Positions 1-39,603 of a stretch of 39,603 nucleotides of DNA are shown here, piece after piece (the stretch's first letter is position 1; each line of letters starts with the position of its first letter). The notes under the pieces are model-generated. The model was not told the origin of the DNA and made no database searches. It saw nothing but the letters and a program-made list of their open reading frames with translations. This stretch comes from a virus, in the IMG/VR virus record IMGVR_UViG_3300031951_000452, positions 1 through 39,603 of that record. One strand, given 5' to 3'. The position numbers and the translations under genes are program-made.

Positions 1-2
1 CC

Positions 3-593
3 AAGACTAGTCAAGAGGGTAAGCAGATCAAGGCTTGTGCTGATCAGAAGCGTCTCGCTGTTGTGGCTGCTGATGACCCGACCGGTCCTGTATACTTGTT
101 GCAGGTTACTCCTGCTGCATTGAAGGGACTGAACGCATACCAGAAAGAACTTGCTATTCGTGGCATCGCACCGGAACTTATCCAGACGAAGATTTCTTTT
201 GATACTGATGCCTCGTTCCCGAAACTTGTCTTCAGTTTCGGTGGGTTCAACGATGGTGAAACACAAGAAGCTGTAGATAAACTGTTTGGCTCACGGGAAG
301 TCATTGAGATTACAGGTGAAAAGGCAGACGTAGTGAGAGCAATCCCGCAGTCTGCCCCTAAGCCTGTATTAGTCGCACCGAAACCTACTCCAGTTGTAGA
401 GGCTCCTGCTCCCACTCCTGCCCCTGTGGTAGAAGAAGCTGCTGCTCCTAAGAGAGGTTTCGGTGCTGCTACCACTGAAGTTAAGGCAGCGCCTAAAGTT
501 GTGGATAAACCTGCTCAGACAACCGCTGCTTCAACATTAGCTAGTGAAATCCTCGCACTAGTTGGAGAGGACATGGACGCAGATGACGCCTAA
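3..593 (+). CDS. Putative single-stranded DNA-binding protein (5' end outside window)
   Basis: The frame is open from the first complete codon at position 3, so the true start lies left of the window; the GTG at 63 is internal and lacks a convincing ribosome site. The visible 196 residues fall into three parts. First is a folded-looking domain with the segments LLQVTPAALKGLNAYQ and FPKLVFSFGGF. Next is a long Pro/Ala-rich linker (KPVLVAPKPTPVVEAPAP and similar). Last is a short acidic C-terminus, GEDMDADDA. A core domain, flexible linker and acidic tail is the build of phage and bacterial SSB proteins, where the tail recruits replication partners. It sits two genes upstream of the primase-helicase, which fits a role at the fork. 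I do not recognise the core fold with certainty, so SSB is an inference from architecture and position. Confidence 0.5.
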   Translation, partial: KTSQEGKQIKACADQKRLAVVAADDPTGPVYLLQVTPAALKGLNAYQKELAIRGIAPELIQTKISFDTDASFPKLVFSFGGFNDGETQEAVDKLFGSREVIEITGEKADVVRAIPQSAPKPVLVAPKPTPVVEAPAPTPAPVVEEAAAPKRGFGAATTEVKAAPKVVDKPAQTTAASTLASEILALVGEDMDADDA

Positions 594-870
594 TAAGACG
601 CCAATAGACTTCCTGAAAGTCGATCAGCTACGCAAACATATGTTGTTGACTGCATCTGATATGTCGAAGATATTCGGATGTTCTCGCATGACCTACTACT
701 CATGGATAAGAGGGCAGCCACTCCGTAAAACAAACGACGATATAGTCAGGCGTAAGATACGTGTGCTCCTAGCTATTATGACGGAACACAACTGGCCCAC
801 ACCAGAAGTTATCGGGATGGAACAGGCTAACCGTAAGAAGTATCTTGATGAGTTAATAAAGCAGTACTGA
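583..870 (+). CDS. Small helix-turn-helix DNA-binding protein, 95 aa
   Basis: The start chosen is ATG 583, which overlaps the end of the preceding gene by 11 bases; GGAGAGG lies 12 bases upstream, so coupling is likely. Residues about 18-45 (HMLLTASDMSKIFGCSRMTY, then YSWIRGQPL) match a helix-turn-helix of the XRE/Cro type: an Ala-containing first helix, a Gly turn and a recognition helix with SRMTYYSW. A charged C-terminal helix follows. It is probably a sequence-specific DNA binder, either a transcriptional regulator of the phage or a replication accessory factor. Its place between the SSB-like gene and the primase does not separate these. No ligand-binding or protease domain is present, so it is not a full CI-type repressor. 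Confidence 0.6.
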   Translation: MTPNKTPIDFLKVDQLRKHMLLTASDMSKIFGCSRMTYYSWIRGQPLRKTNDDIVRRKIRVLLAIMTEHNWPTPEVIGMEQANRKKYLDELIKQY

Positions 871-876
871 CATACA

Positions 877-899
877 GGGGAGGGGTATCCCCCCTCCCC
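877..899 (+). terminator. Strong GC hairpin between small HTH gene and primase
   Basis: GGGGAGGGG (877-885) pairs perfectly with CCCCTCCCC (891-899) around a 5-base loop. It fills most of the 48-base gap before the primase gene. No T-tract follows (AAACCACTAA comes next), so it is not a canonical intrinsic terminator. An attenuating or mRNA-stabilising hairpin is more likely. The primase ribosome site AAGGGG begins 9 bases after the stem. Confidence 0.45.
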
Positions 900-918
900 A
901 AACCACTAAGGGGCAGAT

Positions 919-3801
919 ATGAATACGTTGGAATTTCTCCAGCGAGTCTTGCCGTCAGATGGATTTTATGCAACCGCCGTCATAAGTGATGTCGTAAAGC
1001 ATGGATTCTTCTCGACCGTAGAAGAACTCGCACAAGCAATAGACCGATCAGAACGCCGCAATGAGAATGTGTATTACGCGGTGGCATCATTCAAATCCAA
1101 GGGCGCTAGGAAGCAGGACAATGTTCATGCTATCAAGTCGTTCTACCTTGATATCGATTGCGGTGAGGGTAAACCATATCCACACTGGCACGATGGGCTG
1201 AAAGCCCTGCTCAAATTTATGGGCGAGACAAACCTGCCCAAGCCTATGGTAGTTTTCTCAGGCAACGGGCTTCATGTTTATTGGACACTAACCAGAAGTT
1301 TATCTCCAGATGAGTGGCTACCTATTGCTCGTGCTCTCAAGGACACGGCTATCAAGAGCGGCCTTCATATAGACCCTGCTGTCACAGCGGACAGCGCACG
1401 AATCTTGCGCCCCATTGGGACTCATAACCCAAAGGGTGGGCTGCTTGTTGATCTGAAGATCGATGCTCCGGCTATTGACCCTGAAGATATTTTTGAGTGC
1501 TTAAAAATATCCGCGATGAAGTCACGGATTATAAATGGTGGAGCCATAGATAGCCCTCTTACTGGTCTAACATTAACAAAACCTGTTCAGTCTAATCTTT
1601 TAAGTAGCCTCGCTGTTAAGCAGGATTATCCCCCTGCTATGCCAGCCGTAGTTGCATCCAAGTGCAAGCAGATTGATTGGGCCACAAAGAACCAGAGCGA
1701 AGTACCCGAACCATTATGGTACAGCCTCATGGGGATTGCGGCGTTCTGCGTAGACCCAGAAGCTACCGCTGTGGAGTGGAGTCAGAACCATCCGTCATTC
1801 GATTACAACTCGACAATTAGAAAAGTTAACCATTGGCGCAATGCAGCAACAGGCCCAACAACCTGCAACAAGTTTAACGAACTTAGACCAGAGGGCTGCA
1901 AGGGATGTAAGTTCAAGGACAAGATAGGTAGCCCTGCCCGACTTGGATTGCAGTACCAAGAAGTTGCTGTTGCCCAGACTGCACCAGACAAAGCCGCATC
2001 TATCATACCGATTCCTAAACCATTCAAGCGCACTGCCACTGGTATCAAGATGACCCTCGACGAGTCGGATATCGATATATGCAAGTTCGACATATATCCA
2101 GTCAGCTATGGTAGAGATGAGTCACTTGGCTATGAAGTAGTGCGCTACCACTGGAACCGTCCGCATATTGGGTGGCAAGAACTTGTCCTTAGACAAGCGC
2201 ATCTCAACGAAGAGAACAACCGTGAGTTCGCTTCTCACACTGCTGATCAAGGGATTGTCTTAAGCAGTAAAACTCAAACAAGGTACTTCCAACATATGCT
2301 TAGATCATACATGGATGAACTGCGGAACATCCGCACGATGACAAACCTATATAATACAATGGGTTGGAAAGAAAACTTCTCAGAGTTTATTTTAGGTGAT
2401 GTGATGTACCGCCGGAATCCAGACGGCACAGTGTCCGCTGAAGACATAACCCTATCACAAACCTCTAACAGAGTTACTGACGAACTGTATGGTAGCAGGG
2501 GAACTGTCGAAGAGTGGAGAGACTTCACCGCCATACTAGATAAAGCGGACATGCCTATACATATGTTTGCACTTGGCATTGCGTTCTCTTCTCCGCTGTA
2601 TGCGTTCACTGGTCTGAAGGGTATGGTCGTATCGCTATATGGTTCCACGGGTGGTGGTAAAACCCTTGCCCAGTACTGGATGCAGTCTGTCTATGGTAAT
2701 CCAGATCGTTTGCATTTTGCAGCTAAGTTCACACAGAATACCCTGTTCTCTAGGATGGGCCTCTACTCCAACATGCCGTTCACTATCGACGAAGTAACTA
2801 TGATGGCTGACAAAGAGGTCGGTGACTTCCTCTATCTGGTATCTCAGGGACAAGAGAAGGCCCGACTCAATCGCAATGCCGAGGAACGCTCAACTAAATC
2901 ATGGTGCTTGCCCGTTGTTGTATCCACAAATAAGTCTATGCAATCTAAACTGATATCATCTGGACTGGATACCGATGCCCAGATGGCCCGACTCCTAGAA
3001 ATAACTGTGTACCCACATAAGCTGTTCACCAAGGACAGCACGGTAGGCCGGAAGATATACCAGTTTCTCATGTCGAACTATGGGACTGTTGGCCCTGTAC
3101 TGATCAGGAAGTACCTTGAGATTGGTGAGGTCGGTATCAAGGCTATGATTGCTGAAGCCACGTCATCATTCCACAAGGAGTATGGAGCAAGGTTCTCAGG
3201 TGAAGAGCGGTATTGGGAGCAGTGCATCATCCTAGCGAGTGTCGGAAACAAGATTGCTGCTGAGTGCGGACTGATAGCCTACGACCCGAAAAGGGCAACC
3301 GAGTACGTGCTACAACAAATTGGTGCTATCCGTAAGGCCGCTGTCGATAACAAGATGGATGCGTTCGATACGCTGGCTGAGTACATGAACGATACTGCTG
3401 ATGCTGCTGTGACTATCATGCACACTGTTGGTCAGAAACCTGCACTAGATTATGCCCGTGTACCAAGAGCAGATATCCGTGTCCGCTTTGATGTGTACAG
3501 GTCAGCCGCAACAAGTACGTTTGATCGTGGAACCATGATGATTGACCGCATCCACTTCAGGAAATGGATGTCAGCCAAGGGCGTTGACTGGAAGTCATTC
3601 TTGTCTGAACTTGTTCTGGAGAACGTAGTGGCTACGCCGAAGTCAGAGAAGATGAACCTTGGCAAAGACACACCAACAAAGTTAGGGCAGTCATACGTAA
3701 TCGGTATCAACCTGAATCATCCACGGTTGAGCGGCATCCTAGATGCAGCCGATGGCACAATGGATGATCTTACACTAGGCAAGTTGTCGGTGGTGCAGTG
3801 A
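919..3801 (+). CDS. Primase-helicase fusion (AEP-type primase with DUF927-like ATPase)
   Basis: ATG 919 follows AAGGGG with 5-base spacing. Residues about 1-250 form an archaeo-eukaryotic-type primase. FYLDIDCG at 75-82 supplies two metal-binding aspartates (D78, D80), SGNGLHVYW at 114-122 supplies the catalytic histidine, and ARILRPIGTHN at about 160-170 is the conserved arginine/HN motif of RepB-like primases. A Cys cluster near 316-330 (TCNKF then CKGC) looks like a zinc knuckle. Residues about 540-720 form a P-loop ATPase of the DUF927 kind: Walker A GSTGGGKT at 575-582, Walker B FTIDEV with D624/E625, and a sensor VVSTN near 670. The protein should prime and unwind DNA at the phage fork. 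It is the last gene of the rightward operon and ends exactly where the leftward operon ends. No DNA polymerase is visible here. Confidence 0.85.
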   Translation: MNTLEFLQRVLPSDGFYATAVISDVVKHGFFSTVEELAQAIDRSERRNENVYYAVASFKSKGARKQDNVHAIKSFYLDIDCGEGKPYPHWHDGLKALLKFMGETNLPKPMVVFSGNGLHVYWTLTRSLSPDEWLPIARALKDTAIKSGLHIDPAVTADSARILRPIGTHNPKGGLLVDLKIDAPAIDPEDIFECLKISAMKSRIINGGAIDSPLTGLTLTKPVQSNLLSSLAVKQDYPPAMPAVVASKCKQIDWATKNQSEVPEPLWYSLMGIAAFCVDPEATAVEWSQNHPSFDYNSTIRKVNHWRNAATGPTTCNKFNELRPEGCKGCKFKDKIGSPARLGLQYQEVAVAQTAPDKAASIIPIPKPFKRTATGIKMTLDESDIDICKFDIYPVSYGRDESLGYEVVRYHWNRPHIGWQELVLRQAHLNEENNREFASHTADQGIVLSSKTQTRYFQHMLRSYMDELRNIRTMTNLYNTMGWKENFSEFILGDVMYRRNPDGTVSAEDITLSQTSNRVTDELYGSRGTVEEWRDFTAILDKADMPIHMFALGIAFSSPLYAFTGLKGMVVSLYGSTGGGKTLAQYWMQSVYGNPDRLHFAAKFTQNTLFSRMGLYSNMPFTIDEVTMMADKEVGDFLYLVSQGQEKARLNRNAEERSTKSWCLPVVVSTNKSMQSKLISSGLDTDAQMARLLEITVYPHKLFTKDSTVGRKIYQFLMSNYGTVGPVLIRKYLEIGEVGIKAMIAEATSSFHKEYGARFSGEERYWEQCIILASVGNKIAAECGLIAYDPKRATEYVLQQIGAIRKAAVDNKMDAFDTLAEYMNDTADAAVTIMHTVGQKPALDYARVPRADIRVRFDVYRSAATSTFDRGTMMIDRIHFRKWMSAKGVDWKSFLSELVLENVVATPKSEKMNLGKDTPTKLGQSYVIGINLNHPRLSGILDAADGTMDDLTLGKLSVVQ

Positions 3802-3817
3802 TTACTGCACTGCACCA
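3791..3817. terminator. Bidirectional hairpin over two convergent stop codons
   Basis: TGGTGCAGTG (3791-3800) and CACTGCACCA (3808-3817) form a perfect 10-base inverted repeat with a 7-base loop. The rightward stop TGA (3799-3801) and the leftward stop TAA (complement of 3802-3804) abut with no spacer and lie at the hairpin centre, so both proteins end in a similar VQ tail. There is no clear T-run on either side. It is suited to blocking both convergent transcripts, though as a classical intrinsic terminator it is incomplete. Confidence 0.6.
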
Positions 3818-6800
3818 TCCTTCACATCAAGCCCGTATATATTCAGGTAATCGATAACGTCTTGCTTCAAACCCTTTGGAGCAGTGCGTAGATATCTGAC
3901 AGACGATGAACTCATCGCCTCTTTAGCTGCTTTCTTGATAGCCAGATCAAAGTCTTTTATCTCAAAGCCTGTGCCTTTTGCGTCGATATTATGCTGCTTA
4001 ACCTGCTGTTTGATTCTGGTCATATCAGCCCTGTTGTTAGAGACAGCAGCCCTACGGTAGGCATCCACAAATTCTTTTTTGACTGCGGCTACATACGCAC
4101 CGCCGCCCTTGGATATGCGAATGACATCATTAGTCTTTGTTGTATCTGCTGGCATGAAGCCAAGTAGACGAAAACCTAGAACCATAGGGCCGACAGTTTG
4201 GAGCGCGACCTTGCCATCAGACGTAGTGACCTTGCCATCTTGGTAGTACACAAGCGTGTCACTAAGCGCACGAACCCCAGCAAACGGAGACTTCCGCATA
4301 ATATCGTTTATCGTTGTGGTATCAGGCTTTAGCCCAACGACTTCAGCGGCATAAGATACAATATCTTTTGCGTTGGTTGCTATACTTGTTATACCGCCAA
4401 CGATAGGTCCGGCAAAGTTTGCGATTTCTCTAATAGGGTCAGAACCATAGTTGAGCGCCCCCGTCAGCGGAATGATATCACCAAACCCTGAGCGGGACGA
4501 TACTGTAGCACCGGTCATCTCGTCAACAAGTCCACGCATGATATACGGTGTGAGTCCCGGTACAATGGAGTTCAGGAACAGCATGACTTCACCTTCAGCA
4601 GACTTCTTTTTGATGTTGAGTGACTGCATCAGGAAGTCAGCAAGGTCGAGCAAGTCATCTGCGAATGGAACACCCTTCAGTCCGCTCAATAGAAGGATTG
4701 TCCCGATCATTGCCGCTTGACCACTCGGTGACAGATTTCTCATCATGCCCAAAGTCAGCACAACAAACTGCTTGTACATAAACAACAGGCTGCCGATCCC
4801 ATCGTAAGCAATTCTTGGGCGGTTGTACATGGCGTACTGGCCCTGTGTCATGTCAATGGTGCGGCTTGTAACAACCCGTGATCTTGCCTGTGCTTCCGAC
4901 TCAGTAAGACCTTCAGCCAGTGCGCGTTCCTTCTCAAGCCGATAGGTAGCAAGCGCAGTGACTCTACGATTGTAGGCTTCTGTGTACGAAAACATAAACA
5001 TGTAGCCGCGTATTCCAGCCTGTACGTTACCGCTGCGGATGCCGCCGCGCTTTGTTCCGAGAAGAGTATTGGCTTCCGATGGCTGTAGAGAACCGGTAAG
5101 TGTTTCACTCAGAAGATACTTGGCCTCATCCTCAGTCATACCGTTGCGGCGTTCACCCGCTGTCCAAGGCTTCTCAACTAGCTTGGTCAGGTAGTCAGAG
5201 TCAGCCAGTTTATAATTACCAACATCCTTACCTGCGATGGACAAGGCTTTGAACGCTTTCGAATACCCATAGCCAAGTCCGTATGAACGAGCCGGATTGT
5301 AGGTAGCCAGATAGTTCAAGCTATGCGTACCAAGGGACAACAAGTTGACCATTGCTGTGGCAACCGAACCGCCTAGTTGCATGGTAACAACTGCTGTTTT
5401 GATGCGCGATACGACAGGTCCACTTAGAGCGTCCTCGACAGCATTCGCCGTATCAAGCTGTTGACCATGCCATTCAATGAGCGCACTGGCTTCGTTAAAG
5501 TAGCTATTGCCCTCACCTTTTGTAGCTACTGTCTTGGCTACCGAACCATCTTCCTTGAGCATATCTACTGCTGGCCTACGCTTAGGAGCCGAGTAAACAT
5601 ATTTATATGCGTAATCATTGTACTCGCGTACTGCCTGTGCCTTCCGAGATGGGTCTTTCTCTGCATCGACTGCGAGTCTTAGGGCTTTCAACTTGCTTGG
5701 CTCACCTTGCCACGCAGATTTATTAAGCATGACAGCATCTGTCTGCCTTCTGTATCTGATCTTTGCCGATACGTGTGAACTTGTTTCTATGTGGTCTGCA
5801 ATGGAGCCAACAACATCAGCGTTAAAACCGGGGTTACCGCTGAACCGTAACCGAGAACGACGTGAATCACCCTGCTTGGTCATAGAAACAACAAGGCGCT
5901 CACGTTCCTGAGGGGTTATGCTGACGTTGTTTCTAGCCAAGTAGTTCACAAAGTTGCTGAAATCTCCTGACTCACCAACGGACCGATTCACAGCAGCCTT
6001 ACCAGACTCTACCCTAAACCTGACCGAAACAGTTTTACCGTCAGAGTTAACGACATCAAAGTCCTTGCCTTCCCATATAGCAGCAAGTCCGTTTTCTTTC
6101 TGCCCAGTCTCTTTGTTTTTGAAACCGTCTATAATCCCGTCAACTTCATCAATAGAGTCAGCCCGTGGAGTTGGCATGACATCCTTGAATGCCTCAGCAA
6201 GTTGTACAGGGTTACCACTTTTATCGTATGCCACAAGGCGAACCTCATACTTCCCCCTATGGATAAGCGGAGCATACGACGTTCTGATTGTTGTCTTGGC
6301 ATCTATCTCAGCGTTACGTGCATCGACTTCCGAGAAGACGCTGTTAGCAATATGTTGTTGAATATCGCCAAGCGCCTTGTCACCCGAAATATTCATACGC
6401 TGTAGAGTGGTTAGAGCAGCACGTACCTTGTCGTACTCAGGAACAGCGAAGATGGTTGCAGCCTTCTCTGTACTACCAGCCTGCGGAGACAACCAATCTT
6501 TCATCTTATCGGTTTTGTAGAAGGCACGGGTTACCTCATACAGGAAATCCTTAGCCAGTGCCGTACTTGCTTCACTAGGTTCTACCTTGTCTGTACCGAT
6601 AGATGATACGATATCGGACTCCAGAATAGACCTGTACTGCTTTATGATGGCTTTAAGTGCAGAGACTTCAGCCTGAGTAGCTGAGGTATCCTCCGGTAAA
6701 AGAGCCTTCACTACGTCGCTGACAAGCTCCGTCTGTTGGTACTGTGCGCTAAGATATGTTTGCTCAAGTTTGTCGAGAGCGGCTTTGTTAACCACTGCCC

Positions 6801-9800
6801 TCTGCTCAAGGTAGATTTTCCAAGCCTTACTGCTCTCGTCTATATTCTCTTGAACTTTTTCCTGAAGTTCACCGAGTGCGTTCTTGATCTCAAAACCTTT
6901 TCTAAACTGGTCGGCAGTCACCAACCCATCAGCCATTACCTGATCAGCAACAGCCTTGTTGAGCGTCGGATACCCGGAACCATTAAGGACAAACAAGCTA
7001 CCATATCCTGTTATGTCACTGTCTTTAGTAGACTGCAGCATATACATACGCGCTTGGGCTAGGTACTGACCTGCCTTAGTAAGATCATCTTGGGATGGGC
7101 CACCGAACACAGACCCCATACCGGTAAACTTGTTCATGTCCTCAAGCTGGCTGATGAGACTACGAGCAAGATTGTTCTGTGCCTTGAACAGGTTATAGAT
7201 TGTAGTTAGACCCTCGCTATGCCGAGCCTTTTGATCCAAGGTTGAGAATATATCCGCAGTGATTTTAACTGCCTGCTGCAATTTGTCGGGGCTTGTGAAG
7301 AAGCTACGCATGTTATCAAGTACAGTAAGATTGTCTCCTACCCGATTAAGACCGCCTGATGCAGCCGATGCAAAAGTAACATCAGAACGGGAGAACATAC
7401 CGTCCATCGCGGTTTGGGTCATATCAGATATCGTGTCGGTAATGCTGTCATTGCTGAAGAAGTTACCTGTGATGCCCCTACGAACATACATACGAGACTG
7501 ATGGATGAGCATACGAGCAGCATCATCGTCGAACTCAAAGCCCATACGGTTCAGTGCATTCTTGATGAAGTTCCACACTCTACGGATTGTAGAGGTATCC
7601 AGTTCAGCGGCCCGCTGTGCCAGTACTTCCTCAATAGCTTCAAGCTTGCTCATACCGTGGAGGTCGATGAGTTCATCAGCCGCGTTACGGACTTCACTGT
7701 CCTGATTATATGCTTGGTTAAGCATGGACTTCAGGTTCGCATCAGACATGATGGACTTAAATCCGAAGTGACCGAGTGCTTCATGGGCCAAGACAAACTT
7801 AAGCTGCTGCTCAGTCTGTACGAAGTCACTGAAGATAATGATATCCTTGCCGAAGGAATATCCAACAGCCTTAGTTGTAGCAAAGTCCCCTGCTTCACGC
7901 GCAGCGTTAGCACGTTCATACAGCTTAGGGTTAGTAGCCTTGAGATCAGCCACGTTCTTAGCCACATGGACAGTAGGGGCGTTAACGAACTTTCTCACCA
8001 TACCAGCAACGAGCATCTTGACTCGTCCGATTACCATAGGCTCAGGGATTGGCGTCCCGTCAAGGCGAAGATACAAACCGCCGCTTTTGTCTTGCCTAGC
8101 TTTAGATGCAGCCCTCAACTGACTAAGGCGGGCTTCTTTGATTTGCTGTTCGCGTGATATAGGATCGGGTTTATTGACAGATTCCTGAACATCCGCCGGT
8201 AGGTCTGTGGCCTTAGCCAGTAGTCCCTTCAGTTCTGGAACAAGGTTGTATGTCTTAGCAAACTGAATCCACTCTTTGACGGACGCAGTTGGGTCTGCTT
8301 TCAGGATACTAGTGATCTTATCTTTAAGAGAAGAGCGAAGCGCCTGTCCTATTGTCTTACCGATACCAGAGTTAGGAGCAGTAGCAGCAATGATATAGCC
8401 GACTGCATCCTCGTCCCCAGAGAAAGCGAGATCAACCATATTAGCCGTAGGTTTCTTGGCTTCAGCAAGACTCGTTGCTTCTGCTAGATCATTTACTACG
8501 GAGCGGGTTGTTACGTTTGTTGCCCGTTTTGGAGCTTCTGTCTGAAGGTTTTCTGAGGGAACGCTTCCCTCTTCCGGTTTTCCCACGGGAGACACCGCCC
8601 CCTGCGGTGTCACTGGAGTTTCTTTGGCCTTAACTTTTTCTAGTGCGGCTTTATTTAGCGCAGCTATATTCTCAGATGTATTTTGTGGGTTTAGGTTTAG
8701 TCTAAATGTAGAGCGCGGTGCCACGCTCTCAATCGCAGCTTTGTTTATAACAACAAACTCGGTCCGCCCTCTAACATCAGTGCCGGAAACAACGCCATAA
8801 CCATCTGCCACGTACTGGTCGATGGTTTCTTTAGACAGACGCGTAATGTCTCTATTGTGTTGTACAATGCGTACTCCGGGGGCTATACGGATATCATATA
8901 CAGCCCCATCTTTGCCAGCATACTCAGTTGCCTGATTATCATTTTCTTCACTGGTGGTATACAAACCCCCATACACGCGCCCTTTTTTACCCTGCTTCAT
9001 CTGGTCTGCTGGTCGGATAATTTGGATGTTGTCCAGAGTAAGGCCCGGTTTACCGCCGTGAACAAGCGTGAGCCCTTCTGGACCAACGACAGTCTCACTT
9101 TTTGCAGCAGGAGTTTCCTTAGTAGGCGCAACAGGCTGCGTCGTAAAATCAAATGCCATTTGAGCAGAAGGATCGTAAGTCTCCTGTTGTACTTGCGGTA
9201 CAGCAAATGCGCGTTCACGATCAGCCATTGCCCTCTGAGACGCAAACTGCTCAGATGTCTGCATAGGTAAGGCAACTTGCCCTTGCCCACGCCGAAGTAA
9301 CTGAGAACCCGGTCGCTGAAACAGTGGGAGCTGTTGAGCAGGGAATGGTTGTGCCTCTGGAATAGCCGTAGGCTCTGGCATAGCCGGAGCGTTATACTGA
9401 TTAATATCCTGCTGCATCTGTTGCTGACGTACTTGTTGCTGAAAGTTGCCAGCCGACTGCAGTCCTGCATTAAAATCTTGCCTAGCGGCTTCCCTAGCGG
9501 CAATAACTGGACCTAATCGTGCAGCCATCAACGGATTAGTAGGAGGAGCGACCTGCTGAGGGATCAGGTTCTGTAACTGCTGCAACATCATATTGCCCTG
9601 AGGCGGTAGGGCAGTCTGAACAGGTTGAGCAGGTAATCTTGGTTGGGTAAGCAGGTTCGGTTGGGCAATACTCTGCGGTGCAGCCTGTGGTACAGGTCCA
9701 GAAGATATATCCCTAAGATTCTGCATCAAGTTTGCTTGACCTTGAGGGATGATAACTGCAGGTTCACCAAGGAAAGCCCTGCGACGATCAGCAAATGGGT

Positions 9801-11265
9801 CCAATGTCGGCAGTGGAGCAGGTGTAGCTGCTTCATTCACAGTTGGCGCAAACATCTGCTCACGACGAGCCTGCATGAATGGGTCAGTTTCACCTTCGTT
9901 GTATCCAGCGTCACCCGGTTGTGGAGGTGAAGGAAGGGCAGGAGTAGCAGTTGGGTCTGGATTACCGCCTGCAAGAACATCGGTAGCCTTACCTGCTTTC
10001 AAACTACCCGGTGTATATATCTGCGCTCCACCACCGGCAACACCACCAATGCCAAAGCCTGCGGCAAAGGCGTTAAGAACACGTAGCTTACCGCTATCGG
10101 AACCGAAGTCCTCATTGGGATTGGCAGCAAGCAGAAGAAGTTCCTGAGCAGCTTCAGTACTACCTTCAAGCAGACCACCGGCAGTACCGCCGACAGCACC
10201 GCGCTTAAGGAGTTCTCCTGCCTTACCGCGTGTCGTTGGTATACCCGCAAAAGCTTTGTTACCTAGTTTTAGAGTACCACCAAAAATCTTATTGGCAAGT
10301 ACAGCCTCGGGAAACAGATCAAGTGCAGCGTATGGAAGACCCCCAAGGATGGCCTTCATTCGATCAGGCTCTCCAGATTCTACTGTCTCGCCATAGATAT
10401 CTGATGCACCCATTGCGTAACTATTAGCAATTCGAGCTGCTGCACCCCCAGCGATACCGGCTGCAGTCTTGAGAACTTTAGTTTCATCTAGGGTAAGTGG
10501 GACGATAGCCTTACCAGCAGCCTTGAGTTCGTTGTTGGTTATGACCTTTGCAGTAATTTCAGCAAGAGACTTCTTAATAGTACCCTTACCAACAAGGCCA
10601 GCGATAACACCGGCTGCACCAGTGGCAGGGTTAATACCGCCACCTGCTGCTGAACCACCAGCATAGCCAATGGCAATAGTAGCCAGATTCTCTAGAAGAG
10701 TTGGGCCAAACTGTGCTAAATTTGCAACAAACCAGTCAGTCACACCGCGCTCAGGAGAAGAACCGATTTCACTGAACGACCTCTGGTATGGCTCAACCTT
10801 AGCTAAGTCCTGTGCCTGTTGTTCTACAATGCTCTTACCCAGTGTTTCAGCACCGGCAAGCTGCAGACCATAACCAGCAAGTTGTTGTAGGTTGTCTACG
10901 CCAATGCCGAAGTTTCGAGTGAGCAAACGCCACGTACTGGGATCAGTAATCTCGCGCACATGACCAAGATATCCAGCAGAATCAAGAGAAACCCAGTCGC
11001 CCTGTGGGGCAGGTCTAGGGGTCGGGTCGTTGAAGTACTCAAGCGACTTAACCTTTTGAGTTTCGTCATCAGCCTTGAACGTGCGCCCGTTCACATAGAA
11101 CGAGTCCAGCGATGGGCTGTACTTAACAGTCGCACTGCCAGTATCCAGAGGCGCATACTCAGGCTGACTAGGCTGAGTAAATTGTGGCATCTGCATATCA
11201 GGTAGCGGCAGCGGTTGGATCGAACCGTAAAGATTTGGGGGAGCAATCAGCGGTTGTTCAGCCAT
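3802..11265 (-). CDS. Giant internal virion / large polyvalent protein, 2487 aa
   Basis: ATG 11265 follows TAAGG. This last gene of the late operon sits directly after the transglycosylase virion gene, the place of the large ejected proteins of podoviruses. The N-terminus is Pro/Gln-rich. Residues about 110-430 hold several Gly/Ala-rich hydrophobic stretches (ENLATIAIGYAGGSAAGGG and others), and about 440-700 is Gln/Pro-rich low complexity. Residues about 730-850 resemble an ADP-ribosyltransferase fold (LVHGG with H736, GGLYTTSEE, RTEFVVIN with E836). HEALGH at 1161-1166 is a zincin-like motif of the kind seen in polyvalent proteins. The middle is helical, and the last 500 residues contain membrane-like helices (FMYKQFVVLTLGMM; AAMIGTILLLSGL). 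It probably enters the host with the DNA, forms part of a trans-envelope conduit and may modify or cleave host targets. Domain names are from motif memory; enzymatic activity is unproven. Confidence 0.75.
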   Translation of the reverse strand: MAEQPLIAPPNLYGSIQPLPLPDMQMPQFTQPSQPEYAPLDTGSATVKYSPSLDSFYVNGRTFKADDETQKVKSLEYFNDPTPRPAPQGDWVSLDSAGYLGHVREITDPSTWRLLTRNFGIGVDNLQQLAGYGLQLAGAETLGKSIVEQQAQDLAKVEPYQRSFSEIGSSPERGVTDWFVANLAQFGPTLLENLATIAIGYAGGSAAGGGINPATGAAGVIAGLVGKGTIKKSLAEITAKVITNNELKAAGKAIVPLTLDETKVLKTAAGIAGGAAARIANSYAMGASDIYGETVESGEPDRMKAILGGLPYAALDLFPEAVLANKIFGGTLKLGNKAFAGIPTTRGKAGELLKRGAVGGTAGGLLEGSTEAAQELLLLAANPNEDFGSDSGKLRVLNAFAAGFGIGGVAGGGAQIYTPGSLKAGKATDVLAGGNPDPTATPALPSPPQPGDAGYNEGETDPFMQARREQMFAPTVNEAATPAPLPTLDPFADRRRAFLGEPAVIIPQGQANLMQNLRDISSGPVPQAAPQSIAQPNLLTQPRLPAQPVQTALPPQGNMMLQQLQNLIPQQVAPPTNPLMAARLGPVIAAREAARQDFNAGLQSAGNFQQQVRQQQMQQDINQYNAPAMPEPTAIPEAQPFPAQQLPLFQRPGSQLLRRGQGQVALPMQTSEQFASQRAMADRERAFAVPQVQQETYDPSAQMAFDFTTQPVAPTKETPAAKSETVVGPEGLTLVHGGKPGLTLDNIQIIRPADQMKQGKKGRVYGGLYTTSEENDNQATEYAGKDGAVYDIRIAPGVRIVQHNRDITRLSKETIDQYVADGYGVVSGTDVRGRTEFVVINKAAIESVAPRSTFRLNLNPQNTSENIAALNKAALEKVKAKETPVTPQGAVSPVGKPEEGSVPSENLQTEAPKRATNVTTRSVVNDLAEATSLAEAKKPTANMVDLAFSGDEDAVGYIIAATAPNSGIGKTIGQALRSSLKDKITSILKADPTASVKEWIQFAKTYNLVPELKGLLAKATDLPADVQESVNKPDPISREQQIKEARLSQLRAASKARQDKSGGLYLRLDGTPIPEPMVIGRVKMLVAGMVRKFVNAPTVHVAKNVADLKATNPKLYERANAAREAGDFATTKAVGYSFGKDIIIFSDFVQTEQQLKFVLAHEALGHFGFKSIMSDANLKSMLNQAYNQDSEVRNAADELIDLHGMSKLEAIEEVLAQRAAELDTSTIRRVWNFIKNALNRMGFEFDDDAARMLIHQSRMYVRRGITGNFFSNDSITDTISDMTQTAMDGMFSRSDVTFASAASGGLNRVGDNLTVLDNMRSFFTSPDKLQQAVKITADIFSTLDQKARHSEGLTTIYNLFKAQNNLARSLISQLEDMNKFTGMGSVFGGPSQDDLTKAGQYLAQARMYMLQSTKDSDITGYGSLFVLNGSGYPTLNKAVADQVMADGLVTADQFRKGFEIKNALGELQEKVQENIDESSKAWKIYLEQRAVVNKAALDKLEQTYLSAQYQQTELVSDVVKALLPEDTSATQAEVSALKAIIKQYRSILESDIVSSIGTDKVEPSEASTALAKDFLYEVTRAFYKTDKMKDWLSPQAGSTEKAATIFAVPEYDKVRAALTTLQRMNISGDKALGDIQQHIANSVFSEVDARNAEIDAKTTIRTSYAPLIHRGKYEVRLVAYDKSGNPVQLAEAFKDVMPTPRADSIDEVDGIIDGFKNKETGQKENGLAAIWEGKDFDVVNSDGKTVSVRFRVESGKAAVNRSVGESGDFSNFVNYLARNNVSITPQERERLVVSMTKQGDSRRSRLRFSGNPGFNADVVGSIADHIETSSHVSAKIRYRRQTDAVMLNKSAWQGEPSKLKALRLAVDAEKDPSRKAQAVREYNDYAYKYVYSAPKRRPAVDMLKEDGSVAKTVATKGEGNSYFNEASALIEWHGQQLDTANAVEDALSGPVVSRIKTAVVTMQLGGSVATAMVNLLSLGTHSLNYLATYNPARSYGLGYGYSKAFKALSIAGKDVGNYKLADSDYLTKLVEKPWTAGERRNGMTEDEAKYLLSETLTGSLQPSEANTLLGTKRGGIRSGNVQAGIRGYMFMFSYTEAYNRRVTALATYRLEKERALAEGLTESEAQARSRVVTSRTIDMTQGQYAMYNRPRIAYDGIGSLLFMYKQFVVLTLGMMRNLSPSGQAAMIGTILLLSGLKGVPFADDLLDLADFLMQSLNIKKKSAEGEVMLFLNSIVPGLTPYIMRGLVDEMTGATVSSRSGFGDIIPLTGALNYGSDPIREIANFAGPIVGGITSIATNAKDIVSYAAEVVGLKPDTTTINDIMRKSPFAGVRALSDTLVYYQDGKVTTSDGKVALQTVGPMVLGFRLLGFMPADTTKTNDVIRISKGGGAYVAAVKKEFVDAYRRAAVSNNRADMTRIKQQVKQHNIDAKGTGFEIKDFDLAIKKAAKEAMSSSSVRYLRTAPKGLKQDVIDYLNIYGLDVKDGAVQ

Positions 11266-11274
11266 TGTGATACC

Positions 11275-13722
11275 TTATTGAATTCTTAATCCAGCGGAGC
11301 CTGGAATTGCAACTGATACGAGTTTAGGACTAGTCGGCATAACACTACCGTCAGCCGCAATAATTTCACCTGCCGGTTCAAGCATAAATAAGTTTTCAGG
11401 ATTACCTTTTCTATAGAACACAGATGTATCCCCGACCTTAGCTGCTACAAGTTCTCCGCTAGCAACTTTGGCATCGATTTGAGCCTGCGTTACTTTTTCA
11501 GAGATCGTATTAAAAAGTGTGCGAGATAGCTGATCGGCTGTTTCAAGTCGTTTAAGATTACTCTTAAGTGTTTCTTCACCGATAAGTTTGTCACGCGCAG
11601 CGGTAGCAGCGGTTACTTCAGCAGCATACTTCGGATCAACGATCTGCCTAAACAAGCTAGCGGCTTCGCCTTTAGAATACATCTTTACCCCACCATTAGC
11701 GTCGAGTTCAGGGTTATACTCATTTGTCCCCTGTCTCCTGTTAAGCATGGCGTAGCTACCATTAGCAAGTTGTTGGATTACCATATCTGTGCCAGCAAAC
11801 CGGTTAAGTGTATCATTAAGATCAGTCACGTTACCGCTTGACGAGAAATCTCGTATGCTATTTTGGATTTTAATATTCCAAAGCCCAAGATCATGTACAC
11901 GAAGATTGGCACTGATTGCTTCGTTTGCGCCTTTTATTTTTAGATCGTAGTTTTGAGCAAGAGCGTTTATTTCTGCATTTGTGCTTTGATTCAACGCAAC
12001 AAGTTCGCGCTGAAGCTGATTAACCAGATTGCCATTGCGACTGGCTCGGGCAACCTCAATATCTTGACCTATCTGCTCTGCTTTAATGAGGTAGGCTTCT
12101 CTAATTCTAGCATCTTCTTGTGCTGTGTACTTCTGAAACAACTCAACATCGCCTGTAGCTTTAGAAACATAATCACTTCTAGCAGCCCCGGCATCCCTGA
12201 GAGAAGCTTCAATTTCAGCCTGCGGCCTATTCAAAATTTGGGTTACCGGATCAACCTTAGTAGGTGCTTTAACCCCAGCTTCAAGAGCAGTACTCTGAGT
12301 AGTAGGAGAGGCGATACTAACGGCAGTACCCTGAGCAGGACCCTGAGCAGTACCCTGAGCAGGAGCGGCAGCGGAAGTATTAGTATTTAATCCAGCCGCA
12401 CCGATGTCTTTGAACCCGCCCTGTGCAAGCTGGTTAAATAGGCCAATACCTACAGTGTTGTAGTCCCTAGTATACATACCATATGGCTTGCTAGTTTTAG
12501 GGTCTGTACCAAAATCTGAAAGACCCCCGGGGATTTCACCTCGGTCAAATGCGTCGTAGCCCGGACCGGCGTGGTACATAGCAAAGATAATATTTGCTGC
12601 GCGATTAGGGTAAGACTGCTGCAAATCTTTAAGATATAGGACGCCAGCAGTAGCCTGCTGGTCAGCAGTCAAAGCTACTTTAGTATCCCATGAGTACGTA
12701 ATTGTGCCGTCTGCATTTTTAGTACCGCGAGCAGCCATAGGTAGTGAAGCAGCCAACGCCCTTAAAGCAGGGTCAGATGACTTCATAAACTTCTGCCGAG
12801 TGGCTTCATAAGTTCCGGGGATTACTTGCATAACACCCTTAGCCCCTTTTGGGCTGTCTCCAGTCTCAGTATTAAGATTAGATTCCATAACACCGACGGC
12901 TAGCGCAATCTTAGGATCAACACCCGCCTTTCTAGCGGCCTCAATAATAGCTTTTGCCCCCGGAGGCATTTGTGCTGGGTCAGTAATACTTAAAATCTTA
13001 GCCATAGTCTGCGATGCGCCAGCAAGTCTCTCATAAGCAGATTGGGAAATAGGTTCCCCATTAACAAGAACTGTATTTTCTGGAGGGGCTGATTGGAATG
13101 TACTAAACATTCCGCTTTTGTTACCGGTTGTAACTTTTTTACCAAAAACAATCCCGCGATAGGCTTCCGCCGCCTCGTTTGTTCCCGAGGTAGGGTATGC
13201 ATATCCGGCAGCCTCAAGTGCAGCCTGTTTCTCAACCTGTGCTTTAAGTAGGGCCGCTTCTGTTGCTTGTTGGTCTGTTACAAGTTGATTTTTAAGACCG
13301 GCAGTTTGAGAATATGGTGACGCCACATAAGAACCCTGAGGGCCGGGTACATTTGTATAGACAAGAGGTTCTTGAGGGTTATTTATTTCAGACTGCGTTA
13401 CAGCGAGAATAGGCGCTGCTGCAGGCGTTTGAAAAGGTACGTTATTATACGAAGGATTTTCCAGAGATAGACCGGCAGGTGTAGGCCGCCCAAGCAAAAT
13501 AGCATTCTTTGCTGCGTTTGCTCTAGCTGTTTCTCTAGCCTCTCCCAACGACCGTTGGCTTTGTTCAAAAGTTGTTAGATTAGTTAGGTTGGTCGCAAGG
13601 TCCACAGGAAAGCTACCGACCTTCGGTGCGTTCGGGTCAACCGGTTGGCGATTAGTAAAAGCAGCCGACGACCCTTGGTTCGCAGCCCCATATAGATACC
13701 CAAAATCTGCAAGACCAGCCAT
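11275..13722 (-). CDS. Internal virion protein with lytic transglycosylase (SLT-like) domain
   Basis: ATG 13722 has an excellent site, TAAGGAG with 6-base spacing, formed by the stop of the upstream gene. Residues about 255-400 are a soluble-lytic-transglycosylase-type domain: AIIEAARKAGVDPKIALAVG leads to VMESNLN with the presumed catalytic Glu at 280. KGVMQVIPGTYEAT and a later AMYHAGPGYDAF match the usual GLMQ and Y-N/H-AG signatures. The N-terminal 250 residues are Ala/Gln-rich and disordered-looking. The C-terminal half is helical and charged with a short repeat (AQGT/AQGP). It should cut murein during DNA ejection, like the transglycosylase ends of podovirus internal core proteins. It lies between the 487-residue core candidate and the giant protein, so these three likely form the ejected core. 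Confidence 0.85.
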   Translation of the reverse strand: MAGLADFGYLYGAANQGSSAAFTNRQPVDPNAPKVGSFPVDLATNLTNLTTFEQSQRSLGEARETARANAAKNAILLGRPTPAGLSLENPSYNNVPFQTPAAAPILAVTQSEINNPQEPLVYTNVPGPQGSYVASPYSQTAGLKNQLVTDQQATEAALLKAQVEKQAALEAAGYAYPTSGTNEAAEAYRGIVFGKKVTTGNKSGMFSTFQSAPPENTVLVNGEPISQSAYERLAGASQTMAKILSITDPAQMPPGAKAIIEAARKAGVDPKIALAVGVMESNLNTETGDSPKGAKGVMQVIPGTYEATRQKFMKSSDPALRALAASLPMAARGTKNADGTITYSWDTKVALTADQQATAGVLYLKDLQQSYPNRAANIIFAMYHAGPGYDAFDRGEIPGGLSDFGTDPKTSKPYGMYTRDYNTVGIGLFNQLAQGGFKDIGAAGLNTNTSAAAPAQGTAQGPAQGTAVSIASPTTQSTALEAGVKAPTKVDPVTQILNRPQAEIEASLRDAGAARSDYVSKATGDVELFQKYTAQEDARIREAYLIKAEQIGQDIEVARASRNGNLVNQLQRELVALNQSTNAEINALAQNYDLKIKGANEAISANLRVHDLGLWNIKIQNSIRDFSSSGNVTDLNDTLNRFAGTDMVIQQLANGSYAMLNRRQGTNEYNPELDANGGVKMYSKGEAASLFRQIVDPKYAAEVTAATAARDKLIGEETLKSNLKRLETADQLSRTLFNTISEKVTQAQIDAKVASGELVAAKVGDTSVFYRKGNPENLFMLEPAGEIIAADGSVMPTSPKLVSVAIPGSAGLRIQ
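12324..12359. repeat. Three 12-bp in-frame tandem repeats
   Basis: CAGTACCCTGAG, CAGGACCCTGAG and CAGTACCCTGAG lie head to tail within the transglycosylase gene. On the coding strand they give AQGT-AQGP-AQGT, a flexible linker between the SLT domain and the helical C-terminal half. The 12-base unit keeps the frame, so length can vary by slippage. Confidence 0.75.
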
Positions 13723-13732
13723 CTACTGCTCC

Positions 13733-15196
13733 TTAAACCTGTGATGTCAGAAAGGGTCTGGCGAGTGTGCCAAACATATTAGAGTATCCTTGAGCCGACT
13801 GAGAGCCATACAGACTTGCATTGCCCTGCATACCAGCCATAGACCTAAGACCTTCAAGATACCTTGATGGAGAGTTCGGCATTTGGTTGATTGCCGATGA
13901 TAGTGCGCTCTGGCGGGCAGTAAGCCCAGTACCATAACCCTGATCGTATGCTGTACCAACATTTTGACCGATGCCAATGCTGGCACGACGCCCTTCAGCA
14001 GAAGTAAACTCAGGGCTACGAAGACCGATGAGGGGTGCTTCACGGAACGATTCCATCAAGCCACGAGTTCCAGAAATCTTGGCAGCGTTTGCTGCCTGCT
14101 GACCGAAGTACGCAGGGTCCATTGCCTTTGCACTGGCGATAAGACCTTCAACCTCTTTCTTCTTAACCTCGTATGCAGCCTGATCTGTCTTCTTAAGTTC
14201 CGCCAATTCCTTGGCATACCTATCAGCGATCTGTTGTTGCGGGTTTGGTGCAGCTTGGCTCAATGCCATGCCAGCTAAGTTCACGCCGCCTTTAATAAGC
14301 GCGTCAGTAAAGCCGCCTGATGTTGCTGCTGCTTTCGCTGCTGCCTGTTGCCATCCCGGGTTAAGGTATACGTTATTCGCGCCATCAGTGATAAATTTAG
14401 GAATGCTTGGATCGACGCCGCCAAACCCGAGGAAACCTTTAGGGTCTGGTGCGTAAAAACCATCCCCCAAAAACGGTGAAAGCTTAGATGTGTCAAAATT
14501 TATCGGGGCTTGTAATACATTTCCCGCCCCTACGGAATAGCCCGGTGGAAGCGAGGCAGTAAACCCAGTGTTAACTGGGCCTATACTTGTAGTCACTGTA
14601 CTTAGATTATTTGGTGAAACCATAACAGTTCCGTCGGGGAGGGTAAACGACGGTTGTGCTGCATTTGCAACTGCTCCGGGTTCATATCCTACATTGAAAG
14701 ATGACGCCGGACTTGCATTAACCGCAGCCAAGTCAGCCATAGGTGTAGTCAAGTCAGCACCGGTTGTGCTAAGGTATGGATTAGGTGGTGGCAGTGGAGA
14801 ACCAGCGGCGGTGTAAGCCTGACTTGCAGCGATACCGCCCGCATCAGGGACTGGAGCGTTACCAAATCCAAACGGGTTCCCACTCATATAAGATGAGAAC
14901 CCAGCGCCGACGCCGCCCAACAATGCGCCAGTAAGCGGATTACCACCGGTAAGAGCAGAAGTACCTGCACCTAGAGCAGCACCTGTAAGAGCAGAACCTA
15001 GGACGCTAGCTCCTCCAAAGACCGCAGTTGCAATCATAGGAGCAAAAAACGGAACTGCAATCGATGCAACAATACCGAGGACAGACCCGATGCCCCCCTT
15101 TTTATGCTCAGTCTGAAGAACCGGAGTCCACATCGTAGACTCCATCAGGGGGGAGCCGACATACTCAATGTTGATGAACGATGGCTGGGTAGTCAT
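13733..15196 (-). CDS. Putative internal virion (core) protein, 487 aa
   Basis: ATG 15196 is preceded by GGAG, 8 bases upstream inside the end of the previous gene. Residues about 36-90 are a long hydrophobic Gly/Ala stretch (VLGIVASIAVPFFAPMIATA, then GTSALTGG repeats) that could insert in a membrane. Residues about 90-330 are Pro/Gly/Asn-rich and loosely structured. Residues about 330-380 are a charged helix (KELAELKKTDQAAYEVKKKE). The end is rich in Gly, Ser and Ala. Small core proteins of T7-like ejection machinery (gp14-type) share a hydrophobic N-terminus and this place just before the transglycosylase gene. The assignment rests on position and composition, as no diagnostic motif is visible. 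Confidence 0.55.
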   Translation of the reverse strand: MTTQPSFINIEYVGSPLMESTMWTPVLQTEHKKGGIGSVLGIVASIAVPFFAPMIATAVFGGASVLGSALTGAALGAGTSALTGGNPLTGALLGGVGAGFSSYMSGNPFGFGNAPVPDAGGIAASQAYTAAGSPLPPPNPYLSTTGADLTTPMADLAAVNASPASSFNVGYEPGAVANAAQPSFTLPDGTVMVSPNNLSTVTTSIGPVNTGFTASLPPGYSVGAGNVLQAPINFDTSKLSPFLGDGFYAPDPKGFLGFGGVDPSIPKFITDGANNVYLNPGWQQAAAKAAATSGGFTDALIKGGVNLAGMALSQAAPNPQQQIADRYAKELAELKKTDQAAYEVKKKEVEGLIASAKAMDPAYFGQQAANAAKISGTRGLMESFREAPLIGLRSPEFTSAEGRRASIGIGQNVGTAYDQGYGTGLTARQSALSSAINQMPNSPSRYLEGLRSMAGMQGNASLYGSQSAQGYSNMFGTLARPFLTSQV

Positions 15197-15198
15197 AT

Positions 15199-15669
15199 CT
15201 AAATCTCCGTTAGTTCAAATCTCATATGAGAGTATATCTGCTTGAATCCGAAACGCTCCAGTAATCTTTGCATACCGGGACTTACCCAGCCTTCTATAGT
15301 ACGTACACCATTCATATAAGCCCAACCACAAAACTGTTTCCAGAATTTCCTATGTGCCATCCCGAGATTATTACCGCCTAATGCAATAATATTCAATGCA
15401 GGAAATTTTGGGTACACTACAAGTTCTGCCGCTAAAGCTAAGGATACACTACGGTCTGGATTTGTACCTGTCTTATCGTTTGTCAAGACAAAGATATGAG
15501 CCTTGCCCGCAAGTGCGAGAGCTTTTAAGTCCGCGATATCGAACTCTCCGTGCATGGCTTCTCTCGTACTCCGGTCTAGCAGTGGTTCTATTAGATACCA
15601 GTACAACTCTATGTGCGCTGGGGCAGCCAACATTAACGGTTCGTATTCGCCTAGCGGTGATACTTGCAT
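15199..15669 (-). CDS. GNAT-like acetyltransferase-fold virion protein
   Basis: The start codon overlaps the stop of the upstream gene as TAATG. The 156 residues resemble the GNAT-fold protein often found in the internal-protein cassette of podoviruses: an N-terminal strand-helix part (HIELYWYLIEPLLDRSTREA), central strands (AHIFVLTND; ELVVYPKFPALNIIALGG), then the helix MAHRKFWKQFCGWAYMNGVR and a C-terminal EGWVSPGMQRLLERFGFKQ. That last segment is the usual end of GNAT domains, where the ligand-facing Arg/Phe follow a conserved helix. No clear acetyl-CoA pyrophosphate loop (Q/RxxGxG/A) is visible; GGNNLGMAHRKF may replace it. A structural role in core assembly is as likely as catalysis. Confidence 0.65.
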   Translation of the reverse strand: MQVSPLGEYEPLMLAAPAHIELYWYLIEPLLDRSTREAMHGEFDIADLKALALAGKAHIFVLTNDKTGTNPDRSVSLALAAELVVYPKFPALNIIALGGNNLGMAHRKFWKQFCGWAYMNGVRTIEGWVSPGMQRLLERFGFKQIYSHMRFELTEI

Positions 15670-16616
15670 TAGGCAGTCTTGCTCGACATGTTGTACTGAT
15701 CCAGCATCTTCTGGAAGAACTCTGTCCCCTTAGCGTCTACAACATGTTTAGGAATGACAAACTCTCCGCCGGATACGCGAATGGGGATATCATCTGCACG
15801 ACCCGTGCGATCACCGGACGGACTTCCTGTAGCAATACCACCGCCTGCGGCGTACATACCCGGACGGACGCGACCACCATTTGCCATCTGCTGAACTGGA
15901 CCGCTAGACTGACCACCCATCTGCTGCTGGACTGCAGCACCTGCGAGTAGAAGCGCCATAACAATGCTTTGATCGTACTGCTGCGGCAATTCATCTTCGT
16001 CAGCAAGGCCACGTTGAATAGCCAGTGCTCTTAGTCGCGGATACAACTCTGGGTTCTGTGCCGCTGCCTTAGCTAACTGAACAGCGGTGTTAAGTTGTTC
16101 AAGTGTAAGCTGTCCAGACTGAACAGCCTGCATAAGCGTCTGCTGAATCTTCTGAATAACCTCAGGATTCTGAGACATAAGCCGTTGAATTTCACCTTCC
16201 ATATCAGCAGAACTGATTGGGGTGGCAGGAGCTGAGGGCATCTGCGGCATTGGCTGTGGGCTAGGAGGAGCCATACCGGCAGGAGGAGCCATACTACCAG
16301 CGGGAGGAACCATACCGCCATCCGCATAGGTAGGCTGCATACGGAAATCCAAGACCGGATAGTTCGGGTTGCTAGCGACAGTACCAGTCGGCTGTGTCTG
16401 CAAAGCCTGCATATTAATTGCCATCGGTGCGCCAGCGCCGGGCTGCTGAACAGCAGGTAGAGTCATCATCGGGGCAGCAGAAGCGGGAGCCATCGGGGCA
16501 GGAGCAGCAGGAGCGCGACCAAACATACTTGCAAGCGCAGGAGGCAATGCAGTGTTAGCTGTAGACGGTGCAGAAGATGAAAACCCCTGCGATCTCATAC
16601 CACCATAGAAACTCAT
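15669..16616 (-). CDS. Structural protein with YADGGMVP and GGEFVIPKHV motifs, 315 aa
   Basis: ATG 16616 follows TAGGAG with 6-base spacing. Residues 1-130 are Met/Pro/Ala/Gly-rich and probably disordered, with YADGGMVP near residue 100. Residues about 135-220 are helical and Gln-rich (EIQRLMSQNPEVIQKIQQTL). The C-terminus carries GDRTGRADDIPIRVSGGEF and then VIPKHVVDAKGTEFFQKML, a segment I associate with conserved virion-associated proteins of environmental podoviruses. It lies between the nozzle-linked 112-residue gene and the GNAT-like gene, so it is probably a tail or core component. No enzymatic motif is seen. Confidence 0.55.
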   Translation of the reverse strand: MSFYGGMRSQGFSSSAPSTANTALPPALASMFGRAPAAPAPMAPASAAPMMTLPAVQQPGAGAPMAINMQALQTQPTGTVASNPNYPVLDFRMQPTYADGGMVPPAGSMAPPAGMAPPSPQPMPQMPSAPATPISSADMEGEIQRLMSQNPEVIQKIQQTLMQAVQSGQLTLEQLNTAVQLAKAAAQNPELYPRLRALAIQRGLADEDELPQQYDQSIVMALLLAGAAVQQQMGGQSSGPVQQMANGGRVRPGMYAAGGGIATGSPSGDRTGRADDIPIRVSGGEFVIPKHVVDAKGTEFFQKMLDQYNMSSKTA

Positions 16617-16625
16617 ATCTATCTC

Positions 16626-16964
16626 CTAGTTTTGTAATTGCCCGATTAAGACGTTCAGCACCGCTTTGATATATGCAACGTCACCAATAAGCGTATTCAC
16701 GTCAGTTAGCAACTTTCCATAGTCCTCTAAAGACGGTACATCACTCCCCGATATTGTAAAGCCTGAACCTTGTGCGCTTGTCTGTTGGATAGACAGTTCA
16801 CCTATCGGCTGTACAGTAACCTGCCCGCTAATAACAGCTTCAAATCCGGTAACACCGCGCTGTCCAGTAAGCAATTCAACATTCTGCTTCACCCCATTGA
16901 GGAACTGAAACTGCCATTCCGGTACACCGACCTGCGGCACTGGTGGTAAAGCTGCGTAAGTCAT
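16626..16964 (-). CDS. Conserved small tail-associated protein, 112 aa
   Basis: The ATG overlaps the TGA of the tail nozzle gene by 4 bases (ATGA), so it is probably co-translated. The sequence starts TYAALPPVPQVGVPEWQFQF and continues with a helix NGVKQNVELLTGQRG, a beta-rich middle, and a C-terminal helix (YGKLLTDVNTLIGDVAYIKA). This pattern recurs after the nozzle gene in related phages, from memory. The C-terminal heptad-like helix could trimerise. It ends with TAG, which also begins the TAGGAG ribosome site of the next gene. The function is unknown; a tail needle or nozzle plug role is possible. Confidence 0.55.
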   Translation of the reverse strand: MTYAALPPVPQVGVPEWQFQFLNGVKQNVELLTGQRGVTGFEAVISGQVTVQPIGELSIQQTSAQGSGFTISGSDVPSLEDYGKLLTDVNTLIGDVAYIKAVLNVLIGQLQN

Positions 16965-19381
16965 GTCGTCCTCAAGCCAAACGGTGTCTCACCAACGTGA
17001 ATTGCCCTGATACGCGCAGAACCGGTCACAGCAAACTCGAATGTATCTGACCGATATCCCGGTGGCAGGCGGAATATGTCGGAGTTAGACACAGTGACAT
17101 TGCAGACAAGCTGCTTATTAGCCCACAACCTGAAGGACACAGGGTACGATCCCGTTACTTCTTTAAGAGCAGTCGTATTTATCGGTGTGTTAGCCGTTAT
17201 GTTTTGAGCATAGGCAGCAGTAATATCGGGTGTAAAGAATGGATCACCGTTTACCTGCATAGTGTTAAGAGCACCTGAGGTTGTTAGGGTGGCGCTTGTT
17301 GGACCATTCAATGTACCGAGTTCCGTAACCAGTGCGAACAGAGCCGTGTTAATGGTCGGGACCAATAGATTATTAGCAACGATAATTTCAGTATCTTCAC
17401 TTGGCGTTGAGTAGTCGCCAACAACACGCGCAGCACCGAGGTTTATATAGTCCTTGGTGACGATCACCTTAGACTTCCACTCAAGTGGCTGGAGTTCTGT
17501 GCCTAGTTTATCCCATTCAGACAACGTGCCGGACTCGTCTGAGATGTAGTAGAACCTGTTGTACTTACTATCATAATAGGCAGTGGAAAACTCTATCGGG
17601 GTATCGATAAAAAACCCACCGACCTTATCCTCGCGTTCAAAGATAAATGATCCGGCGGAATGGGATGCAAAGTACTTACCCGCATAGAACGACGCAGTTA
17701 TGGTAGTAGAATCTAACTCACTACCCCATGCTTCCCAATCATAAACAAGTTTAGTTACGATATCGATACCGGCGGACGGGTTGTAGATGCCAAGTCCGCC
17801 ATAGGTAGGGAACACAACGCCATACCCTACGTTTACAACTCCACGCTTAGATGTGCATGGGAACGGAGCATCAATACGCGCAGACGCCATGTTAGCTGGT
17901 GTACTACCACTGACAAGATATGGATAGTTGTCTGTCAGGACGATAATAGACCCGGCTATGGGGGATATGGCAACAATAGGCGAATCAAAGATAAGACGGT
18001 ATTTAATAGGCCAAGCCCAAGGTTTCCCGGGTTCAGAGAAGCACAACTCGTTACCGACAAAGCCAGCTAGGATATTGTTCTGGGCAGTAATAAGCCCCTT
18101 CATATCTGCGTCTGGGGCGTCGTAGTACAAAGATGATAATAGGGTTGTCAGACCATTCACATCGTAATCATCTGTGAACGAGGAACCTTCATAGTATCTG
18201 GAATCGGTAGTCTCTGGTTCCGAAACATCCCAGTAAAGAGTACCTGCGGTACAAGCTGTGGTAGCTTTAGTTGATCCAGCAGCGATATAGGTAAACGTAT
18301 ACTCATCCACTACAGACTGCACGGTTACATCAGTTACATCAAAAGTTGCGTCAGCACCCGTACTAAAAGTAGTCCCGGATATCTTGATCTTGTCGCCAAC
18401 GAGAAGGTTGTGATGTTCGGATACCTTCATCGTTACAGTGTTGGATGTACGTGATGCCTGTACCAAACTAAGCGGGAACCAGACTGTCCTCACACGGAAG
18501 TAATCTGTGCCTGAACTAGAGGTGATAGTGCGATACAACCTGAACCCAGTTATGAAATTGTCACCGGCAGGGGCTGCTGTTGGTAGGTTAGTTACAGTTA
18601 TAGTCTGCCCTTCTTTCACATACAGCGTCTCGGACAGATCACTAGGTACAGATTCTTCACCCCAAGGCGTTACCCACGTATAGATATAGTTACGTGTGTT
18701 TGTATTACCGGCGAGGTTTGCAGTTCCGTCTGATTCAGAAGTCGTCCCTACTGCCGTGCCGACGCTGTAGTATGTAAAGGTGGTATCATCTATAACAGTA
18801 ACTTGGGCATTTGTTATATTGAACAACTTACCAACGGCGGATGTAAACCCTGCTATGGTAACTTTCTGCCCAGTATTTAGATCATGGTTACCGGAAGTGA
18901 CGATTGTAGCAGTATTACCGGAGTCTCTAGCATACGACACAATAGTCTGTGAGCTATAAGATGTAGCCGTTGTCACTGGTATCGTAGTCGGTAGTGGGAG
19001 TCCAAGATCATAGTACGCCGCTGGATATACGCCGCTACCATCGACAGCCAGTGCGTAGTTTGTTACCTTCGGAACTCCGTCACCGGTATAATAGATTCGC
19101 TGTTCTTCGTCATTTAGGGTGGTTGTGATAGCAACATCAACATCAGTAGTCCACGACAGCCAACGGTTAATCGTAGGGTCACTCGTATCCCGCATAGGGT
19201 AAATAGTTTTGATATTGCCGTTCCTATTAACGCTACCTACGACTGTTGGTATGCGATACGGAATCAAGTCACCGGAGGATACTTTAGCATTGGACGCAAT
19301 TTGAGCAGCAGCATCTGGTAGCAACTCAGGACTAATCCTAGGTGCTTTCCCTAAAAACTTACTGACTTTAAATGCTGTCAC
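16961..19381 (-). CDS. Tail nozzle / DNA-stabilisation-like protein, 806 aa
   Basis: The start is GTG 19381 with GGGG 7 bases upstream. The N-terminus (FLGKAPRISPELLPDAAAQI, then NAKVSSGDLIPY) has the pattern of podovirus tail tube B/nozzle proteins, which begin with a line about a lattice or pump of parameters from all genes. Residues about 230-260 (TNTRNYIYTWVTPWGEESVP) and 420-560 form beta-propeller-like repeats typical of the family. Two copies of a beta module are inserted at about 150-225 and 305-385, each with a [S/E]xHxLxxGxKxxIxGxT core and an ending TFTY. It should close the short tail and bind fibres. It lies after the endolysin and before core genes. Whether it is closer to T7 gp12 or P22 gp10 cannot be decided by eye. 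Confidence 0.7.
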   Translation of the reverse strand: MTAFKVSKFLGKAPRISPELLPDAAAQIASNAKVSSGDLIPYRIPTVVGSVNRNGNIKTIYPMRDTSDPTINRWLSWTTDVDVAITTTLNDEEQRIYYTGDGVPKVTNYALAVDGSGVYPAAYYDLGLPLPTTIPVTTATSYSSQTIVSYARDSGNTATIVTSGNHDLNTGQKVTIAGFTSAVGKLFNITNAQVTVIDDTTFTYYSVGTAVGTTSESDGTANLAGNTNTRNYIYTWVTPWGEESVPSDLSETLYVKEGQTITVTNLPTAAPAGDNFITGFRLYRTITSSSGTDYFRVRTVWFPLSLVQASRTSNTVTMKVSEHHNLLVGDKIKISGTTFSTGADATFDVTDVTVQSVVDEYTFTYIAAGSTKATTACTAGTLYWDVSEPETTDSRYYEGSSFTDDYDVNGLTTLLSSLYYDAPDADMKGLITAQNNILAGFVGNELCFSEPGKPWAWPIKYRLIFDSPIVAISPIAGSIIVLTDNYPYLVSGSTPANMASARIDAPFPCTSKRGVVNVGYGVVFPTYGGLGIYNPSAGIDIVTKLVYDWEAWGSELDSTTITASFYAGKYFASHSAGSFIFEREDKVGGFFIDTPIEFSTAYYDSKYNRFYYISDESGTLSEWDKLGTELQPLEWKSKVIVTKDYINLGAARVVGDYSTPSEDTEIIVANNLLVPTINTALFALVTELGTLNGPTSATLTTSGALNTMQVNGDPFFTPDITAAYAQNITANTPINTTALKEVTGSYPVSFRLWANKQLVCNVTVSNSDIFRLPPGYRSDTFEFAVTGSARIRAIHVGETPFGLRTT

Positions 19382-19385
19382 TTTA

Positions 19386-19985
19386 CTACCCCGTAAACTT
19401 AGTGTAGGCGGCTGCTAGCTTAACATCATATTGGTTCTTTGCATAGCCGGGACCATTATAACCTTTAGCAAATCCCGCCCAATCCAGTGCTTGCATTTTT
19501 GGTAGAAGACCAGATGTTTTGATGAATCCCGCCATATGACGCAACTGGCTTACCTCAGCATCCATAGCTTGCTTAACCATTTGATCGACTGAAGCGCATC
19601 CTACCATCTTAAAGTTAGAACCCATGACTTGGCCTAACCCCCAAGATGTTGACAGGAGTGCTGCGTCCGCGTCGATATCATAAGCCGCAGCAATCTCCGC
19701 ATACACAGCGTCTGACCCCTTTGGGTATGGCTTCTCCCCCCACTTAGGGTATGCAAGTCCCATAGCGACGGCCTGATCCAACTCAACAGGTTTTGCCTTG
19801 AGGTGCTTGAAGAAGTGATGGCGCTCAAACAAAGCTTTAGGACGCCCAGCTTTGTCAAACCCAGAACCGGCAGACTCCACAGAGAGGACAGCACGAAGAG
19901 CGGCCTCCTCAACACCGATCTCTGCTGCTACGGTAGCGACATCTTCTGGCTGCATAGGTAGTGCAGCGCCCTTAAAACCATCCAT
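19386..19985 (-). CDS. Endolysin, N-acetylmuramidase (DUF3380-like)
   Basis: ATG 19985 is preferred because AAAGGA lies 6 bases before it; an ATG at 19991 overlaps the holin stop but has no spacing from that site. The protein of 199 residues matches the N-acetylmuramidase family throughout: VLSVESAGSGFDKAGRPKAL then FERHHFFKHL gives the two acidic residues near 37 and 54. GLGQVMGSNFKMVG and AFAKGYNGPGYAKNQY-like segments (here DWAGFAKGYNGPGYAKNQYD) complete the fold. It cleaves glycan strands at lysis. It lacks a signal peptide, so it needs the holin encoded just upstream. The family usually has about 170-270 residues, so this is a single-domain full-length member. Confidence 0.88.
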   Translation of the reverse strand: MDGFKGAALPMQPEDVATVAAEIGVEEAALRAVLSVESAGSGFDKAGRPKALFERHHFFKHLKAKPVELDQAVAMGLAYPKWGEKPYPKGSDAVYAEIAAAYDIDADAALLSTSWGLGQVMGSNFKMVGCASVDQMVKQAMDAEVSQLRHMAGFIKTSGLLPKMQALDWAGFAKGYNGPGYAKNQYDVKLAAAYTKFTG

Positions 19986-19987
19986 CG

Positions 19988-20515
19988 TCATTCCTTTGGT
20001 GTCGAGTTATAAATCATCTGGTCTTTCTTCTGAGAGCCGGACGAAGAGCCGAAGTAGAAAGCAATGATGCCGCCCCAAGCTGTTTGTAGTGCGCCGAGGA
20101 GTAGCAGCAATGCCTCATTCCCTGTTGTCGGTAGTCCATAGATCAGTATGTAAATCATAATAGAGAAAAATCCAACTGTAACTCCGATAGCCAAAGCCCG
20201 TGGAATCCAGTCTTTTGTTTCTTTCTGCATATCGCGGGCAGAAGCACGATCATCAGCAGCGATGCGTTCTAAATCAATGTCGAGGCTTTTCATTCTGACT
20301 TTGAAATCGGCGTCAATTTTCTTGACTACCGAAAGCTGCTCAGGGGAAGCCGATGATAGAGCCGCAGAGAGTTCTTCCGCAGTTCCATTTTCATTACCCA
20401 GCAACGCTTGAGATAAAGCCTTCACACCCATACCAGCAAGCGGACCGCCGAGCGCGGTAGCAATACTAGGTGCAATAGAGCCGAGTAGCGGCCCGAATGT
20501 TTTAAGTAGGTCCAT
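19988..20515 (-). CDS. Holin (3TM superfamily-like), 175 aa
   Basis: ATG 20515 has GGAGG with a 5-base spacer; the start overlaps the previous gene by 14 bases. Residues 1-35 are an amphipathic Gly/Ala helix (LLGSIAPSIATALGGPLAGM). A charged stretch with KKIDADFKVRMKSLDIDLER follows, then DDRASARDMQKETKDWIPRA. Two membrane helices come next (about 118-142 and 147-168), ending in a basic tail GSSSGSQKKDQ. This is the layout of the phage Holin-of-3TMs family. It should permeabilise the inner membrane and release the muramidase encoded immediately downstream. Confidence 0.8.
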   Translation of the reverse strand: MDLLKTFGPLLGSIAPSIATALGGPLAGMGVKALSQALLGNENGTAEELSAALSSASPEQLSVVKKIDADFKVRMKSLDIDLERIAADDRASARDMQKETKDWIPRALAIGVTVGFFSIMIYILIYGLPTTGNEALLLLLGALQTAWGGIIAFYFGSSSGSQKKDQMIYNSTPKE

Positions 20516-20756
20516 CTTTACCTCCGGTTGATTTGGAACCAAGCATGATTCCAGATAGTGTTCCTGTCAGGAATGTTGCGATTGGGGCGATTAACTTGAA
20601 AAATTCTTGGTCGTTTGGAGCCTGCCCATCAATCGGCTGTACAACAAATATCAGGCTGTAGAGCACTGCAAAGACGGTTCCAGTTAAGGTCAAGCACAGG
20701 CTGATGCCAATGACGAACTGGAGAAGGGCGTGGAGTTCATCCTCTTTAATTCTCAT
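20502..20756 (-). CDS. Small two-helix membrane protein, possible holin partner, 84 aa
   Basis: ATG 20756 overlaps the preceding stop as ATGA and has GGTGG 4 bases upstream, which favours it over an upstream ATG. Two membrane segments are clear: about 11-38 (FVIGISLCLTLTGTVFAVLY) and about 55-76 (LIAPIATFLTGTLSGIMLGS). The N-terminus is charged and the tail is short and polar. Next to the holin and muramidase it could be a second holin or antiholin. No family name is certain. Confidence 0.6.
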   Translation of the reverse strand: MRIKEDELHALLQFVIGISLCLTLTGTVFAVLYSLIFVVQPIDGQAPNDQEFFKLIAPIATFLTGTLSGIMLGSKSTGGKDGPT

Positions 20757-20935
20757 CTTGCCACCGATCCGCATGGATTTCGTTTTAACGTATCAGCAGT
20801 ACACGTTCCAGATGCGGTGCAGATAGGTGGATTGCACTCGGCACTGTCCCAGTTAGCAGGGTCTTGACACGGGTATCGGTAGCGGTCTTCGCACCCTGCC
20901 AAAGCAATTAGCGTGATGATAAGAAAGTATTTCAT
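20753..20935 (-). CDS. Small cysteine-rich lipoprotein, possible outer-membrane spanin
   Basis: ATG 20935 overlaps the upstream stop as ATGA. Residues 1-15 (MKYFLIITLIALAGC) are a lipoprotein signal peptide with lipobox LAGC and the lipidated Cys at 15. The mature part of 45 residues holds five further Cys (for example YPCQDPANWDSAECNPPIC), so disulfides in the periplasm or outer membrane are likely. In a lysis cassette a short lipoprotein suggests an Rz1-like o-spanin, with the upstream 156-residue membrane protein as possible partner. However, the Pro content is lower than in Rz1, and the upstream protein has its membrane helix at the wrong end for an Rz. Confidence 0.6.
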   Translation of the reverse strand: MKYFLIITLIALAGCEDRYRYPCQDPANWDSAECNPPICTASGTCTADTLKRNPCGSVAR

Positions 20936-21402
20936 TTTTGGGTAAACACCACCATCCCGATACCGACACATACAGAGAACAATATAACTGCACCGATTAA
21001 CCAAAGACCCATAATCAAGTCTTTGCGGTTTTCCTCAGCTTCTTTCATTGCTGCTGCGGCTTGACGAGCCGCCTCTTTCCTCATTTCGGTAACCTCTTTT
21101 TGGATAGAGGTCCACGCAGCGATGCCATATGCACCTACAAATAAGTTGCGGGTATCCAACTGAAGCTGCTGTGCTTTAGCCTTAAGCGTATATAACTTTA
21201 TGGCTTCGGCTTCATACTCAGCTTGAGATTGGAATAGTTTTTTCTTTCGCTTACCTGATGTAAGTTGAGTGATCTGGGCGATACGCCCAAATAAACTACC
21301 AACCTTTTCGGCAACATCCAACATCTCATGGCCGGAATCTACAGCACCTTTAATGCCGTTATACAACGCCGTAGCTCCAGCAATGAGAGTGAATGGGTCC
21401 AT
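20932..21402 (-). CDS. Membrane-anchored coiled-coil protein of the lysis block, 156 aa
   Basis: ATG 21402 begins one base after the TGA of the tiny upstream gene. Residues 1-50 are a Gly/Ala amphipathic region (PFTLIAGATALYNGIKGAVD). Residues about 52-125 are highly charged helix (KRKKKLFQSQAEYEAEAIKL; later KEAARQAAAAMKEAEENRKD). Residues about 130-152 are one membrane helix (LIGAVILFSVCVGIGMVVF) close to the C-terminus. Its helical stalk next to a lipoprotein gene recalls a spanin, but orientation would be reversed. A membrane-tethered lysis regulator or superinfection protein is equally possible. Confidence 0.55.
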   Translation of the reverse strand: MDPFTLIAGATALYNGIKGAVDSGHEMLDVAEKVGSLFGRIAQITQLTSGKRKKKLFQSQAEYEAEAIKLYTLKAKAQQLQLDTRNLFVGAYGIAAWTSIQKEVTEMRKEAARQAAAAMKEAEENRKDLIMGLWLIGAVILFSVCVGIGMVVFTQK

Positions 21403-21403
21403 A

Positions 21404-21562
21404 TCACATCTTCTTCTTCATCTTTGGCTTAACCATGCCGCCTTTTTTCATACCGTATTCCATCTTCTCTTTCATAGGCGTCTCTTTGCCTTCATGCTTT
21501 TTCATCATACCTTTAGATGAGTACTTCTCTTTACCGCCGTATTCCATGATCATCTTAGCCAT
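21404..21562 (-). CDS. Very small Lys/Met-rich protein, 52 aa
   Basis: Read directly from the gap between two larger genes: ATG 21562 four bases after the upstream stop codon, GGGG about 8 bases before it, TGA at 21404-21406. The product is 52 residues with about 17 Lys and 12 Met, starts MAKMIMEYGGKEKYSSKGMM and ends MKKGGMVKPKMKKKM. It repeats the MEYG motif (near residues 6 and 34), and its GGMV tail recalls the GGMV motifs of two larger structural proteins in this phage. It fills the gap exactly with 1-3 base spacing, which supports it as a real gene. The function is unknown; a nucleic-acid-binding or assembly peptide is possible. Confidence 0.65.
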   Translation of the reverse strand: MAKMIMEYGGKEKYSSKGMMKKHEGKETPMKEKMEYGMKKGGMVKPKMKKKM

Positions 21563-21565
21563 AGT

Positions 21566-21745
21566 TCAAACCCCTTTCATAATTATAGTAGCGAGTATGC
21601 CAGCCATACCTAGGATCAATGCTGCGGCTGCGTTAAGCATGATCTTCTCTAACCTATCCACACGCGTTATAAACGTATTGTAACGTTCTGCACAGACCGC
21701 TTCATGTGTAAGGAGCTGCTTTTCAATTTCTGCTGAGGTAGCCAC
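21566..21745 (-). CDS. XhlA-like small membrane protein, 59 aa
   Basis: The best start is GTG 21745: AAGGAG ends 6 bases before it, while two in-frame ATGs just upstream fall against or inside the ribosome site. The site itself is built from the stop codon of the fibre gene (TAAGGAG). The N-terminal 35 residues are charged helix (SAEIEKQLLTHEAVCAERYN and RVDRLEKI). A single membrane helix follows (AAAALILGMAGILATIIM). This is the topology of XhlA-type lysis-associated proteins. A role as holin accessory is inferred from that and from its neighbours. Confidence 0.6.
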   Translation of the reverse strand: MATSAEIEKQLLTHEAVCAERYNTFITRVDRLEKIMLNAAAALILGMAGILATIIMKGV

Positions 21746-21755
21746 CATCATCTCC

Positions 21756-23093
21756 TTATACATAGACTGTAACAATTACACGACCGTTGCCGCCAGCGCC
21801 GCCGTTGCCAAGTTCTGAACCTCCCCCGCCACCGGCAGGAGTTGTCCCGTTGGAACCAGTACCTGAATCTGTAGCGCCGTCCCCGCCGCTTCCGCCGTAT
21901 AGACTAGTACCGCGAACAGAACCGTTGTTGGCTTGTGAACCGTTGTACCCTCCGCCGCCTCCGCCGCCACCAAAAACAGCAAAGCCGCCTGTACTTTCAG
22001 TACCGGATACAGCACCGCCATTTCCGCCGCCTCCGCCTCCGCCTCCAAATACGCTACGGGCATCATTGCCAAAGCCCCAAGGAATATTACCGACTGCGGC
22101 TGCGGCTGTTGCTGGGAAGTCTGTATATGCTGTGTTGAGAACACCGCGTTGAGTAGAAGTAGCCACAGCACTTCCTGAACTATTAAACGCCCCATGCCCT
22201 CCGCCAATAGCACCGCCAGCTCCGGGAGAAGTTGAAGTCCCGCTAACTCCGGCAGACATCTCTCCGCCGCCTCCGCCTCCGCCGCCTCCAACAGCACCGC
22301 CTCCGCCGCCCCCAGCGTAAGCGGTTACGTAAGCACCGAATGTAGTATTCTCTCCGGCGGTTCCGGCTGTATTAGATGCTGCTGAACCCGCTCCGCCTCC
22401 TCCTACAACGACAGATACAGTTGATGTCACGTCAGCCAAACTCATCCAGCGTTCAAGATACCCACCACCGCCACCGCCGCTTCCGCCTCCACCTGAAGCT
22501 GCTCTACCTCCGCCGCCACCGCCGCCCCAGCATTGGATACGTATAAGAGACCCGGCACTTGTGGGTTTAGTCCAAGTCTGGGTAGCGCCTGAAGTTGTGA
22601 ACGCAAAAGTATCTGTCTGGACGATACCGTTTGTCTCGGTGAGTGCTGTGATTCTACCTTTAGAATTTATAGTGGCTGTGAGGAACTTACCTAAACCACC
22701 GACTGGACCGATTGCACTAACGATATTATCCAGCTTACCATTTGTTACAGACAGGTCTGTATAGTCCGCAGTGATAAGAAGCCGGTTTGGTAGTTCGTTA
22801 AATAGTGCAGCCACTGGGCGGAGTTCTACTCTGTCACCTGCAGTAAACGTAGTTGCTGTCGTACCATCTTGACTACGAACGATTGTGAATACGTCAGTCG
22901 ATCTATCAGTAACTTTTACAATCTCGGTAACGCCGCTGGACTTGATAAGAGTAACATAAAAGTAATTACCGGAAGCAACAGACGCAGATGGAAACCTAGC
23001 TCCATGACCAGAAGCCACGGTCATGGTTGTGGCTACAGAGGTTAACGCGCTGAAGAGCGTACTAAAAGCATTATTGGCTACTTGGACGCCCAT
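21756..23093 (-). CDS. Tail fibre with glycine-rich receptor-binding domain
   Basis: ATG 23093 follows GGAG with 7-base spacing. Residues 1-100 are the anchor module shared with the two other fibres (VANNAFSTL, TVASGHGARFP, VFTIVRSQDGT, GDRVELRP). Residues about 100-185 are a linker ending in WTKPTSAGSLIRIQCWGGGG. The rest is dominated by long Gly runs of up to ten separated by short polar turns. Such Gly-rich domains occur at fibre tips and adhesins of other phages, where polyglycine-type helices pack to expose variable loops. It is the most likely host-recognition tip of the particle. The GC-rich Gly codons make a run of CCG/CCT repeats on the other strand that is prone to recombination or slippage. 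Confidence 0.8.
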   Translation of the reverse strand: MGVQVANNAFSTLFSALTSVATTMTVASGHGARFPSASVASGNYFYVTLIKSSGVTEIVKVTDRSTDVFTIVRSQDGTTATTFTAGDRVELRPVAALFNELPNRLLITADYTDLSVTNGKLDNIVSAIGPVGGLGKFLTATINSKGRITALTETNGIVQTDTFAFTTSGATQTWTKPTSAGSLIRIQCWGGGGGGGRAASGGGGSGGGGGGYLERWMSLADVTSTVSVVVGGGGAGSAASNTAGTAGENTTFGAYVTAYAGGGGGGAVGGGGGGGGGEMSAGVSGTSTSPGAGGAIGGGHGAFNSSGSAVATSTQRGVLNTAYTDFPATAAAAVGNIPWGFGNDARSVFGGGGGGGGNGGAVSGTESTGGFAVFGGGGGGGGYNGSQANNGSVRGTSLYGGSGGDGATDSGTGSNGTTPAGGGGGSELGNGGAGGNGRVIVTVYV

Positions 23094-23097
23094 TAGA

Positions 23098-23409
23098 TCA
23101 CTCCGGCTTTGGGTACTTAGCTTTTACGGTAAGGCAGTCAGATATGTACTGGTTCATCTGACCCTGATCATTCTTAACAACGGCATCAAGATAGTCAAAT
23201 ATTGGCGGGTACTCAGCAGCGCGTTTACGTGAGTATTCATTCCGGTCCCATGCAGCCTGAAGGCGATCAACTTCTGCTAGGAGCGCCGCTTCTTCAGGTT
23301 TATCAATCTGAATATCAAGCCAGACAAGACCGGAATAATCCGACCCGTGCAACCGCCAAGTTGCGTTGGGACAAAGAGACTGAATCGCATGAGTAATATC
23401 GTACCTCAT
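23098..23409 (-). CDS. Fibre-associated protein with tail-assembly-like C-terminus, 103 aa
   Basis: ATG 23409 overlaps the fibre stop as ATGA, with AGGAG 8 bases upstream. The sequence starts with a short beta part (SLCPNATWRLHGSDYSGLVW), then an acidic helix (EEAALLAEVDRLQAAWDRNE). It ends with EYPPIFDYLDAVVKNDQGQM and KAKYPKPE. The YPxIxDxLDA tail recurs in small proteins placed beside fibre genes of many phages (XkdW-like/tail assembly). It lies between two fibres, so it is probably a fibre chaperone or connector. Confidence 0.6.
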   Translation of the reverse strand: MRYDITHAIQSLCPNATWRLHGSDYSGLVWLDIQIDKPEEAALLAEVDRLQAAWDRNEYSRKRAAEYPPIFDYLDAVVKNDQGQMNQYISDCLTVKAKYPKPE

Positions 23410-24422
23410 TGCGTGATCTCCTGAATGATTAGATAGCTTGTGACAAGTTCATAGTCTGCCGCCCCAGCATTAGTATTGTTCACCGCACGATTTTGATAGA
23501 AAGTTCTAGCGGCTGTACCGGATGTTCTAAACCAAAACGTATAGGAGATTGCAGACGTTGTAGCAGGAGAGTCAACATATGCCATATACCTATGTTGAGG
23601 TGTGGAAGCAGCATTGGCGTCGTAAAAATCTGGCATCCAACCGGACCAGTAGTCAGAACTTGTAGAGTTAATACCTATTTTAGTCCCGTTTCGTTTTATA
23701 TGGAAGGTATTACCGTCGCTAGTTTCACCTGATAACCCCCACCCTATGAGTACTTTACTAGTAGAAAATTTTGGGGTGAAACTAGAAGCAAAACTTGAAA
23801 TCTCGGCTTCTCCGCCTGCCCCTGCGGCTGAATAGGTCGTAACGGCATCAACAAACAATGTCTGGGTTTGGATGATCATACCCGGTGCCACGATTGAACC
23901 TACTGTTGCTCCGGTTACAGAACCTAACCCCGTAGTAGTAATCTTATGTCCTGTCGGAACATTGATAACATTGGATGGCCCGCGCAGTTCAGGCACAATG
24001 AGAGTACCCGACATCGTATCGCCGGTTTTCTTAACGACTTCCTGAACCTGTGGAACTTGAGTAGTTATTGCTCCAGATGGGACAGCGAGTGCGCCAGTAA
24101 GAGTGCCTCCGCCTAAAGATAGCTTATCGTCAAACAATGCGGCAGTGGGACGTAGCTCAATTCGATCACCGGCAGTGTAGGCACTGGCTGCAGTCCCATC
24201 TTGACCACGGAGAATTGTAAAAACATCCGTAGCCCTAGCTGTTACTTTAACAACTTCATATTGATTGGAGCTATTGATAAGGGTGGCATAGAAGAAATTA
24301 CCGCTTGAGATAGTTGGAAACCGAGCACCCTCTCCGCTAGCCACGGTAAGGCTAGTGGCCCCCGAAGCAATACTTGAGAGCAGCGTACTGAAAGCATTGT
24401 TCTTAACAAGTGCGATTCCCAT
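23406..24422 (-). CDS. Tail fibre paralogue with C-terminal beta-sandwich-like head, 338 aa
   Basis: ATG 24422 follows TAAGGA with 6-base spacing. Residues 1-102 are the shared anchor (NNAFSTLLSSIASGATSLTV, FTILRGQDGT, GDRIELRPTAALFDDKLSL). Residues about 103-150 are a linker with VVKKTGDTMSGTLIVPEL, a motif common in phage fibre shafts. Residues about 190-338 are a beta-rich head (VLIGWGLSGETSDGNTFHIK; TFWFRTSGTAARTFYQN) with no recognised enzyme motif. It is probably one of three interchangeable or co-assembled fibres. A 64-base gap before it holds its ribosome site and no other clear signal. Confidence 0.75.
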   Translation of the reverse strand: MGIALVKNNAFSTLLSSIASGATSLTVASGEGARFPTISSGNFFYATLINSSNQYEVVKVTARATDVFTILRGQDGTAASAYTAGDRIELRPTAALFDDKLSLGGGTLTGALAVPSGAITTQVPQVQEVVKKTGDTMSGTLIVPELRGPSNVINVPTGHKITTTGLGSVTGATVGSIVAPGMIIQTQTLFVDAVTTYSAAGAGGEAEISSFASSFTPKFSTSKVLIGWGLSGETSDGNTFHIKRNGTKIGINSTSSDYWSGWMPDFYDANAASTPQHRYMAYVDSPATTSAISYTFWFRTSGTAARTFYQNRAVNNTNAGAADYELVTSYLIIQEITQ

Positions 24423-24486
24423 AGTGATTCCTTATCACAGATAGACAGTAAGGCTAATAGTTTTTAGTTTGTTAAGTTCCATCAGA

Positions 24487-25020
24487 TCACTCGTACATAA
24501 TGTTGATAGTGCCAGCGTCAAAGGCTCCGGTAGAGGTTAGCGTTACTTGTGCCCGGTCAAGAACCCCAGAAGTAGTTTTTGAAGCCGCAACCATAAACGC
24601 CGCATCAGTAGTCCCAGAATCTCTAAAAAATGTGCCTTGAGCAACCCATAAATTGCCAGAGACATTGGTTATGATTAACGCACCGTTCAGGGTATCAGCA
24701 GCAGCGGAAATACTCCCAAGTATTATATATTGATCAGATGCAGCAGCGTTTGCGGCAGGGACGGTAGTAGTAACACCATACCCACCAACATAACCAGTTG
24801 CTTCAAAACTACCTGAACCAATTCTAACGCCTATGTTTGACGCTGTTGTAGTCAAACTAACACCACCAAGCATCACAGTAATACGCTTTACCCATGACGG
24901 TATGTCCGTAAAGTTAATGCTAGTACCTGACGTAGATGCCTGAGCCGTAGCAGAGGTAAGCCCCAGTACCGCGCCTGAGTTAATCGTAACGCTTGCGCTG
25001 CCATCAATTGTTACGGTCAT
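24487..25020 (-). CDS. Putative fibre subunit or head-fibre domain protein, 177 aa
   Basis: ATG 25020 overlaps the upstream stop as ATGA, with AGGAG 7 bases upstream. The sequence is Ser/Thr/Ala/Gly-rich and beta-like (SASVTINSGAVLGLTSATAQ; FTDIPSWVKRITVMLGGVSL) and ends with ITNVSGNLWVAQGTFFRDSG and TSTGAFDAGTINIMYE. The WVKRITVMLGG segment and GTINIMYE ending recall receptor-binding domains found as separate genes or fibre C-termini in environmental phages. It has no anchor module of its own, so it may attach to a fibre shaft. It belongs to the run of three short genes between fibres one and two. Confidence 0.5.
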   Translation of the reverse strand: MTVTIDGSASVTINSGAVLGLTSATAQASTSGTSINFTDIPSWVKRITVMLGGVSLTTTASNIGVRIGSGSFEATGYVGGYGVTTTVPAANAAASDQYIILGSISAAADTLNGALIITNVSGNLWVAQGTFFRDSGTTDAAFMVAASKTTSGVLDRAQVTLTSTGAFDAGTINIMYE

Positions 25021-25643
25021 GCCCAAGCTCCTACGGAAATGTTAGCGCCGGACGCGCCGATTGGGTAGATCAGGAAGTAACTATTCGCCATAGTGCTATA
25101 CGCACCACCTGGGGCCGCAGAGAGCGTGTACTGAGGCGTAAACGTACCGCCGCCATTGATGCTGACAATGCCTTTAATGTTTGCAACCACTGTCGAAGCT
25201 GCCGAAGCTACCGCTGCTGTAAATGCTACATTAGCCGCAGAAGTAGATGCAACTTCTTCAAAGTTAGTGCTTCTAAGTGGTGGTGTGGCAGAAGTATCAA
25301 TTCCAACCGCGTTCCATAATATATTATTGAGTGTTGCCGACCCACCATACCCAATGCCAAGAGTATGCGATGTAGCCCCTGCTGTTTTGTTAAAATAGTA
25401 CATGGCCTCAAAAGCGTACACCGTTGAAGTAGACAACGTGACGCTAACGCCAAACACGCTCTGCACCGTGCTGACATTTGCGCCCGCAAGGTTAGATTCC
25501 AACCGAAAAAACTGAGCGCCGGGTATGACCCCGCGCTGCGTGCCTTGCGCCGTGTTGTAGAACGCCTTTCCATCGAACTCAACAGAGCCGATAGCGGGTG
25601 TCGTGCCAAGGAGAGTGTCTGCGGTGAGAACAATTGAACTCAT
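25017..25643 (-). CDS. Fibre-tip-like protein, paralogue A of tandem pair, 208 aa
   Basis: ATG 25643 overlaps the stop of the neighbour as ATGA; GTAGGA lies just upstream. It is homologous throughout to the next gene. Shared segments include QRGVIPGAQFFRLESNL (versus QRGVIPNSQFYRLNADY), LSTSTVYAFEAMYYFNKTAG, LNNILWNAV, and the ending YFLIYPIGASGANISVGAWA. The pattern of beta strands without charge clusters suggests a jelly-roll-like receptor-binding or capping domain. The GAWA-stop joins the next ATG, as at the equivalent junction upstream, which shows tandem duplication. The function is inferred from location within the fibre block. Confidence 0.6.
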   Translation of the reverse strand: MSSIVLTADTLLGTTPAIGSVEFDGKAFYNTAQGTQRGVIPGAQFFRLESNLAGANVSTVQSVFGVSVTLSTSTVYAFEAMYYFNKTAGATSHTLGIGYGGSATLNNILWNAVGIDTSATPPLRSTNFEEVASTSAANVAFTAAVASAASTVVANIKGIVSINGGGTFTPQYTLSAAPGGAYSTMANSYFLIYPIGASGANISVGAWA

Positions 25644-26263
25644 GCCCATGTTCCTACGTTAATAAGCCCTGCGGAGCCAATTGGGTAGATTAAGAAATAC
25701 GACCCTGCAAGGGTTGAATAAGGGCCAACGGACACTGATGTAGTGTATTGTGGGATAAACGTACCGCCAGCGTTAATGTTGACAGTGCCTCTTAATTGCA
25801 TTGGCCAATTCCAATTAGCGGTTGCACTAGCATTGCCCATAGAAGCTGCTGCGGCTGTGTTTGAAAAAAATGTAAGCGGGCCACTGCCTGAACCTGATGT
25901 AAAAACACCGGAGAGAGCATTGTACACGCCGCCATATAAAATATTGTTAATTGTAGCTGCTCCAGCAAAACTAAGAGACAAACTATGCGCTGTTGCGGTA
26001 GCTGTTTTTGAAAAAACAACAACCATTTCAAACGCATAAACTGTGCTTGAGGACAGCGTTACACCAAGCGATGACCCATATATGCCTTGTGCGCTAGTTG
26101 ATGCTGTCCCTACATAATCAGCATTTAACCGATAAAATTGCGAGTTGGGAATGACGCCCCTTTGTGCCCCCACTGGTGTGCCATAGATAACAGGAGAAGT
26201 GTATTCTAACGCCCCCGCTGTTGTTGTGCTGAGAGGATCAGAGGTGAGTACAATTTTAGACAT
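25640..26263 (-). CDS. Fibre-tip-like protein, paralogue B of tandem pair, 207 aa
   Basis: ATG 26263 starts on the last base of the TGA of the 520-residue fibre (TGATG); only a weak GGTGG lies upstream, so it depends on coupling. It aligns along its full length with the downstream 208-residue protein: KIVLTSDPLSTTTAG, QRGVIPNSQFYRLNADYVG, STVYAFEMVVVFSKTATATA, INNILYGGV, ending YFLIYPIGSAGLINVGTWA. The middle third (after INNILYGGV) has diverged most, as expected of a receptor-contacting face. It probably caps or extends the preceding fibre. Confidence 0.6.
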   Translation of the reverse strand: MSKIVLTSDPLSTTTAGALEYTSPVIYGTPVGAQRGVIPNSQFYRLNADYVGTASTSAQGIYGSSLGVTLSSSTVYAFEMVVVFSKTATATAHSLSLSFAGAATINNILYGGVYNALSGVFTSGSGSGPLTFFSNTAAAASMGNASATANWNWPMQLRGTVNINAGGTFIPQYTTSVSVGPYSTLAGSYFLIYPIGSAGLINVGTWA

Positions 26264-27825
26264 CAGAGAACCACCCAACGTGAGCCAGACGAGATTGTAA
26301 TCACTACGCCCGAGTTAATAGTTAAAGGGCCAACAGAGCTGGCGTTCTTAGTAGAAGCAATCGTGTACGAGGTCGTAATGGTCTTGTCGTTCAGAACAAA
26401 CACAGCATCAGACCCACCGCCCGTAGCACCACTGGCGGGAGCATCTGCCCAAGACGGAGCCGCTGCCGCACCACCTGATGTGAGTATCTGACCGGACGTG
26501 CCGTAGTTTGCACCGCCAATGCCAATTTGCCCTGACGACCCAATGCGGAGACGTTCAGCAGCATTTGCAATGAACGCAAGAGTACCATTTGCTGGTCTTG
26601 TTATTGCCGCATCAACTGCTGGAGCGGATGCAGTATTACCCCCAAGATTAAAATATGTTGCACTAGCCGTTCCACCGACAGTTAACTCATGTGTGGGATT
26701 TGTCTCATTAATCCCGACATTGCCATTAAAATAGTTTGGCGCAGTCCCGACAGCGTAGAAGCCATACGTAGTGCCGCCGCCTGTGGCGGTGTTTACTGCT
26801 GAATAGAACCCGTAGGCAGTCTTACCCGCCGTTACTGCCGCAGTGTCAGACGCAATAAATCCGTAGTTATTTGTAGCACCAAGTAAACTATTTTCTGCAA
26901 TAAACCCAAACTGGTTTAAAAATGTAGCAGTCCCAAATGAAGCCTGACTGGCCCTAAAGTGGTTCACATTACCCAAAGTACCCGATGCGGCAGTGGCACT
27001 TGTGCTGAAATAAAAGGCACCTAAAGTCACATCTGATTGGACTGCTGAGTCAGAAAAATATCCAAAGGCATTAGAGCCTCCGGTGAGAGTTTTTGATACT
27101 CGTAAATTTATGTTGGACAGCGACGCCGACCCGATCCCGACGCTGCCAGACGAGTTAAGAAACATACGTTCAGTTCCGCTCGTTCTAAACGAATGGTCTG
27201 TTGCATCGTATGCTGTGCTTACATAAGCAGTGCCGCTTCTGTTGTAACTTTGAATGTAAGTCCCAACACCGCCACCGGGATAATTTGTAAAAAATTCTAA
27301 TCCTGCTGCACCAGCATTGGACACGGATAGTTTAGCTTGTGGCGAGGTCGTACCGATACCTACATTTCCACTTGCAACGATTGCAAAAGGACTAACGTCA
27401 GGATTCGTGCTATCCTCGACAACAAACGCATTTCCAGTTCCTGTCTGAGTAATGCGAACTAAGTCCGTTGTTGTTGAACCAGAAAAGACATTCGTCCCGC
27501 TAAAAGTCTGATCGTTGGTAAGTGAGGCTTTATCGTCAAATACTACTTTTATGACCCTGAGTTCTACCTTATCGCCAATCGCAAAGGCTCGCGCAGAAGT
27601 GCCGTCTTGTGCGCGGACAATCGTAAAAGTATCGGTAGCCTTGGCTGTTACCTTCACAATCTCGTTCTGATTCGAGGTATTTGTCAGCGTTACATAGAAC
27701 ACATCGCTGCCGGATATTGTCGGAAATAGCGTACCCGTCCCACTTGATACAGTAAGACTAGTGGCTACTGCTGTAAGAGTGCCAGCGAGATAACTGGTTG
27801 CGTTATTTGCGACTAAAATAGCCAT
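26263..27825 (-). CDS. Long tail fibre with repeated VGIG motifs, 520 aa
   Basis: ATG 27825 lies two bases after the previous stop. Residues 1-100 are the shared anchor (VANNATSYLAGTLTAVATSL, TFTIVRAQDGT, GDKVELRV, VVFDDKASL). The shaft contains repeats of the NVGIGTTSPQAKLSV type, again as SVGIGSASLSNINLRVS, NVGINETNPTHELTVGG and QIGIGGANYGTSGQI, each preceded by a beta segment. Such repeats are typical of phage fibre shafts that fold as trimeric beta structures. A stretch rich in aromatic Gly/Phe turns (YGFYAVGTAPNYFNGN) lies between them. The C-terminus (ITISSGSRWVVL) is short, so the tip may be supplied by the short genes translated next. Confidence 0.8.
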   Translation of the reverse strand: MAILVANNATSYLAGTLTAVATSLTVSSGTGTLFPTISGSDVFYVTLTNTSNQNEIVKVTAKATDTFTIVRAQDGTSARAFAIGDKVELRVIKVVFDDKASLTNDQTFSGTNVFSGSTTTDLVRITQTGTGNAFVVEDSTNPDVSPFAIVASGNVGIGTTSPQAKLSVSNAGAAGLEFFTNYPGGGVGTYIQSYNRSGTAYVSTAYDATDHSFRTSGTERMFLNSSGSVGIGSASLSNINLRVSKTLTGGSNAFGYFSDSAVQSDVTLGAFYFSTSATAASGTLGNVNHFRASQASFGTATFLNQFGFIAENSLLGATNNYGFIASDTAAVTAGKTAYGFYSAVNTATGGGTTYGFYAVGTAPNYFNGNVGINETNPTHELTVGGTASATYFNLGGNTASAPAVDAAITRPANGTLAFIANAAERLRIGSSGQIGIGGANYGTSGQILTSGGAAAAPSWADAPASGATGGGSDAVFVLNDKTITTSYTIASTKNASSVGPLTINSGVVITISSGSRWVVL

Positions 27826-27826
27826 G

Positions 27827-28273
27827 TTAACTCACTGCTATGGTCCACGTTATGGTCAAGGTATCGGCTGCGCCTTTGTTAATAACAGAGAACACCGTCC
27901 GACAAAGCATAGTACCGGCTGAAGCAGCGTTGAAGATACCAGCTTCTGTAAGAGCGCCTGTACCGACCCCTGCCCCAAATGTGCAGGCGTAAGCAACGGA
28001 ACTTGTTGTTACAGTAGTACTTGTAAGGGCTGTGCGACTAGCCGATACAGCAGCAACCAGAGTTGTCTGAGCTAGACTGGCAGCAGTAGACGATGTGCCT
28101 ACTTCCATATGAGTCATCGCCGTAGCAGTGGCGTCCTTCATACGTGAAGCAATATAGTTTAGCCCTACCTGAACAACAAGATTTTCTACTTCCCGTGTTT
28201 CTTTGACCGCTCCATCTGAACCAGTCAGCACAAGAGTAACTTTGCCTTCAGCTTTTACAAAATCTTTAGCCAT
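27827..28273 (-). CDS. Tail-fibre-associated structural protein, 148 aa
   Basis: ATG 28273 is preceded by AGAGG. It begins with charged beta strands (KVTLVLTGSDGAVKETREVE, then NLVVQVGLNYIASRMKD) followed by Thr/Ser-rich strands. The NLVVxxGLxxIA...MxHMxVGTSxT(A) pattern recurs in small tail proteins encoded just before fibres, from memory. It likely mediates fibre attachment. It ends two bases before the long fibre starts. Confidence 0.6.
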   Translation of the reverse strand: MAKDFVKAEGKVTLVLTGSDGAVKETREVENLVVQVGLNYIASRMKDATATAMTHMEVGTSSTAASLAQTTLVAAVSASRTALTSTTVTTSSVAYACTFGAGVGTGALTEAGIFNAASAGTMLCRTVFSVINKGAADTLTITWTIAVS

Positions 28274-28283
28274 AACAAACCTC

Positions 28284-28745
28284 TTAGTTCAAACTTGCGC
28301 TATTAAAGCTATACCCATTAAACGCATTAGAGTCCAGAGCGTTTAGTGTAAGGACAAACACCTCTGAAGTTGTCACCGGTTCGGAATCAACCTCTGCTGT
28401 GGCTGTGTTAAAGTCTACATTCTTAACTAGTGTCGAGGCAAATAGCTCAGACGTTACAGCGGAATCAGAAAGGATCGAACTAACAATCTTGACATCTGGG
28501 TCAGACGTTACCGCTGAATCGGAATACGCTGGTTTAGGATGACGTAGTACAATTTCCGATGTACTAGCAGTATCAAACAGAGCGAACGGATTAAACACGT
28601 CAGCTTTTATAAGGATGTATGAAAGCGAAACTATCGTCGGCTCATAGGTAGCAGCAACAGTAAAGTTATTACCCGCACTTATAGCTACATTTGCTATGAT
28701 GCCGGAAGAATCAACAACGCTTACTGCTACCTTTATGTTGCTCAT
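28284..28745 (-). CDS. Hypothetical tail protein, Ser/Thr/Val-rich, 153 aa
   Basis: ATG 28745 overlaps the previous stop as ATGA. No family is recognised. The sequence is strand-rich, has almost no Lys/Arg after residue 80, and repeats short units such as TSEIVLRHPKPAYSDSAVTS, ILSDSAVTSELFAST and PVTTSEVFVLTLNALDS, each with a (D)SAVTS or TTSEV core. These look like an internal repeat of a fibrous or baseplate spacer. It lies between the BppU-like gene and the fibre-associated gene, so a tail role is likely. Confidence 0.5.
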   Translation of the reverse strand: MSNIKVAVSVVDSSGIIANVAISAGNNFTVAATYEPTIVSLSYILIKADVFNPFALFDTASTSEIVLRHPKPAYSDSAVTSDPDVKIVSSILSDSAVTSELFASTLVKNVDFNTATAEVDSEPVTTSEVFVLTLNALDSNAFNGYSFNSASLN

Positions 28746-29077
28746 GCAAACTGCTCACGAACCCTAAAGCGAAGAAGATCGTATACAGTTTGAATCTCAG
28801 TGCCGAAGGTGACGCCTATCTCCCCCTCGTACATACCGGGATCAATCCCGACCAGTTCTCCGTTGCCGAAGTCAAAAGACACAATACCGTTGACAGCATC
28901 AGTCTTCGTGCATGGGATCGTAGACAATGTAGTCGTAGCACCAGCCAACCTGAATTTAACTGCCACTGATATGGAAGCGCCGGATACATCGATAGCAGCA
29001 CCAGTCGTCTCATTCGTCAGAGTGAGATAAATCTGTGGAAGCGTATCGCCTTGAACTAGCTTGATAACATCTGACAT
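28742..29077 (-). CDS. BppU N-terminal-like tail protein, 111 aa
   Basis: ATG 29077 follows AGGTG by 5 bases. The whole protein matches the Ig-like N-terminal domain of BppU-type proteins: VIKLVQGDTLPQIYLTLTNE, then DVSGASISVAVKFR, VSFDFGNGELVGIDPGMYEG and EIGVTFGTEIQTVYDLLRFR. In other phages this domain anchors receptor-binding proteins to the tail. Here it stands alone as a small gene, at the border between adaptors and fibres, which suits a fibre-docking role. Confidence 0.72.
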   Translation of the reverse strand: MSDVIKLVQGDTLPQIYLTLTNETTGAAIDVSGASISVAVKFRLAGATTTLSTIPCTKTDAVNGIVSFDFGNGELVGIDPGMYEGEIGVTFGTEIQTVYDLLRFRVREQFA

Positions 29078-29085
29078 GCTGACAC

Positions 29086-29739
29086 CTATGCAAACGGACG
29101 CATTTGTACGCTAAGTGACGCCCTAGCAACACCTAGATTAGCCTTTGCCTTACGGCTAGCAGTTTTGTAGGAATACTGCTTGGCATGGTAGGTAGCAAGG
29201 TCTCTATCTGTCCATGACTTATTAGGCAGCACCAGCAAATGTTGCAATGCACCGTGCATGATAAGCTGCTCACACTCATCAAATGCTGTCTTATCCATAC
29301 CTGTCGAGTCTGGCGTTGGCCTCAAAGCCAAGAACATCTTAATGTCGTAGGCAACGGATGAGTCTGGTACAGGCACGATAATAAAATGATCTGGGTCAAA
29401 CTGCGAAATAAATCGTGGAGTAGACCGGACTGTAGCATCAGTAGAAGGCCAGTCTGGGTACACTCTGTGTATCTCATCCTGAGACATCGCTGATATCTTA
29501 GAACCGTTTACCGCTGCATGGATGACAGCTACAACCTCAGAATCAGTCGGAGCCTCGTACTCATACTCGTACACGCCGGGAGTGAGCCGAACAAGAGGCT
29601 GTTCGTAGCGCCATACGAGGGTTCTCTCACAGACCTCTATTGCCGCATCCCTGACATACTGCTGGATAGTAGGTCTAGGACACCCCGGAACACTAGGAGA
29701 CAGCTTGCTTTCGAGGGAGATAAAGGTCCGTGTAGCCAT
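29086..29739 (-). CDS. Head-tail adaptor-like protein II, 217 aa
   Basis: ATG 29739 shares one base with the upstream TAA (TAATG); AAGGA lies upstream. The order of elements fits podovirus tail-tube-A/adaptor proteins: an N-terminal helix (PTIQQYVRDAAIEVCERTLV), strands (YEYEAPTDSEVVAVIHAAVN), a turn with RVYPDWPSTDATVRSTPRFI, and strands (HFIIVPVPDSSVAYDIKMFL). A late helix EQLIMHGALQHLLVLPNKSW and a basic C-terminus complete it. The YPDW turn is shared with the neighbouring 217-residue protein, so the two are distant paralogues. It would join portal and tail nozzle. Confidence 0.65.
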   Translation of the reverse strand: MATRTFISLESKLSPSVPGCPRPTIQQYVRDAAIEVCERTLVWRYEQPLVRLTPGVYEYEYEAPTDSEVVAVIHAAVNGSKISAMSQDEIHRVYPDWPSTDATVRSTPRFISQFDPDHFIIVPVPDSSVAYDIKMFLALRPTPDSTGMDKTAFDECEQLIMHGALQHLLVLPNKSWTDRDLATYHAKQYSYKTASRKAKANLGVARASLSVQMRPFA

Positions 29740-30392
29740 TACACAACTTCCTTCTTAGTTAGTCCGGCTTCTTCTGTATCTGTAACTGATCTAGATTGGA
29801 AGGAAGTAGTTAGAGTCTGTATGAAAGACTGCTGGAAAAGTTGAGCACGATTAGAGTTGACATGTTCGTTATCGATAGACTCAGCAAGGAATAAAGTACC
29901 GTCTACCACAACTGGTAAATACGCATCTGGAAGAAGGGCCACAGTTGTAGATGACGCATAAGTCGGAGGTGTCTGGCAGTACTCACCGATGAGAATCTGC
30001 CCAGCAGGCGACTGAGGGTAGATAAAGAATCGATTAGGATTACGGGCATGGCGCATCCAGCTAATGCAGGCACTAGCTTCTTCTGTAACCCAATCGGGAT
30101 ATGTCTGATCCAGAATCTCTCTATTGGTCTCGCGTATACCGGGACCGTCTTTAATCCTGAAGATTTCCATGATCCTGATGGAATCAGACGGTGCTGACTG
30201 TAACGTCGCATTAGTTGTACAAGTGATCTCGCCGATATACGCAAACAAATCTGGGCGTATAAGAGCCATGCGCTTCAGAGTCTGATTGGCAAACCCTAGA
30301 AGTGTCGCATCCGAATACCGCTGAAGAGACGCTTCAGTGCTCGTATCTTGCAGCATCTTCCTAACTTCGGTGATCACATCTAGGAGTATCAT
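29739..30392 (-). CDS. Head-tail adaptor-like protein I, 217 aa
   Basis: ATG 30392 lies two bases after the previous stop. The helix VITEVRKMLQDTSTEASLQR, then YSDATLLGFANQTLKRMALI and strands with ITCTTNATLQSAPSDSIRIM match phage adaptor proteins (DUF6682-like). A turn with QTYPDWVTEEASACISWMRH, the strand FFIYPQSPAGQILIGEY and a helix with VVDGTLFLAESIDNEHVNSN complete the fold. It shares length, order of elements and the YPDW turn with the next gene. It should dock on the portal ring as the first tail component. Confidence 0.7.
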   Translation of the reverse strand: MILLDVITEVRKMLQDTSTEASLQRYSDATLLGFANQTLKRMALIRPDLFAYIGEITCTTNATLQSAPSDSIRIMEIFRIKDGPGIRETNREILDQTYPDWVTEEASACISWMRHARNPNRFFIYPQSPAGQILIGEYCQTPPTYASSTTVALLPDAYLPVVVDGTLFLAESIDNEHVNSNRAQLFQQSFIQTLTTSFQSRSVTDTEEAGLTKKEVV

Positions 30393-30394
30393 AT

Positions 30395-30628
30395 TTACAG
30401 CCCCCGACTAGCTTCGAGATTCAACTCTGTGTTTTCAACTGCAGGCTCTTCAGGAATATCCTCAGTCGATAAATCAATCTTGGCCTTACGACCTTTCTGG
30501 GCCTTAGGAATGAAACGCTCTGGAAACGCTTCTTCCTCAGTTACTTCCTCGCATGATGCGTTCTCTGCAAGGATTGGGTTCCAGTCGTAGATAAAGCCGT
30601 CGCGTGTATTACGTAGATAGCGAGTCAT
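30395..30628 (-). CDS. Small acidic protein, 77 aa
   Basis: ATG 30628 has AAGGGA about 9 bases upstream. The N-terminal 20 residues (TRYLRNTRDGFIYDWNPILA) look like a short structured strip. The rest is acidic and Glu-rich (CEEVTEEEAFPERF; DLSTEDIPEEPAVENTELNL) except for one basic patch KAQKGRKAKI. No family name is certain. It lies between the basic-protein cluster and the adaptor genes. An acidic partner of the neighbouring basic proteins is possible but unproven. Confidence 0.55.
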   Translation of the reverse strand: MTRYLRNTRDGFIYDWNPILAENASCEEVTEEEAFPERFIPKAQKGRKAKIDLSTEDIPEEPAVENTELNLEASRGL

Positions 30629-30641
30629 CTGTTAGTCCCTT

Positions 30642-30815
30642 TCACTTCGTCTTCCGCTTCACACCAGCCGAGCTAAGTGCAATAGCAATAGCCTGTTTCC
30701 GATTCTTTACCACGGGAGCTTTTTTAGGGCCAGCGGGATTAATACCGCCGTGAAGAGTACCAGTCTTAAATTCGTGCATAACCTTACGAACTTTGTTCTG
30801 CTGCTTCTTATCCAT
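30642..30815 (-). CDS. Small basic protein resembling DUF6496, 57 aa
   Basis: ATG 30815 follows AGGTGA with 5-base spacing; a GTG at 30824 overlapping the upstream stop is the alternative. The sequence matches the pattern I know for DUF6496: KVMHEFKTGTLHGGINPAGP followed by VVKNRKQAIAIALSSAGVKR. It is strongly basic and lacks membrane or signal segments. Proteins of this family occur in phages and in large algal viruses, with no established function. It belongs to the cluster of tiny basic proteins between the capsid and adaptor genes. Confidence 0.75.
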   Translation of the reverse strand: MDKKQQNKVRKVMHEFKTGTLHGGINPAGPKKAPVVKNRKQAIAIALSSAGVKRKTK

Positions 30816-30820
30816 TTTGC

Positions 30821-31054
30821 TCACCTGAACTTAGCTGTTTTGGCTGCGATCTTAGTAGGTTGTCGTACAAACTGCTTGCCTTCTTTTGTACCTTTACGCT
30901 TCGCTGCAGTTGTAGCTGCATACTCTGCAGGAGATAACGCCTTAATTGCAGCCTCCGGCAGATACCTCTCGCCTGTCTTACTAGATGGCTTACCAGACTT
31001 GGTACGCCACTTTTGATCAGACCAATCCTTAAGTGATTTCTGAGGTGCTTTCAT
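30821..31054 (-). CDS. Small basic protein resembling DUF5872, 77 aa
   Basis: ATG 31054 overlaps the stop of the upstream gene as ATGA. The full-length pattern fits DUF5872: SLKDWSDQKWRTKSGKPSSK, then TGERYLPEAAIKALSPAEYA and ATTAAKRKGTKEGKQFVRQP. Trp, Tyr and Gly spacing is conserved, and the net charge is strongly positive. The family is found in phages, bacteria and giant viruses without known function. A nucleic-acid-binding role is an inference from charge. Confidence 0.78.
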   Translation of the reverse strand: MKAPQKSLKDWSDQKWRTKSGKPSSKTGERYLPEAAIKALSPAEYAATTAAKRKGTKEGKQFVRQPTKIAAKTAKFR

Positions 31055-31203
31055 TTCTTCTTCATAACCTTAGGCGCAGAATGCGAAAGTCTCTTACTGG
31101 CTGACGTGTGTGACGCGCCAGTGTGTAGCTCACCGCCCATTTTATGGGTTGGGCCAACGTACTCTTTACCATTTGGAAGGTAATGTTTCTGCGATTTAGT
31201 CAC
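31051..31203 (-). CDS. Very small basic protein, 50 aa (GTG start)
   Basis: GTG 31203 is preferred: GGAGGAGG lies 4-5 bases upstream, while upstream in-frame starts would run far into the previous gene. The product runs VTKSQKHYLPNGKEYVGPTH, then KMGGELHTGASHTSASKRLS and a KKK end. The (N)GKEYxGxxHKMxxGxLHTGxxHT pattern recurs in small phage and algal-virus proteins, from memory. It overlaps the upstream gene by 8 bases and the downstream one by 4, so it is tightly coupled. Confidence 0.7.
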   Translation of the reverse strand: MTKSQKHYLPNGKEYVGPTHKMGGELHTGASHTSASKRLSHSAPKVMKKK

Positions 31204-31375
31204 GGTAACCTCCTCCAGCATCTTTATATCGTTTCGCAAGAAGTTGTGCCTTACGAGCCGACCACTGCCCAGCGGCAGTACCCTGTACTGCAACAGCCTT
31301 AATCTCATTGAATATGCGTTTACGCAGAGAAGGCTTGGTGTAGTTACCGGCCTCGTTTACTTTAGATTTTGGCAC
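31196..31375 (-). CDS. Very small basic protein, 59 aa (GTG start)
   Basis: Read from a gap: GTG 31375 lies one base after the upstream TAA, and the frame stays open to TAA at 31196-31198. The product begins VPKSKVNEAGNYTKPSLRKR, continues IFNEIKAVAVQGTAAGQWSA and ends RKAQLLAKRYKDAGGGYRD. I recall this as a recurring short phage family with the pattern RKRIFNxIK...GQWSARKAQxLAxxYKxxGGGY. There is no separate ribosome site, so reinitiation after the upstream stop is likely. Together with its neighbours it completes an unbroken run of five tiny basic proteins. Confidence 0.75.
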   Translation of the reverse strand: MPKSKVNEAGNYTKPSLRKRIFNEIKAVAVQGTAAGQWSARKAQLLAKRYKDAGGGYRD

Positions 31376-31376
31376 C

Positions 31377-31631
31377 TTAGCAGTTCCATGCTCTGAGAGA
31401 CTTATTGATACGAGAGTTAGGATCGTTTGCTGTCTTAGCAGACGTTAGCTTTTTCTTCATGCCAGTCATCCTAGCACAGAAAGAATCTTTACGCGAGCCG
31501 CCCTCAGGCTGCGGAGGCTTTAACCCCGGCTTACCGGGATTAGCTGCATTGTAGGAGGCTCTACCCTTGGCATTGAGACCGCCACTAGGGTTCTTACCTT
31601 CTTTGCGCTGCCATGCGGGTGTCTTAGCCAT
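31377..31631 (-). CDS. Small basic protein resembling DUF6321, 84 aa
   Basis: ATG 31631 follows AAGGA by 5 bases, and the ribosome site lies in the end of the preceding gene. The sequence fits DUF6321: PAWQRKEGKNPSGGLNAKGR, a Pro-rich KPPQPEGGSRKDSFCARM, TGMKKKLTSAKTANDPNSRI and a terminal NKSLRAWNC. The two Cys and the final Trp are part of the pattern. The family occurs in phages and large algal viruses with no assigned role. Confidence 0.8.
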   Translation of the reverse strand: MAKTPAWQRKEGKNPSGGLNAKGRASYNAANPGKPGLKPPQPEGGSRKDSFCARMTGMKKKLTSAKTANDPNSRINKSLRAWNC

Positions 31632-31632
31632 A

Positions 31633-31917
31633 TCAATCCTTCAACAGCGCAGTAATAGATGTTGCCCCACCAATGTCGCAGTAAACCCCGTTAGTAAACA
31701 GCATACCGTCTTCGGGGAGATTCCAAGTAATAACACCTTGTTTGGTGGTGTCTAACTCTAATTTTACAGGGCCGGTTGCAGACGTAGCATCGTACAGATT
31801 GATGTGGTCAAGCCCCCCACCGGCAGATGTATATAATATGCCTAGCAATCGAATCTTACCTGTATGAAGCTGTCCGTCCACATTTAAGTGGGTAGATGTC
31901 ATGTCTCTAGCCATCAT
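31633..31917 (-). CDS. Small beta-rich structural protein, 94 aa
   Basis: The start is ATG 31917, or the adjacent ATG 31914, after TAAGGAG. The sequence is strand-rich and hydrophilic (HTGKIRLLGILYTSAGGGLD; INLYDATSATGPVKLELD; GVITWNLPEDGMLFTNGVYC) and looks like a single beta-sandwich. That is typical of small head-decoration or tail-interface proteins, and it follows the decoration gene after an intrinsic terminator. The family is not identified with certainty. Confidence 0.55.
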   Translation of the reverse strand: MMARDMTSTHLNVDGQLHTGKIRLLGILYTSAGGGLDHINLYDATSATGPVKLELDTTKQGVITWNLPEDGMLFTNGVYCDIGGATSITALLKD

Positions 31918-31929
31918 TATTCTCCTTAC

Positions 31930-31954
31930 AGAAAAAGGGGGGCTTATGCCCCCC
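31930..31954 (-). terminator. Intrinsic terminator after the decoration gene
   Basis: On the transcribed strand GGGGGGC, a 4-base loop and GCCCCCC form a perfect 7-base stem (31937-31954) followed at once by TTTTTC. It lies 9 bases after the decoration gene stop and only 6-9 bases before the next ribosome site. No promoter fits after it, so downstream genes rely on partial read-through. Confidence 0.85.
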
Positions 31955-31962
31955 TATCTATA

Positions 31963-32436
31963 TTAGTTGAGATCAGTGAGCATTGCAAACACGCGGACAA
32001 CAGCGGCTGCAGGGACTGCAGTACCGATGGTCACGTCAATCGTATCAGCAGCCGCATAGACCTTACCGCCCGAGAGCGTTGGAGCGAATGCACCAGACGC
32101 AAGGACAGGAACGCCACCCGAAGTACCGGTAGCATTGACCGACGTAGCAGCAAGATAACCAGCGGCGGCAGAGCCGTCACCAATCGACAACGTGCTGGTA
32201 ACACCGGCAGCAGTCGTTACAACCATGCCTACGTTAGACACAATCGAACCGGCTGGAATTGGAAGGATTTCCAAGACATCGGAGGCAGCGAGTGCTGTGA
32301 GACCGGCTGCTGCGCGAGCAGCAATGATCTTCGGGAAGTCGAGAGTGATTTCGACTCGGTGGGACTTATTGAGCGAATCCGCTGGATAAGCGGCTGAACC
32401 GGCGTTGAAGCCGACTGCGGTGGTATAAGTAGCCAT
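31963..32436 (-). CDS. Likely capsid decoration protein, 157 aa
   Basis: ATG 32436 follows GGAG by 9 bases. The product is Ala/Gly/Thr/Val-rich with few Lys and no Cys: TTAVGFNAGSAAYPADSLNK, then RVEITLDFPKIIAARAAAGL, a middle with SNVGMVVTTAAGVTSTLSIG and an end with ADTIDVTIGTAVPAAAVVRV. This composition and its place directly after the major capsid gene, flanked by terminators that favour high expression, suggest a decoration or head-fibre protein. It ends ahead of its own intrinsic terminator. Confidence 0.65.
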   Translation of the reverse strand: MATYTTAVGFNAGSAAYPADSLNKSHRVEITLDFPKIIAARAAAGLTALAASDVLEILPIPAGSIVSNVGMVVTTAAGVTSTLSIGDGSAAAGYLAATSVNATGTSGGVPVLASGAFAPTLSGGKVYAAADTIDVTIGTAVPAAAVVRVFAMLTDLN

Positions 32437-32466
32437 TAGACTTACTCCGTAAAAGATGACAAGGGG

Positions 32467-32487
32467 AAAAGGGGGGTGTTACCCCCC
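32467..32487 (-). terminator. Intrinsic terminator after the major capsid gene
   Basis: GGGGGGT and ACCCCCC (32471-32487) form a 7-base stem with a 3-base loop on the transcribed strand and are followed by TTTT. It starts 7 bases after the capsid stop codon. Together with the similar hairpin after the next gene it should set capsid mRNA above that of later genes. Confidence 0.8.
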
Positions 32488-32493
32488 TTCTAA

Positions 32494-33402
32494 TTAGGCG
32501 ACTGTTACAACGCCCTGAACCAAAGCCTCAGGCTTGACAACCTTGTAGCCATAGACCTGAAGACCACGGATAATATTGCCGAAGGTTGATTCAGAGCGAA
32601 TGGTTTCCATGTTTGTCATCTGAGATGCGAACGTGAAGCCCATCTTGTGACCAGCGATGAGGCTGAACTTGCCAGATGAGACAGCCAAGTTATGGCTTGT
32701 GTAGAGCATAAAGCGGTCGATCATGCCGATACGACCATTACGCAATACCGACGTACTGTCGCCAGTGATCGAAGCATCCTTAAGGTCAGACTTCTTAATA
32801 AAGCCAGCCATCTTGGCTGGAATAATAAGAAAGCGATCCGACTCAGGAGCATTGGCTTCGTCAAGAACAACACCCATGTCAACGATGTAATCCAAAACAT
32901 TGGACTTAGTAAGCGCAACAGGAGTACCTGTTGAACCAAGGTCGATATTGGCAGTGATACGACCGGCGGTGTTGCCTTTGTTAGTCGCAGCAATATCTGG
33001 GAGCAGGTCGGTGAGAACGCGGGTATCGATCTTGATCTTCATACGCTCGGAGGCGTCCTTCGACCAAGTATCCATCATAGCGATGTCAGCCTGAACCTTA
33101 TCAACATCGTCTTCGATGCAGGCAAAGTACTCGCCTTTATCGATCATAAGCTGCAACTTGGCCTTCTCTGGACTCTGCACTGCAAGAGTCTGGCCCTTTA
33201 CGTATGTCGAGATGGTGATCTCAGGGGTAGTACGGATGTTGACCGTATCACCGTACTGACGAATCTCACCCTCATAATCCGTATTGGAAATGGCTGCGAG
33301 GACTGTTGCATCGTAGAAATTCTGGATAAGTTTGCCCGACCAGATTTCGGGAATGAAGTTGCCCGAATACTGCGGACGACCTGCTGCGACTGAAAAAGCC
33401 AT
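32494..33402 (-). CDS. Major capsid protein, 302 aa
   Basis: ATG 33402 follows TAGGAG by 8 bases. Features of HK97-fold coat proteins of the P22/N4-like type are visible: an N-terminal FIPEIWSGKLIQNFYDATVL, the early strand GDTVNIRTTPEITISTYVKG, the long helix MMDTWSKDASERMKIKIDTR, the P-domain turn DRFLIIPAKMAGFIKKSDLK and the final IRGLQVYGYKVVKPEALVQG. There is no cleavable scaffold delta domain at the N-terminus. The position, after scaffold and portal and before an intrinsic terminator, fits the most highly expressed gene of the phage. Confidence 0.9.
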   Translation of the reverse strand: MAFSVAAGRPQYSGNFIPEIWSGKLIQNFYDATVLAAISNTDYEGEIRQYGDTVNIRTTPEITISTYVKGQTLAVQSPEKAKLQLMIDKGEYFACIEDDVDKVQADIAMMDTWSKDASERMKIKIDTRVLTDLLPDIAATNKGNTAGRITANIDLGSTGTPVALTKSNVLDYIVDMGVVLDEANAPESDRFLIIPAKMAGFIKKSDLKDASITGDSTSVLRNGRIGMIDRFMLYTSHNLAVSSGKFSLIAGHKMGFTFASQMTNMETIRSESTFGNIIRGLQVYGYKVVKPEALVQGVVTVA

Positions 33403-33417
33403 GAGCTTAACTCCTAG

Positions 33418-34476
33418 TTAACCGTTTACGACAATGCGTCCATCCCGCTGTGCAGCGAAGATGTCGCGTTCAATACGGTCGCGTTCGTCCTCTTTACCGC
33501 GATATACACCTTGACGGACTTTATTGAAAAAGTCGGTTATGTCAGCGGCGGTGTATGTCTTGGCGTTTTGAGTAACAGGGGCTGAACCGCCTTTAGAGCG
33601 ACCCGGATTAACCTGCTTCTCAAGTTGAGAGGATACTGCAGACCGATTAGGTTGAGCATTAGCGTCGGCAAGAAACTTACCGGACGATTCAGAGTACGAT
33701 TGGAAGAACGCTACCACACGGCTAACATCCAAGGAGTTCTGCGCTTGCTCCAAGTATGTCTGACGTGAAATTCCAGTCAAAGGATCAATAGACAACAACC
33801 AATTCTGAAAGCCAGAATCGTTATTGATCTGCTGCCAATTCGGTACGGAGTTAGACAAAGCTGTCCAGAACCTCTCTTCAGAACTCATGGCCTGCTGGTG
33901 GGCAACCCGTTGAACCTGAGGAAGTACTGAAGTATTCAAACTAGATGCAAGCTGATTAATGGTTGCTTCGATAGAAGCAATCTTAGCAGCCACAGGGTAG
34001 AGTTCTTCACGAGAAACCTTACGCATCACATCAATGGACTCACCGTAATCATTACGATCTGACTCAGAGACAAGGTTCTGATTAGCCATAATCGGAGTGG
34101 TATTGGATGGGACTGTTGATAACGAAGCGAGAAGCTGCTCCATCTGAGCAATTCTAGATTGGTACTCTTTATTGGTCTCCGTAACAGACTGTAGGCGATT
34201 GTTCTGGGCGTTATACATACCTTGCAGGGAACGCCACTGCTGCTCGTAATTTTCTGAACTCGGGCCATCTACGGTGCTACGCTCGTTCTTCTCCGTAGAT
34301 TGGTCAACAGAACTAACTGAAGTGTCGGCGCTGTCAGACTGTGTACCAGCGTTGTCACCCGTCGAAGAGTTTTCGTCGGAGGCAGATGTGTCTGCTCCGC
34401 TATCCTCAGCGCCAAGTTGCTTGTACAATTCCTGTACTGCCTCACTCTGTTTGCGAATCTGTTCTGGTAGTGCCAT
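33418..34476 (-). CDS. Capsid scaffold protein, 352 aa
   Basis: ATG 34476 follows AGGAG by 9 bases. Residues 25-75 are Ser/Asp/Thr-rich and acidic (GADTSASDENSSTGDNAGTQ). Residues about 80-190 are helical coiled-coil (YEQQWRSLQGMYNAQNNRLQ). The C-terminal 60 residues carry a basic stretch (VRQGVYRGKEDERDRIERDI, ending AQRDGRIVVNG). An acidic N-terminus, a long helical middle and a basic coat-binding tail are the usual plan of scaffold proteins. It sits between the portal and coat genes, the expected place. Confidence 0.8.
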   Translation of the reverse strand: MALPEQIRKQSEAVQELYKQLGAEDSGADTSASDENSSTGDNAGTQSDSADTSVSSVDQSTEKNERSTVDGPSSENYEQQWRSLQGMYNAQNNRLQSVTETNKEYQSRIAQMEQLLASLSTVPSNTTPIMANQNLVSESDRNDYGESIDVMRKVSREELYPVAAKIASIEATINQLASSLNTSVLPQVQRVAHQQAMSSEERFWTALSNSVPNWQQINNDSGFQNWLLSIDPLTGISRQTYLEQAQNSLDVSRVVAFFQSYSESSGKFLADANAQPNRSAVSSQLEKQVNPGRSKGGSAPVTQNAKTYTAADITDFFNKVRQGVYRGKEDERDRIERDIFAAQRDGRIVVNG

Positions 34477-34503
34477 TAGGTACGCTCCTATCCGGTGTGC
34501 GTG

Positions 34504-34728
34504 TTAACTAGTCGGCTTTTTAGCCGCTAGGTCAGGTGCTTCTTGTGCGAACTTTACAAGCTCGCCTAGGACTTGGCAACGCCCCTGTGAAATTGCCGAG
34601 TTTGCTAGCGCAAATGGTAGATTCTCAAGTTCATGGGTTCTCCACGCTTGAAGATAGGTCAGTACGTCTGGGTACTGCCTAACCATAAGCGCGAAAGCCT
34701 TGATAACCTGAGCATCTGGGCGAATCAT
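34504..34728 (-). CDS. Small helical protein between portal and scaffold, 74 aa
   Basis: ATG 34728 overlaps the portal stop as ATGA with GGGGG 7 bases upstream. The sequence IRPDAQVIKAFALMVRQYPD then VLTYLQAWRTHELENLPFAL and GRCQVLGELVKFAQEAPDLA is all helical. It occurs at this place in related phages, from memory. It may control portal or scaffold incorporation. No motif names it. Confidence 0.6.
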   Translation of the reverse strand: MIRPDAQVIKAFALMVRQYPDVLTYLQAWRTHELENLPFALANSAISQGRCQVLGELVKFAQEAPDLAAKKPTS

Positions 34729-36803
34729 CGATTAACCCCCACTGCTCTATTTGCTACTACGTTTGAATCCATACCGCCTTTTGGACTTCCATCGGGTTGG
34801 GTAGGTGTAGATTTTGGAGCCGATATACCGGCTTGTGGTTGTGGTGAACTGGCCTGAGCAATAGCTGCCTTGGCCTTCATCCGATCATTGTAAACCATCT
34901 TTTCAGATGACGGGACAATTTCGTCCATAGGCATCTGCAGGCTTCGAGAAACTTCTCTAATAATAGCAGCCCGCCCATCTTTACCGATGATTTCCATATC
35001 GACAGGGTTCGACGTAGCATTGAGAAACTCAAGTCTGCGAACATTCATTGTCTCCTTAGATGCGAGATTGATTGCACCGCGAGGCAGAATGATAACATCG
35101 CCCTTGATGCTTTCATCAGGATCATAACGCATATTGTAGATATACTGACGCTTGACTATCGGCTTAACTATGTCGGCGTCGATGTGCATAACGACTTGGC
35201 GGATGCCCTTACCGGCGCTGCCCATAAGCATAGACAGCCCAGATGATGTGCGACCAGCCCCCTGAACGTTAAGATCACCGTACAGATACGCAGGAATACC
35301 CGAGTGCTCGTCAGCCAACCGTGAGAACTTATCGTACACAGCAACAAGTGTTGTCGCATTATCGTCTGGTTGTGAAAACCGTACAGCAGGCGCACTTGAC
35401 CCGACAGGATCATTCAATACCTGCCAAATCTTCCACGGGTGAATCTGGGTGATATCCTCGTTCGGAGGGAGACGATCTACGTTAACTTCAACCTGTGGAC
35501 CAGACGAGATACCCATGTTGTTCACAAGAGCACGGGCTGCTGCGTTACAGACATTCTGGATATCTTCAATGATCTCAGGAATACCCTTGCCCCAGAACGC
35601 GCCGGGGCATTTGATAAACGAAGTCTTGGCGTATGGCTTCTCACCTAGTGGGTCATAGTTGAGCACAGCCTTGATGACATGGTTGCCCACTACCCACACA
35701 TTGGCATCGTACTCTTTAGATTCATCTGGGACATCTTCTTCCGTGAGACCCCAATCCAACAGCATCTGCCCGCTTACCTTACCCCAGAACTCAAGGGCAT
35801 CGAACATCTCGGTAGGGCGAAGTGTCGTATTGAACTTGTGCTCTTCCTGTTCCTTCTGAAACTCGAAGGATACATTAACCCAAGAAGAAGCGTTCCCATT
35901 CTCAAGAGCAGCCTTGATGGAGTTGTCGTCATACCCCGGAACACCGATGAGATCAGCCAAGTCCATACGGGTTAGGCGGTGATGCTCGAAGATATAGCCG
36001 TCATTCAGGTTAGACACACCCGGTTCTGGGAAGATTCTGAACGGGTCTACACGCTCATACTCAGGCGCAATGCGCTCTGTTGGAGCAGCAACCGTCTTAC
36101 CGAACTCATCCTGAGTCCAACCTAGGACACGCTGTCTACGTACAACTGGCCCTTTGATAAACGCACAAGGGTAAGTAACAAGGTCAGTAATAAAATCGTT
36201 AAAGGCTTCAGACCAGCCACCTTCAGCGAACTGATCAGAAATTTTCAAATTCATCTTGTCCGCACGGGTCTGAGCCTCATGCAGAACACGGAACCTATAG
36301 TCCTGAGCTACCATCTCTTTTAGCTGGGAGACCTCATCACGAGTAGGAGCACGATCCTCGGACTTCAGTATCTCCATGACTGTATCAGCAAAGATAGACT
36401 CGATCTCTTTAGCCTGAACAGGAGATAACTCAGGGAGTGGCGTAGGCTTGATGTCCCAAGGGGGAGTACCTGTATCAAGCAGGATGTCGCGTAGCCAACT
36501 CTCAGCAGCCCTACACTTAACCTCAGTGATCATCATGTAGACTTCAGACCCACCCTGAGTTTGGATGGCTGTAAGTTTATCTGCCTCATACTCACCGTTA
36601 CGCTGACGCATAGCCTTGAGCATTTTCAACTCAAGAGGCTGTTTCGCAATCTTGGCAGCATCCCAGCACTCGCGGAGATAAGACGATATACCAAGAATGA
36701 GGGGGTTGTTCTGGCGATCCTGAACTTCTTTGTTAATACGATCCTTCTCTTGCTTAACAAGTTCGGAATTACTAACAACTCTGAGAATCGAAAGTCCAGC
36801 CAT
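34725..36803 (-). CDS. Portal protein, 692 aa
   Basis: ATG 36803 follows AAGGGG by about 9 bases. The N-terminal helix region (VKQEKDRINKEVQDRQNNPL), the clip/stem region with ECWDAAKIAKQPLELKMLKA, and the wing segments (SEVYMMITEVKCRAAESWLR; GGWSEAFNDFITDLVTYPCA) fit P22/N4-like portals. Further on, LRPTEMFDALEFWGKVSGQM, GHVIKAVLNYDPLGEKPYAK and LYGDLNVQGAGRTSSGLSML are typical. About 690 residues is normal for podovirus portals. It lies downstream of the terminase genes and upstream of scaffold. Confidence 0.88.
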   Translation of the reverse strand: MAGLSILRVVSNSELVKQEKDRINKEVQDRQNNPLILGISSYLRECWDAAKIAKQPLELKMLKAMRQRNGEYEADKLTAIQTQGGSEVYMMITEVKCRAAESWLRDILLDTGTPPWDIKPTPLPELSPVQAKEIESIFADTVMEILKSEDRAPTRDEVSQLKEMVAQDYRFRVLHEAQTRADKMNLKISDQFAEGGWSEAFNDFITDLVTYPCAFIKGPVVRRQRVLGWTQDEFGKTVAAPTERIAPEYERVDPFRIFPEPGVSNLNDGYIFEHHRLTRMDLADLIGVPGYDDNSIKAALENGNASSWVNVSFEFQKEQEEHKFNTTLRPTEMFDALEFWGKVSGQMLLDWGLTEEDVPDESKEYDANVWVVGNHVIKAVLNYDPLGEKPYAKTSFIKCPGAFWGKGIPEIIEDIQNVCNAAARALVNNMGISSGPQVEVNVDRLPPNEDITQIHPWKIWQVLNDPVGSSAPAVRFSQPDDNATTLVAVYDKFSRLADEHSGIPAYLYGDLNVQGAGRTSSGLSMLMGSAGKGIRQVVMHIDADIVKPIVKRQYIYNMRYDPDESIKGDVIILPRGAINLASKETMNVRRLEFLNATSNPVDMEIIGKDGRAAIIREVSRSLQMPMDEIVPSSEKMVYNDRMKAKAAIAQASSPQPQAGISAPKSTPTQPDGSPKGGMDSNVVANRAVGVNR

Positions 36804-36808
36804 TACGG

Positions 36809-37183
36809 TTAAGCCCCTTTACTTTTCAAACCGCGTTGCTTCACATACTCGTTAACTTTTTGAATTGGGGTCTTTGGGGTGAACAGAGGTATGTTACCCA
36901 TCAGGGGTGTCATAGGTGCCTTACCTGTCGGGGGCATCTGACTAAAATAACCTACAGGTGGAAGGTTTAGTCTAGTCCCAAGCGGCTGTGACATTGCTGG
37001 AGTTGTAGGCCGAACTGGGGGCATAGGCACTTTATCAGTCCCGATGAAGCGTGTATTCGGTGGAAGCGGAACCATACCGCCGTCAGCGTAGCCCTTGCCC
37101 GCTTTACCCATGTTGGAGCTGTGCATCTTCGGGTTATCCGAGTTACACATATAAGATTTGGTGGGTGAACCGGACTTCTTCAT
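36809..37183 (-). CDS. Pro/Gly/Met-rich protein with YADGGMVP motif, 124 aa
   Basis: ATG 37183 follows GGGGAG by 6 bases; the frame extends 9 codons further upstream but without a ribosome site. Residues 1-20 are basic and polar (KKSGSPTKSYMCNSDNPKMH). YADGGMVPLPPN lies near residue 32. The remainder is Pro/Met-rich and probably disordered until a C-terminal helix (KTPIQKVNEYVKQRGLKSKG). The eight-residue YADGGMVP is also found in the 315-residue structural protein. It is the first gene after a terminator and promoter-like pair. The function is unknown. Confidence 0.6.
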   Translation of the reverse strand: MKKSGSPTKSYMCNSDNPKMHSSNMGKAGKGYADGGMVPLPPNTRFIGTDKVPMPPVRPTTPAMSQPLGTRLNLPPVGYFSQMPPTGKAPMTPLMGNIPLFTPKTPIQKVNEYVKQRGLKSKGA

Positions 37184-37212
37184 AGCAATCTCCCCAGCTA
37201 CATGTCTCACGA

Positions 37213-37241
37213 CATATACACAGAAACAAATCTACACGCAA
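37213..37241 (-). promoter_or_regulatory. Candidate promoter for the portal-capsid transcript
   Basis: On the - strand a TTGCGT box (37236-37241) is separated by exactly 17 bases from TATATG (37213-37218). It starts just after the intrinsic terminator of the large terminase and about 30 bases upstream of the ATG of the next gene. Matches to the sigma-70 boxes are three and four of six, so it is plausible but weak by eye. Confidence 0.45.
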
Positions 37242-37247
37242 GTAGTG

Positions 37248-37289
37248 AAAAAGACCCCCGGGGAGCGTCATCAGCACTCAACCCGGGGG
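37248..37289 (-). terminator. Intrinsic terminator after the large terminase
   Basis: On the transcribed strand CCCCCGGG (37282-37289) pairs with CCCGGGGG (37255-37262). The loop holds a second 5-base stem (GAGTG with CGCTC, one G-T wobble), and TCTTTTTC follows. It lies 38 bases after the terminase stop. A further small hairpin (GCCGG/CCGGC, 37296-37315) precedes it. Confidence 0.85.
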
Positions 37290-37327
37290 GAGGTGGCCGG
37301 AAGGGAGGGACCGGCAGGAGGTATATA

Positions 37328-38713
37328 TCATGTCCACCCATATGCCGCAACAGGCTTGATCTCGCGCCGCCTAGATAGCTGAGATGAGTCTCCGCCGGAC
37401 GTAATATGCAGCATTAAGTACTGTAAAGCCTCCGCAACGTGCGAATGTTTGTTCTTATCGATGCTTTCGTTCTTGGCATGGAACCTATAACCCCCCATCA
37501 TGGCTGATTTCAGCCTAGTACACCTCGGATCAACCAGAAATGCAGGGTCTCCGTCCACTTGACGCATCAAAAAGTCATCAACTGCGTTGACTCGGGCCGA
37601 AATATTGTTGGTTTTAGCTGGAATTACCCTAAAACCCTCGGCTTTGATGATATCTACAGCACTTCTCTCGTCAGTTTGCGCCCTTTGTATGCCTGCTGGG
37701 TCAGTAACCACCAGTATCTGGCTCCCCGGGAAGCGTTCATGGATGATCGGCTTCAAAACTGTACGCACAAACCGCTGAATACCCATGTCGAAGCTTACAG
37801 CCTCGTCTAAAATCAGTGCTCGACCACGCGGGTCTTGCTGTCCGAACACCGCAGCGGGTGTCAAACCGAGGTCCATACCGATAATTATGGGTCGAATGCC
37901 GTTATTTACGTGCCTAAGTGTCGCTTTCGCCATGTGATAGTCAGGTCTGAAGTACTTATAGACCGGCGTTCCCGCAGAACTCAGCCCATACTCACCATCA
38001 ATGTAAACCCTGACATACTCATCCGACCGCCCCTGCGTGTCGTAATACCCATCTGGCAGGTTCTCGACGTTCTCCGCATAGGTCGATCTACCCGATGGCT
38101 GCTTGAATACATCCCACCCGTTGTTATTAGGTGACACGCCGTCCTTGGGATCAAGCCCCTCCATCTGGTAGTACCACCACGTATCCATAGTCGGCGGGTT
38201 CGTATCCCCCCACATGCCATGCCACGTCGGACCGCCATCCTTCTTGGACGGGAAACGCCCAATACGCTTCGACATCGCGTCTATGATATCGGGGTGGATG
38301 TCACGACACTCGTTAAACCACGCCCCAGTAAGTTCCAGCGAGTTCAGGTTGGCTACATCGTCCGCGTCGTCCAGTGCTCTGAACATAATCTCGGACTCGA
38401 CATCCCCGATTTTGAAGAAGTACGTCTTGGTCGTGCGCATATAATCCCCGCACACACCGGGCGGGAACCAGTCTAGGAACGTCTTGATCGTCGTATCCTG
38501 CAACTGGCGGGCAGTCTCGCGGACCACAGCGAACCGTGTCTTGCGAATCCCTTGGCTGTTGGGAATCTGCGCCGACGCCCTGCGGACAACCTCGAACGAG
38601 CAGGTCACCGACTTGCCCGAGCCCACTGGCCCCATCAGCACACGCATCTTGATATCAGACTGCATGAACTTAGCGCCAGTCGGCGGCGGCGTATAGTTAA
38701 TATCTAAAGACAA
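37328..38713 (-). CDS. Terminase large subunit, 461 aa (TTG start)
   Basis: The start is TTG 38713 with GGAG 7 bases upstream; no in-frame ATG lies closer to the conserved N-terminus. Walker A GPVGSGKS is at 28-35, and the Walker B/catalytic pair AWFNE at 131-135 has E135. The adenine or arginine-motif segment RFAVVRETARQLQDTTIKTF is at about 60-79. The C-terminal nuclease shows IIIGMDLGLTPAAVFGQQ with D281, LVVTDPAG with D338 and a terminal HVAEALQYL with E428. The enzyme packages DNA into the prohead and cuts it. It is preceded by the small subunit and followed by its own intrinsic terminator. Confidence 0.92.
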   Translation of the reverse strand: MSLDINYTPPPTGAKFMQSDIKMRVLMGPVGSGKSVTCSFEVVRRASAQIPNSQGIRKTRFAVVRETARQLQDTTIKTFLDWFPPGVCGDYMRTTKTYFFKIGDVESEIMFRALDDADDVANLNSLELTGAWFNECRDIHPDIIDAMSKRIGRFPSKKDGGPTWHGMWGDTNPPTMDTWWYYQMEGLDPKDGVSPNNNGWDVFKQPSGRSTYAENVENLPDGYYDTQGRSDEYVRVYIDGEYGLSSAGTPVYKYFRPDYHMAKATLRHVNNGIRPIIIGMDLGLTPAAVFGQQDPRGRALILDEAVSFDMGIQRFVRTVLKPIIHERFPGSQILVVTDPAGIQRAQTDERSAVDIIKAEGFRVIPAKTNNISARVNAVDDFLMRQVDGDPAFLVDPRCTRLKSAMMGGYRFHAKNESIDKNKHSHVAEALQYLMLHITSGGDSSQLSRRREIKPVAAYGWT

Positions 38714-38767
38714 GGCGATTCTCCAAATATCGTAACTATGTACGATGGTGGTTTCTTCCTGCGCTTC

Positions 38768-38839
38768 TTAATCACTCTGGTCTGATACGATACGGATTTC
38801 TCCGTCAGCAACTTCTCCAGTTGTCTGCACTTCACGGCG
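38768..38839 (-). other. Coding-like extension of the small terminase beyond an amber stop
   Basis: The small terminase frame ends in GAG-TAG but stays open for 23 more codons to TAA at 38768-38770. The extension is acidic and coding-like (it includes EVADGEIRIVSDQSD), like the Glu-rich tail it would continue. Either a recent amber mutation has shortened the protein, or there is some read-through. TAG is used as a normal stop by other genes here, so code reassignment is not supported. Confidence 0.4.
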
Positions 38840-39301
38840 CTACTCAATCTCTGCATACTCAGGCTCATGTTCAATCACCTTGGCTGTATGCTCTTGGTTT
38901 CCGAGATTGATCGTGATGCGAACACCACCCGTGCCTTCTTGAGATACCTCGTTCTTGGGCTCCAGACCAGCCCACTTGACCGTTGACTTGATCAGGTCGG
39001 CCTTCACAGCGGCGCTAACGTCCGGGCTATGGATTAACAACCAAGATGTTTTCAGGAGTTCTTCCGACTGGGCTCGGGCCTTCATGCGGAATGTGAGTCC
39101 CTTGTCGCGGATTTCTCCACGGTAGTGCTCCACCTTCCTGAGGAACACAGGGTCTTTGTTGAACGTGATGATGTCGGAGGTTGTGATCTTGTGGCGTTCG
39201 ACAACCTCATCCAAAGACTCTCCGCTGCCTTCGAGCAGCAGGGCTATGTCGAAGGCTAGACGGTCTGACCATTTGGTATAGTTCAATGGGAGTGTGTCCA
39301 T
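38840..39301 (-). CDS. Terminase small subunit, 153 aa
   Basis: ATG 39301 is chosen because homology-like sequence begins there and AAGG lies about 9 bases upstream; the frame upstream to 39520 has no good start and runs through GC-rich non-coding hairpins. Residues about 8-50 form a helix-turn-helix-like part (KWSDRLAFDIALLLEGSGES and LDEVVERHKITTSDIITFNK). A helical oligomerisation part follows (EHYRGEIRDKGLTFRMKARA; VSAAVKADLIKSTVKWAGLE), then a polar tail with EHTAKVIEHEPEYAEIE. It recognises the phage DNA for packaging and recruits the large subunit encoded next. It ends with TAG, beyond which the frame continues. Confidence 0.75.
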   Translation of the reverse strand: MDTLPLNYTKWSDRLAFDIALLLEGSGESLDEVVERHKITTSDIITFNKDPVFLRKVEHYRGEIRDKGLTFRMKARAQSEELLKTSWLLIHSPDVSAAVKADLIKSTVKWAGLEPKNEVSQEGTGGVRITINLGNQEHTAKVIEHEPEYAEIE

Positions 39302-39500
39302 AATGGGAGCCTTAATCTGTAAAGCGCGTCGAGTCAACTGGGTTTGAAACTTTACATGTTGGTTTTTGGGGTCTCGTTTTAAGCGGTTTACTATCCATGC
39401 GGGGGGGCTTCGAACCGCCAGTCCATGTACCCCCCTCTGCCATGCCCGATGCGCGGGCAAGCCGATGCAAGCGATAGGCTGAAAGCCTAGGGAAACAAGG

Positions 39501-39533
39501 CAACTTGACATTCTCGTCAAGTTGTGCGAGTAT
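39501..39533 (+). promoter_or_regulatory. Candidate early promoter with overlapping palindromic operator
   Basis: CAACTTGAC (39501-39509) and GTCAAGTTG (39516-39524) form a perfect 9-base inverted repeat around 6 bases. A full consensus -35 box TTGACA lies inside it at 39505-39510, and 17 bases on is GAGTAT (39528-39533), a weak -10. A protein bound to the palindrome would cover the -35 box. The predicted start of transcription is near 39540, just at the next hairpin. Confidence 0.5.
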
Positions 39534-39539
39534 TTGATT

Positions 39540-39562
39540 GTCGACGGGATGACCCCGCCGAC
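39540..39562 (+). other. Hairpin at the predicted 5' end of the rightward transcript
   Basis: GTCGACGGG (39540-39548) pairs with CCCGCCGAC (39554-39562) with one mismatch around a 5-base loop. If the promoter at 39505 is used, the mRNA would begin with this stem, which could protect its 5' end. It lies 19 bases before the GAAGGA ribosome site. Confidence 0.4.
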
Positions 39563-39595
39563 AGGCTCTTTGACAACTAAAGAAGGATTACTACC

Positions 39596-39603
39596 ATGTC
39601 GGA
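39596..39603 (+). CDS. Start of a rightward gene (cut by window edge)
   Basis: ATG 39596 follows GAAGGA (39582-39587) by 8 bases. Only two codons and two bases (ATG TCG GA) are visible, so the product cannot be named. Its position after the promoter-operator suggests the first gene of an early operon on the + strand. Confidence 0.5.

What the first reader, a model, noticed from the sequence alone, without database searches (positions are those of the whole stretch)
8716..9078. ADP-ribosyltransferase-like module inside the giant ejected protein
Residues about 730-850 of the 2487-residue protein show LVHGG (H736), then GGLYTTSEENDNQATEYAG, a strand AVYDIRIAPG and RTEFVVIN (E836). The order histidine, GG-x-Y-T-S plus alanine/tyrosine helix, and late glutamate is that of H-Y-E/R-S-E type ADP-ribosyltransferases, including those named in phage polyvalent proteins. 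If active, the phage would inject a toxin-like modifying enzyme with its DNA to reprogram the host early.
Basis: partly seen in the sequence, partly recalled or inferred. Interest (0 to 1): 0.72.

Follow-up and report, generated by a model that had tools for sequence, protein, structure and literature searches.

The report
Optional ADP-ribosyltransferase cassette in phage protein
A giant protein that this bacterial virus probably injects with its DNA carries a domain with the ADP-ribosyltransferase fold, and close relatives of the virus lack just that domain, so it looks like an optional tool used against the bacterial host.

Summary
The quoted motifs lie where stated. An AlphaFold2 model of residues 722-865 (pLDDT 82.9) matches ART enzymes: all of the first 36 and 49 of the 50 rows listed by Foldseek. 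Profile-profile comparison links it to phage ART-PolyVal domains (prob 97.5, E 5e-12); a local rerun scored 65.0, against at most 20.6 in 200 column shuffles. H736, Y769, Y782 and D830 are invariant in 15 of 15 rows, E836 in 14 of 15. The window sequence itself has no Pfam match.

New beyond the finding: the domain is an optional cassette. Two sibling phages lack it in frame, and the same holds in phiARM81mr-like phages. Elsewhere it sits inside a zincin-like domain or stands alone as a 121-residue gene. It is therefore cargo rather than a required part of the ejection apparatus. I commit to an injected H-Y-E-type ART acting on host factors, possibly anti-defence. Catalysis, target and injection are inferred. 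ARTs in phage polyvalent proteins are known (PMC5512222); this is a new variant.

The parts
3802..11265 (-). Giant polyvalent-type protein, 2487 aa; last gene of the minus-strand (late) gene run
   Evidence: C-terminal PLxRFG domain NF032893 over cut-off
8671..9102 (-). ART-fold domain as modelled (residues 722-865; core about 731-850)
   Evidence: AlphaFold2 model mbd4d4682f26a, fold matches, profile link to ART-PolyVal
8712..9123 (-). Cassette block absent from sibling phages: 412 nt here against 25 nt in L135, a difference of 387 nt = 129 codons by BLAST boundaries
   Evidence: edge at 8711 sharp in both siblings, other edge in a variable linker
9058..9060 (-). H736, predicted NAD-binding histidine on strand 1
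   Evidence: 15 of 15 rows
8959..8961 (-). Y769, predicted strand-2 tyrosine (GG-[LF]-Y)
   Evidence: 15 of 15 rows
8920..8922 (-). Y782, second conserved tyrosine (helix after strand 2)
   Evidence: 15 of 15 rows
8776..8778 (-). D830, invariant acid before the E836 strand
   Evidence: 15 of 15 rows
8758..8760 (-). E836, candidate catalytic glutamate
   Evidence: 14 of 15 rows; Q in L031 and in Arthrobacter phage Atuin
8977..8997 (-). Conserved K-x-x-K-x-G-R loop, residues 757-763, mostly below pLDDT 50 in the model
7486..7983 (-). HExxxH...EE region (H1161, E1162, H1166, E1212, E1213), putative metallopeptidase; fold not recognised
   Evidence: 27 of 27 rows keep HE, the second H and EE; fold search inconclusive
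3910..5409 (-). PLxRFG C-terminal region, residues 1953-2452
   Evidence: NF032893, E 2.2e-36, 125.6 bits against cut-off 100
11275..13722 (-). Transglycosylase (SLT) protein, likely ejection protein
   Evidence: PF01464 E 3.7e-9
16961..19381 (-). Internal virion protein
   Evidence: phrog_511 E 1.1e-116
19386..38713 (-). Rest of the late gene run: muramidase, tail fibres, major head protein, portal, terminase large subunit

Best explanation
Residues ~722-852 are a small, self-contained NAD-dependent ADP-ribosyltransferase domain of H-Y-(Y)-E type. It rides as optional cargo in a giant ejection/polyvalent protein. Proposed working: the protein is made late, packed in the virion and ejected with the DNA; in the new host the domain binds NAD+ (H736, Y769/Y782 around the nicotinamide; E836, perhaps with D830, as catalytic acid) and transfers ADP-ribose to a host component, helping takeover or blocking a defence. 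Shown here: homology, fold (predicted), conserved residues, late-operon context, in-frame presence/absence in two lineages. Inferred: NAD binding, catalysis, target, virion packaging, injection.
For: Model pLDDT 82.9, pTM 0.76. Foldseek PDB: first 36 rows and 49 of 50 listed rows are ARTs, best E 2.7e-4, 4 of 379 matches at E <= 0.001. VIA-align: all 50 listed entries are ARTs or ART-fold toxins, best Z 9.6, rmsd 3.5 over 119 residues. BFVD: own family first, then proteins named ART-PolyVal-like at E 3e-5. hhalign to ten phage ART-PolyVal domains: prob 97.5, E 5e-12, 119 columns, aligning VHG with YHG, the Y block, A..YA and GRTE-FVVI with the equivalent strand; shuffle control 65.0 against max 20.6 of 200, reversed 11.9. 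Weak but right Pfam signal: ART-PolyVal in 8 of 15 members at E up to 10, best 5.7e-4. Four of 16 relatives' records carry a second, over-cut-off ART-PolyVal domain in the same kind of protein. Cargo status. Context.
Against: No direct evidence of NAD binding, activity, packaging or injection. The window sequence alone gives no Pfam hit and misses PF18760. Sequence searches of PDB chains with the window domain, the A2 profile and the standalone homologue find no ART. The candidate catalytic E836 is Q in L031 and Atuin. The invariant Asp of ART-PolyVal (YDG) is not kept here. The conserved K-x-x-K-x-G-R loop is poorly modelled. A Z of 9.6 is only moderately above the 7-8 that unmatched models often reach (note).
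Confidence: 0.72

Rival explanations
1. The domain keeps the ART fold but is catalytically dead or only binds NAD/ADP-ribose (for example a decoy that titrates NAD-derived signals).
For: E836 is Q in L031 and Atuin; the ART-PolyVal Asp is not conserved; several conserved residues lie in a loop the model does not fix.
Against: H736, Y769, Y782 and D830 are invariant and E836 is kept in 14 of 15 rows that go down to 26% identity, which is hard to explain without a binding/catalytic role.
Confidence: 0.15
2. It is an active ART-fold enzyme that is not a protein modifier: an NADase/NAD phosphorylase, or one that modifies nucleic acid or nucleotides.
For: ART-fold toxins NatT, ParT and MbcT are among its structural matches; PMC9503650 section 13 (read) notes that some phage ARTs may degrade NAD+.
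Against: Best structural and profile neighbours are protein-modifying ARTs and phage ART-PolyVal domains, which Iyer et al. predict to modify host proteins (PMC5512222 section 9). Fold similarity does not settle the substrate.
Confidence: 0.2
3. The region is a structural element needed by the ejection apparatus.
For: It lies in a likely ejection protein.
Against: Sibling phages with an otherwise colinear protein lack it in frame, in two lineages.
Confidence: 0.03
4. The ART segment is an assembly chimera.
For: It is absent from two near relatives.
Against: A separate IMG/VR contig (L001/L008), 99.7% identical over about 19 kb, carries it at the same place with an intact frame; homologues are embedded in like proteins in isolate phages.
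Confidence: 0.02

Closest known systems
ART-PolyVal (Pfam PF18760), ARTs of phage polyvalent proteins (Iyer et al. 2017, PMC5512222)
   Same: Same kind of host protein, profile-level homology over 119 columns, same H and Y motifs; sometimes side by side in one protein.
   Different: Window domain gives no match to the Pfam model; lacks the invariant YDG aspartate, has invariant D830 and the RGRTE block instead; carries a K-x-x-K-x-G-R loop.
Diphtheria-type (H-Y-Y-E) ARTs and PARPs
   Same: Best structural matches (Z 9.6). H, two tyrosines 13 residues apart and a late E on a strand; H-Y-Y-E is named canonical in PMC12421852 (passages).
   Different: No sequence-level match. It lies inside a phage giant protein; no residue-by-residue structural superposition was available.
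AcrIF11, a small phage/plasmid ART that disarms type I-F CRISPR (PMC12421852, passages read)
   Same: Small single-domain phage ART fold; 6kyf is in the structural list (Z 7.8, rmsd 3.1 over 101); the standalone homologue (121 aa) is of similar size.
   Different: No sequence match found; AcrIF11 residues are described as H-F-H-D; fold similarity does not show a shared target.
T4 Alt
   Same: Head-packaged ART injected with DNA (PMC5512222): the model for how this would work.
   Different: Alt is R-S-E type; here the first residue is H in 15 of 15 rows.
T4 internal proteins Ip1-Ip3 (PMC12373910, passages read)
   Same: Non-essential, variable injected proteins that inhibit host restriction: the model for optional injected cargo.
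   Different: Separate small genes with a packaging signal, not domains inside a giant protein; not ARTs.

Membership tests
ART superfamily | Split-beta ART fold | tested here: met
   AlphaFold2 model pLDDT 82.9; listed PDB matches are ARTs. Predicted, not solved.
ART superfamily | First-strand H (or R), second-strand Y (or S) and late-strand acid | tested here: met
   H736 and Y769 15 of 15, E836 14 of 15 (Q once), D830 15 of 15; placed on predicted strands 11-17, 47-51, 114-118 of the model
ART superfamily | NAD binding and ADP-ribose transfer or NAD cleavage | not testable with these tools
   No ligand modelling or assay here
ART-PolyVal (PF18760) | Pfam model match over the curated cut-off (31.2 bits) | tested here: not met
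   Window: no match. Positive control Roseovarius podovirus 1 over cut-off. Best homologue of this domain 16.7 bits, below cut-off.
ART-PolyVal (PF18760) | Profile-level homology | tested here: met
   prob 97.5, E 5e-12; shuffle control
ART-PolyVal (PF18760) | H-Y-D triad with strand-5 Asp (PMC5512222 section 9) | tested here: not met
   The invariant D of YDG (10 of 10 in A3), which I take to be that Asp, aligns with G824 here
R-S-E ARTs (Alt/VIP2) | R on strand 1 | tested here: not met
   H736 in 15 of 15 rows
Phage polyvalent protein | Several unrelated domains in one large phage protein | tested here: met
   ART fold, HExxxH...EE region and PLxRFG region in one 2487-aa ORF
Phage polyvalent protein | Packaged in the virion and delivered with DNA | not testable with these tools
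   Only context: last gene of the late run next to SLT and internal virion proteins
AcrIF11 | Sequence or close structural kinship | tested here: inconclusive
   Z 7.8; no sequence match

The most novel reading that the evidence does not exclude
Giant ejection proteins of unrelated short- and long-tailed phages hold a slot for exchangeable anti-host cargo, and this ART family is one such plug-in: gained and lost in frame between sibling phages, inserted inside other domains, and also used as a standalone gene. Its targets would be strain-variable host defences (in the manner of AcrIF11 or the T4 internal proteins) rather than core machinery, which explains why siblings do without it.
Probability: 0.3. 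Interest if true: 0.82.

Novelty: new variant of a known kind. Interest (0 to 1): 0.56.

Why it matters
Phage-injected ARTs are predicted to be common, but their targets are mostly unknown. Here nature provides matched pairs: phages close in sequence with and without the same ART, in two lineages, plus a 121-residue standalone version. That makes the question 'what does an injected ART do for a phage?' testable by comparing such pairs on hosts with different defences. It also shows how giant ejected proteins are built from removable parts.

Tried and rejected
Pfam with the window domain and the whole protein: no ART hit. PDB sequence searches with the window domain, A2 and the standalone homologue: no ART, chance-level or unrelated hits only. 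Plasmid collection: no match. Bacterial genome scan: one true relative among 14 candidate stretches, so no broad host signal. Recent foreign origin by composition: not supported, GC 0.493 against 0.492 for the gene. Recombination repeats at the edges: only an 11-nt pair at 91% and a 12-nt pair at 83%, not convincing. HExxxH region as a known peptidase fold: inconclusive; best Foldseek match PPEP-3 at E 0.5, no E <= 0.001, VIA best Z 5.0 to a CARD. The same pipeline thus did not return ARTs for another part of the same protein. Likeness of that motif to M49 peptidases is recalled, not tested. Other cargo in the same slot of distant relatives: Pfam gave no over-cut-off domain upstream of the HExxxH region in the 8 proteins given (YkuD in L074 below cut-off). 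Rejected: R-S-E type, structural role, chimera (see rivals).

Limits of the counts: ART absence in 14 of 15 records and 34 of 38 includes fragments; the slot itself was inspected only in L134 and L135 and L138 and L139. Gain or loss is not decided. The linker around the site is variable, with further small indels.

Papers: PMC5512222 passages and section 9; PMC9503650 passages and section 13; PMC12421852, PMC12373910, PMC8948821 and PMC8954989 passages only; others seen as listings. My paper searches showed no report of this cassette, but the library is partial.

Full report
What was checked. The window is a virus record of 39,603 bases.

Homologues. tblastn with residues 712-890 found 16 phage records: Klebsiella Lastavirus-type phages (6 records), Salmonella 7-11-like phages (6), Pseudomonas phage PspYZU01 (2), Aeromonas phage phiARM81mr (1) and Arthrobacter phage Atuin (1); plasmids gave none. 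In most the domain is part of a protein of 1,670 to more than 4,000 residues; in PspYZU01 it is a complete 121-residue gene. In 7-11 the giant gene is annotated in pieces. In pairwise BLAST the window protein shares only the ART domain with most of these proteins, plus the C-terminal region with SopranoGao and F116 and the HExxxH stretch with phiARM81mr. Residues 1-711 had no match in the phage collection. A profile scan of IMG/VR gave 25 loci and a bacterial genome scan one, in Novosphingobium sp. Leaf2.

Fold. AlphaFold2 on the 15-row alignment gave pLDDT 82.9 and pTM 0.76, with weak spots at the K-x-x-K-x-G-R loop and the C-terminal tail. Foldseek against the PDB returned 379 matches at E <= 10, four at E <= 0.001; of the 50 shown, all but one (rank 37, a Toxoplasma conoid protein) are ARTs, led by the isolated catalytic domain of diphtheria toxin (E 2.7e-4) and followed by exotoxin A, cholix, PARP1, tankyrase and MbcT. 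VIA-align gave Z 9.6 (rmsd 3.5 over 119 residues) for the best and 7.8-7.9 for NatT, ParT and the anti-CRISPR 6kyf. Its own note warns that Z 7-8 is common for unmatched models, so weight lies on the uniformity of the list. In BFVD the family itself comes first, then proteins named ART-PolyVal-like. A second region of the same protein put through the same steps did not return ARTs.

Family link. The window alone has no Pfam match and no PF18760 match, while the positive control (Roseovarius podovirus 1) was over cut-off and PspYZU01 scored 16.7 bits, E 3.5e-4, below it. At E up to 10, 8 of 15 members touch ART-PolyVal, best 5.7e-4. hhalign of A2 with ten phage ART-PolyVal domains gave prob 97.5, E 5e-12, score 74.4. 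A local rerun with other column settings gave prob 96.9, E 2e-10, score 65.0, against a maximum of 20.6 in 200 column shuffles and 11.9 for the reversed profile. In PHROGs the domain hits phrog_32895 (unknown function), phrog_15406 (DNA methyltransferase) and phrog_10089 (DarB-like antirestriction), all very long multidomain families. Four of 16 relatives' records carry an over-cut-off ART-PolyVal domain; where both were placed (L023, L029) it follows this domain directly.

Active site. Invariant in 15 of 15: H736, G737, R751, K760, G762, G767, Y769, Y782, R809, G828, D830, G833; E836 in 14 of 15, Q in L031 and in Atuin. This is an H-Y-(Y)-E arrangement; H-Y-Y-E is called canonical for diphtheria-like ARTs in PMC12421852 (passages). 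ART-PolyVal domains are described as H-Y-D (PMC5512222 section 9); their invariant YDG aspartate aligns with G824 here. Whether E836 or D830 is the catalytic acid is open.

Optional cassette. Searching with the HExxxH region found close relatives of the window virus. Two, L055 and L056, have that region 99-100% identical and the stretch before it 80-87% identical, but no ART; a profile search of their records found none, as in 14 of 15 records of this group, the exception being L008, the same virus as the window. At DNA level both siblings align at 93-94% up to window base 8711, then stop; the other side resumes in a variable linker at 77-86%. By BLAST boundaries the length difference is 387 nt (L135) and 408 nt (L134), both multiples of three. 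The separate contig L001, 99.7% identical to the window, has the domain. In phiARM81mr-like phages the domain occurs in 4 of 38 records; L137 with ART and L138 and L139 without align on both sides (79-93% DNA) with length differences of 558 and 447 nt, again multiples of three. In the Novosphingobium protein the domain sits between the two halves of a zincin-like HExxH region: the flanks, aligned separately, match L024 1098-1166 (score 192, best of 100 shuffles 54) and 1170-1266 (277, best shuffle 57), which are contiguous there. A tree places the window domain with the Lastavirus, 7-11 and phiARM81mr types (98/97), although the phage's portal is nearest to Rhizobium and Roseobacter phages (33.9% and below). 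That suggests exchange between phages but does not prove it.

Context and mechanism. The genes from terminase and portal through head, tail fibres, muramidase, internal virion protein and SLT protein to the giant gene form one minus-strand run; the giant protein's C-terminal part matches NCBIfam PLxRFG over cut-off. This fits an ejected protein, but packaging was not shown. The domain is preceded by a Pro/Gln/Ala-rich stretch (45% over residues 430-714 against 22% overall), consistent with a tethered cargo. Because siblings lack it, it cannot be essential to ejection. Best reading: an injected ART acting early on a host component. The optional pattern resembles T4 internal proteins, which are non-essential injected inhibitors of restriction (PMC12373910, passages), and AcrIF11 shows that a small phage ART can disarm a defence (PMC12421852, passages). 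That anti-defence reading is my boldest one and is not tested.

Novelty. ARTs in injected phage giant proteins are an established prediction. What is new here is a distinct, unannotated subfamily, its H-Y-(Y)-E/D pattern, and its behaviour as an in-frame optional cassette.

Noticed in passing
window 7486-7983 (residues 1095-1260): HExxxH...EE region, motif kept in 27 of 27 aligned viral sequences, widespread in phage giant proteins; looks like a metallopeptidase but the predicted fold has no confident match.
   Followed up: partly
L044:5514-11975 (Novosphingobium sp. Leaf2): The same ART domain is nested inside a zincin-like HExxH region of a 2153-aa protein.
   Followed up: yes
L053 (Salmonella phage 7-11) against L136 and L003: The giant gene is annotated as several shorter ORFs in 7-11 but as one ORF in SE131 and pSal-SNUABM-01: a real split or sequence errors.
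   Followed up: no
L031 and L005 (Arthrobacter phage Atuin): The candidate catalytic glutamate is glutamine in this branch.
   Followed up: no
L074: A distant giant protein combines a YkuD-like stretch (below cut-off), the HExxxH region, ART-PolyVal and LPD39.
   Followed up: no
window 8977-8997 (residues 757-763): The most lysine/glycine-rich conserved loop is poorly modelled; it may order only with NAD or target.
   Followed up: no
window 919-3801(+) and 3802-11265(-): A DUF927/primase-helicase-like gene ends directly against the end of the giant gene, tail to tail.
   Followed up: no
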